Assembly: GCA_011109175.1 (NCBI GenBank)
Contig: RDEW01000013.1
Coordinates: forward strand, 1,126,912 to 1,190,911
Length of the DNA: 64,000 nucleotides
Source of the DNA: Dicyema japonicum
Taxonomy: Eukaryota; Dicyemida; Rhombozoa; Dicyemidae
Reading direction: 5' to 3'
Positions within the stretch are counted from its first letter, which is position 1. The number at the start of each line of letters is the position of its first letter. Below the pieces are notes generated by a model that saw nothing but the letters and a program-made list of their open reading frames with translations, was not told the DNA's origin and did not search any database. The translations under genes and the position numbers were made by a program. Positions 1-64,000 of this stretch are shown piece by piece.

Positions 1-188
1 TAATAGTTACAAAAATATTTTCCGGTCAACAATCGCCTCTCAACGACACATGTGAGGTTCGCAAAAATCAATACCAATTCTGAGATTCTCGTCGACCTAA
101 AATATTTAGACCAGGCATGTCAAACACGCGACCCGCTCAAAGAATTTGTAAATAGTCGACGACATTGGACGTTTTCCTCCCGTCATCA

Positions 189-251
189 AAGTGTCCTGCC
201 TATGCGGAGCTATAAATACTAAGGCTCTTGTGAAAAGGTTATTATCATTAA
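189..251 (+). repeat. SINE-T 3' tail fragment
   Basis: This matches the 3' end of the tRNA-derived SINE at 56613-56918 (same CCTGC.TATGCGGAGCTATA block followed by a TTA-rich tail). Only the tail is present. Bases 1-188 show no gene or repeat that I recognise. Confidence 0.6.
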
Positions 252-498
252 AAGGCCTATTTTTACATGGTAATAAAAAAACTACGGTTCTTTGTGAAGA
301 AAACAGGAATTATTGCAAAAAATAGAAGTATACCTTAAAGTCACAATTTATTAGTCAGAACATAACTATAATCACTTCGGTAGAGATTGACTATTTTCAA
401 AATGCGGCAGAAGTATTACGGGTTTGATAGTGATCTGATTGTTACAGTTATCTCAAATTGTGTATTTCATTAGATATTTTTTGCTTTTTATTTCCACA

Positions 499-690
499 GG
501 CAAAGAAATTACTGAACACGAAATTGTCTATAACACCGATCTTACCTAGAAAGCCAAGGGATCTCAATATTGCTGACTTAATAGACCTCAGGAGATACTC
601 AGAAATAAATGATGCATATTCATGGGTATGATTTCTGATATTAAAGTGTAGATTTTTGTTGTTGTGGATTCTTTCTAAATATGTTATGAC
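499..690 (+). pseudogene. Integrase-like fragment (SCAND3/KRBA2-type) with a 26-nt intron
   Basis: An open segment from 503 to 625 encodes a peptide containing ADLIDLRRYS and ending YSW. It is followed by a GT...AG interval of 26 nt (626-651), after which the same reading frame continues as FVVVDSF and then stops. This is the part of an rve-type integrase core around the first catalytic aspartate. The larger copy at 52455-52980 has the same W|intron junction, with a 27-nt intron. Nothing else of the integrase is found here, so it is a decayed fragment of a DNA-transposon-type or co-opted integrase gene. Bases 251-490 hold nothing recognisable. A 3' splice-like CACAG at 495-499 suggests the exon begins near 500. 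Confidence 0.6.
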
Positions 691-923
691 TAAAATTAAT
701 TTTACAATTCCTTAATAGATGAATTGTCCAGAAAATATTCCATAGCGTATAACAGTACGTTATAATTTTGTAGATTTAATCAACATATTAAACGTTGAAT
801 GTCTTCGGCATCCTCGATTCTGAAAATTGAAAAAACAAGTAAACGAGTAACTGATATTATACTATCTGGATATTTTTTTTATAGAAAAATATACTCAAAA
901 AATGATAACGTTGTCCCTATTCC

Positions 924-1207
924 ATGGCTAATCAAGAAGATTGTGTTGTAAATAATCTGAGGACTAATCTAAGGAGATGCGTAGACCCACAGGACCGCTT
1001 AGTCTTGTCTCACAAAATCGGCAAACTACAAAATCGAGCCATTCAACGTCGGTGGTCTCCCATTTTCCCACTACAGTACGAAAAAGCCTTCTCTCATCCC
1101 TGCAGAGGAATCCGATTAGGGAGAAACCAATCGACTTTCTATTGGCTTGGATAGGCCAAACGGGTAATCATCTTTCTTACACCAGTTTGAGGGCCCATCA
1201 TAAATAG
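924..1207 (+). other. Unrecognised overlapping open frames
   Basis: Two overlapping 76-codon frames start at 924 and 977. The first is basic and contains no motif I recognise. Composition is less AT-rich than the flanks, as in the decayed retroelements elsewhere in the window, so an old transposon piece is likely. It could equally be an exon of a host gene. No function is proposed. Confidence 0.25.
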
Positions 1208-1339
1208 TTTTTCGATATATTAAATTGAGTTTGTGGACCGTAGTCTCTGATTTAAAATTTAAGTCAATTTATTAAGAAAAAAACTAACCTATCTAAAATA
1301 ATAAAGGATACGCATGTAAAATCTTGGGATCTAACCTTT

Positions 1340-1630
1340 CTGCAACGAATTTGGACAAGATATGCAACAGTGAAGGCAGCAAACATACTAAGGAAATACA
1401 CCCGAGTGGAAATCCTCCCTAGAAACCTAGAAAATATGATAGAGGCCACTGGATCAGTGCCCCTGCTAAGGACTCGAGTATGCGGACCCCGTCAATATCG
1501 GAAATGCGCAGGAAAGCAGTCGGAACACCGAGAAAATATCCGAAGACTGTTGAGGGAGGCGGTTATGACGGTTTTTAAAATTTTGTTTATTTTGGTTATG
1601 ACGGTGGTTTTCTGGTTCAATATTTTCTAG
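1340..1630 (+). other. Unrecognised open frame, possibly transposon-derived
   Basis: An 86-codon frame at 1370-1630 has a basic middle (VRGPRQYRKCAG-like composition) and a hydrophobic end that runs into AT-rich DNA. No domain is recognised. The GC-richer part (about 1340-1560) stands out from its flanks. Bases 1640-2300 are AT-rich with no feature seen. Confidence 0.2.
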
Positions 1631-2300
1631 GTGATATTTTTTGATATCTCTTAATTTTAAACCTATTTCAGCGTTCTTAGTGAAATAACTACTTCGAAAC
1701 ACTATTCTTGTTCATCAATGGATATGGTCTTTCCTCTTGATCTCTTTTTCAGAATAATCAATTTTAATAATTTTTTGTCTCAATAGGTTCATAAATATCC
1801 GTTTTGGAAACGATTTCATCTGCTATGTTTAAATTATTAAGCTGTAATTACTTTCTGTTATTTTAGATGACAGTTGGAAATTGTTTTCGATGATTCATCC
1901 ACGTTTTTGTTAAATTTATTTAAAAATACATAGGAATTTTTAAAATAAGTTAGCGAAAGTTCTATTTTCAAAAAATTCTGCCTTATTTAAAATTCAACCA
2001 TAGTTCAATAAAATTAGATTAATAGTGTACTTTTGGATTCTAATGAATTCATTCACGCTACCAATTTTTTATCAAGATCGGGGAATTTTAACTTTACAAA
2101 AAATTTTAATTTAGGATTTCTGATTTGAACTGAGACAAGAGGGATTCTCTATCCATTAAATTTGCATTGACGGTTCTTGATGTTTTTTTTGAAGAGAAAA
2201 GAAAATCTGTCATTTATCGTAGGACATATAAAGTTTTTTTAAATATTTAAAAAATAGAGTTATTTTTTTCCAACATCGCTTCCAACCCCAATGATCGGAG

Positions 2301-2420
2301 TCGTCTAAAACAGATACACGATTTTGTTTCTACGAGAAGCATCCGAAAACTCGATGATAATTAAATACTACACTGACCCCCTCCTCCAATAGACCAATCA
2401 GAATCCTTTTTTCCGAGGCG
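2301..2420 (+). repeat. Dispersed repeat, partner at 51298-51415
   Basis: About 118 bases match 51298-51415 at high identity (shared ACAGATAC..GATTTTGTTTCTA.GAGAA, then ACTCGATGATAA and AATAGACCAATCAGAATC). Neither copy has an open frame I can assign. At 51298 it adjoins a minus-strand reverse-transcriptase remnant, so it may be part of that LINE. From 2430 to 3930 there are two GC-richer patches (2580-2780, 3020-3240) that share a start like AACTAA.TAA..GATCCCGG.ACGC but no recognised coding. Confidence 0.5.
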
Positions 2421-3934
2421 CTGGAACATATTAGGAAGGGTGGGAAAAGGAGGCGTTGGAATTTTAATTTTTTAATTATTGTAAATATCTGCATTATGTT
2501 TTATAAATCATTAACCACTTGCTTTTCTAATTAATTCTACTTTTCTTGTGTGTACTTTTCTAAAATAATAATAACACTAGAGACCACGGTTCCACAAACT
2601 AACTAAACACATGATCCCAGCACGCTCTAGCAGGACCTTTTTCGAGTTTGGCCTTCTCCGCCTTGATGCGAACTCATGAAGATTGTTCGGGGCGAACGTG
2701 TCTGTACATGTCACGTCCCAAACAAGTGGTTTCCCGGTCTGGTCGTTTCCTGTCACTTCTGCATAACTTGAGCGGTATATTTATAAATATTTTCTAATTG
2801 TATTTAATGTTTTATAAATGTGTAATAAAAAAGTAAAACGACGTATATATTTGGATGAATATTTAAAATTTGGAGTGATACTCACGAGCATAACAAACTA
2901 ATTCCTATGTGTCTTATGTGTTAGAAAATCTTTACAATTGAAGGAATGAAGCCATCAAGAATTGTTAATTTAATAGCCCCGAAAAAAGAACACCAAGAAA
3001 GAAGGAGTAAACCAACTAATTAAGTGATCCCGGTACGCCTCAACGGGATCGACAGGTTTTTTCTATGTTCCTCCAGAGTACCCACAGCTTTCCTGTATAG
3101 ACGACGATCATTTTCATTAGAGTTTAAAGAGGAGTGGGTTTTTTCCCCAAATTTCGTGTATTTGAGGCCTCTAGCCTTAAATGAAAGAAACGACTTGTTT
3201 CTTGACCACACAGACCGTTTAAGCCGGATTCGTTATTTTTGATTGCGGTGTGGTCAAGCATTTAAGGGGAGGGGAAGATCGGGGGTAGATTCGTTAGACC
3301 TGCAAGTTTTCCTGTTAGGGAGTTGATCTTGCAGGAATTAGATATTGAAGCTCCATAGGCCTATAAGGCACAAGCATACTCTACCATCGGTTTTAGAAGT
3401 TGATTGAACAAAACGACAGCGCTCAAGAATGTCAATCATCTTAAGATTTTTCATGCCAAGAAACTTGATGCAGATGTTAGTTAATTTTATAATCTGAAAT
3501 AACCGTTTACTCTCTTATCTTTAATAAAAATTGAATTACTTTAAAAAAATCTGAAGTATAATTATGAAAATGGCTGGCAGTGTTAATTTAATTACATTAA
3601 TTAAATTAAATATAGTCTATTAACTAAAGTTGCGAGAACTCGGAGGATTGCTTGCCAGAAAGAAAAGGGATCAACGAGAAGAGTGATGGCTAAGACAAAA
3701 GATTGGAATAGCCATACTCCGAGGGAACTCGTTCGCAATCCACGCAGCAGGTTTCCTCAATATTAACTAAATAAAATAAAAAAATGATTTACTTTAACAA
3801 AAAAAAATTATGAAAATCGTCTTTTGATTAATCAAACATTACAAAAAATTCTAATATGCTTGAAAAAGGCCTAATGACATCATAAAAATTACGCGATTAA
3901 TATCAAAATCAGGAAAACCTCAAAACGAAATTGT

Positions 3935-4090
3935 TTCTCGATTGAAGGAATAGTTGGATCATTTTTAATGCTGGCCAGACAGTGGTCGCCTCCTGAGCAA
4001 GGTGGATCCAATGGCGTCATCAGACAGATGGAAGAGAAATTTTTCAACCAAATAGCCATATTGCACCATGTAGCTCCAAGTGGCCTTAAT
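3935..4090 (-). repeat. R1b dispersed repeat fragment
   Basis: It contains the GGATC...GCCTCCTGAG..AGGTGGATCCAATGGCGTCATC and GCACCATGTAG blocks shared with 8340-8570, 51690-51850, 61815-62035 and 63365-63520. It is related to the SINE-like family R1 (for example 8610-8916). Orientation is assigned by comparison with R1. Confidence 0.45.
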
Positions 4091-4179
4091 TTTTTTTAAA
4101 TAGATATTAATAACTTTATTTTGAAATTTTTTAATTTGTGGAGAAATACTTAAAAATTATAGTTTTATTATAAATTAAG

Positions 4180-6060
4180 CCTTCTCCATAGTGCTTTGAT
4201 TCCGAAAACAAAGAGACCGGCTGAAGAGATGCCATCTGTTGGACATGAAGTCTTTGACAGCCCTCAGACAACTGAATAAAAGGATCTGTCAGAGCATAAA
4301 AGAACACAAGGACAAGAGATGGCAGCATCTAGTTAACCACCTCGACAGGAAAAGTACATCCCGACATTTCTGGAAAACTCTTAAACAAGTCAAGTCGGAG
4401 CTGGATGATGCAGACGGAACCGGAAAGTCTTCTCCTGAACACTCATGACACCTACATCCTAACACCCTTATGAAACATTACGCTGGAATTAGCTTCAAAC
4501 CATTCTCGAAACACCTGGACATTAAGGTGCGTGCCCATAAACCGAAGAAGGAACCTTATCACGAACTATTCACAGATGACCAAGTCTTGGATGTGATCAC
4601 CAGATTAAAGAGCTCACGGGCGTGCGGGCCTGACAAAGTATCTTCTATTCACCTAAAACACCTAAGCCACTACGCAATTGGCTACCTCACGCATATATAC
4701 AATCTGTCCATTAACTATAATATTATTCCTAAGATTTGGAAGAATTCTATCATCAGACCGATATTGAAGGCTGGGAAACCAGAGACAGAACCTGCATCCT
4801 ACAGGCCTATTTCCGTTACCAGCACACTGTCAAAAATTATGGAGAAACTTGTATTATCAGTCATTATTCCGTATCTTCCGCGTCCTATATTTCAACATGG
4901 TTTCCTCCGCGGTAGGTCCACCGCTACATACTTGGCAACTTTATCGCAGTTCATTGCCGACGGTTTTAACACCCATCCTCCGCCTCACAAACGCACAATC
5001 TTGGTTTCTATTGACATCAACAAAGCCTTTGACACTGTTTCGAGGAAAATCTGGTTGGAAAAACCTGGTTGGTAACTAATATTTCGTCAATAATTATGCT
5101 GGCCAACTTGTCTGGAAGACGTGGAAGAGTAGTCAGTGGTGATCTCAGATCTAGATCACGATTACTACCGAACGGGGTACCTCAGAGGTCTCCACTTTCA
5201 CTAATTCTATTCAACCTATTCCTACACGACCTACCTAATGATGGAGACGAAGATTTCCTGCTATTATCCTACGCAGACGATGTAGTCATTGCAATAGGAA
5301 CCGCTCGACGTAAGTCAAAACTCAGACAAAATTGAACAGTCTCCACGATTGGATTGTTGGCAATCGACTAACGATTTCTGCAACTAAGTCCATCTGTTTC
5401 ACTTTCACTTCGGACCGTCGTTCCAAGGATGAACCGAGTATCTTTATTGGTCCCATTCGGTATCCAGTGACAAGGTCCCCCATTCTCCTTGGAGTCAAGT
5501 ACGACAGTCTTCTCAATTTCGACTCCCACGCAACAGACATGATTACAAAGGGCCTCCAGAAAGTTAACGTTATACGCACTCTTGTTCGGAGGACCACGAG
5601 GAACATGGAATTTTCCGTTTTTACCCTCTACCAACAAACAATCGAGTATGTATGCCTCCGTTGCATGGAGATTCGGGCTATCAGTCTATGGTCCAAAGAA
5701 TCAACTCGATATACCGGAAAACAATCAGTATGCTTTGCCCACGTAATAGATCAACAGTCGATCCACTACTCATAGAAGCTAAGATCCGTAGTCGTGGCTC
5801 CGGATTTCTTCGCGTCTGTGAGGAAGATGGAAATCCGCTTCGCCTGATCCTTCCCATGGCAAGAAAAACCGATTGGATAAGAAATTCCCTTCCCCGATCG
5901 AATTTTTATGCAAGACCGAGAGAAGGCTCTTCCGGAAAGTAGTGGGGACGATGGAAGATCACAGACGTCGAATGGCACAATTGATTGCGAGGACTGGGAT
6001 CACCTAACTGTTTAGCTCTTTTGTCTTTCTTTCTCGGTGTTCCCGGGTTATTAAAAAAAG
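4180..6060 (+). mobile_element. Degenerate EEP-type (jockey/CR1-like) LINE, RT part
   Basis: Frames at 4239-4448, 4470-5075, 5069-5335, 5332-5775 and 5652-5990 together make one non-LTR reverse transcriptase interrupted by frameshifts. Visible RT motifs, in order, are RACGPDKV, PASYRPISV, FQHGFLRGRSTA, SIDINKAFDT, LPNGVPQRSPLS and the catalytic YADD at 5270-5281. The downstream thumb region follows with LLGVKYDSLLNF. The same family is seen at 9190-11191, 21037-22760 and 33923-35028; those copies supply the endonuclease half missing here. The 3' end reads TTTCTTTCTCGGTGTTCCCGGGTTATTAAAA, which resembles the 3' end of SINE-like family R1. No intact ORF remains. The copy is 5'-truncated near 4180. 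Confidence 0.85.
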
Positions 6061-6159
6061 GAAGCAATATTAACCGGTAATTTGCATGTATTACATTGAG
6101 TCCATTTTTTATTTTAGTCTCCTGAAGGAGCATACAGAACCCTGCTATTTCTCAACATC

Positions 6160-6240
6160 GGAACATAGAAGCTGCTTCTTAGCAACGTTATTCAGGCTTC
6201 TGACATTGAAGGTTAGGATAGTCAGGTTATTAATTGTTCT
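6160..6240 (-). pseudogene. LINE endonuclease N-terminal fragment
   Basis: On the minus strand a short open stretch reads NLTILTFNVRSLNNVAKKQLL. This is the usual first beta-strand and Asn motif of an EEP (apurinic-type) endonuclease domain in non-LTR elements. It is too short to assign to one of the LINE families in the window. Confidence 0.5.
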
Positions 6241-6254
6241 GAATCCTTTGTAGA

Positions 6255-6300
6255 CATAGGAGCAAGAGAGGCACGCCACCACCTCAACCAAAAACTGGGA
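6255..6300 (+). repeat. Short dispersed repeat (GAGCAA..GAGG.ACG.CACCACCTCAA)
   Basis: Similar blocks occur at 6785-6850, 14990-15052 and, inverted, near 55230-55275. The better copies continue with CCAATTAACC.CTTGGTT. Source element unknown. Around it, 6300-8330 is AT-rich and I see no gene. Confidence 0.4.
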
Positions 6301-6784
6301 TTAGTCATAGTTGGTAAATTAGCCGTAGTTTGTAAATAATATTTCCATAATTTTTATATGTAACTTTTAAAATAAGTGAATTAAATGTATAACTTCACCA
6401 AATAATAAATCGGGTATGCTTATTCCAAAACCACAAAAATAAATTAAAATCTGCGGAAATTAATTATTACAGAGCAAAGCGAAAATTTTGTTAGAATATG
6501 AAATAATAAACAAGAGCTAATTAATGACACACGTGTTGGCATAGAAATTAAAATTTATGTAATTGGCTTATTATTAGCCATTAACTATCATCCCGTACGC
6601 GCAGCTTCTGATGATAGGCCAAGTACGTGAATTTTAGGCCGAAATTTAAATTACTAACCTACATGCACTCAACACTTGTTTTGCTCAGGACTTCGGATTT
6701 CAAATGTTTTCCTAGTCTTCATCTCGCTATGTTCATAGAAAGAAAAAGACAAGGGGTTCTATTCATAGTGAAACTAAGCAGACA

Positions 6785-6850
6785 TTCTGTGCAATAGAGG
6801 TACGTCATCACCTCAACTTCCGACCAATTAACCACTTGGTTAAGTGGTAA
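6785..6850 (+). repeat. Short dispersed repeat, second copy
   Basis: Shares GCAATAGAGGTACGTCATCAC and the following CCAATTAACCACTTGGTTAAG block with 14990-15052. No coding potential seen. Confidence 0.4.
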
Positions 6851-8339
6851 TTCGCTTATCTTTAAAATATTGATTTATTTCCTTATCAGCCAGTTCGTAT
6901 GATATATCGTTTATTAATGATGTACGCTATAAGTTCCAGTTTTATGAAGATTCTATTTATAATGCTAGTTTTAACTGCATTTACTGGTTTTGCGTTTAAA
7001 TATTGTAGCTTTAATTGAGATATGTCCAACTCAGCCAAATAGTACCCATTTGCTTAAAATTTAGTCGAAATTTCAAACATTTTTCCGCTCTGTAAATTTA
7101 TTTGTAATTTGCCTAGCCGAATGCGACATTAAATTTGTCAAATATACTGGTTCACTGTTTGCTTACTATTTTAGGAGGATACGGAAAATTTGAAGATTGG
7201 AATAAAGCTCAGTCATCTGCAAGATTTGTCTTATGATATTGATTGACGTTGTAATAAAGTGTTGACTGATTTACCATGGAAATATTAACATTGACAGTTT
7301 AATAAGACATTCATTGAAAAATTGAAAAAAATCATTTAAATTTTAATATCAATTTAGGCCAAATTCTTTACTCCCACTGACTTAATCGTCGCTAAGTAGC
7401 CTCCCATGCTTTCTGAGTGTGGTCAGACGTCCAGGTAAGACAAAAACTTCCTATAGCTCGACTTGTATCAATAGCGAAGAATGTGAATCTCCCTAAAACT
7501 CCATAGTATTTCTTATTGGATAATGTCTTACCGCGTTTCCACTAATGTTAGCAGGGAATTTAATATAAAAATAGCTCACTATGACTGATTTAAATAACTT
7601 AGAGAATTTCAATATCCAACTCCATTCAAATGACGACCAATAATTATTTCTTGTTTCTAACTATGGATCCCCTGAGGCATAATTGAAGCGTTATTGTCTC
7701 TCACGATAGAAATAGAAGTCAACAGGAGGAACCACAGGATATCACTGACTTCATAGCTTCTAAATGCATGTAGACGTCGATGTTCTCTTAGGAAAAAGAA
7801 TAATTCCCAGTTTATCCAACCAGTTGTGTCGACTGCGATTGTGTGGATTGTGAACTGGTTATAAATGGAAAATTAAAAAAATTCCTTACCGATTCAATGT
7901 AATAAAACACTTAAATAAAATAGTATGTTGGTTGAGTGGTTGACATCTCCCTAATAATGTCTATGTGTTTACCGTACGATCAGTCTGTCTATTCTTCCAC
8001 GTTTACGATTGCACCTTTCAACGTCAGAGCACTCTCTTAGAGCACTAAACCATGAGACCTTATTATTCGATAAACTGCGGAGACGTGCGAGGAGGAATGT
8101 TGCATGGATAAAACTGGTAGAGAGCAACTCGAAGTATTCATATGCTTGTGGGTAACGCAGGAGTGAATCTAACTAATTCAACTTAAATGAAGTATACCTT
8201 GTCGAATCTTTCGGAAAATAACGAAATCAAAGGATGTTTTTCCTCAAAAAAATACTTGTTAAGTTACTGTAAAAATAGTTGTTAAGTTTTGTCAAATTAA
8301 TTAAATTATTTCAAAGATCAAGAAACCTCATCCAAGCAC

Positions 8340-8570
8340 AGTGATCCAGAGAGCGATGTCCGAGGAGCTGAGGTCAATTCCATAACTAGTCTCCAGGGAG
8401 AGAAATTTTCTCACAATGGAATTTAATTGATGGATCCTTTTGAATGCCTTCTAGGCATTGGGCGTCCCTGAGTGAGATGGATCCAATGACGCACCAGAGA
8501 GAAGGAAGAGAAAGCTTCAATCAGGTGCCATATGGCACCACGTGGCAGCACTCGACCATTTAAATACTCT
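8340..8570 (-). repeat. R1b dispersed repeat
   Basis: Contains TGGATCCTTTTGAATGCC, GGCATTGGGCGTCCCTGAG, GATGGATCCAATGACGC and GTGCCATATGGCACCACGTGG, in the same order as the related R1 copy that follows directly at 8610-8916. The GTGCCATATGGCAC palindrome corresponds to the terminal GGCGCC-type palindrome of R1. Confidence 0.55.
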
Positions 8571-8609
8571 TTTTTATTTTATTTTTTATTTATTAAATTT
8601 ATTTATTTA

Positions 8610-8916
8610 TTAACCCCGGATACACCGAGAAAGAAGTTAAAGTAAACAACTAATTAAGTGTATCCAGTTTCCACTTCTACAGAAACAGAGTCCATCCGGA
8701 ATCAGCATGAAAGACGTCCATTACATGCAGTTGTGGAACCCCTCCAGTGGAGTGGGGGAAAGCAAATGATCCTTTTTCGTGCCGGCCTGGCACTGGGCAT
8801 CACCTAGACAGATGGATCACATGACGCCACTCTAATAGGAAGAGAGAAAAGGAAGAGACAAGCAAGCAGAAAACTTCAACAGATTAACTACGCATCACTA
8901 CATGGCGCTACGCGGC
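8610..8916 (-). repeat. R1 SINE-like repeat, near full length
   Basis: About 305 bases, repeated at 14166-14490 (+), 33635-33915 (+) and 63532-63846 (-). 3' halves alone occur at 30755-30830, 33465-33550 and 45050-45140. In its forward sense it runs from a TGGCGCCATGTGGTGC-like palindromic start, through GAGTGGCGTCATGTGATCC and GGTTTCCACAACT, to TTCTTTCTCGGTGTATCCGGGGTTAATAAAT. I see no convincing tRNA A/B boxes. The 3' end resembles that of the EEP-LINE at 6015-6060, as expected of a SINE mobilised by that LINE. Confidence 0.7.
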
Positions 8917-9189
8917 TCTTTTTCGATTTATTGAATAAATTTGTAGAATCCGATAATCTTTAAGAATTGTGAAATAAACAAAAAATAGTTTAAATATCGA
9001 TCGTCATGTGCTTTGCTGATTTTTGAGCCGCCAACTGTGGAATTAATCACACAATGAAAAGGATCATTTGTCACCCTAATCCAAAAAGAATATTTTTCTT
9101 GGACGGCTCTTTCTGTATTTCTCATCTAACCTGTTAAGCACGTATTAAATCATCTCTGAAGACATCGAACCTAATCAGGTACCAGCGAA

Positions 9190-11191
9190 ATCTCTTTCCA
9201 TAATTCAACTCATCATAAATGGAGTGAGAGGAAAGACAATCGAGCTCAGAACTTTCTTAAAGAAGTACGACGTCGACGTGTGCCTTCTACAGGAGACGAA
9301 ACTGACGCACTCTTCCAGTCCAATACTTATGGGATACATTGTTATCAGAAAGGATATTCAGTTTAGCCGTGGAGGACCTCATTACTCTCGTCAAAAGAGA
9401 GATCGGGCAAACAATAACGCCTTCGCATTATGATCATCCATCTCCCATCAAATCATCGGGATCTCCATTCGAACAAACATCGAAAATATAACAACTGTCA
9501 ACATTACATTCCCCCTCTTACCCAAAGGGGTCTACTTTCCCCCTGGATGTGTTACATCAATAACAACATTTGTTCACCCAACGACTTCATCTGATTTACC
9601 CTAGCCCCCCTACATTGCTTCTCTTTCCAACCAGTCTGTGATTTATAACTTCCGGAGCGACCGCAATCCTATTTCTTTCAGATGAAGCCAAGCTCATCTA
9701 TGAAAAATGACGAAACGCTGTGCTGGATTACAGAAACGTTAATTGCACAGATTTTGCTCAAAATTTGTGCACAAACAGATTTCGATGCAGCACGGTTCAA
9801 TTCATTTTATAATGCAGTTTCCCATGTTAACAGATCCAGAAAGCAATGAAGGTATTTATCAGAGAATGGTCTATCAAATCCTAAAATAAATGTTTTGCCC
9901 ACAAAACGAAGAAGATTATGAATGAACAATCGTCTCAAAATCATCCAAAGAGCATTCCAGAAATTAGAGACCGGATTCGAGTGCTGGATAGGTAAATACA
10001 AAACATCTCTTAGAAAAAGGAATTGGATGAATTGAAAAAAATCACCTCCGCATTTAACAAGCAGAGCCATGTCAATTATGTGGAAGACTCTCTCAAAGAT
10101 CAAAAACCCTGAGAAGAGAAACAGTCCTGAATTCAGCAAAAAGAACTCTATAGAATTATGAAGTTCTACTCTCACATCTTTATTATGGGGACTTAAGTCA
10201 AAGCCTAGGCACTCCAAAACTCTATTGTGCTCGATTGACATCCGCAAGGCTTTTGACTCGACACCCAAAAAAATCTTAACAAAGAAGATCTACTGCTGCT
10301 CAGAATACCCCGGTATTTTCATAGATGGCTCAGGAAATTTCTCATTGGTAGAAGAGGAAAAGTCGTAACATAATCCTGCCAATCGGTCTCAAAATATCTC
10401 CCAAACGGCGTGATACAGGGTTCACCTATGCGTCGCTTTTTAACTTATTCTTGCACGATATTCCAATCGGTTCGGACGAAAATTCTATAACTCTAGCGTA
10501 TGTCGATGGCATCTGCAACTTCTCTGGAAAGACTTCATGAATGGTTGAACACATACCCAATGCTCACGTACACAGTGAAAGTCTTCGGCTTCTCTTTTTA
10601 CGTTGAATAGAAGGCTATCACGTTATTCCGCTGAACTATTTTTGAATGGTGAACAAATCCCACACAAGAAACAAGCTTTGATTCTAAAAGTAAATTAGAC
10701 AACATCATGACATCAGCACACACGTGTCAAACATCATGACCATCCTCAGTGCTTCGGCACGAAAGTTTAACTTCGTCAAGGTAGTCGTTTCAAAACTTAA
10801 AGGTTCCTTAAACCAGTCATTATCAACGTTGTACACCCAATTCGTCAAAACAACTATAAGTTATGGATGTCCCGCTTGGAGAACAAAACTTGCCAGAACA
10901 AATATGGAAAAGATCAACTTTGCTCAATCCGGTATCAACAAAACAATCTCTCGAATCATAGGACTACCAATAAGGGAGACCCTATTTGAGGTCCTTGTGA
11001 GGAAGTCGAGCGCCATATTCACCCAAAATGAAAACCACCAGAAGAACAGTGTTATCGAAAATGTGTCGGTTCCTGAGAGCAACACCAGGAAAAGATGAAA
11101 AAATTGCTCAGAGAACTTAGGATCACCTCATGGTCATTCTTTTAATTAGTGTTTACCTGGAGATTTTTGGCTTATTAATAATAATAATAAA
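9190..11191 (+). mobile_element. Degenerate EEP-type LINE with endonuclease and RT
   Basis: The endonuclease start is seen at 9215-9430 (NGVRGKTIELRTFLKKYD, VDVCLLQETKL). RT motif A is at 10229-10270 (SIDIRKAFDS) and motif B near 10385-10430 (LPNGVIQGSP). The catalytic box is degraded to YVDG near 10498. The C-terminal part is 10724-11098, with SLSTLYTQFVKTTISYGCPAW. Frameshifts and stops separate these pieces. It ends in a TTATTAATAATAATAATAA tail at 11172-11190, a TAA-repeat tail as used by some non-LTR elements. It belongs to the family of the 4180-6060 copy and ends only about 60 bases from the 3' end of the CENP-C-like gene. Confidence 0.8.
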
Positions 11192-11248
11192 AAAATTAAT
11201 TTAATAAATTTTTTTCAATAACTAAAATTAATTAAATTTAAATTTGAT

Positions 11249-12584
11249 TCAAAAATTGTCTCCAATCAGAATGAAAGAAATTCTCGCCTTGTAATTCATC
11301 AAATTCAAAATGGAATACCACGTGTCTAAAATAACATCAGTTCAAACTTGCTGGAACAATAAAGTAATCGCCTCCCTTCAAAGTTCTATAGGGAGAATTG
11401 TTTAACGAGACTCCCACACGGCCACTTCGAACTGTGAGAATCTAAATATATATTGGAGTTTAGTTAACCATCACTGAGTCACGGACAAAAGTAAATGACT
11501 TTTCAAGTTTCGGTTTTATAATAAATTCTCCGCATTTCAAATTTCCCATCGAAGCCGATTCAGGGTTTAGTTGGTCAAATCTCGTCTCGCAAAAATAATT
11601 CCCGTGGTCATATATGGTTGCATTCGCAAGTCCAATACATTCTGAAATATTTTTAATCTCTTACCCTTTTTTGAATTTGGCTCACGACATACAGTAAAAT
11701 CTGACCGCAGTTGTCTCCGATTTGACTTCTTGTTCCTTCTTGGGCCATCTTCAATTTTTATTAGCAAAACTACCAGTAACAAAGCTTCTAACGATTCCCT
11801 TGATTTTTTGATCTTTGAATGAACATAAATTTAAAACATTTATCATAGACAATCCTCTCTCCAACACAGTTGTCTCTCCCAGAGATACGAGTTCTTGACG
11901 ACCTTCTCACTCCCAGAGGTGATGGATTCGGAACAACTTAAATAAAATTCAAATGTGACTAATTCTTCCTTGAATGTTTGGATGACTGTAAACCTTCGCA
12001 TTTGCTATTTTGTCATCAGTACACCTGATAAGAACTTAGAGTAAATACTATCTTTACATTTTTCTTCCTCATCCTTGCGAATATCGGATTCGTCCGAATA
12101 TTGGCTTTTTTGAGATCTCATGACGGGGAAAAAAGGTGTGCTCACCCTCTCATCAAAGTCTTCAACCATAGAAGACTTGAGTATCCCATTGGTCAAATGG
12201 TCGGATAAACTCAAATCTGTGATATTTAATTTTTATAAAACCTGAGGTGTTCCCTTTCAGAGAAGAAAAAGCTCCACACGATGAAAGAGACCCAAACGGG
12301 ATGTCGCATATGTCCTCGAATGGCTGATGGATTGCCTTGTTGATAAATTCTTGGCCGAGTTGAAAGCTATTTTGTAAGATTTTTGAGTTCTCTTCGTGCA
12401 CTAAAACTAAGATTGAGAGTTTTACATTCTCTTCGGATCGTAAAATCTGGAATGTTCTAAGAGTAATCAAAACAGTTACATTCATTATCACATTATTCAA
12501 GTTTTGATACTGGTCGTATATATTTTGCCAAATAAGGTTGAAGCAGTTGGATATGAAGTCGTGCATGGTCTTTGGTTCTTCCAT
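11249..12584 (-). CDS. CENP-C: CENP-C/Mif2-like kinetochore protein, nine exons with 20-27 nt introns
   Basis: CENP-C binds the CENP-A nucleosome and links centromeric chromatin to the kinetochore. Nine exons on the minus strand join into 1146 nt (381 aa). Exons: 12584-12242, 12216-12025, 12004-11960, 11936-11838, 11812-11774, 11748-11665, 11641-11469, 11441-11348, 11325-11249. The eight GT...AG introns are 25, 20, 23, 25, 25, 23, 27 and 22 nt. Without them the frame closes repeatedly. Residues about 204-222 read RRSSRTR...GERI with the same spacing as the CENP-C motif, but the usual YW pair is NC here. Residues about 300-381 form the C-terminal cupin: SGRVGVSLN, LKGGDYFIVPANTWYSI, then a short final strand and stop. 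Residues 1-190 are unrecognised and partly acidic. At 381 aa it is much shorter than vertebrate CENP-C. The identity rests mainly on the cupin and is inference by eye. The start at 12584 is the first in-frame ATG of exon 1, and the 20-nt intron is the least certain. Confidence 0.75.
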
Positions 12585-13149
12585 TCCAAAAATTCAAAAA
12601 TATACGGGAGTTGACTAATTTAAGGATTTTTTGTATCCTTTTTTAGAAAGTTAAAATCATTCGAGTTCCGATAGTATTATTTCTTAAACGAGACAATTCA
12701 GTAAATTTTTACTTCCTCATGAAATATTCAACAGAAAATTACATTTTTTTGTTATTTCAAATTTTATTTTTTAATTTGTTTTTTAATAAAAATTAGGTTT
12801 TAGAAATTAAAAGTTATGGAACTCGAATGCCCATACTGTTTCTTCTGACGATAGCTATTGAGATACGCTCTCAAAGATATCCAGTCTTACGAGGATCCTT
12901 GGTGACTCTTTGAATCATTGAGCTGATCAGACAGACTAGAACTTCAACTTGTGAGACAAGGATTTATCACCTCTCAACAGCAAATAGACAAAATGTGATC
13001 CTCTTTAATGTTTCGGTACTTTCTTCTCTTCTGATCCTAGGCTTTATTAGTAGCGTGACATGGGTCCGAGACTGATACAATCAATCCGGTTTTGTGCTTA
13101 TTTTATTTAATCAAATAACTAAACCCTTCATTTTAAGGCTTTAAACTAG

Positions 13150-13345
13150 GCATTACCAACTCTCTAACACTTAGTATGACTTCAAAGACAGTCAGTTATT
13201 TAAGTAAAGAACAGTTCCGCAGTGAAATGTTCACTGTTTAAGGCGTCACTTTTAAAGGCAGGGCATCGTAGATGCGTGGAACCTTGAGCCAGAATTTACG
13301 GTAGAGAGATTCAAACCAGGATCCATCAGACTTTTTTGACATTTT
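13150..13345 (-). repeat. SINE-T fragment
   Basis: Contains TTTAAGTAAAGAACAGTT, CCGCAGTGAA, GGCGTCACTT and CATCGTAGATGCGTGGAACC in the order of the minus-strand SINE-T copies at 20148-20396 and 27474-27779. The tRNA-like head is decayed. 12600-13140 is AT-rich and I see no gene in it, although its flank 12600-12660 would be the upstream region of the CENP-C-like gene. Confidence 0.6.
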
Positions 13346-13742
13346 GTCATGCCGGCAGTATTTTGTTTACTAAAGAACGATAATATGACTCTCAGTTTTC
13401 TTGTCAGTCAAAGATAGCTGAGCTAATGACGTAAGTCTTTTGTACAGCAGGGTATGGCGAACATATTGAATAAAAAAATTAAAGTTTAGATCCTGTCATG
13501 TGGATAGAAGGAATAACCATGAACTGTGTATATATTTTTAATAGCTCAGGATATTCCTGAAAAAAGTTTTATTCACGTCTGTTCCAAGTATCCGCTACTA
13601 CGTAAACCTCTCCATTATAATTTGGAAAAAAGGAATTATTTTTAAATGTCGGCCACGTATCAGGCGTCTTCTCAGAGGAAATTATTGATGCTGAAAAAGG
13701 AGAGATTATTATATAGAACTTTCGCTGCTCTATGAATGCCAA

Positions 13743-14111
13743 GTGAAGATTATTCCAGTGGTTTTGACATGGGATGGAGTTGTTTCAAGATGCTTCAAGA
13801 ATCATATGGATAAATTATCTATTGAAGAATCAACGAGGACTTACATCCAATCGGTTGTACTGAAGAGAACGCTCGAAAGTATGCTCATTGAACATAAGCA
13901 TGGGATGAAGGTATACGATGAAGAGTACGCCTCTGCTACCTCCCAACTTGTGGAACTGGCATGCCGTGAAGACAGCCCACTGGACTCAAACGGAGATATT
14001 TTGACTGAATCTGATGTGGAGATGCGGAGTAACAGGGAGGTTATGGCACACTCTTCTTCTAAGAGAAGAAGAGGGATTACCAACAATCTGGATCAAAATA
14101 CGCTTAATTAA
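13743..14111 (+). pseudogene. Non-LTR reverse-transcriptase C-terminal tail
   Basis: A 122-codon frame starts KIIPVVLTWDGVVSRCFKNH and continues SIEESTRTYIQSVVLKRTLES. A TWDGVV...YIQ..VLK.TLE tail of this type occurs at the C-terminus of some non-LTR retrotransposon polyproteins, as I recall from family knowledge. The remainder is acidic and Ser-rich, ending in a basic SSKRRRG stretch. No RT domain is found immediately upstream, so it is a 5'-truncated remnant. It could also be a domesticated ORF because it is uninterrupted. Confidence in the family call is moderate. Confidence 0.4.
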
Positions 14112-14165
14112 TTAATTAGTTAATTTATTCGTTATTATTTTATTCGATTATTGAAAACATAAATA

Positions 14166-14490
14166 CATGTGGTGCTACAGCTAATTGGTTGAGGTTTTGT
14201 GCTTGTTTAGTCTGTCCCTGCTCTTCCCTTCCTACTAGAGTGGCGTCGTGTGATCCACCTCTCAGGTGGCGCTCAGTGCTAGGCTGGCCTAAAAAGGATC
14301 ATTTTCTCTCCCCCACTCCACCGGAAGGGTTTCCACAACTTCAAGGAATGGGTGTCTATTACCTTTTATGCTGGTTCTGTATGGATCTGTGTAACGTTGA
14401 AGACTGTTTCTGTAACAGTGGGAACTGGATACTCTTAACTAGTTGTTTACAGTTAACTTCTATCTCGCTGTATCCGGGGTTAATAATTAA
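14166..14490 (+). repeat. R1 SINE-like repeat, near full length
   Basis: Forward copy: ACATGTGGTGCTAC start, GAGTGGCGTCGTGTGATCC, GGGTTTCCACAACT, and a CTCGCTGTATCCGGGGTTAATAATT end. The diverged open frame across it (14189-14500) is incidental. 14510-14980 shows no gene. Confidence 0.7.
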
Positions 14491-14989
14491 AATTAAATAA
14501 ATTAGTATGTAAAAGGAAATAAAGTGTTAAGTCCAACAAATTCGTGGCTAAGTTGTTAGTAAAGTTGTTAGTGGCGCTATTAACTATGGACCCGATTCCT
14601 ATAACAGTACATTCTTAATGGAAAGATTTCCTTTCTTATTGACTCACTGTGTTAAATTTTGTGCTTTTTTGGCTAATTATTGGCAGCATACATGTAATCA
14701 TATCGATTATCATTTACAGTTTTAGACAGATGATTTCCCATGTTTTTACAACTTTGGGCTGAATAAGATTTGGATAGAGAGACTTCCTCTCTTTGTTCAG
14801 AAGTCGGGTTTTGATGTCTTTTAAGTGAATCACTTTGTCTACGATCATGATAAAAAGAAAGATGCCAACACTTCCTTCCTCCCTTCAGTACTTTGGGTTT
14901 TAGATGCATTTTGTGTTTATCTCCTCATCCACGCTTACAAGAAAAAAGAAACAAAGAATTTCTTCCATCATGAAATAAAGTATAGATTC

Positions 14990-15052
14990 AGAGCAATAGA
15001 AGTACATCACCACAATCTTCTGACCAATTAACCGCTTGGTTGACTTATCTAC
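14990..15052 (+). repeat. Short dispersed repeat, third copy
   Basis: AGAGCAATAGAAGTACATCACCAC and GACCAATTAACCGCTTGGTT match 6785-6850. Confidence 0.4.
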
Positions 15053-15267
15053 AGTGAGGTTGAGAATAGATGTCTTCCACCAAGAATATCCTCCTAGGAG
15101 AATTATTATTTAATTATTACGAAATAAATAATACTACAAATAGTTAAATAATTTTTTTAAACAACGAGAATCAAATCTGAACTTATTTAATCTCGTAAAC
15201 TTTAAGGGGGAAAAAGCGTTAAAACAAAAATTTAGTAGAGTCGTGTCATCAGTAAATAAGGATGATT

Positions 15268-15339
15268 GGTCCCATAGTGTAGTGGTTATCACATCGGACT
15301 CTGAATCCGGTAACCCGAGTTCGAATCTCGGTGGGACCT
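15268..15339 (+). tRNA. tRNA-Gln (anticodon CTG)
   Basis: A 72-nt cloverleaf is visible. The acceptor stem is GGTCCCA (15268-15274) with TGGGACC (15332-15338) and discriminator T (15339). The anticodon stem is TCGGA/TCCGG with loop CTCTGAA and anticodon CTG at 15301-15303. The T arm is CCGAG/CTCGG with loop TTCGAAT. The A box (TAGTGTAGTGGTTATC) and B box (GTTCGAATC) are intact, and there is no intron. It is the only clear canonical tRNA gene in the window. CTG is read as glutamine by sequence similarity to other tRNA-Gln genes. Confidence 0.95.
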
Positions 15340-15344
15340 TGGTA

Positions 15345-16435
15345 GTTTCTAAAAATATTTTTATGTATTTTTGCAGATAATATAAAACGACTAAAAATCA
15401 CTGGCAATCTCTAATGTTTTCGCAATGACTCAAAAATCGGTAATGCTTGTCTCTCTTGGAACCTAGTTCCTAATTTGTTCCTAAAATTTTTGTCAGATGC
15501 GTTTGTCTTATGCAATGTGTCTTTGGTTTAAGTCTAAGTGAACGAGAATGGAGTAGTAAATGTTGCAAACCCAATTTATCCACATCAAAAACATGATATT
15601 TCCTTATGAGGATTGAAGGTTTGACTGTCGATTGTAGTTTGCTCAATTCTATTTCTGCGAATTTCGATGAGCACTTTCAGAACATATTTCGATCCAGAAA
15701 TGAAATTATCTAGTTTCTTGCGTTGAATTCAACAAGATATGACCCAATTGGAACGAAGAACGAATGGTTTTTTGAAGAGATTTCTGGACATCTTTTAGAC
15801 AAGAAAATTACACTAATCATGTATGAAGATAGAACTGAGCAATGAGCAAGAACATTCGAATAAGTATCCTGAGGAAAGGAATTGAAACTATGATGATTAA
15901 AATTCCCTAGTTATAAAAAGAATAATTAAATTAAAAATATTTAAATTTAAATCATCGTCAAAAAAGACGTTTTATTGTAAAATTATATATTACTAATTAA
16001 TTAATAATTAAATTAAATAATTTCAAAAATAAATAAATTTTTTTGAAATACGACATTTTAGTATTTGTTGCAAACATGAGTCTTAACGAAAAACAATAAT
16101 AATAATAACGAAAAACTAACAAATCCTTACATTTTAAAATACTAGAAAAACTAAAATCATATGGAACAGAAATCCTGATGGAACAATCAACTGAATGTTA
16201 CTACAACAACAAAATCTCCATCTTTGGGAATAATCGAAAAGATCAGGAAGGAACATTATCCAAAGTAACTTGTATTAGCAATAAACTAGCACATATATGT
16301 TTTATCAGACAAATTATTATTTTCGATAAATTCCAAAATTATAATGTTATATTCTTTCAGACTTAACATTATTTCATAGCACAGCCCTTTGATATGCGAT
16401 AGTGCACACATGGCAAATTTTGATCATTTTATATT
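15345..16435. other. No confident gene; one decayed coding-like stretch
   Basis: Mostly AT-rich. A plus-strand stretch at about 15655-15845 is open apart from one TAG and includes STRYDPIGTKNEWFFEEI and LLDKKITLIMYEDRTEQ. I do not recognise it. An uninformative 62-codon frame lies at 16178-16366. Confidence 0.3.
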
Positions 16436-16439
16436 TGAT

Positions 16440-19276
16440 TTAATATATAATATGTATAATTACAAAGATCACAAAATAATTAATAATATTTAAAATTTAC
16501 GTTGAATTTTAAATCAACGAGTTAATGTTGCGATCTGGTTGAACAAAATATTACAAGCGCATGATCGCATTTAAATATTACTTTAATAACTTCATTTTAT
16601 ATTGAGTAAAATCATTAGCATTTTATGAGAAAATTAATTAACTTTTTCTCAATTATTCGGATTAGCAATTTGGTGCCACTTAATGACCAAATACATAATA
16701 AGAATATTAACTCAATTGAATATGTATTCCAAAAGTTAATATCACTTAAATATTAACGTATAATATTGCGATCTGTAATCAGAAATTAGAGTGTAATTTC
16801 CAAGGTAGAAGACCGCATTTAAATATTACTTTTATTACCTCGTACCTCAATATTCCGAAATTGTGCTATTAAAGTGAATCAATTCTATTAAATTATATTA
16901 ATCNTATCATATAAAATAAATTTATGTTGAATTTTATATTCAATTCGCTTAAGATCACTCAAATATTAACGTATAATATTGCGATCTGTAATCAGAAATT
17001 AGACTGTAATTTCCAAGGCAGAAGACCGCATTTAAATATTACTTTTATTACTTCGTACCTCAATATTCTGAAATCGTGCTATTAAAGTGAATCAATTCTA
17101 TTATATTATATTCATCATATTTTTATGTTAACATTTTTTAGTTACCATTTTTACTGGTGGATAACCGTCTTTTAAATACAAATTAATCATATTAGTAAAT
17201 GTATCTTGAAGTATATTTGCAAATCATTTAATATCACATAAATATAAACATGTGTTGAATGCTGTATTAAAAAGGTTAATGACGACTTCCAAAACTGGAA
17301 ATAGAGTAATTTCTTTGTTGGATGACATATAAATACTATTTTTTACTATCTGACGTAAATTGTCAAAAAATTGACTCTAAAATGTAATATAAATTTTACC
17401 TTTTTTCGATATTTGGATCAACATTTTTTGTAGACCAATTATCTTTTTTTAAATATAAATTTAATTGAATAAATTAAATGTCTGTTGAAATTTATATTCA
17501 ACTTGTTTAATATCACTCAAATATTAAACTTATGTTGAACTTTAAATTCAACGTGTTAATATCACACAAATATTAACGTTTAATGTTGCGACCTTTGTTC
17601 AGAAATTACAAGTAATTTCCACGTGAAATCGCATATAAATATTTCCTTAATAATTTTAATTTATATTTTGTGTCACACATCATAATATTGTAAAGAACCA
17701 GTCTTATCAGAAATAGCCTATATATTGTTAAAAAAATAATTTTTTCCGGGTTCAGAAAGATAATAATGCTTTCCCTTATTTGAATATTTTTCAAGTGCAT
17801 ATAAATTTAGCTGAAGTTATCATCCAACTTGTTTGATATCTCTAAAAATTAAACTATGTTGATATACCCAAATGTTAACGTTTAATGTTTTCGAAAAATA
17901 TCAAATGTTACACAGTAATTTCCAATTGAGATCACATTAAATATTATTTAAATATTTTGAAATTTGTAATGGCTAAAATCGGCTTAATTCTATGATGTTG
18001 TATAAGTTTCACATTTTTTAAATTATTGTCAACAATTATGTCGAAGGTCAATTATTATTTTTCAACTACAATATAATATTACAAAATGTTTGTCGAATTT
18101 TATATTCAACCGGTTTAATATCACTCAAAAATTAAACTAATGTTGAACTTTTANAAATATTGTTTCAATATTTTGAAATTTGTAATGCCTAAAATCGGCT
18201 TAATTCTATGATTTTATATAATTTTCACATTTTTTAATTTATTGTCAACAATTATGTCAAAGGTCAATTATTATTTTTCAACTACAAAATAATATTACAA
18301 AATGTTTGTCGAATTTTATATTCAACCGGATTAATATCACTCAAAAATTAAACTAATGTTGAACTTTTATTCAACGTGTCAATGTTGCGATAGACTCTCA
18401 GAAATTACAGTGTAATTTCCAATTTAAATCGCATATAAATACTAATTTAATAACCTGAAGTCATGTAATTGCAAAAACTTCACAAATTGAATTAATTCAT
18501 AATATTATATAAATTTCACATTTTTTATGTCAACAGTTCTATTTTTTGTGTCAATTATTATTATTTATCTACAAAATAATAATAAAAAATGTGTTGAATT
18601 TTTTATTCAACTTGTTTAATATTACTCAAAAATTAAACTCATGTTGAACTTTAATTCAACGTGTGAATATCACTCAAATATCAAAGTTTAATGTTGCGAT
18701 AGACTCTCAGAAATTACAGAGTAATTTCCAATTTAGATCGCATATAAATACTACTTTAATAACCTGAAGTCATGTAATGGCAAAAACGTCAAATACATTG
18801 AATTAATTCATAATATTATATAAATTTCATATTTTTTGCTTTTTTATTTCAACATCAATTATTATTATTTATCTACAAAATAATAATTAAAATTGTGTTG
18901 AATTGTATATTCAACTTGTTAAATATTACTCAAATGTTAACGTTTAATGTTGCGACCGCAGTTCAGAAATTACAGAGTAATCACTACGTTAGATCGCAAA
19001 TGATATTACTTTGATTTTAATTTATGTTCTCTTTTAGAGTATCGTAATATAGTAAAGAATCAGCCACATAAGAAATAATCTATAATATTGTTTGAAATTT
19101 ACCTTTCTAAGCAGTTTGAATTATAATAATGTTTTTCATTATTTCAATATTTTAAAAAATATAGATTTAGCTGAAGTTACTAAACAACTTTTTAAAATTT
19201 GAGTTGCAAGTGATTTCGATCAGAAATCTTTTGTGAATGTATCTTTGATTACCTTAATTAGTATTCTGAATATCTT
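16440..19276. repeat. AT-rich satellite array with nested inverted repeats
   Basis: Diverged units recur around TAATGTTGCGA at about 16523, 16764, 16975, 17582, 18385, 18691 and 18948, with spacing of roughly 210-310 bases or multiples. Within a unit, TGCGAT(C) and its complement (G)ATCGCA enclose a second inverted repeat, GAAATTAC...GTAATTTC. Another inverted repeat, GTTGAAT...ATTCAAC, lies between units. Two single-N positions (16904, 18154) are flanked by near-duplicate sequence and probably mark assembly joins, so the copy number is unreliable. The array runs into the gap at 19277. Confidence 0.7.
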
Positions 19277-20094
19277 NNNNNNNNNNNNNNNNNNNNNNNN
19301 NNNNNNNNNNNNNNNNNNNNNNNNNNNNNNNNNNNNNNNNNNNNNNNNNNNNNNNNNNNNNNNNNNNNNNNNNNNNNNNNNNNNNNNNNNNNNNNNNNNN
19401 NNNNNNNNNNNNNNNNNNNNNNNNNNNNNNNNNNNNNNNNNNNNNNNNNNNNNNNNNNNNNNNNNNNNNNNNNNNNNNNNNNNNNNNNNNNNNNNNNNNN
19501 NNNNNNNNNNNNNNNNNNNNNNNNNNNNNNNNNNNNNNNNNNNNNNNNNNNNNNNNNNNNNNNNNNNNNNNNNNNNNNNNNNNNNNNNNNNNNNNNNNNN
19601 NNNNNNNNNNNNNNNNNNNNNNNNNNNNNNNNNNNNNNNNNNNNNNNNNNNNNNNNNNNNNNNNNNNNNNNNNNNNNNNNNNNNNNNNNNNNNNNNNNNN
19701 NNNNNNNNNNNNNNNNNNNNNNNNNNNNNNNNNNNNNNNNNNNNNNNNNNNNNNNNNNNNNNNNNNNNNNNNNNNNNNNNNNNNNNNNNNNNNNNNNNNN
19801 NNNNNNNNNNNNNNNNNNNNNNNNNNNNNNNNNNNNNNNNNNNNNNNNNNNNNNNNNNNNNNNNNNNNNNNNNNNNNNNNNNNNNNNNNNNNNNNNNNNN
19901 NNNNNNNNNNNNNNNNNNNNNNNNNNNNNNNNNNNNNNNNNNNNNNNNNNNNNNNNNNNNNNNNNNNNNNNNNNNNNNNNNNNNNNNNNNNNNNNNNNNN
20001 NNNNNNNNNNNNNNNNNNNNNNNNNNNNNNNNNNNNNNNNNNNNNNNNNNNNNNNNNNNNNNNNNNNNNNNNNNNNNNNNNNNNNNNNNNNNNN
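19277..20094. other. Assembly gap (818 N)
   Basis: Unresolved bases at the end of the satellite array. Open frames calculated through the Ns have no meaning. Confidence 0.99.
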
Positions 20095-20147
20095 TTTTAA
20101 GCACTACCGCGTTGCCATAAGCACGTAAAATGCCTAGGGTTTGGCTC

Positions 20148-20396
20148 GTACAGAACACACACTTTATTTAAGTAAAGAACAGTTACTATAACTGATCGTA
20201 GAGGGAGAACCAAGGAATGCTCTTCACTTCCTTTTTTTGTGTGTATGTCCTTTTGACTAACCAGTTCCGCAGTGAATCTCCACTGATGACAGCGTCACTC
20301 GTCAAGCCCTTTCCGCATCGTAGATGCGTGGAACCTTCCACCAGGTGAACAGAGCGAGAACCGAACCCGTGACCTAACCACTATGCCACCCGGCAG
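20148..20396 (-). repeat. SINE-T, tRNA-derived SINE
   Basis: On the minus strand it reads GCCGGGTGGCATAGTGGTTAG (A box) and ACGGGTTCGGTTCTCG (B box), then GGTTCCACGCATCTACGATGC and the common body, to AATAAAGTGTGTG. The 3' tail differs from other copies. 20400-21030 holds no gene I recognise; small open frames at 20720-20923 are not supported. Confidence 0.75.
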
Positions 20397-21174
20397 TGTC
20401 TTCAATTCAGAATATATATTTTCAGTCGTTTCACTCCCATTATTGGCAAATACATAAAATCTATTAGATATCATCTTATATTGCCCAAACGTAGGGTTAC
20501 CTATGAGACCTGGTTGTGTAAACTCATTCGTTTGATTTGAAAAGCAAGACATGAGCGTCATCTAACATGAAGATTAGCAAGTACGGGATAACCTCAATAA
20601 TCTATTCAATCAAATATAAATCCAATCAGAAATTTCATTTTTCAATTCTAAACCAATTTGAGCTGTTAAACTTCAATTAAAACGTAAAGTTAGCATAATA
20701 ACCTTAGCAGCTAGAGCACGTGCTTTCAAAAACCGAGGTAGCACATAGTTCACGACAATCAGCTGTTGAGGAAGACAATATTGCTTGTAAACCGGAATTT
20801 CTTGTTTTGCTGAGTACGAATCCTAGAAGCATCTGCGTCGGAAACATGTCGGACAACCTCGGCGGCCGTTCGATTTGGGTTTTCTTTACTCAATTCGGCA
20901 CAGAAGTCCGCATAATCCGATAAATTTAGATGGTTCTATCAACAAAACCATTAACGTGTTTTTTTAATATTAAATAAATTATTATTTGTCATTATTTACT
21001 CACAATAATTTATTAATTTAATTTAGCGCCCTTAACTTGGTGTCTTGTCACTTACTCGAAAAGGTTTCACCCATTGCGGAAAGGAACGAAAAGAGCCATC
21101 AACTTTTCTCCACCACTTGGGGCTTCCCGTAACTATGTGCTTCCGACTACGTCTGGTGTCATAATTGTTCTGGA

Positions 21175-21216
21175 CTATTGATCCTTCTATGTGGCGACAT
21201 TGAAACAAAGCCTGGT
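21175..21216 (+). other. Degenerate 2A-like motif at LINE N-terminus
   Basis: The frame reads LLILLCGDIETKPG. 2A-like ribosome-skipping peptides end D-x-E-x-N-P-G-P and are known at the N-terminus of several non-LTR retrotransposons. Here Asn is replaced by Lys, and the next codon after PG is Ile instead of Pro. The second copy is at 34061-34099. Confidence 0.6.
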
Positions 21217-21743
21217 ATACGTGGCGACTTAATTATAAGGAAGATTCTGGAACTTTGAGCTCTTCTCTCCGCAAATCGAGCTGACCTTGCTAACATCCTC
21301 CACGCCAACATTTTTCTTCCAAGAATACATAGTGATCCGTAAGGACAATCAGGGAAGACCAGGTGAAGGACTACTCGATTATAAAGAACGACATACCTTT
21401 CATTGACGTGAGTTGACGGACCTCCGATCCTTTGAGCTCAGACAATACCATGGAGCAGATCACCTTCAACATGGAGCTGTTCTTGTTTTTTGGATTAATT
21501 TGATTAACCCATACATCCTACCAAAAGCATCCTGTCCAAAATCCAACACCTCACACATACCCCGCCTCTCAGTATTAAAGAACATTTTAATATGCGGCGA
21601 CCTAAATGCCCGACACCCCGTTAGGCTTCCTTCACAATTTCTGACAGCTGAGGCGAGTTCATCGCAAATAGTCTTGTTAATATAATTATCCTGTATGACT
21701 CTAAATTAGACACAAGAATCCCAATCCCATCCTCCTTATGTTA

Positions 21744-21967
21744 AGAAGATTTCGGAGACTCCGGACATTGCAGACAGAAGCGAAAAGTTTCAAGAACTAT
21801 AAGAAGGTTGGCTGGCATTGCATCTCTAACTTCGTTGATATGGAATTGGTCAATCAGAAGATTTCGGAGACTCCGGACATTGCAGACAGAAGCGAAAAGT
21901 TTCAAGAACTATAAGAAGGTTTGCTGGCATGGCATCTCTAACTTCGTTGATATGGAATTGTTCAAAA
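21744..21967 (+). repeat. 112-bp direct tandem duplication inside the LINE
   Basis: AGAAGATTTCGGAGACTCCG starts at 21744 and again at 21856. The units are nearly identical and one unit is present in the paralogous copy near 34617. Confidence 0.8.
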
Positions 21968-23009
21968 GACTATCATCATATATACGTTCAATAAATGAAG
22001 CTGCAAAATCATAAGTGTGGCCTTTCAAAGGCTGACAACATATTTATTCCTCTTTTTTATACCTACCCTCAATTTCCGGACACTTACACTCATAAAACGA
22101 AAAAACCTTATGAAAAAATGCCATCCGACAGAGTTAAATTCCATCAGAAAACAAAATAAAAGTATCAACAAGAACATAATAGATCACTAGGCTCAGAGAT
22201 GGTGTCACCTGGTCAATCGCATAAATGGAAAAAGTACATCCCATCAATTCTGGACTACACTAAAACAAATTAAATCGAGTTGGAGGATGCACATGGAACC
22301 GGTAACCATTCAATGAAACAAGTAATTTGTAACATACACCCTAACCTACTTATGAAACATTACACTGCGATCAGCTTTAAAGCATTCTCTAAACACCTGG
22401 ATATCAAAGTACGTGCCATTAAACCGAAGAAAGAACCTTACAAAAAACTATCCTCATGCAAGCAGGTATCAGAGGTTATGGCCGGACTAAAGAACTCAAG
22501 GGCTTGCGGCTCTGACTTAGTATCTTCGATTCACCTGAAACACCAAAGCGAATACGCAATTGACTACCTCATGCATGTGAGCAACGTGTCTATTAACTAC
22601 AAAATTATTCCCAAGATTTCAAAGAACTTTGTTATCAAACGAGTCTTGAAGGCTGGCAAATCGGAGGGAGAACCTGCTTTGTACAGGCCGATCTCCATAA
22701 CCAGCACATTATCAAAACCTCTTGAAAAACTCGTACTATCCATTATTAAAACTTTCTGAAAAATAGTAAAACCCAAAAAGCTAGTTGCAGCAAACATTAC
22801 TGTTTTTACGTTCAATTTCAGATGTCTAATCAAAGTTTTGAAAAAAAACTCTGTGTGAAGACCTAAAGAAATATAAAGTCGGGATCAGATGCCTTTAAGA
22901 TACTAAACGGCTAATAGACCTGAAGAACTTCATGGAAACTATAACCTAATTTTCTTGTCTGGTGAATTGAAACACTACGGCTTAAAGTCTCAACCCAGTA
23001 TGTGAACAT

Positions 23010-23240
23010 GAAGATCCTTAAAGTCGCTACTTGGAACCGCGTAGAGGAACCTTCATAGGAAGAAAAGTACGGGAGAAGAAACATGCCAGAAACCTTACTT
23101 GCTAATTTCTTTCAGGCGGATGATTTATTCATCTGCAACACTGCATGCATGCACCAAGTAGACTACATGAATTTGGCGTGACAAGAGCAATTGGAGGAGG
23201 ATGAAGCTGATGCTAGTTTCTCTGTTCATATAATACTTTG
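23010..23240 (+). pseudogene. LINE endonuclease (EEP, CFDP2-like) fragment
   Basis: Pieces read MKILKVATWNR, then RNMPETLLANFFQADDLFICNTACMH in an adjacent frame. LL.FF...DLFICNT is typical of the EEP domain in the LINE family whose human-annotated relatives are called craniofacial development protein 2-like. It may belong to the same LINE family as 29170-30553. From 23240 to 24010 only an R1-like remnant (23790-23955, with CTGGCACTGGACGTC and GATCACACAACGCC) is seen. Confidence 0.45.
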
Positions 23241-26114
23241 CAATGACACCAACTTTAAGTTATGGTACCACCAGAAGGCATCCAATGAACCTAGAAAAAG
23301 GACCATTCTCCCTACACTGTTTCAACTCTTTACAAATAACACAAAATGAAATATTCTCATACAGAATTAAAAAATCATTGGGGACAAGGTTTATTTTATA
23401 AGTGACGATCGAAAGAGGGGAAGAAAATAGTTCCAGGTTGTTTGAAGATAATTTTCTGTGGTTCATCAAAAGTAATCTTATTTGCTGACAATGAATTCCC
23501 GCATAATTTTATCGCAAATAAGAAGGTAAGTAACATTTGAAGATTCCGATCTAACGCTTAATGAGGGTCTTTTTGGTTTCTTGTAACATAGTTCTTCCAT
23601 AGCTTGGATAGCACAAAACATCGATCGACTACTGGATATTTTTGGTATTCAAAATTCTAGATGGATAGCTTTACACAATTGCTGTCAGATCGCTTCATGG
23701 CCGTTTGAGACAGAAAACAAAGAGAAGTTAGTTTTAATAATAATTTTTGATTTTAGAATGTAGCAGTTGTGGGAAAGATTATTCCAGTTGTGGAAGGAGT
23801 GCAAATACTCATTATTGATGCTATCCTGGCACTGGACGTCTATTTAGACAAGTATAGATCACACAACGCCTCACTAATAAAACGTGGAAAAAATGAACGG
23901 AGAAACTTTGACCAAGTAGACAATGGGCTGGATCACATATACAGAGTACATCACTGGAAAATAACATATTAAGAAATTAAAATTATTTGATGACTCATAG
24001 CTTTATTACATGATAGAGGACGCAATGAGAATTACCTCTCATGATCGCGAGTCCAATATTCTGGAGAAGACATCGCGTCATTCTTGGCCGGGGTATCAAA
24101 CATGTTGACTCACCCTCTTCATCCAGAACCAAGAAAAGGGATTTTCGCAGAGAGATAAACAAGAAGATCATGGTCGGGGACATTCGGGGAGCCCTACGTA
24201 TACTCTCCAGCAGCGACAAAGTTCTTTCACCAAGCAAAGAAACCTTAGACCAGTTAGTTCAGAAACATCCGCCCGCACCAGCTGATCTACGTGATACGAA
24301 AATTCAAAATGATGTCCCACAACTAAATGCCACCCCTGATGATATTAAATGGTCTATTCGTGCATTTCCTGGAAGCAGCGGCGCCGGTCTGGACGGCATA
24401 CGCCCAAGCCACATAAAAGACCTCACCTCTGTAACAACCGTCGACACAGGGGACTCCCTCATCGTCTCATTGAATGCTCTTACGAACCACGTTTTTCGGC
24501 AGATATCTCGGAATATGCTCGAGAACTCCTCTTCGCTTCAAGGTTGGTGGCCTTCAAGAAGCCTTGCGGCGGGATAAGACCCATCGCCATTGGTAACGTC
24601 CTTAGGCGCCTATCGTCGAAGATCGCTGCCAGAGCAGCCACCAAGACTTTAAATGCCGAACTTAGTCGTGTCCAACTCGGAGTTGGAGTACCTAATGGAT
24701 GTGAAGCAGTAATACATTCAATCCGGAATTTTGTTGCAGCCCTCCTGACGCGCAGGATTTAATTATAGTCAAACTGGACATACATAATGCATTCAATAGC
24801 ATCCGAAGGGATAGAATCATAGAAGATAGTGTCTCTAGGATTCCTGAGATCAGCAGGATGGTCAGACTCTCATATGGTTTCCCGTGTACGCTGATCTTCG
24901 GACAACACGCCATCAAGTCCAAGACTGGACTCTCACAAGGAGACTTACTTGGCCCTCTACTCTGCTTTGAGTATCGACTGCGTATCATCTGCGATCAAAA
25001 CTTCTTTGAACTTATGGTACCTTGATGACGCGACCATTGGGTGGAGTTGGGAAATTGTTGTGGAAGAAGTTAAACGCGTCATCCCTGCCCTCGGGGCACT
25101 CGGATTGGAGCTGAATCCATCGAAGTGCGAAGTTATTAACGTGACCTGTGGAGAGAACACCTTTGAACTCGCAATAACGACCATTTCTACTTGCCTCCAG
25201 GACATCAAAGTCACCCGACTAGAAAAAGCGATTTTCCTCGGATCTCCTCTGTATGATATGTCAACTGTTATGGAGGAGGAGTGAATCTGTACAGCTGCTC
25301 ACGCACAATCTAAAGGCTTTGGACTCCCACATTTCTCTTTTCATCCTCAAGAATTTTCACCTTACACCACGACTTCTTTTTTTTCTACGGACATCCCCAT
25401 GTTTCACAGACATGGATTTCTTGAGAGTTATCGATAAGAAGCTGAGGACCTCTGTCAAAGAAACACTTAACATCTCTCTGGATAAAGCATGGTGGACCCA
25501 ATGCAAGTTACCACTTCGTTATGGAAGAATTGGGATACGCTCGGCACTTGAACTCGCCCTCCCAGCCTTTCTGTTTTCGACATATGCTTCCCGTGGTCTA
25601 GTTCACCAGATCTTACGATACATTAACGGATAGGACACTGAACCAATGGCATGCATGGCTCACGATGTTTGGATTGGACTTAATTTGGGACTCCCGAAAA
25701 ACTTCAACTTTAACAAACAACGAGACTGGAACGAACTTGTATGTTCGAGGACCATCGATGAGCTAAAACCACAACTCGACCAGCAACGTCTGGTTCGTCT
25801 GGCTACCGCATCAACAAACGTAAGTGGTGCATGTCTCATAGCATTCCCGTGCATTTCACTCGGAACTTTTCTGGACGATTACTCCACGAGGATTGGGGTT
25901 TGCGTCCGCCTCGGAATCGATGTTTGCGCAATCAATCGCTGTAGATGTGGAGTAATAGTCGACGCGAAAGGACTCCACGCACTTTCCTGCCGAAGGAGCA
26001 CTGGAAGGAGCCTGAGACATAGTGCAATCAACAAGGTTATTGCGTGGGGACTAGAAGCTGCCGGATTCCCTGTCCAGATAGAGCCCCTAGGACTTGCCAC
26101 GGCAAACAGAATGC

Positions 26115-26611
26115 AGGATGGAGCGACTCTGTTCCCGTGGGATGCTGGGAAGTACCTGGCCTGGGATGCCACCTGCGTAGATAGCTTCTCCCTTTCCAAT
26201 ATTACAATGAGTGCGACAAATCCAGGATCAGCTGCAGAGAAAGCAGAAATACTTAAGGCAAAGAAGTACACATGCCTCGGCGAGCAGTACACATTTGAAC
26301 CAGTCGCTGTCGAAACTTCGGGAATCATAGGAAGCAGTTCGTTAGCCCTGCTCAACAAAATTNAGGATGGAGCGACTCTGTTCCCGTGGGATGCTGGGAA
26401 GTACCTGGCCTGGGATGCCACCTGCGTAGATAGCTTCTCCCTTTCCAATATTACAATGAGTGCGACAAATCCAGGATCAGCTGCAGAGAAAGCAGAAATA
26501 CTTAAGGCAAAGAAGTACACATGCCTCGGCGAGCAGTACACATTTGAACCAGTCGCTGTCGAAACTTCGGGAGTCATAGGAAGCAGTTCGTTAGCCCTGC
26601 TCAACAAAATT
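26115..26611 (+). repeat. 248-bp duplication flanking a single N
   Basis: 26115-26362 and 26364-26611 differ at about one base and are separated by one N at 26363. It duplicates the endonuclease core in frame. An assembly overlap joined by a one-base gap is the simplest explanation. Confidence 0.85.
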
Positions 26612-26651
26612 AGATCGTTAGTCGCTAAAAAAAGGAGGGATGAGAGAAGAG

Positions 26652-26955
26652 CTGGCTCATTGAGCGCATCTTTTTACAGATCGTAAGGAGAAATGCGCTC
26701 TCAATCCTAAGAGCGGCTAGTAGCCTTTAACTATTTGGTTTTATTCTTCAATAAATTGTTATTATCAAAAAGAATTAACACGAATTTAGCCTTGAACACG
26801 TCTCTGGCTCATTGAGCGCATCTTTTTACAGATCGTAAGGAGAAATGCGCTCTCAATCCTAAGAGCGGCTAGTAGCCTTTAACTATTTGGTTTTATTCTT
26901 CAATAAATTGTTATTATCAAAAAGAATTAACACGAATTTAGCCTTGAACACGTCT
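26652..26955 (+). repeat. 152-bp tandem duplication of the RLE-LINE 3' UTR
   Basis: CTGGCTCATTGAGCGCATC starts at 26652 and 26804. The unit includes the end of the coding region. Diverged single copies follow the other RLE-LINE remnants near 32035, 40540 and 46335. Confidence 0.8.
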
Positions 26956-27087
26956 TCAACATTTAATTCAACATGTAAACTTCTCAATGCGAAGCCACCG
27001 ACAGAAAAAGTTTTCATTGACATGAAAAAGCATTCGACACTGCGTCGATTAAACATCTCATTGCCTAAAACTACTCCACTACCAAAA

Positions 27088-28140
27088 TCAGATTAAGATC
27101 GATATTGACCCAGAACTCCCACTCTCCAATATGTAACCTGTTCATCTGAGAAATTGCAGTCGCGAAAAGATTTATACTTTCCGAGACGCAACGTGCAAAT
27201 TTTAATAAGCTAAAAAAAAAGTTTTCTTTTTAGCGGGTCTAATCAACACTAGGAATCATAGTGAACGCGAAAGTCTGCGTATCATAATTAGCTTTTTCTT
27301 AAATTCGAAATATTGACCCGCACATGTGACGTTGTAAAGAAATCTCTCGTTTTAGGCATAATGAACTGCAATAAATTTATGGTTTCGCGTTTTGTATTTT
27401 CTGACTATTCGAACTTTCCTGATAAATTTACTAAAAAAATTATTTTGATGTCTATAATATGACTAAATTGTATGATATCGTACTTTCCGAAGAACCATGT
27501 CAGTTATCGCTCCCCACAGGCAGAACACACACTTTATTGAAGCAAAGAACAGTAATAATAGCTAATCGAGGGAGGATCAAGGTCTTCACTTTTTTGTTTT
27601 TCTTGGGTATGTACTTTTAAACTATCCAGTTGCACAGTGTTTGTCTACTGATGAAGGCGTCACTTGTCAAGCCCTTTTTAGCATCGTAGATGCGTGGAAC
27701 ATTCCACCAGGTGAACAACAGCGAGAATCGAACTCGTGACCAAAGCCACTTTGCCCGACACCTAACCAGTATGCCACCTGACTAAATTGTATAATCGCAT
27801 TAATGAAATTTGCTAATAAAAAGCCAAATGATAAACAGGTCATTTAGTGAAATATACATTCAATCTTAGAAAGCATTAATAGAATAATTAGTCATTATTT
27901 TGCCTATAATACAAACATTTATATAATAAATAGTAATTATGCGTGTGACCAAAATAGTTATATGTTTATCGAAATACAAAGTTTAGTCACTATCATTCTC
28001 AAAATATTTTGACGTCTGGCTAATTTCAGAAGCTATGTTTTCCTTTAGTCGATCATCGTGGATATTTAGCGAAAGAACTCATCGTCAATTACTCGACAGG
28101 GATCAAAACTACATGAATTATAAACTAAATATTAGTCGAC
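27088..28140. repeat. Duplicated block X1, partner 41426-42470
   Basis: Begins CAGATTAAGATCGA and is collinear with 41426-42470, including the inserted SINE-T. It contains no recognised coding. Homology continues through genes A1 and A2 and the LINE. The left boundary is sharp: upstream sequences at 27087 and 41425 are unrelated. 26960-27087 holds nothing recognised. Confidence 0.75.
27474..27779 (-). repeat. SINE-T with direct-repeat flanks
   Basis: The A box (GTGGCATACTGGTTAG) and B-box region are visible on the minus strand, followed by the common body and a tail. GACTAAATTGTAT flanks it at 27461-27473 and 27780-27792, a probable target-site duplication. Confidence 0.75.
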
Positions 28141-28177
28141 TAATGAATTTGTAAGTCATTATTATAATGGAATAATA

Positions 28178-29024
28178 TTAATAATTGAATTTGCCAATCG
28201 CTAAAGAATAATAACGTTTTCTTCTTTTATATTGTAGTATGAAAGCGATAGCAATGATCAGGATAATAACACAAATTCCTATTAAATATTTGATTTCTAA
28301 ATTAAAATTATTATTACTGAGAGGATGAGAGTTTATTTTATTTAAAGTAACATGAGTTGTTCTATAACTTTGAGTTGTAGTTGTAGTTAATTTTTTATTC
28401 AAATGAAGTGTTGACTTGAATCGAAGATCTCTTTCAAAATCACACCCGTGGGCTAAATGTCAGATACAATAATAACCTTTTCCAGTAAATATTGTATTAT
28501 TATCTGTTTTAAATAGTTGCATTTTCATATCTTTTATTTTTATAGTTCCGTAATTTGGAATTGTTACAACTATTTCACTGCAGTTATAATAACCGTTATT
28601 TAAAATTTTCGAAGCTGGAGTATACATAAATGTATGACGTGAAATCAATGTTAATTCCCAGAAAACAAATATTTTATTCGATACAATGTTAAATAATATT
28701 CTGAATCTTATATCATTTTTAATCCATTTAAGGTGACCAAATAAATGTTCACTAAAATAATAATCAAATGATGCGTCGATTAAATTATCATTTTTATTCT
28801 TTTATTAAATAAAATGTGATTACAGTATTATTAATTTTGTGTTCAACTTCTATTATTCCACTGAATAACGATACAACTTTATCGTTCTTTACTCCACCCC
28901 ACAAAGGTACATCATCATACAACTTTTCAAAAGTATCAACATTCCTCAACACATCTGTATTGCATACTAAACACGTATATATTCCTATTATTAATTTATT
29001 TTGTAAACCTAGTAATTGGAACAT
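28178..29024 (-). CDS. A1: single-pass membrane protein, unrecognised family, three exons
   Basis: Exons 29024-28824, 28798-28477 and 28452-28178 join into 798 nt (265 aa). Introns are 25 nt (28799-28823) and 24 nt (28453-28476), both GT...AG. Without the first the frame stops after eight codons. The second contains an in-frame TGA. Visible features are a moderately hydrophobic N-terminus (MFQLLGLQNKLIIGIYTCLV), an extracellular-type domain with NNGYYNCSEIVV and KIKDMKMQLFKTDNN, a GCDFERDLRF element, a Thr-rich stalk, one strong membrane helix (YLIGICVIILIIAIAFIL) and a basic tail (QYKRRKRYY). That implies type I topology. I do not recognise the family. The first ATG is at 29024; an earlier exon carrying a signal peptide is possible because TTAAATTAG precedes it. 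The gene is one of five copies (A1, C, B1, A2, B2). Confidence 0.65.
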
Positions 29025-29154
29025 TCTCACAGCAATTGTTCTAATTTAAATCAAAAATTATTTAAATTAAATAGAAACAAATTTAAATAAAATAAAGATT
29101 AATTTTTAATTGTTTGATAAATATTATGTGACATACTGGATTGATTAAGAAATG

Positions 29155-29169
29155 AATATTTATATGCAG
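29155..29169 (+). repeat. Left target-site duplication of LINE-3 insertion
   Basis: AATATTTATATGCAG, identical to 30554-30568. The unfilled paralogous site is at 33278-33292. Confidence 0.85.
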
Positions 29170-30553
29170 AGTTTTTCAATCAGAAGGGACCCTAGAATTC
29201 AAAGAGTATCTTGATACCTGTACAGAAGGCGAATAAACCAAGATCTAAGGTGGAGAACCTCCGTCCGGTCATATTAATGAATTCACTTCGGAAAATTCTG
29301 GCGAACATAACATTACAAAGGATGGAAGGACGCCTAGATACTTTTCTGTCGCTATACCACAGCGGATTCCGAAAAGGAAGATCTACTTCCGATGTTTTGT
29401 GGTCCCACAAGTGGAGATCTGCGGCCGTTCAAAAGTTCAAAATATCTACAACCATCCTCGGAATCGACATTTCGAGGGCCTTCGACTCTGTCGACAGACG
29501 GAGGCTAATACTGGTTTTGGAAAGTTTCCTATACGCTTCCACTGTCAGAATGGCCACCACCCTCCTAGCTGATACTTGGCTCACTGTATGAGTCGGGGGA
29601 GCCTTGTCTCGCCGATTTGAGACGACTGCTGGCACTCCACAGGGAGACCCATTATCACCTATACTTATTGTCATATACCTCGATGCTGCTTTACGGAAGG
29701 CAAAACCGATAATGGGTGAAAAGACAAACATTATTGCGTATGCTGACGACGTAGACTTTATTTCAAACGACAAAATACCGCTCACCCGCTTGATGGAAGA
29801 AGTGTCCGGAAGACTAGCCGAATGGTTCCTAACAGTAAATCCGGACAAGACTGACGAAACTGAACTCAAGAGGGAAAAAACAAGGACGGAGGAGTACTGG
29901 CGCAAATGCAAAAAGCTTGGCTCCCTCCTAGGAGACCATGAAGAAATTACGAGAAGGAAAACCCTACCACAAACTGCCCTCTCCAGATTAAAGAACACCT
30001 GGCTCCACAAAAAGGGCCTTGACATTATAACAAAAACTCGATTATACAACTCGCTAGTGAAACCCATACTACTATATAACGCTGGTACTTGGGCCTGCTC
30101 AAGAAATGAACTGAAGAGGCTTAATGCGTTTCATAGAGACCAACTACGGCATATGATGTTCGAAAGAAGTGATACGAGGATGTCATCTAATCTTTTTTAT
30201 AAGAGGACGAAGACCTCAGAAATTTCTAATGAGATTCTGGATACACGATGGAGGCTTTTCGGCCATATTCTGCGACTGGACCTAGATGCCCCCGCGAACG
30301 TAGCCATGGAGGATTACTTCATGTTGGAGGCCCCCCGTTTCCGTGGTCGCCCAAGGACGACACTGGCAGTCGTTCTCGACGAGGACCTCAAAGAAATGGG
30401 ACGGCATCTTGGAAGTGGAGAGGATCTTGACTGGTTGCGCACTGCGGCTTTGAATAGGAGGAAGTGGATGAAACTAACCAGTGATTTGCTAACTCGTGTT
30501 GCACATGCTTTGTCAAGTCCTATGACATAGCGATAAGTGCTTATAATAATAAT
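29170..30553 (+). mobile_element. LINE-3: 5'-truncated non-LTR element, one in-frame stop
   Basis: The RT frame runs from about 29211 to 30530 with a single TGA at 29589-29591, where an Arg codon (CGA) is likely ancestral. Motifs are VENLRPVILMNSLRK, HSGFRKGRSTSD, LGIDISRAFDSVD, TPQGDPLSPIL and the catalytic YADD at 29739-29750. These are followed by LGSLLGDHEEITRRK and LVKPILLYNAGTWAC, and the frame ends SSPMT. The 3' UTR is only about 20 nt and finishes in an ATA/AAT repeat. 15-bp target duplications flank it. The endonuclease half is missing (5' truncation). Copy 2 at 43480-44859 shares this insertion by segmental duplication and has additional stops. Confidence 0.9.
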
Positions 30554-30568
30554 AATATTTATATGCAG
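30554..30568 (+). repeat. Right target-site duplication of LINE-3 insertion
   Basis: AATATTTATATGCAG immediately after the AAT-repeat tail. Confidence 0.85.
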
Positions 30569-30890
30569 GCATCAGCTATTGTATTCATTTCAAATTAGGG
30601 TTAAAGATTAGGATTGTGTTATGCATTGGGTATTAAGATAAGTCCACATGTCAGATAATACTGTCTCAAATATTGTAGATGATTTAATATAAACATAGAA
30701 TAAAAGTAACGTCAATATAAATGACGTTGTGACGTTTTGTTTAATCTGTTTCTGTAGAAGTGGAAACTGGATACAATTAACTAGTTTTTTTCTTTCACTT
30801 CTTTCTCAGTTTATCTTGGGTTAATAAATAATTTAAATTCATCGGTTCTGAAGGTTTATTTTAAATGAGTTTTAGGATTTCGAAAAATTA
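30569..30890. other. Intergenic spacer with R1 3' end
   Basis: Collinear with 33293-33620 and 44875-45200. Contains the 3' half of SINE-like R1 at about 30755-30830. No coding seen. Confidence 0.6.
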
Positions 30891-30892
30891 GC

Positions 30893-32150
30893 AGAATGGT
30901 GAAACTTCCATTTCGTTCCCCATGCACGCTTGAGATATTGTGGAGCAGTAGAGAATTGAGATATTATAGCAGCAGTTGTAGAGTCAGCTATCTCAGCACT
31001 ATCAGCACATGGGTTAGAACCGATTCCGTATGAATGTGAAATCATAAACGTTGCTCGGGCAGAGACGATATTGTCCGTGCTGAGGCTACGATTTTTATTT
31101 TCTCCTGGATCTCTTGATCACCCGAATCGAAATCGCAATTTCTTTCTGGTATCCTCTATACGGTAGTAACATATCCAACCCTGGAAAAGAAAAATGCATT
31201 TTTTGATGACTGCCTTTCTATCTTCGACATAAGCTTCCAGTCTTCTCACACGGCAGATCCTAAGCTATTTTTTCTGATCGGACGCTGAACCAGTGGCATG
31301 CATGGCTCGGAAAGTCTGGACGCGATTGAGTGTTAGATTCCCTAAGAACGCTAATAAAAAACGAGAATGGGACAAGCTTTTATTATCAAAGATCATAGAA
31401 GAGATAAAACCTGTGTTTGATCAGCATCTACTGGCTTGTCTGGATTCTGCATCGACGAACGAAAGTAGTGTCTGTTTCAGTATTACCATGCACTTCACTT
31501 GGGACACTTTTGGATGACGACGCAAACGAGGGTTGGGGATTTCGTACGCCTCGAAATAGATGTTTGCACGATACATCGCTGAAAATTTGAAAGAATGGTC
31601 CACACGAAAAGTCTTCAGCTATTTCCTGCCGGAGGAGTGCTAGAAGGAGTCCAATACACGCTGCAATCTACGAAGCTATTGTTGGGGAATTGATGCTGCT
31701 GGATCTCCTGTCCAATTAAAGCCACCCGGACTCGACCCATCCAACCAAAGACCGGACGAAACAACTCTTTTCCCATGGGAATGCTGTAGATACCAAGGAC
31801 GCCACCTCTGTGGATAGCATCTCTCTTCAATTTTGTTATGCCAGCAACTAACCCAGGCTTTTCTTTGGAGAAGGCTGAAATCCTAAAGATGAGGAAATAC
31901 GTATGTCTCTGTTAACAGTTTATCTTTGAACCAGTGGCTGTGGGAACGTCAGGAATCATAGGTAGCAGGTCACTTGTCCTATTTAACAGAATCGGTTCCC
32001 TCATTGCAAAAAATAATTGGAGACAAAAGAGCTGGCACATTGAGCGCACTTTTTTTGCAGATCATCAGGGGAATTGCTTTCTCGATTATAAGAGCACCAG
32101 TAGTTGTTAACTGTTAGTTTTTGCATTAACCTGTTTTTATTTAAAAAAGA
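30893..32150 (+). pseudogene. RLE-LINE 3' remnant
   Basis: Decayed match to 24860-26800. The recognisable pieces are FPCTLEI near 30905, MACMARKVWTRLSVRFPKN at 31293, an EEIKPVFDQHLLACLDSASTN stretch, and a degraded TTLFPW/DATSVDS endonuclease core near 31750-31810. The 3' UTR is near 32035-32150. It has many stops and frameshifts. The copy at 45221-46445 is nearly identical because of segmental duplication. Confidence 0.75.
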
Positions 32151-32246
32151 ATGAAGTCACTTAATTAGTCCAGCTAATATGAAAAAATAGTGAATGAACC
32201 CAATATTATTAAAACCCAAAATACCCGATAATTAATTATGAAGTAA

Positions 32247-33154
32247 CTATAATTGAGAATATCTTCTGTTATATTTAAACGAGAAAATAATAGTAACAAT
32301 CAATGAGAATGAAACAGTTACAACTAGAGCTATTATATATTTGTTTTCTAAATTTAAATTAATATTACTGAAGGCATCAAAGTATGTTAAAATTCGAGTA
32401 CTATGAGTCGTAATAGTCTTTAATTTCGTACTTAAAGGAACATGTGATGTTAATTTTTTTGATTTGAATTCTACAAATTATATTTTATAGTACTTCTTAT
32501 ATGACTATGAGTTGTAGTTAATTCTGTATTCAAAAGGAGTGGTGAATTGAATCGGAGATCTCTTTCAAAATCACATCCCTGGGCTAAATATCAGTTAAAA
32601 TAATTACCATTTCCTGTAAATATTTTATTATTATCTGTTTTAAAAAGTTGCATTTTCATATTTTTATTTTTATAGTTCCGTAATTAGGAATTGTTACAAC
32701 TATTTCACTGCAGTTATAATAACCGTTATTTAAAATTTTCGAAGATGGAGTAAACATAAATGTACGACGTGATATCAATGTTAATTCCCAGGAAACAGAT
32801 ATTTTATTCGATACAATGTTAAATAATATTCTGAAACTTATATCATTTTTAATCCATCTAAGGTGACCAAATAAATGTTCACTAATATAAAAATCAAAAG
32901 ATGCGTCGATTAAATTATCATTTTTAATCTTTTATTAAATAAAATGTGATTACAGTATTATTAATTTTGTGTTCAACTTCTATTATTCCACTGAATAACG
33001 CTACAACTTTATCGTTCTTTACTCCACCCCACAAAGGTACATCATCATACAACTTTTCAAAAGTATCAACATTCCACAACACATCAGTATTGCATACTAA
33101 ACACGTATATATTCCTATTATTAATTTATTTTGTAAACCTAGTAATTGGAACAT
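32247..33154 (-). pseudogene. C: chimeric membrane-protein gene copy with one frameshift
   Basis: Exon structure is that of B2: exons 33154-32954, 32928-32608, 32583-32494 and 32470-32247, with introns of 25, 24 and 23 nt (32929-32953, 32584-32607, 32471-32493). Exon 2 is 321 nt instead of 322 because one base is missing near 32662, so the frame is broken unless this is a sequencing error. The C-terminal half (left part) matches the B type and the N-terminal half (right part) matches the A type. That suggests gene conversion or unequal recombination. The end of the protein is a membrane helix plus KYNRRYSQL. Confidence 0.6.
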
Positions 33155-33277
33155 TCTCACAGCAATTGTTCTAATTATAAATCAAAAAATTATTTAAATT
33201 AAATAGAAACAAATTTAAGATTAATTTTTAATTGTTTTGATAAATATTATGTGACATACTGGATTGATTAAGAAATG

Positions 33278-33292
33278 AAAATTTATATGTAG
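33278..33292 (+). repeat. Unfilled target site paralogous to the LINE-3 insertion
   Basis: AAAATTTATATGTAG occupies the position of the 15-bp duplication and is followed directly by GGCATCAGCTATTG, as after 30568. No LINE is present here. Confidence 0.75.
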
Positions 33293-33634
33293 GCATCAGC
33301 TATTGTATTCATTTTAAATTAGAGTTAAAGATTAGGATTGTGTTATGCATTAGGTTTTTAGAAAAGTCCACATGTCAGATAATATTGTCTAAAATATTGT
33401 AGATGATTTAATATAAACAAAATAAAAGTAACGTCATTATAAATGACGTTGTGACGTTTTGTTTAATCTGTTTCTGTAGAAGTGGAAATTGGATACAAAT
33501 AACTAGTTTTTTTCTTTCACATTTTCTCAGTTTATCTTGGGTTAATAAATAAATTAAATTCATCGGTTCTGAAATTTTATTTTAATTGAGTTTTAGGATT
33601 TCGAAAATTAGCAGAATGGTAAAACTTTCATTGA

Positions 33635-33915
33635 TGAAGTTTTCTGCTTGCTTGTCTGTTCCTCCTCTCTCTTCCTATTAGAGTGGCGTCATGTGATTCA
33701 CCTGTCTAGGTGACGCCCAGTCCCAGGCCGGCACAAAAAATGATCATTTGATCTTCCCTCTCCACTGGAGGGGTTTCCACAACTACATGTAATGGACGTC
33801 TTACCTTTTATGCTGATTCCAGATGGACTCTGTCTCTGTAGATGTGGAAACTGAATACACTTAATTAGTAGTTTACTTTAACTTCTTTCTTGGTGTATCC
33901 GGTGTTAATAAATTA
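33635..33915 (+). repeat. R1 SINE-like repeat
   Basis: Contains GAGTGGCGTCATGTGATTC, GGGTTTCCACAACTACATG and TTCTTTCTTGGTGTATCCGG.TTAATAAATT. An isolated R1 3' end also lies at 33465-33550. Confidence 0.7.
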
Positions 33916-33922
33916 AATTAAC

Positions 33923-35028
33923 TTTGTGTCTTGTCGAATACTCGAAAAGGTTTCACCCATTGCGGAAAGGAACGAAAAGAGCTATCAACTTTTCTCCACC
34001 TCTTGGGGCTTCCAGTAACTATGTGCTTCCGACTACGTCTGGTGTCATAATTGTTTTGGACTTTTGATCCTTCTATGTGGCGACATTGAAACAAAGCCAT
34101 GGAGACTTAATTATAAGGAAGATTCTCGAACTTTGAGCTCTTCTCTCCGCAAATCGAGCTGACCTTGCTAACATCCTCCACGCCAACATTTTTCTTCCAA
34201 GAATACATAGTGATCCGTAAGGACAATCAGGGAAGACCAGGTGAAGGACTACTCGATTATAAAGAACGGCATACTTTTCATTGACGTGAGTTGACGGACC
34301 TCCGATCCTTTGAGCTCAGACAATACCATGGAGCAGATCACCTTCAACATGGAGCTGTTCCCGTTTTTTGGATTAATTTGATTAACCCATACATCCTACC
34401 AAAAGCATCCTGTCCAAAATCCAACACCTCAAACATACCCCGCCTCTCAGTATTAAAGAACATTTTAATATGCGGCGACCTAAATGCCCGACACCCCGTT
34501 AGGCTTGCTTCACAATTTCTGACAGCTGAGGCGAGTTCATCGCAAATGGTCTTGTTAATATAATTATCCTGAATGACTTTAAATTAGACACAAGAATCCC
34601 AATCCCATCGTCCTTTTTAAGAAGATTTCGGAGACTCCGGACATTGCAGACAGAAACGAAAAGTTTCAAGAACTATAAGAAGGTTGACTGGCATGGCATC
34701 TCTAACTTCGTTGATATGGAATTGGTCAACGGGCTACCATCCCATAAACGGTTCAATAGATGAAGCCGCAAAAATCAAAAGTGTGGTTATTCAAAGGCAT
34801 ACAACATATTTATTCCTCTCTTTTATACCTACCCTCAATTTCCGGAGACTTACACTCATAATACGAAAAAACCTTATGAAAACATGCTATCCGACGGAGT
34901 TGAAATCTATCGGAAAACAAAATAAAAGTATCAACAAAAACATAATAGATCACTAGGCTCAGAGATGGTGTCTGTCATCAAATGAGTCTTGAAGGCTCGA
35001 AAACCGGAGGGAGAAACTGCTTCGTACT
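33923..35028 (+). mobile_element. EEP-LINE 5' part, internally deleted
   Basis: Collinear with 21037-22200 (about 95% by eye), including the 2A-like motif (34061-34099) and NILICGDLNARHPV. It then jumps to sequence matching about 22630 (GAGTCTTGAAGGCT), so some 400 bases of the linker and RT N-terminus are deleted. It ends near 35028. Confidence 0.75.
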
Positions 35029-35034
35029 TGCAGA

Positions 35035-35725
35035 AAATATTATTTGTCAAGACACCCGCACTTGTTTAAAAATATTTCATTGACCAAAAGCACAGTTGCT
35101 GAACACATTAATAAAATGTCTTTGAATTTGAAAAACCAATTAAAGGCTGAATTGTTAAAATTTGACTATTTCATTCAATTGTCGACTTTGTTGGAATTGT
35201 ACAATTTGCAATCCTTTTAGAGACTGTGATTCAGATTTTAACATTAATGTAGAATTTCTCGAACTGAGACCAATTCACGAGACTACGACAAGTTAAGACA
35301 TCTTTGTTAAACTACTAAAAATTCTTTGTATATGGGCTTGATTTGAAGAAGCCTGTACGTCTTTGCTCTTAGTAAACTGCTGATATTAATAATCAGTTCA
35401 GCGAAATTCCTTTTTATACTCGATTCCTCTGGTTATCATTTCAGAAAGTTGTTAAAAGATTTTATTTGTTGGAATACTTGCTTTCCTTTCATATCTTCCT
35501 GGAAAGTTTAAAAAAATTCAAAAATTTGCGACGAAAAATAATACTATGTTGGGTTCGACATATGTTTTTGTACAACTTCTATTTATGAAATTGACAAAAA
35601 CTGGTCAAAAAGCAAGACTCACTGATGAAAAATTTATCCGCTTAATAAAAGTCGGAACCACACGAATGGCTGCGCCCGACATATCAAAAATTGTATCCAA
35701 AAAAAAAATTAAAGGGTGTTGATTA
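35035..35725 (+). pseudogene. hAT-type transposase remnant (GTF2IRD2-like)
   Basis: Separated pieces on the plus strand read FKNISLTKSTVAEHINKMSL...LKAELLKFDYF (35060-35190), EFLELRPIHETTT.DIFVKLL (35245-35315) and, after a break, LTDEKFIRLIKVGTTRMAA with PDISKIVSKKK (35610-35710). The order and motifs fit hAT-superfamily transposases of the kind annotated as GTF2IRD2-like. Those normally have LALDEST near the first piece and a C-terminal dimerisation segment at the last. Stops interrupt every piece. Confidence 0.55.
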
Positions 35726-37560
35726 AATAATTAAGTTTCTCTTATTTTGTTTTTTATTAAAATATATTTTAATACATATCAGAACTAATCTTCCCTTGAT
35801 AAGAAATTATTATAAATGCGGCCCTCGAAGAAAATGAGTTTGACACCTTTTTTAGGCTCATTCTTCGCAGGTCCTGAAAGCCGCCGATTAACTGAAAAAC
35901 TCAAACATGTCGGGCCATAATTCTCGATGTCTCAACAGAGATTGGCTGAAAACCGACGGGTACTTGCTCTTTGGAATCTTTCAACAAGAAAGTCATCTTA
36001 GAACTCACGCGCAACGATGAATGACGCACTTTAACTATCCATGTTGAAACTATTTTTGTCCAACAACAGCCTGCCGCCAAGAGTAGTCATGTATTCATCA
36101 GTTAAAAAACAGCCTGGGCAGAACTCACACTTTATCCAAGGCATTGAAAATGTTCTTGACTTCTCGTTTTTTCTTTTTTGCTTGTGTGTGAGTGCTAAGA
36201 CAATCAGCTACAGCAGTGATGAAACACTGATGACGGCATCACTTGTCAGCCCACTCGTTCTCTGTCCAATCAAGAATAAATATCCTTAATCCCTTTATTA
36301 AGCTTAACACCAGACTGTAGAACATCGACTTCGTTTCTACACGAGACAATCATAAAGTCCAGAGTTTTTTGAACTAAATTAATTTTAATTTTTTTTATTT
36401 AAAAAGTAAGTATTTTTTTATTTAAATTTATAACAGTTATTGCACGTTGCGTGTGTTTTTTAGGGATCAAGACTTCCAGGCAACGACGAGAGTAGAACAT
36501 TTCCTGAACTGTTTGCTTTTGTGGCTGAACGAAATACGAAGGACTATCAGCCGTTAGAAATCCGTTAAATTCCTATTCACCAAAATGTTAAACAAGTCAA
36601 TTGAAGCTAAACAATGTGATAAAAGGATTAACCTACTGAAAAGATTAATGAATCAATGGAAAATCAGGAACGATCCCGTACATAAAACGCTTTACATTGA
36701 GCCATTCATTTCATATGCATGTGCCACACGGGGACCCTACATCGGACTAATTTTAGAAATCGTGACTATTCAAAATGGCTTTTTGGGGAGTCAGAGAAAT
36801 GGTCTACAGACAAAAAGAACATGATACCGACAACCTTGAGGGAATAACAGAAGAGGCTTGATCAACGTGATCGGGAGACAACCTGACCTAAACGAAGCTG
36901 TTTAGGATTAACAGAAGAAAATCAATTCTACCTGAGATTTTGTCGAGATCATATAGTTTGTTTTTTAGTTTAACGATGGTCTTTGAATGCAGTAGTCTAT
37001 TAATTTATTTTTACTTGTTTTCCATGAAAATTCATTCATGACAACGATGAAATTAAAAATTCTGTGTTATTCGCTCGATTTAGGTAGTGAGTGAAGAAAT
37101 GATTGTGTCTAGACATTAAGCCAGCAGTAGGTATTGGGAGGAAAATTTTTTATGTTTCTTCATGGAAATAATTACACGGTGGCAACGCTTACTATAGCGA
37201 AAACGGACAATGTCCCCTGAGAACGTCCGTCATTGGTAGCTACGTTCCTGTTAGCCACCAGCTTCTGTCACATTGATAGGACTTGTTGGTAAATAAAGAC
37301 AATATAGAAGTTGGTTTAGTCTTACATCCGAATGTTGACGAGGATATTCGACAATAGTCTTTAAAATATCGGTTTCATACATGTGAGTGTCAATCATCTT
37401 ATATTTGATTCCCTGTAGATAAACTTCAGAATTTTTAAAATTGTGTTGTTTGCACCATCTTACATCGGTATGTTAAAAATTTAAATTTTTGAAGCATTTC
37501 TCTTTACATAAATCATGATACAGATTATTTAGCACTGAACTGAAACTTAATCACAAGAAA
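35726..37560. other. No confident gene; SINE-T remnant
   Basis: 36100-36260 matches SINE-T on the minus strand (CAGAACTCACACTTTAT, GATGACGGCATCACTTGTC). A short open stretch near 36455-36565 (GSRLPGNDESRTFPELFAFVAE) and a 79-codon frame at 36585-36824 are unrecognised. The rest is AT-rich. Confidence 0.35.
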
Positions 37561-38600
37561 TATGTTAGATTTAATTATAATTGGAAGAAGTAAAGAAAAG
37601 TACGGTGATGCGATCAACAAAATCGTCCTTGAGTTTCTTGTACTTATTAGTCCATGGGAATCCGCTATTAACAATTTCCTAAGAGAAATGTCGTCAGTCA
37701 CTTAGCAAACCAAAAATTATATATTTTTGTTCGTTATTGACCAAAGAACGTTTTATTAACTAAGGTCCCGTTTGCCACACGTTTAGAAAATTGCTTCACT
37801 AGGCGTCTGCTTTGCGCATCTGTCCGTAGATCTTCTAGGTCTTCTGCAGATTTAAGTTTTCCTCCAATTCCATTAAGATCCTTCTTTAGAGCATGGGGAG
37901 GGTGCTTCTAGGCCTTCCTCTGAAAGATGGTTTGTTCTCATTGTTAAAGTAATTGTACATTATTATATTTGCAGAGGCGTTTATGTCCATTCTAAGCACG
38001 TGCCCAAACAATCTCCTCTTGATTTAATAATGTCGATGCTTATTGGCCTCGATTGTACCTCAGAGTATAATTTCTTACTTGAAATCTTCCTGGATAAACC
38101 TAGGCCCATTAAATTGCGTAATTGTATTCGATGAAATATATCCATTTTCTTGAGATCTATCTTTGTGACCCCCCATGTACCCAAGTTGTACATAAGCACC
38201 GAGTTTATTTATGAATTCTATAGTCTTAATCTTAGCATTGTTTTTATTAGTTTTCGTCCTCTCAAAATCTTCTGCAATTTCTTATACATGGCAGTGGCTA
38301 GAACTCTTCGATACATCCTCACTATCACCAAATAAGGATCCCAATTTCCTTTTTTTCCTCCAACTTTCGTCAATATATTTTGATTCCCTTCTGATTCTTG
38401 TGTTTTCAGTCTTTTCCTGATTAACTCGCAGACCAATTCTTAAATTTGCCAGGGATTTTCACTAAAGAAAGTCCAAGTTCCAGATCATTTTCTGACAAAA
38501 AATCTATGTCATCTGCACATATAATCTCCATCCGCATGCATCCTTCACATTTTGTTCTAGAGCTCTCAATGCCGCTTCCAGGTATACGACGAATGACCAT
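37560..38600 (-). pseudogene. Minus-strand LINE-3-like RT remnant
   Basis: On the minus strand, CADDIDFLSEND (catalytic box at 38508-38519), RKLGSLFGDSED near 38330 and MYNLGTWGVTKIDLKKMDIFH near 38160 appear in the LINE-3 order. Identity to LINE-3 is low, so this is an older or different subfamily. 37560-37715 matches a segment near 62080-62240 that reads as a pre-RT LINE region. Confidence 0.6.
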
Positions 38601-38639
38601 CTTCCCTTATGTAGTCAAAAAATCATTATGTTGGAAAGG

Positions 38640-39958
38640 ATTTAGTTCACTGGACTATATGAACCAGTCTTTACTGAACACGTATATATTACTATTATTA
38701 TTAAATCTAGGATCCATAATATTTACCACCTCCCAAATACCATTATTCAAGATTACTCAATTGGTCTCAATGGTGTTGGCTTAGGCACTTTAATTACATA
38801 TCAAAACACGTTTCTTGATCCCTCGCTGTGTTCACCTTCTATTATCACAACGACTAACTGGAATGTCAGATATGATCTAGCTCATGACGACAACAAAATC
38901 ATCATTGCTCTATCGTCCCTCATACAATGAGGCAGACCTTTGTTAGCTATAAAAAGGCGAAATAGGAAGTTTTGAGGCAAAGTCCAATAATTGGACCAGT
39001 AGAATAGAATAATTGAATAGAATAGAATAATTGGAATAGAATGGAATAATTGGACCAGTAGCAGTTGGCCTGCCAATATTTGGTGGACGTGGAGGTGGTG
39101 CCACTGGTGCTACTTTCATGTTCTCAAGTCGAAGGAGTTTAAAGGAGAAGATCCACATTACAAGGGCTATATTACAAGACGAAGGAACCTATTGACTGCA
39201 AGGGATTTTTTTCAAGGCGAAGAAACGTATTACAAGTCGAATGAACTTATTCTACAAGACGAAGGAACATATTACAACGTGGAGAAACATACTACAGGCC
39301 GATTGGACATATTCTACAAAAACGAAGGAACCTTTTGGAGGACGCAGTAGCCAAAGGGTCAAAACTCCAGATATTTTCCAAGTTGGACCTAGAACCCACA
39401 CCAATTGATCCCTACATTCGTATCCGGGTCTACACGGGACTTTGTTATCCATGCCATTGATCCTTACAGGACCTGGGACTACTGTGGATGTCATACTAGA
39501 GTGGGACTTACAGGGGGTACTCACACCATTTGTTCCCTACATTCGAATTGGGATCTACACAGGACTTTATTAACCACATCATCGGTCCCTGCAGGACGGT
39601 TTAGGACCACCGTGGAATAACATAATGGGGAAAGGGCCTACAAAAGGAGAACTAACAGGAGATGGGCGTACTGGCTTTGTACCTACAACGTTCTGAAGAT
39701 AAATTAGTAATTGGATGAAAATCAAGGATAAGTGTACCCGGATGAACAGTCCAGGCCAACCGGCGGACTGGTGAACAGTCCAGTTACCTATTCCATAACT
39801 TGTTGTTTAATTTATTTTCATTTTATTTTTTGAGGCAAAATGGAAAAATCCTTAAATTACTTATCTATAATAAATTACTTCCACAGATATTAGTGGGCTT
39901 TTTTTTACTCTTATATTGTCGACTAACAAGAAATTAATACCCAAAGGATATATCTAGG
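38640..39958. repeat. Anonymous repeat (partner 47660-48210) carrying an 846-bp insertion
   Basis: 38640-38960 and 39840-39958 align in order with 47660-48210 (CATAATATTTAC.ACCTCCCAAATACCA ... GTCGACTA..AGAAATTAATA). The intervening 38982-39827 has no counterpart there. Confidence 0.6.
38982..39827 (+). mobile_element. 846-bp insertion flanked by 12-bp direct repeats
   Basis: TTTTGAGGCAAA occurs at 38970-38981 and 39828-39839, exactly at the ends of sequence absent from the 47660-48210 relative. Inside are degenerate short repeats (GAATAGAATAATTG near 39000-39060; TATTACAAG.CGAAGGAAC near 39160-39330; a CTACA.GGACTT/CCCTACATTCG pair near 39400-39570). Short coding-like stretches rich in Gly, Thr and Tyr are present. 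I do not recognise the content. It could be a retrocopied repetitive gene. Confidence 0.5.
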
Positions 39959-40650
39959 ACGAACGAAAGTGGTGTTTGTCTTTGCATTACCATGCACCTC
40001 ACTTGGGACACTATTGGATGACGACGCAAACAAGGGTTGGGGTTTCCGACCGCCTCGAAATAGATGTTTGCACGATACATCGCTGTAAATTTGAAAGAAT
40101 GGTCCACACGAAAAGTCGTCACGCTATTTCCTGCCAGAGGAGTGCTAGAAAAAGTCCAATACACGCTGCAATCTACGAAGTTATTGTTGGGGAATTGATG
40201 CTGCTGGATTTCCTGTTCAATTGTAGCCATTCGGACTCGACCCATTTAACGAAAGACCGGACGAAACTACTCTCTTCCCATGGGAATGCTGTAGATACCA
40301 AGGACGCCACCTCTGTGGATAGCATCTCTCTTCAATTTTGTTTTGCCAGCAACTAACCCAGGCTTTTCTTCGGAGAAAGCTGGGATCCCAAAGATGAGGA
40401 AATACGTATGTCTCTGTTAACAGTTTATCTTTGAACCATTGGCTGTGGGAACGTCAGGAATCATAGGAAGCAGGTTACTTGTCCTACTAAACAGAATCGG
40501 TTCCGTCATTGCAAAAAAATAATTGGAGACAAAAGAACTGGCACATTGAGCACACTTTTTTTGCAGATCATCAGGGGAATTGCTTTCTCGATTATAAGAG
40601 TACCAGTAGTTGTTAACTGTTAGTTTTTGCATTAACCTGTTTTTATTTAA
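39959..40650 (+). pseudogene. RLE-LINE 3' remnant, third copy
   Basis: Starts abruptly at ACGAACGAAAGT, corresponding to about 31454, and runs through the degraded endonuclease core to the 3' UTR. Together with B1 it forms a piece of about 1.47 kb bounded by sharp junctions at about 39959 and 41424. Confidence 0.7.
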
Positions 40651-40752
40651 AAAAGAATGTAGTCACTTAATTAGTCCAGCTAATATGAAAAAATAGTGAA
40701 TGAACCCAATATTATTAAAACCCAAAATAACCGATAATTTATTATGAAGTAA

Positions 40753-41424
40753 CTATAATTGAGAATATCTTCTGTTATATTTAAACAAGAAAATAATAGT
40801 AACAATCAATGAGAATGAAGCAGTTACAACTACAGCCATTATATATTTGTTTTCTAAATTTAAATTAATATTACTGAATGCATCAAAGTATGTTAAACTT
40901 CGAGTACTATGAGTCATAATAGTCTTTAATTTCGTACTTAAAGGAACATGTGATGTTAATTTTTTTGGTTTAAATTCTACAAATTATATTTTATAGTACT
41001 TTTTATATGACTATGAGTAGTAGTTAATTTTTTATTCAAAAGGGGTGGTGAATTGAATCGGAGATCTTTTTCAAAATCACATCCCTGGGCTAAATATTAG
41101 TTAAAATAATTACCATTTCCTGTAAATATTTTATTATTATCTGTTTTAAAAAGTTGCATTTTCATATCTTTTATTTTAATTGTTCCGTAATTAGGTTTTG
41201 TTATAACTATTTCACTGCAGTTATAATAACCGTTATTAAAATTTTCGAAGCTGGAGTATACATAAATGTCTGACGTGAAATCAATCTTAATCCATACGAA
41301 ACATACATTATATTTGATACAATGTAAAATAATATTTTGAATTCTATATAATTTTTCTGCCATTTGAGGTAACCAGATAATTGATCACTAATATAAAAAT
41401 CAAAATATGCGTCGATTAAATTTT
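40753..41424 (-). pseudogene. B1: truncated membrane-protein gene copy
   Basis: Matches B2 but lacks exon 1 and the start of exon 2, cut at the junction with block X2. Introns are 24 nt (41090-41113) and 23 nt (40977-40999). One base is missing in exon 2 near 41237 relative to B2. The stop inside the 24-nt intron is TAA here, not TGA. Exons 3 (41089-41000, 90 nt) and 4 (40976-40753, 224 nt) have the same lengths as in B2. It is a pseudogene. Confidence 0.7.
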
Positions 41425-41425
41425 C

Positions 41426-42470
41426 AGATTAAGATCGAGATTGACCCAGACCTCCCACTCTCCAATATGTAACCTGTTCTCTGAGAAATGCTGTCGCGAA
41501 AATGATTTACACTTTCCGAGATGGAACGTGCAAATTTAATAAGCTAAATTAAAAAAGATTTCTTTCTAGCGGGTCTAATCAACACTAGGAATCATGGTGA
41601 ACGCGAGAGTCTGCGTATCATGATTGCTTTTCTCAGATTCGACGTATTGACCCGCACATGTGACGTTTAAAGAAATCTTCGTTTTAGGCGTGAATGAGCA
41701 TCAATAAATTTACGGTTTCGCGTTTTGTATTTTCTGACTATTCGACTTTGATAAATTTACTTAAAAATTATTTTGATGTCCATAATATGACTAAATTGTA
41801 TAATATCGCACTTTCCGAAGAACCATATCAGTTATCGCTCCCCACAGGCAGAACACAGACTTTATTTAAGCAAAGAAAAGTAATAATAGCTAAGCGAGGG
41901 AGGATCAAGGCTCTTTACTTTTTGTTTTTTTTCTTGGGTATGTCCTTTTAGACTATCCAGTTCCACAGTGAATGTCTACTGATGAAGGCGTCACTTGCAA
42001 GCCTTTTTTAGCATCGTAGATGCGTGGAATTCCAAGGTGAACACAGCGAGAATCGAATTCGTGACCAAAGCCACTTTGCCCGACACCAACCAGTATGCCA
42101 CCCGACTAAATTGTATAATCGCATTAATGAAATTTGTTAATAAAAAAGCCAAATAATAAACAGGTCATTTAGTGAAATATACATTTAATTTTAAAAAGCA
42201 ATAATTGAATAATTAGTCATTATTTTACCTATAATACATAGTAATTATGCGTGTGACCAGAATAGTTATATGTCTATCGAAATACAAAGTTTAGTCACTA
42301 TCATTCTCAAAATATTTTGATGCCTGGCTAATTTCAGAAGCTATGTTTTCCTTCAGTTGATCATTGTGGATATTTAGCGAAAGAACTCATCGTCAATTAC
42401 TCGACAGGGATCAAAACTACATGAATTATAAACTAAATATTAGTCGAATAATGAATTTGTAAGTCATTAT
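41426..42470. repeat. Duplicated block X2, partner 27088-28140
   Basis: Begins CAGATTAAGATCGA and is collinear with X1. No coding recognised. Confidence 0.75.
41805..42103 (-). repeat. SINE-T with 16-bp target-site duplication
   Basis: GACTAAATTGTATAAT flanks it exactly at 41789-41804 and 42104-42119. It has the same insertion position as in X1, so the SINE inserted before the block was duplicated. Confidence 0.85.
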
Positions 42471-42485
42471 TATAATGGAATAATA

Positions 42486-43332
42486 TTAATAATTGAATTT
42501 GCCAATCGCTAATGAATAATAACGCCTTCTTCTTTTGTATTGTAGTATGAAAGCGAAAGCAATGATCAGGATAATAACACAAATTCCTATTAAATATTTG
42601 ATTTCTAAATTAAAATTATTATTACTGAGAGGATGAGAGTTTATTTTATTTAAAGTAACATGAGTTGTTCTATAACTTTGAGTTGTAGTTGTAGTTAATT
42701 TTTTATTCAAATGAGGTGTTGACTTGAATCGAAGATCTCTTTCAAAATCACACCCGTGGGCTAAATGTCAGATACAATAATAACCTTTTCCTGTAAATAT
42801 TGTATTATTATCTGTTTTAAATAGTTGCATTTTCATATCTTTTATTTTTATAATTCCATAATTAGGAATTGTTACAACTATTTCACTGCAGTTATAATAA
42901 CCGTTAATTAAAATTTTCGAAGCTGGAGTATACATAAATGTTTGACGTGAAATCAATCTTAATTCCCAGAAAACAAATATTTTATTCGATACAATGTTAA
43001 ATAATATTCTGAAATTTATATCATTTTTAATCCATTTAAGGTGACCAAATAAATGTTCACTAAAATAATAATTAAAAGATGCGTCGATTAAATTATCATT
43101 TTTAATCTTTTATTAAATAAAATGTGATTACAGTATTATTAATTTTGTGTTCAACTTCTATTATTCCACTGAATAACGCTACAACTTTATCGTTCTTTAC
43201 TCCACCCCACAAAGGTACATCATCATACAACTTTTCAAAAGTATCAACATTCCACAACACATCAGTATTGCATACTAAACACGTATATATTCCTATTATT
43301 AATTTATTTTGTAAACCTAGTAATTGGAACAT
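42486..43332 (-). CDS. A2: single-pass membrane protein, paralogue of A1
   Basis: Exons 43332-43132, 43106-42785 and 42760-42486 have exactly the A1 lengths (201, 322, 275 nt) and join into 265 codons plus stop. Introns are 25 nt (43107-43131) and 24 nt (42761-42784, with an in-frame TGA). Protein features are as for A1, with scattered substitutions, for example LWNVD for LRNVD near the N-terminus and a K/R change in the tail. The copy arose in the duplication of blocks X1 to X2. Preservation of the frame in both copies suggests, but does not prove, function. Confidence 0.65.
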
Positions 43333-43479
43333 TCTCACAGCAATTGTTCTAATTTTAAATCAAATAATTATTTAAATTAAATAGAAACAAATTTAAATAA
43401 AATAAAGATTAATTTTTAATTGTTTGATAAATATTATGTGACATACTGGATTGATTAAGAAATGAATATTTATATGCAG

Positions 43480-44859
43480 AGTTTTTCAATCAGAAGGGAC
43501 CCTAGAATTCAAAGAGTATCTTGATACCTGTACAGAAGGCGAATAAACCAAGATCTAAGGTGGAGAACCTCCGTCCGGTCATATTAATGAATTCACTTCG
43601 GAAAATTCTGGCGAACATAACATTACAAAGGATGGAAGGACGCCTAGATACTTTTCTGTCGCTATACCACAGCGGATTCTGAAAAGGAAGATCTACTTCC
43701 GATGTTTTGTGGTCCCACAAGTGGAGATCTGCGGCCGTTCAAAAGTTCAAAATATCTACAACCATCCTCGGAATCGACATTTCGAGGGCCTTCGACTCTG
43801 TCGACAGACGGAGGCTAATACTGGTTTTGGAAAGTTTCCTAGACGCTTCCACTGTCAGAATGGCCACCACCCTCCTAGCTGATACTTGACTCACTGTATG
43901 AGTCGGGGAGCCTTGTCTCGCCGATTTGAGACGACTGCTGGCACTCCAGGGAGACCCATTATCACCTATACTTTTTGTCATATACCTTGAAGCTGCTTTA
44001 CGGAAGGCAAAACCGATAATGGGTGAAAAGACAAACATTATTGCGTATGCTGACGACGTAGACTTTATTTCAAACGACAAAATACCGCTCACCCGCTTGA
44101 TGGAAGAAGTGTCTGGATGACTAGCCGAATGGTTCCTAACAGTAAATCCGGACAAGACTGACGAAACTGAACTCAAGAGGGAAAAAACAAGGACGGAGGA
44201 GTACTGGCGCAAATGCAAAAAGCTTGGCTCCCTCCTAGGAGACCATGAAGAAATTACGAGAAGGAAAACCCTAGCACAAACTGCCCTCTCCAGATTAAAG
44301 AACACCTGGCTCCACAAAAAGGGCCTTGACATTATAACAAAAACTCGATTATACAACTCGCTAGTGAAACCCATACTACTGTATAACGCTGGTACTTGGG
44401 CCTGCTCAAGAAATGAACTGAGAGGCTTAATGCGTTTCATAGAGACCAACTACGGCATATGATGTTCGAAAGAAGTGATACGAGGATGTCATCTAATCTT
44501 TTTTATAAGAGGACGAAGACCTCAGAAATTTCTAATGAGATTCTGGATACACGATGGAGGCTTTTCGGCCATATTCTGCGACTGGACCTAGATGCCCCGC
44601 GAAACGTAGCCATGGAGAATTACTTCATGTTGGAGGCCCCCCGTTTCCGTGGTCGCCCAAGGACGACACTGGCAGTCGTTCTCGACGAGGACCTCAAAGA
44701 AATGGGACGGCATCTTGGAAGTGGAGAGGATCTTGACTGGTTGCGCACTGCGGCTTTGAATAGGAGGAAGTGGATGAAACTAACCAGTGATTTGCTAACT
44801 CGTGTTGCACCTGCTTTGTCAAGTCCTATGACATAGCGATAAGTGTTTATAATAATAAT
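43480..44859 (+). mobile_element. LINE-3 copy 2, duplicated with its flanks
   Basis: The same insertion as 29170-30553, with target duplications at 43465-43479 and 44860-44874. It carries the shared TGA plus further stops and small deletions (for example GGATTCTGA near 43675, CTTGA near 43888, and a two-base loss at CACTCCAGGG). It is therefore more decayed than copy 1. Confidence 0.85.
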
Positions 44860-44874
44860 AATATTTATATGCAG

Positions 44875-45220
44875 GCATCAGCTATTGCATTCATTTCAAA
44901 TTAGGGTTAAAGATTAGGATTGTGTTATGCATTGGGTATTAAGATAAGTCCACATGTCAGATAATACTGTCTCAAATATTGTAGATGATTTAATATAAAC
45001 ATAGAATAAAAGTAACGTCAATATAAATGACGTTGTGACGTTTTGTTTAATCTGTTTCTGTAGAAGTGGAAACTGGATACAATTAACTAGTTTTTTTCTT
45101 TCACTTCTTTCTCAGTTTATCTTGGGTTAATAAATAATTTAAATTCATCGGTTCTGAAGGTTTATTTTAATGAGTTTTAGGATTTCGAAAATTAGCAGAA
45201 TGGTGAAACTTCATTTCGTT
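44875..45220. other. Spacer collinear with 30569-30890
   Basis: Contains the R1 3' end at 45050-45140. No gene. Confidence 0.6.
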
Positions 45221-46445
45221 CCCCATGCACGCTTGAGATATTGTGGAGCAGTGGAGAATTGAGATATTATAGCAGCAGTTGTAGAGTCAGCTATCTCAGC
45301 ACTATCAGCACATGGGTTAGAACCGATTCCGTATGAATGTGAAATCATAATCGTTGCTTGGGCAGAGACGATATTGTCCGTGCTGAGGCTACGATTTTTA
45401 TTTTCTCCTGGATCTCTTGATCACCCGAATCGAAATTGCAATTTCTTTCTGGTATCCTCTATACGGTAGTAACATATCCAACTCTGGAAAAGAAAAATGC
45501 ATTTTTTGATGACTGCCTTTCTATCTTCGACATAAGCTTCCAGTCTTCTCACACGGCAGATCCTAAGCTATTTTTTCTGATCGGACGCTGAACCAGTGGC
45601 ATGCATGGCTCGGAAAGTCTGGACGCGATTGAGTGTTAGATTCCCTAAGAACGCTAATAAAAAACGAGAATGGGACAAGCTTTTATTATCAAAGATCATA
45701 GAAGAGATAAAACCTGTGTTTGATCAGCATCTACTGGCTTGTCTGGATTCTGCATCGACGAACGAAAGTAGTGTCTGTTTCAGTATTACCATGCACTTCA
45801 CTTGGGACACTTTTGGATGACGACGCAAACGAGGGTTGGGGATTTCGTCCGCCTCGAAATAGATGTTTGCACGATACATCGCTGTAAATTTGAAAGAATG
45901 GTCCACACGAAAAGTCTTCACGCTATTTCCTGCCGGAGGAGTGCTAGAAGGAGTCCAATACACGCTGCAATCTACGAAGCTATTGTTGGGGAATTGATGC
46001 TGCTGGATCTCCTGTCCAATTAAAGCCACCCGGACTCGACCCATCCAACCAAAGACCGGACGAAACTACTCTTTTCCCATGGGAATGCTGTAGATACCAA
46101 GGACGCCACCTCTGTGGATAGCATCTCTCTTCAATTTTGTTATGCCAGCAACTAACCCAGGCTTTTCTTTGGAGAAGGCTGAAATCCCAAAGATGAGGAA
46201 ATACGTATGTCTCTGTTAACAGTTTATCTTTGAACCAGTGGCTATGGGAACGTCAGGAATCATAGGAAGCAGGTCACTTGTCCAACTAAACAGAATCGGT
46301 TCCCTCATTGCAAAAAATAATTAAAGACAAAAGAGCTGGCACATTGAGCGCACTTTTTTTGCAGATCATCAGGGGAATTGCTTTCTCGATTATAAGAGCA
46401 CCAGTAGTTGTTAACTGTTAGTTTTTGCATTAACCTGTTTTTATT
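45221..46445 (+). pseudogene. RLE-LINE 3' remnant, duplicated copy
   Basis: Nearly identical to 30905-32150. Contains MACMARKVWTRLSVRFPKN at 45599 and the degraded endonuclease core near 46055-46120. Confidence 0.75.
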
Positions 46446-46550
46446 TAAAAAAGAATGAAGTCACTTAATTAGTCCAGCTAATATGAAAAAATAGTGAATG
46501 AACCCAATATTATTAAAACCCAAAATACCCGATAATTAATTATGAAGTAA

Positions 46551-47459
46551 CTATAATTGAGAATATCTTCTGTTATATTTAAACGAGAAAATAATAGTAA
46601 CAATCAATGAGAATGAACCAGTTACAACTAGAGCTATTATATATTTGTTTTCTAAATTTAAATTAATATTACTGAAGGCATCAAAGTATGTTAAAATTCG
46701 AGTACTATGAGTCGTAATAGTCTTTAATTTCGTACTTAAAGGAACATGTGATGTTAATTTTTTTGATTTGAATTCTACAAATTATATTTTATAGTACTTT
46801 TTATATGACTATGAGTTGTAGTTAATTCTGTATTCAAAAGGGGTGGTGAATTGAATCGGAGATCTTTTTCAAAATCACATCCCTGGGCTAAATATCAGTT
46901 AAAATAATTACCATTTCCTGTAAATATTTTATTATTATCTGTTTTAAAAAGTTGCATTTTCATATCTTTTATTTTAATTGTTCCGTAATTAGGTTTTGTT
47001 ATAACTATTTCACTGCAGTTATAATAACCGTTATTTAAAATTTTCGAAGCTGGAGTATACATAAATGTCTGACGTGAAATCAATCTTAATCCATACGAAA
47101 CATACATTATATTTGATACAATGTAAAATAATATTTTGAATTCTATATAATTTTTCTGCCATTTGAGGTAACCAGATAATTGATCACTAATATAAAAATC
47201 AAAATATGCGTCGATTAAATTTTCATTTTTAATCTTTTATAAAATAAAATGTGATTACAGTATTATTAAATTTATGTTCAACTTCAATTATTCCACTGAA
47301 TAACGATACAACTTGATCTTTTTTTAATCCACCCCACAATGGTACATCATCATACAACTGTTCAAAAGCATCAATATTCGGCAACACATCTCTATTGCAT
47401 ACTAAATACGTATATATTCCTATTATTAATTTATTTTGTAAACCTAGTAATTGGAACAT
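46551..47459 (-). CDS. B2: single-pass membrane protein, four exons
   Basis: Exons 47459-47259, 47233-46912, 46887-46798 and 46774-46551 (201, 322, 90, 224 nt) join into 837 nt (278 aa). Introns are 25 nt (47234-47258), 24 nt (46888-46911) and 23 nt (46775-46797). The third intron holds an in-frame TAG and has no counterpart in the A genes. The N-terminal exon has LYDDVPLWGG. Exon 2 has MYTPASKILNNGYYNCSEIV. Exon 4 has a Ser/Thr-rich region, then NLNLENKYIIAL plus a hydrophobic helix and KYNRRYSQL. This is the only intact B-type copy. Family unrecognised; type I topology inferred. Confidence 0.65.
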
Positions 47460-47659
47460 CTCACAGCAATTGTTCTAATTATGAATTAAATCTTTTATTT
47501 AAATAAAATGGTAACTATTATTTTTTATTAAAATAAAGAATATTTTTATATTTTTTTGCTGCAATGAGATCCTCCGAACATCTTGAGATTTCGAACAAAT
47601 CTGAATCTACTACTGAACATCAATAGAACTAAACCAAAACACGTGATGTAGACGACTTT

Positions 47660-48210
47660 CGATGTTGTTCTCTGCCATGATGCATAATATTTACTACCTC
47701 CCAAATACCAAGATTCATAGACTACTCAATTGGTCTCATGTTGGTTGCTTGGTCACTCTTATTCATATATATCTCCCTCTGCAACTATCGCAACCATGTA
47801 TTTCCAACTCACTTTCTATGACCTCAATGCTAATGACCCACACTGTCAATTGATTTAGTCCTCGAATGTTAGAACAGAACATCATTTCGTTATGTGTACT
47901 CACAATTAACAAAAAAATGTGGGACTGTTCCTGGAAATCCAAACAAGTTTCTTGATCTCTCGATGTTTTATTTTTGCATTTAAAACATTGATTAACTTAA
48001 ATATCATATATGATCTAGAACGTGACGACAACCCGATCATCATTGACATCCTCATACATTCAGATATCTATAAAAAGTCAGAAATTGAAAAAAAATCCTT
48101 AATTTACTTCTTCATAAATAATTTACCTTTTTAGATAATTGTGGACTTTATTTTTCCTTTTTGTCGACTATAGAGAAATTAATATACAAAGGATTTATTG
48201 GGACACAATC
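47660..48210 (+). repeat. Anonymous repeat, partner of 38640-39958
   Basis: Lacks the 846-bp insertion present in the partner. A 63-codon frame at 47662-47853 is not conserved. 48211-49140 is AT-rich with no gene seen. Confidence 0.55.
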
Positions 48211-49146
48211 CTACTTTAATGGTTAAAATGGTTTGATAGTAATTCATCCAAATTCTTGCTTTAGCCCTAAATGATGAATATTTTCTAGGTAATAAATGTC
48301 CTAAAAGTATATAGAATTGACTTTTAACCATCTTTATTTTAACGAACATATATAACAACTCTTCACTGAGCCAAGCGAAAATTAATTGCTTTAGAGTGCA
48401 TGCAGGGCATTCAAACGTCCAATAATAATGTCTAAGGATCCTTACAAAGTTTTTATAAGTACTACCATCATTTATGCTTTCCTAGCTGGGTTTATGAATA
48501 TCGGTCCCTTTCCTGCAGGAGCTACAGAAAAAATCACAATTGAGAACTAAATAGAGCTGATAAATTTTTTTAATACTTAAAATCAAATCAAAAATACAAG
48601 GTAACATTGAAATACGGAATTACAATATCCTCAAAAATCTCTGACCCCAATCTTCATAATTTAACTTACTCGAATCCACTAAGAACAAACGTATCCGGAG
48701 AACTTTAACTGATATCCAAAAAACACGCAGGAGAATCTCATCTCTACAAAAGGTCATAGCTGCATTAAAAATATACACGACTTTATGTCTACGCAGCTAT
48801 AGGGACCCTCGAAGAGAACAAGATACTGGAAGCAAACCTGAGATTATTGGTTGAAGAACTGTTACTCAATATGGTTTTCAGTGTGAACTTGCGCGTATAC
48901 GATAATAGCTGTTTTTTGTTTTTAATTATTATTATATAAAATCGATCTTCTATAAAAACGTGTATTTACTATGATGAACATTAATCTATTTGCTCATCCT
49001 CCTAAAATAAGGTAAATTTAAATTCGGTTTTGTGAACTTAAGTTGAAAGTTTTCGAATTTTAGAATCATTTTTTGTAATCCATTTCACAAGCAGACTTTG
49101 TACAAAACGACATCAGTATTTACTGTCTCGTCGCAAATATCATTTA

Positions 49147-49390
49147 TTTTTTAGAAAGAAAATAGTTAACAAATAGATAAAGGTTGCTCTTATTTAAAGC
49201 CGTTTGTTCCAGAATTGAAAATGCATTTCCACTAAAGAAATGACTTAATAGACAGACTACTTTCTCCTTTATTCTATTCTCCTTCCTTCTAAACGAACCA
49301 ATAAGATTTAGCAGACTTTCTCTCAGAGTTGACTCAAGATGCGTCGCCGTTAGTCAAAATTGTCGAGACAGAAGCTATTTACACCAGTAG
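49147..49390 (+). repeat. Direct repeat copy 1 (partner 49765-50020)
   Basis: TTTAGAAAGAAAAT.G.TAACAAAT and CCAGAATTGAAAATGCATTT recur with the same downstream order (TTTAGCAGACTT.C.TCAG, TCAAAATTGT). Noncoding as far as I can see. Confidence 0.6.
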
Positions 49391-49539
49391 TTACCGGAGA
49401 GAAGAATCTGCTATCTCAGAGAGGATAGTTGTCTGGACATATCTTTTGTTTGCTAAAGCAAGTCTGAGAGATTCCAACCGAATCAGGAATCTTCCAGGTT
49501 CCAGTCATCACGCGATTGTAAAATCTGAAAATCACAAAT

Positions 49540-49695
49540 AGCTGTTTGTGTAACTGCTGCATTCACATTGATTGTCACTACTATTTTTTGTTTAAATCTA
49601 ACAGAAGATATTCTCAATTATAGTTACTTCATAATTAATAATCGGATATTTTGGGTTTTAATATAATATTGGGTTAATTCACTATTTTCTCATTT
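49540..49695 (+). pseudogene. Relic of a B-type terminal exon, opposite orientation
   Basis: AACAGAAGATATTCTCAATTATAG and the following GTTACTTCATAATTAAT block equal the reverse complement of the 3' end of B2, C and B1. It is preceded by a decayed TTGATTGTCACTACTATTTTT helix-coding part. This is the sixth member of the family and is only a fragment. Confidence 0.6.
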
Positions 49696-49764
49696 TATGA
49701 CGACTAAATCGATTTGTACTTAGTGATTAAACATTTGTTGGTGATGCACGCTGACAGTTAATAA

Positions 49765-50020
49765 TTTTATGTTTTAGAAAGAAAATTGCTAACAAATATT
49801 TAAAGGTTACTCTTAATCAAAGGCGATTACTCCAGAATTGAAAATGCATTTTTACTCATGATTTGTAAAAAAATTTCACTTAAGCGGCCAACTACTTTCT
49901 ATTTAATTAATTTTCTCCTTCTTGATAAACGATCCAATTTAATTTAGCAGACTTCCTTCAGGAGGTGATTCAAGATTAGTTCCCGTTAGTTCAAAATTGT
50001 ATGACAGAAGCCATTTAGAA
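49765..50020 (+). repeat. Direct repeat copy 2
   Basis: Partner of 49147-49390, about 618 bases downstream. Confidence 0.6.
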
Positions 50021-50079
50021 TAGGATTAGGTGCATGGGAACTGTAAAAGTACTAACTGAAGGAAAAAAGCCAACAAGTG

Positions 50080-51093
50080 GGTACTAATGTCGAGAGGTGC
50101 CACATTCCCCCAAAACAAAGTAGTACAAGTATTGGATCCATCCAGTATTTTTAAAGAAATGTTCAGTATTCTCACGCCCATTGCCCTGGAAAAGAAAGGG
50201 AAATAGTTGTATGAAATTACAATCATTTGGTTCAATGAGAGGAAACCACTACAAAAAACATTCATACCAAAAATTAAAGTATTTATATCTCCGTGATCCA
50301 TTTGAATTTTTCTGAGGTTTTAATTTGTATTGTAATGTCAAGTTATTCGATTTAGAGCCTAGAAGATTGTCTGTTTCACCAAATTCAGTCCGACCTCGTT
50401 TTGGGAAAACTTAAACTACGTGGAAAATCTCAAATTTTGTGAGGTTTATCATTTTAATAGTAATAATGAAATTTTCTTTAGTATTAAACCCACATATGGG
50501 GAAAATTAGTGTACAATTCTAATTTTTAAATTTGTCTTAGAAAATTTTTAGGATTATGACCAGGAAATTTAAACAAAATGAAAAAATTAGAATATATTAG
50601 AAAATACAGTCAGATCTGTATAAATATGCATTTATTTATGAGAACTATAGCATCTCTCAAGTAACCCAGACTGAAGGGGAAGAAATCTTATGTGAGGGAT
50701 GCTAAACGCCAATTTTAATTGGGTACCAATTAAATATTTTGAAAAGTAGTTTTATCATACATGGTAGAAAAAGTTGACATTCTTTAACTCTCCAATTTGA
50801 ATAGGACAATGCTTAATGGAGTTTACATTTTAACTCACGTACATAAATGATGCGTTCCTGTAATTTTCAATTTATGGGGATATAGTTTTCTTACCAAGAG
50901 ACTTTGAAGTTTCGATGTCAATCGCTGAAAAATTTACAAAAATAAGAGAACAGAAAGAAATCTTGGAAAAGTAAGAGAAATATAAGTATTTTCTTTGAGA
51001 ATAAATACCTGATACTCTGCGATTTTTGAAACACAAAGTAAAATAGTTCCCCCCAGCCCTGCACATAGTCCATCTAGTATTGAAAAATTCCAT
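50080..51093 (-). other. Possible multi-exon gene, unresolved
   Basis: On the minus strand an ATG at 51093 opens MEFFNTRWTMCRAGGNYFTL. A GT...TTTTTCAG interval (about 84 nt), a 37-nt GTAAGA...TTACAG interval and a 31-nt interval would join this to AIDIETSKSLGTHH and YSNWRVKECQLF. Further down, an ATG at 50301 and a 35-nt GTAATT...TTTCCAG interval give GNGRENTEHFFKNTGW. LGTH...SNW...GN...FF is vaguely like an ArfGAP domain, but the CxxC zinc ligands are not visible. I cannot build a continuous model. It may be real, decayed or chance. Confidence 0.2.
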
Positions 51094-51149
51094 TTTTTCT
51101 AAAACTTCTTGCGAATTAAAAACCTTTTGCAGAACAGAGAGTTCAGTTT

Positions 51150-51310
51150 TCTTTTGTTTTCACATGTTGCATTACATTATCTCCCTTGTTAATTTGGAGA
51201 CCAAGGTATTTCATAATCATTATCCGTGGTATTTCTTGTAGCCGATCTCCTGCTTCCAGTTACCTTCAACAGATCAGACTTCTTATAATGACTCGGGTAT
51301 TCTGAAACAG
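51150..51310 (-). pseudogene. Minus-strand LINE RT remnant
   Basis: Corresponds to 62980-63080 of the minus-strand LINE (a YLGLQINKGDN-type stretch after the active site). Short and broken. Confidence 0.4.
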
Positions 51311-51415
51311 ATACAAGAATTTGTTTCTAAGAGAACCATCCGAAGACTCGATGATAAAAAAATACTACCCCGGCCCCTCCTCAAATAGACCAATCAGAAT
51401 CTTCTATTTCGAAGG
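51298..51415 (+). repeat. Dispersed repeat, partner of 2301-2420
   Basis: See the partner. Both end near AATAGACCAATCAGAATC. Confidence 0.5.
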
Positions 51416-51689
51416 ACATGATGGTAAACCTGGATCGTCAACGATGTGGACACCATCCCTCTCTACTGATGTACGATGTCTTCTGTCCCTTTTGGAACCT
51501 CTATGAGTTGACAACAAATCACCTATTTGAATGTCATTAATTAGCACAAAATTCATCTACAATGGCTGGACTGACCGAAATATGGAAGCGACCGGTATTT
51601 ACTGCGTTTTATTTAATACATCCTACAAATTAGTGAGGCCGGAGTTACTTAACTAACTAACTTTTGAATATCCTCATGAAGTGATATAC

Positions 51690-51850
51690 GGTTAATTGGC
51701 TTTAAATTTCTCTTCCTTCCCTGTGATGTTGTCAATGGATCCATCTTACTCAGGAGACGCCAAAGCCTGACCGGTATTCAAAAAGTTCCATCTATTCATT
51801 CCTCTGGGAGAAAATTTACTTCCCTAGCGAAGAATCAAGGAATTGGTTAG
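51690..51850 (-). repeat. R1b repeat fragment
   Basis: CTTCCCTGTGATGTTGTCAATGGATCC and CTCAGGAGACGCCAAAGCCTG match R1b. Orientation relative to R1 is uncertain. 51860-52440 is AT-rich with no gene. Confidence 0.4.
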
Positions 51851-52454
51851 TTCGGTCTTACCTTTATTATATTATGTCACGGTCTTAGCGTACGTGGTAT
51901 CAGCCACCACGTGGTCAATGATTTTAATCATTTAATAAAATAATTATATATTTTTGTTCGTTATTGGATAATGATTAAAAATATATATTTTTATTTTAAA
52001 ATAATTATTTTTTTAGTTTTTTGAAAAAAAATTGATGAATGGGTACAGTATCAAAATACTTAGTTTTTAATATATAAAATGTTTCTTAATAATAATTAAT
52101 TTAAATTATTAAAAAAAATATTTAGCACGCTTTTATTAAAACGCGACTGATGGTTTTTGTTCTTAGATTGTTTCCTCACGATCTGAAAATAATTAAGGAA
52201 TTTAAAGAATTTGACTCGTCCCTTTCGCATCTGGCAATATATGATAAGGGGCGTTATAAAAGGCTTGCCAGTAGTTTTACGTTTGGAATCGATGTGCCAT
52301 ATATCTACGTATATTTATAATTGCTCATTTGTAGGAAACAAATTATAAATTACGATTTTTTGAAACGACGAACTAGAGCTAAAACGATTAAGGTATATTC
52401 AATCTTTAAGTTTTTAGTCTGAACACAACAAATCCCACATAGACAGGAACAGAC

Positions 52455-52980
52455 TTTTTAGTATTTTCAAAAAGCTGTACTACAATGTGACAAAGAACGA
52501 AGTTGGAGATATTGTAAAGCGGAGTCCATTTGGTGTGTCTAAGAGGCTTTTGGAAACAAAACCTCCGATAACACCAATTGTGGCAAAATACCCACGCGAC
52601 AGATATATAGCAGATCTGATCGATTTGCAACGTTATTCTGACAAAAACTTGGGTTATTCATGGGTATTTTTTCTTACTAATTTTCTGTAGCTTTTGACAG
52701 TTGTTGATTGTTTCAGCTAATTTGGTATGGTCGAAACTCTCTATAACAAAAATTCAAAGGAAGTAGTTGAAACTTTTCAAAAGTTTTTATACATATGGCC
52801 CCCCGTTATTATTACACACGGATAACGGAAAAGAATTTAAAAATAAATTGATGACCGAAATGTTAATGGAGCTTAAGGTAAAATTTGCCTTTGGGAGACC
52901 GCGTGCTCCATGGATACAAGGTCAAGTAGAGAGGTAAAAAAGAAATTATAAATTTAGATCTAACCAAAAAATATAAAAAG
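52455..52980 (+). pseudogene. Integrase-like transposon gene (SCAND3/KRBA2-type), D35E core, two tiny introns
   Basis: Open sequence from about 52473 (KKLYYNVTKNEVGDIVKR, ADLIDLQRYS) ends at YSW. It is followed by a 27-nt GT...AG intron (52664-52690) with TACTAAT inside. The frame continues VVDCFS, a stop replacing a Lys codon, then FGMVETLYNKNSKEVVETF. One frameshift precedes HTDNGKEF. QGQVER then meets a 24-nt intron (52934-52957), after which SNQKI restores the conserved ER.NQ. The catalytic D (DNGKEF) and E (QVER) are 35 residues apart, an rve-type integrase signature. Downstream sequence is frameshifted to IKNEEENQYGQIGYVFNV. The C-terminal part is displaced to 54090-54410. This is a DNA-transposon or co-opted integrase gene, now dead. 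Confidence 0.7.
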
Positions 52981-53164
52981 GCACTTCGGTGGTGTGGTGT
53001 GATCAACAATAATCTCAGATGGAAAATAAAGAACGAGGAAGAAAACCAGTACGGACAAATCGGGTATGTCTTTAATGTGGACAATCGAATAAAAGGAAAT
53101 TTGGAATAAACTCCACACTATGTGAATCATTCGTCCATTTGTAATACATAAAAATGAGTAAAGC

Positions 53165-53930
53165 TTGCGCCGAGACGCTGTCGAGTTGGCTGTGCCCCTC
53201 TTGTATTGGAATGGAGGCCCCCAGGCGGGGAAAAATAGCTCAGCCAAACTTTGCACTGCCACATACAGACCACACTCTCTTGAAGATCTCGAACCTCAAA
53301 AAGCCATGAAGATCCCAGTAAAAATCCCTAAAGGAGTACGAATTGCAGCAGCAACGTGTCTTTCAAATGCCATTCATCACGCACTATCTTCTGACAGTTG
53401 GGAATCCTGGCTAAATCTTACATGCTTTGCACCTGTCGCACTCGAATACCTACAAAGGAATCTGAGGATAGTAATAAAGAAACAATCTCCCGACTCAACT
53501 TATCCGGGAAACTGAAACAAAACATAATGAATTTTAGCTGTCATAACATACACGCAATACTTGAACAGCCACTTAATGTCAATGAGGTCGAAACCAGAGG
53601 AGCATACACCAAAGATGCTCCCAACAAACTATGGAGAGAGTAAAACGGAAATTTCTAGAGGGCGCATTACGGGTTATCGTCCGATGACACAGTACTGTCT
53701 TGTTACCCGAGGTCCTTAAATACTTAATACGAAGCACTTAGATGCACCGACTGACTATGAAAGTTTTGATCCTGAAGGAATCATTACAGAATCCGAAGTG
53801 CGCAACGGAATAACTTCCTTCGCCGCTAGCAGCGGTGGAGGATTGGAAGGCTACTTCCTGGCCTATGTTAAGACCTTACGTCCCTTACACCTCGGAAGCT
53901 GGACGCTGTCTTGTCAAATCAATTACGGAT
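53165..53930 (+). pseudogene. RLE-LINE N-terminal fragment inserted in the integrase gene
   Basis: MKIPVKIPKGVRIAAATCL and HALSSDSWESWLNLTCFAP (53305-53440), then ITESEVRNGITSFAASSGGG at 53775-53850, match the pre-RT region of the RLE-LINE (compare DIKWSIRAFPGSSGAGLDG near 24340). A gap of noncoding or decayed sequence separates the two pieces. It ends near 53935, within the interval between the integrase core and its C-terminal part. Confidence 0.6.
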
Positions 53931-54089
53931 CTAACCAATAAATAAAAAATGGATTTCCTCCACATCCGCTTTTCAGTGGATAGTTTGGAGTTATGTTTTT
54001 CATTTAAAAAAATTGTTTTTGAAATTACAACAATTCGAGACAACGAAACAAATACCATTCTTCTTATTTATATGATGTAAGTATCCACA

Positions 54090-54410
54090 GGAAGCAATTC
54101 CGGAGGATTTGTCGAATTTTCTGTCTTATGAAGTGGATGAAGCAACAAGAAGAGAGGCACGAATATATACGCTAGTAGTAGCACAAATGATGATTGGAAA
54201 AAGAAGGTAGAGAACGACGAAGAAACTTTAAAAGTTGGTGACAAGGTCCTTAAAAAAGGAGATCATGGCGAAAATCCAGCTCATCATACAATGGCACTGT
54301 ACGATGAGCTTGACTGCACCATCTATGAAGTATCAAAAATGAGGGTGATAATTGTTTTCTCAATGAAAATGAAAAAATTTCCAGGTCACGAGTTAAAGTG
54401 ATCGAAAACG
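54090..54410 (+). pseudogene. Integrase C-terminal part of the same transposon
   Basis: EDLSNFLSYEVDEATRREAR, then after a stop KVGDKVLKKGDHGENPAHH and LYDELDCTIYEVSKMRV. A KVGDKVLKK-type small barrel follows the catalytic core in this integrase class. It lies about 1.1 kb beyond the core because of the inserted LINE fragment. Confidence 0.5.
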
Positions 54411-54459
54411 CTAAATAATTTTAATTAGTAATTTATGTTTAATAATTTTACACTTTTGA

Positions 54460-54900
54460 AAGGGTTAAGTTTATGTTTTGGGTTTTTAGTAAAAATTGTG
54501 TTTATGGGTTTTTGAATAGGGTTTTTGTTAGGTTAATGCTTAGGGTTTTATTAGTGTTTAAGATTTTTGTTAGGGTTTTTAGTTATGGCTAATGTTTAGG
54601 GTTTTTGGTAGGGTTTTTAGTAATTGGCTAATGTTTAGGGTTTTTGGTTAGGGTTATTGCTTAGGGCTAATGCTTTAGAGTTTTTTAGTTAGGATTACTG
54701 TTTAGGATTTTTTTAGGGTTATTCGTTAGGATTACTGTGAGGGTTTTTGGTTAGGTGTTTTGGGTTTAGGTTAGGGTTACTGTTTAGGGTTTTTTGGTTA
54801 CGGTTAGGGTTAATGTTTATGGTTAGTGTCTACGATTTTTGGAAGGGCTAGTATTTAGCGTTTTGGATGGATTTAATTGTTAGGGTTAGTGTTTAGAATT
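54460..54900 (+). repeat. Degenerate TTAGGG-like interstitial array
   Basis: More than 20 GTTAGGGTT or TAGGGTTTTTGG units, irregular in length, run with strong G/T strand bias and almost no C. Units such as TTTAGGGTTTTTGGTTAGGG suggest telomere-type repeat that has expanded as a minisatellite. It could also be a retained telomere fusion or a G-rich satellite. Confidence 0.65.
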
Positions 54901-54919
54901 AAATTTTCATGTATATAGT

Positions 54920-56060
54920 ACGGATTACCATTTCTTTGTGCAATTTGTGGTTTATTTTTTAATTTGGATCTATCAATTTTTGCGTTCTAATAATTTTTAA
55001 TATCGTTGGTAAAACATATTGGGTATATTTAAGTTGATTCTGCTATACAAAATTCTGTAATTTTATTAGCCTCGACCATATGTGGGCTGAGGCAACGTAC
55101 GCGCTGTGACACAACACGATACGAATCTGACATTTCTCTTATTCAGAACATTGGTTTTTAATGATTCTGACTTCGTCTATACTCACGTGAACGAAGACAT
55201 TCGTTTTGTCCATCATAAACAAAGTCTTAATTGATCGGAAGGTTGAGGGAGTAACGTACCTCTATTGCACGTAATGTCTATTTGTATTGTGGTAAAATAT
55301 AGATAAAAATATAAATCAGTCCATTCTAACCTAATTTTACATCATTCAAAACTCATAAGTGGATGAATAGCCTTGAGGTTAAATGCATGTAAGATCTGAA
55401 TTCGATCTCGGTCAGAAAAAAATGTAAAAAGCTTGGATGACCTGTCGTAAGCTACAAATGAATAATAGCTAAAATTTTATTCCACGTCTATGGTGTAGAC
55501 ATAGTCCATCTTGCAGTGGAAAATAAGTTCGAGATTTTTCTTTATATTCGACGCAAAAAAACCTGAAAGTGGAAACCTCTTGAAGAAACCTGTTTTGTAG
55601 AAATACAAAAAAACGGTTGCATTCTACCTGTGAACAAATCAACGTTAACAATTTATTTACTTCAACCATAACTAATCGAATAATCCCAAAACGAGATGGC
55701 TCATGTTATAAATCCATATGGGACAGAATCTAATCTTGCAGCGATACATCTCAAAGTTCTGAATAAGGAACTGTTTTATGCACCTATGATCGGAATTCGA
55801 CGAATTGCATATCATCAGTGAATTGATAGAATCAAAGCCTTAAAAAACTCGAAAACACCTTGAAAAGGTTTAAATAACAGGATTTGAATGTGGAGTATAT
55901 TACGATAAATCTGGGCAATGTGGGATTTCACTGATTGGAGTCTTAGTTTGAGCATCTGTATTGGTGACATAATCGTGTTGTCTACATCAGTAAAGATATA
56001 TTCTCTCAGATGTATCTCATGTGAGAGCGAAATACATTTTTAAATATGCACGTACATTTA
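54920..56060. other. Upstream region of secreted-family copy 1
   Basis: 55480-55760 is similar to 60645-60910 (GTAGACATAGTCC, GTTATAAAT.CATATGG), so long upstream sequence was duplicated with the genes. No separate gene is recognised. A 66-codon minus frame at 55469-55669 is not conserved. Confidence 0.4.
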
Positions 56061-56065
56061 ATTAA

Positions 56066-56073
56066 TATAAAAG
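56066..56073 (+). promoter_or_regulatory. TATA-type element of secreted-family copy 1
   Basis: TATAAAAG, 30 bases before the ATG at 56096. It is conserved in position in all three paralogues. Confidence 0.55.
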
Positions 56074-56095
56074 AAACACATACGTCAGCTAATTA

Positions 56096-56536
56096 ATGTT
56101 ACCTTTAATGATATCAATCGTTTCTTTAGTAATGTCAGGAAAACCACAGGTCCCAGAGCAAAGAATAGAAAGTAATTTAATTATAGTTGACTTTAATAGT
56201 TCAAGAATGTGAAAGGGATGCTCTTTCCGTTCTAATAAAGTATTCAGTTATGTGGTAGTAACTTAAATGACAGAAAGCATGTTAATGATCTCCTAAGCGA
56301 GAACCCGAGATTTGTAATGACGAATATAATAATATTAATGTATTATTATTCACTAGGGCATCTTCACGAACCTCATGAAAAATTTAAAAAAAGATAACCC
56401 AAAGACTTATTGCGAGCAAATTCCTTATATTGAACAAGCACTAGATATGTTAGTCCAAAACGAGAATGTTTCATCCAAGACATTAAAACTTTACTGGGAT
56501 TGTTTGAGAAATAACGAGTCTAATCATATGAATTAG
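56096..56536 (+). pseudogene. Secreted-family copy 1, frameshifted
   Basis: Exon 1 (56096-56171, 76 nt) encodes a hydrophobic start (MLPLMISIVSLVMSGKP). A 28-nt GT...AG intron (56172-56199) follows at the position seen in the other copies. Downstream homology is clear (QECERDALSVLI; YSLGHLHEPHEKF; NPKTYCEQIPYIEQALDM; LKLYWDCLR). The frame is broken at about 56255, at a one-base loss near 56306, a one-base gain near 56333 and a seven-A run near 56390. A second tiny intron (56252-56273) would repair only the first. The second conserved Cys (ICN) is lost. Probably a pseudogene unless the A-run is a sequencing error. An AATAAA lies at 56580-56585. Confidence 0.65.
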
Positions 56537-56612
56537 TTAGCTAATAGATAATTTTACTTCCTCGGTTAAAATTGTTATCAATAAATTTTCTTTATTCAGT
56601 AAAATATATGGA

Positions 56613-56918
56613 CGTCGGGTGGCGTAGTGGTTAGGTGTCGGGCTAAAGTGACTTATGTTACGGGTTCGTTCAACCTGGTGGAAGGTTCCACGCATCTACG
56701 ATGCCCAAAAAGGTTTGACGAGTGACGCCGTCATCAGTGGATACTCACTGCGGAACTGGATTGTCTAGAAAGGACCCACACATAAGAAAAGAAAAAAGAA
56801 GTGAAGATCTTGGTTCTGCGATTAGTTAAAATTAACTGTTCTTTACTTAAATAAAGTGTGTGTCCTGCTTATGCGGAGCTATAGATATTATGGTTCTCGT
56901 GAAAAGGCTATTATTATT
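56613..56918 (+). repeat. SINE-T, full-length forward copy with 9-bp target duplication
   Basis: It starts CGTCGGGTGGCGTAGTGGTTAG (A box) and has GTTACGGGTTCGTTCAACC (B box), GGTTCCACGCATCTACGATGC, then a non-tRNA body to CCTGCTTATGCGGAGCTATA and a TTATTATTAT tail. ATATATGGA flanks it at 56604-56612 and 56919-56927. Other copies lie at 13150, 20148, 27474, 36100, 41805, 57715 and 60075, with a tail at 189. Confidence 0.85.
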
Positions 56919-56929
56919 ATATATGGAAT

Positions 56930-57550
56930 AAAATAATTAGAGTTGCAATAGGAACAAATTAGCAACAGCAGGTAGAACGGAGGAAAACACTCATCACTTC
57001 GTTTCGTTAATTGTTTTCGAAATTTGAAGAGACTGCAAGCCCTGGTAAACGATTAATTTTCTTTGGTAATGCAATTGACATTCAAATTAGAAATTCAGTG
57101 TCATTGGTATAGTTTGTTGCAATTCTCAGTGTCCTTCAAGTATAATTAGAGATTATAGGCTATTCTTTTCAATTTGTCAGGTTTCTATGAAATTTTATCG
57201 CTTTAGCAACTCAAAACATAACATTTTTTAGATTTTTTAATCCCAGATATTCATAATCTGATAGTCAATTAAATATTTACAGTAAGATAGCTGCTACCTC
57301 TCTATCCATGTTCTACTATATTGGTATGTCATATGATCCATTTCTTTCATAATTCGTCGAGTCAAAGGTGGCACGAAAAATATCATTTCTAGTTTTAGGA
57401 TATCCGCAACAGCAGTGCTGAAGGTTTTTTCCCTTTTCATAGTATCTAGATGCTTTTGAATGTAATATTTGAAGGTCTCCCTTTTCAGACCTTGATAACT
57501 TAATAATTGCTTATTATTAACCTTTTCTAAGTTTTCTGGGTTAATGAATT
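56930..57550. other. No gene; R1-like fragment
   Basis: 57300-57450 has TGGTATGTCATATGATCCA and TCAAAGGTGGCACGAAAAA, similar to 59940-60040 and to the R1 core. The rest is AT-rich. Confidence 0.4.
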
Positions 57551-57552
57551 AT

Positions 57553-57707
57553 ATATCTAATTATTACCAGTTTTTTTTAATATTACCAGTTATCTAATTA
57601 TTACCAGTTTTTTTTAATAATATTACCAGTTATCTAATTATTACCAGTTTTTTTTAATATTACCAGTTATCTAATTATTACCAGTTTTTTTTAATATTAC
57701 ATTACTC
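57553..57707 (+). repeat. 37-bp minisatellite, about four units
   Basis: Unit: ATCTAATTATTACCAGTTTT followed by TTTTAATATTACCAGTT. One unit carries a three-base AAT insertion. Confidence 0.85.
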
Positions 57708-57714
57708 GTTTTTG

Positions 57715-57900
57715 GTTTACGATGTGACACCGTCATCAGCATTACATAAGTGCTGAACTGGGCTGCCTAATGGAACTCACACAGATGCAAATAGTAAAGA
57801 ACTAGAGGTCAAGATAATTTTCAATATTATGGATTAGTTTGCATAACTGTTCCTCTTACATTTGTGTTTTGCGTTACTATGGTTCAAATACATAATTTTT
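57715..57900 (+). repeat. SINE-T remnant
   Basis: GATGTGACACCGTCATCAGC and GTGCTGAACTGG..TGCCTAATGGAACTCACACA follow the SINE-T body order. Confidence 0.5.
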
Positions 57901-58044
57901 TGGTCGATGATCCTCAGTAATCATAAATAGCCATGATAAACTAACATTACAAATCATCTAGCTTTGAGAAAACGAAATAAAAAAAGAATTTACGGAGAGT
58001 CAAATTAGGATGTTTAAAGACTTAGACATATTATGGATCTTTTA

Positions 58045-58190
58045 TCCATATGGTTTACTTTCCCTAACAATTTCCTAGGAACAAAATCGTCATTCGCTTA
58101 GCAAACTCTTCAGCTTTATCATACGAACCAACAGCCGAATATTAGCATTTTCTGAGCTCATTTATTTGGATCCAAATTTATTTATTTTAA
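58045..58190 (-). pseudogene. Minus-strand LINE remnant (pre-RT region)
   Basis: AACAATTTCCTA..., GCAAACTCTTCAGCTTTATC and ATTTATTTGGATCCAAAT match 62160-62300 and partly 37660-37715. The minus-strand reading is of the DKAEEFAN type seen before the RT domain of LINEs. 58200-58555 shows nothing else. SINE-T-like CGCATCTACAATGC lies near 58570. Confidence 0.4.
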
Positions 58191-58831
58191 TGCCTCAGGA
58201 TTAACAACTCCGAATGCTTCCATGGCGAAAGAAACAAACGTTACATCCCTGGGAGTTCAAAGTATTCTCGATGCATTAATATAACAGACTACCAAGAGAA
58301 TAATTGTAATAAAGACCCATTCATGTAGAAAATCAATATTTTCCAATTAAATCAATTTATTGGAATGACTACAAAATTCAATTATTATAGGGAGATTTTT
58401 TTGAATTGCAAAGATCGGTCGCTTTCTACTTGTAAACTAGATAAAAATTAACATTTTATTTGCTTTAACGATAACTTATTGAATTATCTTTATACCAGGA
58501 TGGCCCAGTGTTATAAATCCATATGGTTCCAGATTTGAAACTTGCTGCTGTACATTCCAAAAAAAGTTTCACGCATCTACAATGCTTAGGGTTTGACGGG
58601 TGACATTGTTCACGGTGATTTCTCAAACGACAGGGTTAAAATATCTCAATATCACCTAGTAAAGAGGTTTTAAATGAAGGTTTTTGATTCTCTACAGATT
58701 GTAGTCTTAGTCTAATCAACTTGATTTGCGATAATAATCATGTTGTCTACATCAGTAAAATATATTCTTTTGCCTGTTAGTCGCGTGAGAGCAAAATACA
58801 TTTTTAAAATATGCATGCACATCTCGTTCAA

Positions 58832-58839
58832 TATATAAG
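58832..58839 (+). promoter_or_regulatory. TATA-type element of secreted-family copy 2
   Basis: TATATAAG, 29 bases before the ATG at 58861. Flanking GTTGTCTACATCAGTAAA and GTGAGAGCAAAATACATTT are conserved in all three copies. Confidence 0.6.
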
Positions 58840-58860
58840 AACACATAAGTCAGCTAATTA

Positions 58861-59301
58861 ATGTTACCTTTACTGATAACATTTGTTTCTTTAGTAATGC
58901 ACAGAGGACCATTCGACCAATCTCAAAATTTAGATGGTGAATTAATTATAGTTGATTTAACCGAAGAACATTGTAAAAGAAGGTTTCAATCGCTTCGTAG
59001 TCAAATAAACGCTTTCAATGAAAGTCACTTTTATTTAAATAGTCATGTTAATGGCATCCGAAACAAGAACAAAGATATTTGTAATGATGAATTTAATAAT
59101 ATAATGTATTATGCAACATTAGGACATCTTCGCGAAAATAATGAAAAATATAAGAGTGCTGACCCACAGACATTTTGCGAGAAAATTTCTTTTGTTAGAA
59201 AAGCACTGACAATACTTTCTGAAAGCCAGAATGCTACAACTAATAGATTAGAACTGTACTTGACTTGTGTGAAGAGCATGTCGTCTAATCGTGAGAATTA
59301 G
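58861..59301 (+). CDS. Secreted-family copy 2: small four-Cys protein
   Basis: A continuous 146-codon frame. The N-terminus MLPLLITFVSLVMHRGP is signal-peptide-like. Cysteines are at 38, 74, 106 and 136, spaced for two disulfides. The most conserved block is IRNKNKDICNDEFNNIMYYA with LGHLRE after it. NES (53) and NAT (124) are possible N-glycosylation sites. Predicted mostly helical by composition. A 30-nt GT...AG interval (58937-58966) sits exactly where the paralogues have their intron, leaving a 76-nt exon 1 as in both. It lacks a stop and is a multiple of three, so spliced (136 aa) and unspliced (146 aa) forms are both open. I do not recognise the family; a secreted effector or ligand is only a guess. 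Confidence 0.65.
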   Translation: MLPLLITFVSLVMHRGPFDQSQNLDGELIIVDLTEEHCKRRFQSLRSQINAFNESHFYLNSHVNGIRNKNKDICNDEFNNIMYYATLGHLRENNEKYKSADPQTFCEKISFVRKALTILSESQNATTNRLELYLTCVKSMSSNREN

Positions 59302-59344
59302 TCAGCTAATGGATAATTTTACTTTCTCAGTTAAAATCGTTATC

Positions 59345-59350
59345 AATAAA
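59345..59350 (+). promoter_or_regulatory. Polyadenylation signal AATAAA
   Basis: Lies 44 bases after the stop within the conserved TTATCAATAAATTTTCT block, also at 56580-56585 and 61677-61682. Confidence 0.6.
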
Positions 59351-59399
59351 TTTTCTTTATTCATTAAAATATAGAATGAAAATAATTAGTGTAATTGGG

Positions 59400-60070
59400 A
59401 ACGAATTAGGCTAGTGCAGGTCAAAGGAAATAATCATCCCTTGGACATCGTTTGCTACGTCTAATTGTCTTCGATCTGATTTGTTCTAATTCTTTTGTTC
59501 TAACAAGTAAAACAAGCCAAATAAAGTATCTTGTCCAATTTACTAAACTGATCCGTTGATAGTTAAATTAATCCAAAATTATCATTACATCAGGTATAAT
59601 TTTAAATTATAGACTTTTTGTTCATTATAAAGTTTTCTTTGTTGTTTTGTATTGTCGTGAAGTACTAAAATTGCATAAAATAACTTTATCATTTAGGATA
59701 GATGTGACCTCCAGTTCTATTCGTGTTAAGTCAACAATATTATTCACTCTTAGATTTCGTTTGTGTTCAATATGCTCGAGTCAGAAGGTATTCTTTTCTG
59801 TTTATCGAGTTTTATGAATTATTATGGTTTTCGGAAACTCTAAAAATAACATTTTTAGGATTTTTAGAATTCCTGATATTCATAATCTGATATCACAATC
59901 ATCATATATACAGTAAGATAGCTACTAGTTCTCTTTCCTTTTTTTACTGTAGTGGTATGTCATATGATCCACATGTTTCATGTTGTGTCCAGTTCAAAGG
60001 TGGCTCGAAAAAGGATCATTTATCTCCCACTGAGGTATCACGCAGTCATCACTATTCTGGTTCTAATTGT
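59400..60070. other. No gene; R1-like fragment
   Basis: 59940-60060 resembles 57300-57450. The remainder is AT-rich. Confidence 0.35.
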
Positions 60071-60074
60071 TGAA

Positions 60075-60315
60075 TGTTCCGCACATTTATGATGATTTGG
60101 TATTACGATTGACGCTGTCATCAATAAATGCTTCACTGCAGAACCAGATTGTTCGAATAAGACACACATAGGAAAAAAAAAAAAAAAAAGTTAAAGGACA
60201 TTACTTGGTTCCTCTCTCCCTTAATACGGTTCGTTACTCAAAGTGTGTCCTGTTTATGCGGAACTATAAATAATAAGACTTTCGCGAAAAGGTTGTTAAT
60301 ATTAATTTTTATTAT
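60075..60315 (+). repeat. SINE-T remnant with intact tail
   Basis: GAATGTTCCGCACATTTATGATG, GACGCTGTCATCA, AAAGTGTGTCCTGTTTATGCGGAACTATAA, then GCGAAAAGGTTGTTAATATTA. The tRNA head is lost. Confidence 0.65.
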
Positions 60316-60319
60316 ATCG

Positions 60320-61130
60320 ATAAAAATATAATTGAGTCGATTCTAACTTAATTTAACATTTCTAATCTCAAAGTGAATTAATGATTTGAATGTTACGATG
60401 GTGACTTATCCATATTCTCTATTGCAATAAATTTCTGGTCAGCTTCTAAATGGCTAAACCTTTTCTTTATCGTAACGTGAGTTTGGACAAGGTAAAGTAC
60501 TCAAAAACATCGGAAACCAGAGGTTCTAAACGAAGCACTGTCTTATGCTCGTAATATCTGAATTAAATCCCGTAAGCCAAAAAAATTAAAAATCTTTGAA
60601 GAAGTGTCATAATCGTGGAATGGTAGCTAAAATTCTCAACTAACGTCTATTCTGTAGACATAGTCCTTTTCTCAGTGGAATAAAAATTCGAAATTTCTTT
60701 GCTTTAAAAAATACTTGAAAGTTGAATATATCTCTAAGCAACCTTCTCGGAGGCGTGCAAAGAGCTGTCATTAGCTTCTACACGTAAACGAAACAGGGTT
60801 CTAAAATTTATTTAACTCAACAATAATTATTGAATAATCACATTAGCAAGATGTTCCAATGTTATAAATGATATAGTTCCAGGTTCGAATTTTGCTGATG
60901 TACATTCCAAAAGAAGGTTTCTCGCATCTGCGATGCTTATGGTTTGACGGGTGATTTCTTGAAAGAGAGGGTCAAAAATATCTCAATGCCCCCTAGTTAA
61001 AAGGTTTTAATGGAAGTTGGGGATTATCACATATTGGAGTCTTAGTTTAAGCAACTTGTGAGTGATACTAATCATGTTGTCGACATCAGGTAAAATATAT
61101 TCTCAGCTGTTAGTCGTGTGAAAGCAAAAT
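60320..61130. other. Upstream region of secreted-family copy 3
   Basis: 60645-60910 is similar to 55480-55760. GGTTCGAATTTTGCTG near 60895 is B-box-like, and the following CGCATCTGCGATGCTTATGG near 60925 is SINE-T-like. No gene. Confidence 0.4.
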
Positions 61131-61163
61131 AAATTTATAAATATGCATTCACATCTTATTTTA

Positions 61164-61171
61164 TATAAAAG
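61164..61171 (+). promoter_or_regulatory. TATA-type element of secreted-family copy 3
   Basis: TATAAAAG, 29 bases before the ATG at 61193. Confidence 0.55.
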
Positions 61172-61192
61172 AACATTTACGTTAGCCAAGTA

Positions 61193-61634
61193 ATGCTACC
61201 TTTTATGATAAGATTGATTTCTTTACTAATACAGAAAAGACTACTGGACCCAGCTCAAATATTACCAAGTAATTAAATTATAGGTAATTTTAATAGTTCA
61301 ACAATGTGAAAGAAGGGCTATTTTTATTCTGGTGCAATTTTACAAATGGATACTAAGTCACTCTCAATTAAAAAATCACATTAATGGTATTCGAAATGAA
61401 AACAGGGATATTTGTAATGAAGAATATAATAATATAATGTATTATGCAACATTAGGGCATCTTCGCGAACTTAATGAAGAATTTAGAAGGGATAACCCAA
61501 AAACTTATTGCCAGAAAATTCCTTATATTCTTGAAGCACTGTCAATATTTACAGATAACCAGAATGCGACAAATAATGGATTTGAACTTTACTGGGCGTG
61601 TGTGGAAAGTACATCGTCTAATGTTGAGAATTAG
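61193..61634 (+). CDS. Secreted-family copy 3: small four-Cys protein, one 28-nt intron
   Basis: Exon 1 (61193-61268, 76 nt) and exon 2 (61297-61634, 338 nt) join into 414 nt (137 aa). The 28-nt intron (61269-61296) contains a stop in the unspliced frame, so here splicing is required. The N-terminus MLPFMIRLISLLIQKR is hydrophobic but has an internal Arg, so it is a weaker signal peptide than copy 2. QQCERR, RDICNEEYNNIMYYATLGHL, TYCQKIPYILEALSIF and ELYWACVES keep all four cysteines. NAT (an N-glycosylation sequon) is also conserved. Promoter block and AATAAA (61677-61682) match the other copies. Confidence 0.6.
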
Positions 61635-61814
61635 TTAACTAGTTGATAATTTTACTTTCTCGGTTAAAACGTTATCAATAAATTTTCTATATTCATTAAA
61701 ATATCAGGTTTATAATAGTTAGAAGGTATAAGCAACAAATCAGGCTACAGCTGGCAAGCGGAAGATCGTTATAAAAAATTAAAATAATTCCAATGACCAA
61801 GAGTAACCAAACTA

Positions 61815-62035
61815 ACTAACTCATTGATCCTGACTTGTTCCAGCGTTCCAGAAGTTGTCTCCAAGAAACAGATAGTCCCCGGGGAAGAATAGTTGGATCC
61901 TCTTGATGCCGGACAGGCATTATGCATCTCCTCAGTAAAGTGATCCATTGATGCCATCGACTCCATGAATTTTTTTGGGATTCCATGAATTTTTTCTTGT
62001 TTTTCTGCACCTCTCCTTGGCAAATCATATCATAG
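61815..62035 (-). repeat. R1b repeat
   Basis: GTTGGATCCTCTTGATGCCG, GGCATTATGCATCTCCTCAGTAAAG and GTTGTCTCC...CCCCGGGGAAGAA match, in inverted orientation, 63365-63520. Confidence 0.5.
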
Positions 62036-62039
62036 CGTT

Positions 62040-63300
62040 TACTGCACTGAACAGAGACTTAATCGCTAGTGATGTGTCAGATCTAATTAAAATAGATTTC
62101 CTAAGAAAAATCTGTTGATGCAATCAACAAATTTGTCCTTGAGTCTCTTGTACCTATTAGTCTATTGGGAGTTCCCTTTTAACAATTTCTTAAGGGAAAT
62201 GTCATCAGTCGGTTAGCAAACTCTTCAGCTTTATCATGCGGACTGAATGCCGAATTTTTAGCATTTTGCTGATTTCATTTATTTGGCTCCGAATTTTTTT
62301 TAATTTTATTGCCCAAGGATCAATGTGTTAAAAGAGAAAAAATGTCCTCTGCTGACTAAGTGATCTCAAATCATTAAGAGATCGCAGATTTGAATGCATA
62401 GCTAATCTATTTGCAGGGGGAACATGCTAGAATTATCAACTGCGTTTACTGTCCTCCCCTTATCAACAACGATTAATTGGTGAGAAGATTATTTCAGTAC
62501 GTCTACTTTAAGTAATTAAGTTATGTGCGAAAATAATAATATGAACGGTAGGGTTTGTCAACAGACTTCTACACAGACAGCCTCACAAGAAATCAACAAA
62601 ATCATGGTTATATTTGAAACTCATGGTTAAGTCTCAAATACTTTAGTTCGGTCTTTGTAACCTCGAATAAGATTTTCGATAGTTCCACCAACCTTGCAAA
62701 TTTTTCCTTCCACCACAGAAAAAGGGTACACGAAAATTTACCTCGTAAGCATGCTTCAGAGCAAATTGCGAGTTTTCTCAGATTTTTTAAAAATTAACTG
62801 TCTCCTTTTCGGTTCGTACCGTTGTTCTTAACCGTTGAACATTCAAGGAAATATTGGGAAGTAGATGATATTAAAAATGGTCTCCTACTCGATTTTAACT
62901 TTCTAACTCATAACAGAGCGTTTGTAGCTTTTTTTTTCGTATTTCGGAATGATTCATGAAAATACCTCCCTGGTCAATTGAGAGGGCAAGGTATTTCAAA
63001 GCCTTCTTCTGAGATATGTTTTGTAACGTGTCTTTATTTAATTAGCCTCCTGCTTCCATTTATCCTCACCACACTACGCTTCTCATCTGCGACTAAAAGA
63101 AAGTTTTCATTACACAAATCTTCGATCAGTTCCATATATTTCTTAAACCGTTGGGTTTAAAGAGACATGATAAGTTATGACGTCATCAGCGTACATCAAG
63201 ATTTCTGTACGTGGGTTTTCTTGGGAAGGCAATTTACTCATTACAATGTTAATAGAAGAGGACTGAGAACTGAATTCCTATCGACACCTCTGTTCAGTCA
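62040..63300 (-). pseudogene. Minus-strand LINE with YADD reverse transcriptase, heavily decayed
   Basis: On the minus strand the catalytic ILMYADDVITYH is encoded at about 63175-63200 (box at 63182-63193). It is preceded by MSKLPSQENPRTE and followed, after the break, by KALKYLALSIDQGGIFM near 62960-63010. A pre-RT DKAEEFANR-type stretch lies near 62210-62240. Fragments of the same element occur at 37560, 51150 and 58045. Confidence 0.6.
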
Positions 63301-63364
63301 AATTTCACGAGAATCATATTTTAAAAATTAAAAATTGATTTATTATCCTTATTTTTTACCACAT

Positions 63365-63520
63365 GGTGCAATGTGGTGTTATAAGGCTAGTTTGTTACAT
63401 AATATTTTCCTTCCTTTCGATGGCGTCCTTGGAATCATTTTACTGATGAGACGCTCAATGCCTGGCCGACATCAAGAGGATCCAATTCTTCTTTTCCGGG
63501 GAGACAAGTTCTGGAATTAA
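63365..63520 (+). repeat. R1b repeat, forward
   Basis: GGTGCAATGTGGTGTTATAAGG start, GATGAGACGCTCAATGCCTGG, CATCAAGAGGATCCAATTCTTC and TCCGGGGAGACAAGTTCTGGAA. Confidence 0.5.
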
Positions 63521-63531
63521 ATTAAATTAAT

Positions 63532-63846
63532 TAACCCCGGATACACCGAGAAAAAAGTTAAAGTAAACAACTAATTAAGTGTATCCAGTTTCCATTTATA
63601 CAGAAACAGACTCCATTGGAAATCAGCATAAAACGAATAAGACGTCCATCCTTGCAGTTGTGGAAACCCCTCAAGTGGAGTGGGGGAGAGCAAATGATCC
63701 TTTTTTGTGCCGGCCAGGCACTGGGCGCCACCTGGACAGGTGGATCACATGACGCCACTCTAATAGAAAGAGAGATGAGAAACAGACAAACAAACATAAA
63801 ATTTAATCCATTAGGCATGCAGCACCACATGGCGCCACGCGACAAA
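63532..63846 (-). repeat. R1 SINE-like repeat, near full length
   Basis: Best copy: TAACCCCGGATACACCGAG to ATGGCGCCACGCGAC. Open frames on either strand (63558-63845, 63616-63942) are incidental. 63850-64000 shows no feature. Confidence 0.75.
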
Positions 63847-64000
63847 ATTTTTTTTTTCTGGAATAATGGAATGAGTCAGGATAAAGGAGTTAGTTTGTTT
63901 GGTCCCTTGATCTTTGAAATAATTTTTATTCAATTAATTTAATTATTCAAAAATAAAATTTCTTTTCAACAACATTCATTTTTTTAAATAGTTATCCGAA

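What the first reader, a model, noticed from the sequence alone, without database searches (positions are those of the whole stretch)
11249..12584. Ultra-short spliceosomal introns (20-30 nt) across unrelated genes
Seen: in the CENP-C-like gene (eight introns, 20-27 nt), the A/B membrane genes (23-25 nt), the secreted family (28-30 nt) and the integrase genes (24-27 nt), GT...AG intervals restore frames that are otherwise closed. Total coding lengths come out divisible by three in every intact copy (1146, 798, 798, 837, 414). Several introns carry branch-like CTGAC, CTAAT or CTGAT. Established: introns of about 26 nt have been reported for dicyemids, and few metazoans have them this short. Inference: this is a genome-wide property of the source organism.
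Basis: partly seen in the sequence, partly recalled or inferred. Interest (0 to 1): 0.9.

Follow-up and report, generated by a model that had tools for sequence, protein, structure and literature searches.

The report
Tiny major introns, longer minor introns
A small animal genome, very likely that of a dicyemid parasite, has gene interruptions of only about 23 letters that are predicted to be spliced out, while a second, rarer kind of interruption in the same genes stayed about twice as long, which suggests that the second splicing machine likely has its own size limit.

Summary
In genes anchored by homology (Prp8, CCT chaperonins), 55 of 108 splice-aware calls pass a two-sided flank test; these are 20-26 nt, mean 23.2, sd 1.1, 54 GT-AG and one GC-AG. 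In the window, only the joined exons of the CENP-C-like gene reach Pfam's CENP-C cut-off, and paralogous membrane genes keep their 24-25 nt introns. This is the property known from dicyemids (25-27 nt), here at the short end. Weak points: the eight-intron CENP-C model is one of 1,596 compatible structures, CTGAC/CTAAT/CTGAT is not enriched, one 'secreted' copy is open unspliced, and two 20-nt calls look like one-base frameshifts. New here: the genome keeps U11, U12 and U6atac snRNAs and has U12-type AT-AC introns in SMAP (48 nt), GGPPS (52 nt) and, less firmly anchored, PLC (58 nt), each next to a 23-nt U2-type intron. So the minor class did not shrink with the major class. There are only three cases, all found by consensus pattern, and no RNA evidence; a separate size floor for the minor spliceosome is an inference.

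The parts
11249..12584 (-). CENP-C-like gene (C-terminal CENP-C/Mif2 cupin); the longest spliced frame uses 7 GT-AG intervals of 18-27 nt, the exact set is not determined
   Evidence: spliced-frame scan 1,173 nt, 0 of 200 shuffles; PF11699 33.3 bits, cut-off 29; 1,596 structures fit
11442..11468 (-). 27-nt GT-AG intron inside the CENP-C_C domain
   Evidence: joined 36.4 bits, pieces at most 15.3 bits
11326..11347 (-). 22-nt GT-AG intron inside the CENP-C_C domain
   Evidence: joined 36.4 bits, pieces at most 15.3 bits
11642..11664 (-). 23-nt GT-AG interval (GTAAGAG...TTTCAG), probable intron, no homology anchor
   Evidence: spliced-frame scan
42486..43332 (-). membrane gene copy, 798-nt spliced frame; introns 43131-43107 (25 nt) and 42784-42761 (24 nt)
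   Evidence: introns conserved in paralogues
46551..47459 (-). membrane gene copy, 837-nt spliced frame; introns 47258-47234 (25), 46911-46888 (24), 46797-46775 (23)
   Evidence: first two conserved in paralogues
27978..29222 (-). further copy of the membrane gene region, 97.7% identical, with both introns; its frame was not read
32510..33289 (-). further copy of the membrane gene, 93.9% identical, with both introns; its frame was not read
41016..41426 (-). partial copy of the membrane gene, 87% identical, keeps the 24-nt intron
58861..59301 (+). 'secreted family' copy 1: open reading frame of 146 aa without any splicing; a 30-nt intron here is not required
61269..61296 (+). 28-nt GT-AG interval in 'secreted family' copy 2, removed in the longest spliced frame; weakly supported

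Best explanation
The intervals are GT-AG introns about 23 nt long (20-26 nt in 55 homology-anchored cases), predicted to be removed by the major (U2) spliceosome, in a genome that is very likely a dicyemid's and that also carries longer U12-type AT-AC introns (48-58 nt) likely removed by a retained minor spliceosome. Shown: lengths, termini, homology across the junctions, little donor information beyond GT in the CCT genes, a weak UNAY signal 6-12 nt from the 3' end of the CCT introns, and snRNA genes for U2, U11, U12 and U6atac. Inferred: in so short an intron U1/U6 at the 5' end and U2 at the branch would lie only about 14-17 nt apart, so recognition is likely by intron definition and size rather than by strong sequence signals. 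[quoted passage not shown] in the three AT-AC introns these sites are 41, 45 and 43 nt apart, and that geometry would keep the class from shrinking below roughly 45 nt.
For: U2-type: Prp8 spliced over 37 called introns aligns to a profile of nine animal Prp8 proteins from position 35 to 2342 of 2343; 34 of the 37 pass the flank test. In nine genes 55 of 108 calls pass; mean 23.24, sd 1.09, range 20-26. Donor positions +3 to +6 carry 0.03-0.18 bits in the 21 CCT introns and 0.44-0.83 in the AT-rich 34 of Prp8. UNAY with A 6-12 nt from the end: CCT 18 of 21 against null means of 9.6 (base shuffle) and 10.5 (dinucleotide shuffle). U2 snRNA: 22 of 25 matches above cut-off. U12-type: U12 85.4 bits, cut-off 53; U6atac 37, cut-off 33, with AAAGGAGAG and CUUGACAAGG kept; U11 67.6, cut-off 39. 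GGPPS: exons joined over the 52-nt AT-AC intron and its 23-nt neighbour align without gap over 88 residues to the solved GGPPS 2q80; Pfam 41.1 bits joined, 12.3 at best in the two pieces tried. SMAP: with the 48-nt AT-AC intron and a 23-nt neighbour, 65 residues align without gap to SMAP1 2crr; Pfam 56.1, 18.4 at best in pieces. PLC: 58-nt AT-AC intron, PI-PLC-Y 82.4 bits joined, 75.2 for the second exon alone. The three 23-nt neighbours are printed.
Against: No RNA evidence: splicing is predicted, not seen. 53 of 108 alignment calls failed the flank test, most of them in CCT paralogues aligned to a CCT5 profile; 7 of them are 30-59 nt and 7 are 118-397 nt, and a few could be real longer U2-type introns. 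The aligner gives small bonuses for common splice-site bases, which touches the donor and acceptor counts. In Prp8 the UNAY excess at 6-12 nt is not significant against dinucleotide shuffles (p 0.15; at 6-9 nt p 0.013). The three U12-type introns were found by strict consensus patterns; degenerate or shorter ones would be missed, and for 30 of the 53 hits no flanks could be read. Totals do not clearly exceed the reversed-pattern control for the loose patterns (39 vs 59; 53 vs 57; 51 vs 45); the strict long-spacing one does (13 vs 4; one-sided binomial p 0.025). PLC is weaker than the other two: its upstream exon alone has no Pfam match and adds only 7 bits, only 5 of 23 PDB matches extend over the junction, the other 18 starting at residue 56-60, and its 23-nt neighbour was not tested by homology. 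U4atac was not found (no positive control). The Prp8 tree leaves the organism unplaced within animals.
Confidence: 0.88

Rival explanations
1. The intervals are not introns: long frames appear by chance because GT...AG pairs of 20-30 nt are common in AT-rich DNA.
For: The CENP-C interval alone admits 1,596 compatible structures, and other 1.5-kb tiles of the window give spliced frames of several hundred bases, up to 1,035 in the listed tiles.
Against: Joined exons align gap-free or nearly so with conserved proteins over dozens of junctions; 0 of 200 shuffles reach the CENP-C frame; splice sites are conserved in paralogues.
Confidence: 0.02
2. A share of the shortest 'introns' are one-base errors or frameshifts that an intron model papers over.
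For: The 20-nt calls at L014:2225-2244 (CCT5) and at 5591-5610 of L080 read in reverse (Prp8) cover conserved coding sequence that continues in another frame.
Against: Both failed the flank test, and the 55 supported introns include only one of 20 nt (6332-6351 of reversed L080), where the protein continues without gap and the unspliced frame closes.
Confidence: 0.1
3. U12-type introns are longer here only because they are few and had less time or fewer deletions, not because the minor spliceosome needs more room.
For: Only three cases; PMC10639083 (passages) reports that lineages with few minor introns can keep long ones while major introns are short (for example Hermetia, 4,019 against 105 bp); Blastocystis minor introns average just under 42 bp. 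The strict pattern also has matches with wider spacing, up to 78 nt, so the class may not end sharply.
Against: The three lengths are close to each other (48, 52, 58) and the 5' splice site to branch distances closer still (41, 45, 43 nt), as if they had met a floor rather than kept scattered ancestral lengths; each lies in a gene whose U2-type neighbour is 23 nt.
Confidence: 0.4
4. The U12-type genes and snRNAs are host (cephalopod) contamination.
For: Dicyemids live in cephalopods, and the D. japonicum assembly was filtered against octopus reads (PMC6736024, passage).
Against: The three AT-AC introns lie on contigs of 1.77-2.2 Mb, each beside a 23-nt intron in the same gene; the U12 gene is on a contig that also bears a U2 gene and the U6atac gene is on the window's own contig.
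Confidence: 0.03

Closest known systems
Dicyema acuticephalum introns (Aruga 2007, PMC2222250, passages; Irimia and Roy 2008, PMC2483917, passages)
   Same: Very short uniform introns shown with cDNA (26.2 +/- 1.9 nt, n = 16), weakest known 5' boundary score, relatively high intron density.
   Different: Here mean 23.2, sd 1.1 (n = 55). A weak UNAY branch signal is seen in CCT introns where the 2008 paper reports no branch signature. U12-type introns and minor snRNAs are described here; in the 2008 paper, the only one found that names both dicyemids and U12, the passages on U12-type introns do not concern dicyemids.
Dicyema sp. and D. japonicum genomes (PMC6543705 and PMC6736024, passages)
   Same: D. 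japonicum genome about 65-67.5 Mb and 49% repeats; in Dicyema sp. [quoted passage not shown]
   Different: Those figures come from gene predictions (D. japonicum mean 38.2 bp); this assembly has 191 contigs and is unnamed; identity with either species was not testable.
Tiny introns of the ciliates Stentor and Paramecium and of the B. natans nucleomorph (PMC9505925 and PMC2222250, passages)
   Same: Very short introns: Paramecium 20-35 bp, B. natans 18-21 bp (PMC2222250); Stentor about 15 nt (recalled). In Paramecium, selection on in-frame stops in introns is known (recalled).
   Different: None of the four minor snRNAs was found in Stentor (PMC9505925); here U11, U12 and U6atac are present and AT-AC introns occur.
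U12-type (minor) introns across eukaryotes (PMC10639083 and PMC3584512, passages)
   Different: Median minor and major lengths usually go together (rho 0.90 in PMC10639083); here the minor class is about twice the major class. Dicyemids do not appear in that paper's main text ('dicyem' 0 occurrences).

Membership tests
U2-type spliceosomal introns | GT-AG (or GC-AG) ends at positions fixed by homology | tested here: met
   55 of 108 calls pass; 54 GT-AG, 1 GC-AG
U2-type spliceosomal introns | U2 snRNA with branch-pairing GTAGTA | tested here: met
   22 of 25 matches above cut-off; GTGTAGTATC in the copy read
U2-type spliceosomal introns | branch-point signal | tested here: inconclusive
   UNAY 6-12 nt from the end: CCT 18 of 21 against about 10 expected; Prp8 29 of 34, not significant against dinucleotide shuffles
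U2-type spliceosomal introns | removal seen in RNA | not testable with these tools
   no transcript data
U12-type AT-AC introns | ATATCCTTT 5' splice site and TTCCTTAAC branch site (letters recalled) | tested here: met
   3 of 3, but they were found by a pattern close to that
U12-type AT-AC introns | AT and AC ends fixed by reading frame and homology | tested here: met
   GGPPS gap-free, SMAP gap-free; PLC by frame and Y domain, weaker on the upstream side
U12-type AT-AC introns | U11, U12, U4atac and U6atac snRNAs | tested here: inconclusive
   U11, U12 and U6atac found; U4atac no match, without a positive control
U12-type AT-AC introns | branch A to 3' splice site short, optimum 11-13 nt (PMC3584512) | tested here: inconclusive
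   7, 7 and 15 nt
Dicyemida (source organism) | genome near 65-67.5 Mb with tiny introns | tested here: met
   64.67 Mb; introns
Dicyemida (source organism) | sequence match or phylogenetic placement with known dicyemids | tested here: inconclusive
   the best 120 hits listed for CCT5 and for Prp8 name no dicyemid, many rows bearing no name; Prp8 tree of 20 rows: among animals, long branch, unresolved, not grouped with the orthonectid

The most novel reading that the evidence does not exclude
The two spliceosomes have different physical size limits for introns, and this animal shows both limits at once: the major spliceosome lets introns collapse to about 23 nt (5' splice site to branch about 15 nt), while the preformed U11/U12 di-snRNP holds its introns at about 48-58 nt with 41-45 nt between 5' splice site and branch. 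The genome is thus a natural experiment that isolates what di-snRNP recognition costs.
Probability: 0.4. Interest if true: 0.8.

Novelty: new variant of a known kind. Interest (0 to 1): 0.55.

Why it matters
Ultra-short introns in an animal are already known from dicyemids, so the first finding alone is a confirmation, at the short end of the range. A retained minor spliceosome with introns about twice as long in the same genes was not seen for dicyemids in the papers searched (and the direct searches, each with one paper, whose U12 passages do not concern dicyemids; open-licence library only). If it holds genome-wide, it separates two things usually confounded, genome compaction and the space a spliceosome needs, and makes the minimum substrate of each spliceosome testable in one animal.

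Tried and rejected
Frame restoration alone as proof: rejected, since 1,596 structures fit the CENP-C interval. Codon-bias scoring of U12 candidates and of Prp8: no power in this AT-rich genome. Loose U12 patterns: counts near or below the reversed control; most of the hits whose flanks were read have no convincing coding flanks. The 57-nt acceptor for the SMAP intron was replaced by 48 nt because it removes a three-residue gap and scores better (against 84; against 83). The candidate at L060:1500 (GT-AG, 58 nt, open on both sides) was left out of the set because its protein has no match above a cut-off. The rank test (p 0.0014) used 58, 57, 52, before that correction; in either version all three exceed all 55, and the test does not allow for the pattern-based choice. 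Spacing in the long-spacing census is not significantly crowded at its short end (7 of 12 independent hits at 60 nt or less, p 0.19). Organism by 18S: the search machine was busy three times and the request was not repeated later. Prp8 tree: unresolved. Whether other animals carry U12-type introns at these three places: one paper search gave nothing useful. A retrocopy search (natural cDNA) was not run; the last three genome searches went to U4atac, U11 and the long-spacing pattern.

Full report
WHAT WAS CLAIMED.

THE WINDOW. On the minus strand at 12584-11249 the longest spliced frame is 1,173 nt; none of 200 dinucleotide shuffles reaches it (maximum 705). The product has a CENP-C_C domain (33.3 bits, cut-off 29). 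The last three exon pieces give no match, 15.3 bits and no match for that family alone, and 36.4 bits joined, so the 27-nt and 22-nt introns within the domain are supported by homology. One 'secreted' copy needs no intron.

GENOME-WIDE TEST. The window lies in an assembly of 64,672,829 bases in 191 contigs. PF00118 matches show CCT exons separated by, for example, 17 or 28 bases. A splice-aware protein-to-DNA aligner written for this purpose (GT donors, GC and AT donors at a cost, AG acceptors, a flat intron cost, small bonuses for common splice-site bases, no length preference) was run with ten CCT5 and nine Prp8 reference proteins. Prp8 gave 37 introns. Over nine genes there were 108 calls. 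Of these, 55 have on both sides at least six aligned residues with a summed score of 12 or more and no gap: 34 in Prp8 and 21 in CCT genes. Lengths: 20 (1), 22 (13), 23 (19), 24 (16), 25 (5), 26 (1); mean 23.24, sd 1.09. The 53 dropped calls include many of 21-27 nt with weak flanks in distant CCT paralogues, 7 of 30-59 nt, 7 of 118-397 nt (mostly near gene ends), one of 14 and one of 18 nt, junctions next to alignment gaps, and two 20-nt calls that look like a one-base frameshift in CCT5 and Prp8.

SIGNALS. Beyond GT the donor carries 0.03-0.18 bits per position (+3 to +6) in the CCT set and 0.44-0.83 in the AT-rich Prp8 set; a very weak 5' consensus was reported for D. acuticephalum (PMC2483917, passages). 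CTGAY is found in 0 and CTAAY in 2 of 55. UNAY with its A 6-12 nt from the end is found in 18 of 21 CCT introns against null means of 9.6 and 10.5; in Prp8 in 29 of 34 against 22.1 (p 0.007) and, with dinucleotides kept, 25.9 (p 0.15). Of introns with a length divisible by three, 15 of 16 hold an in-frame stop, against 11.2 expected by shuffling (p 0.021); of the others 22 of 39, against 21.5. That is a hint of selection through nonsense-mediated decay, with small numbers.

THE MINOR SPLICEOSOME. Rfam models find one U12 gene (85.4 bits), one U6atac gene (37 bits, core elements kept) and one U11 gene (67.6 bits), each above its cut-off; U4atac was not found, without a positive control. [quoted passage not shown] GGPPS joined over this and a 23-nt GT-AG intron aligns with a solved GGPPS over 88 residues without gap. 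SMAP likewise aligns over 65 residues with SMAP1. PLC joined reaches 82.4 bits for the Y domain, but 75.2 of that comes from the downstream exon, and only 5 of 23 PDB matches extend over the junction, so its upstream side is weaker. Each of the three genes has a 23-nt GT-AG interval beside the U12-type one (in SMAP and GGPPS it lies within the gap-free alignments, in PLC it was not tested). All three U12-type introns exceed all 55 U2-type introns. A stricter pattern with wider spacing has 13 matches against 4 for the reversed control, which suggests further U12-type introns with larger spacing; the loose patterns show no excess. Flanks could be read for only 23 of the 53 hits, and all three cases were found by consensus, so the lower end of the class is not settled.

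HOW IT LIKELY WORKS. Major introns appear to be recognised by intron definition with GT, AG, a branch A near the end and little else. [quoted passage not shown] The near-constant 41-45 nt between them in three unrelated genes would be the footprint of that unit. This last step is inference from three cases.

WHAT IS KNOWN. Dicyemid introns: 26.2 +/- 1.9 nt with cDNA (PMC2222250), median 27 bp (PMC6543705), mean 38.2 bp in gene models (PMC6736024), and a table row for 41 introns that reads 25, 24.93, 2.51, whose column heads I did not see (PMC2483917); all seen as passages. In Stentor, with tiny introns, no minor snRNA was found (PMC9505925, passages). The pan-eukaryotic minor-intron survey does not mention dicyemids in its main text, excluded introns under 30 nt, and gives Blastocystis as the shortest minor class, average just under 42 bp (PMC10639083, passages). 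Searches for dicyemids with introns, genomes or minor splicing; the only paper that holds 'dicyem' with 'minor spliceosome' or 'U12' is PMC2483917, and its U12 passages do not concern dicyemids.

ORGANISM. Size, tiny introns and the longest animal branch in a 20-row Prp8 tree fit a dicyemid; no direct sequence comparison was possible.

Noticed in passing
L014:2225-2244 and L080 (reversed) 5591-5610: What look like one-base frameshifts inside highly conserved stretches of CCT5 and Prp8 mimic 20-nt introns; assembly errors or real frameshifts.
   Followed up: partly
[quoted passage not shown] perhaps a repeat family carrying a U12-type intron outside coding sequence.
   Followed up: no
L053 and L054 (C62:977929 and 1001790): Duplicated perfect GTATCCTTTAAAAAATTCCTTAAT motif with short spacing; flanks do not look coding.
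   Followed up: partly
L060:1500 (C115:188875): Possible U12-type GT-AG intron of 58 nt between open frames; protein not identified.
   Followed up: partly
G000 contig C115:851074-962467: Six of the 22 above-cut-off U2 snRNA matches lie within about 111 kb on this contig, while U11, U12 and U6atac have one match each.
   Followed up: no
window 27978-47556: Five copies, one partial, of a membrane-protein gene in about 20 kb; in the first 523 coding bases of two copies the differences fall almost evenly on codon positions (16, 17, 23).
   Followed up: partly
window 52782-52910: Integrase (rve) fragment, one of 149 matches in the genome (a lower bound, since 150 of 237 candidates were scored).
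   Followed up: no
window 15268-15339: tRNA-Gln (CTG).
   Followed up: no
anchored introns of Prp8 and CCT genes: Introns divisible by three almost always hold an in-frame stop (15 of 16), as if retained introns had to be visible to nonsense-mediated decay.
   Followed up: partly
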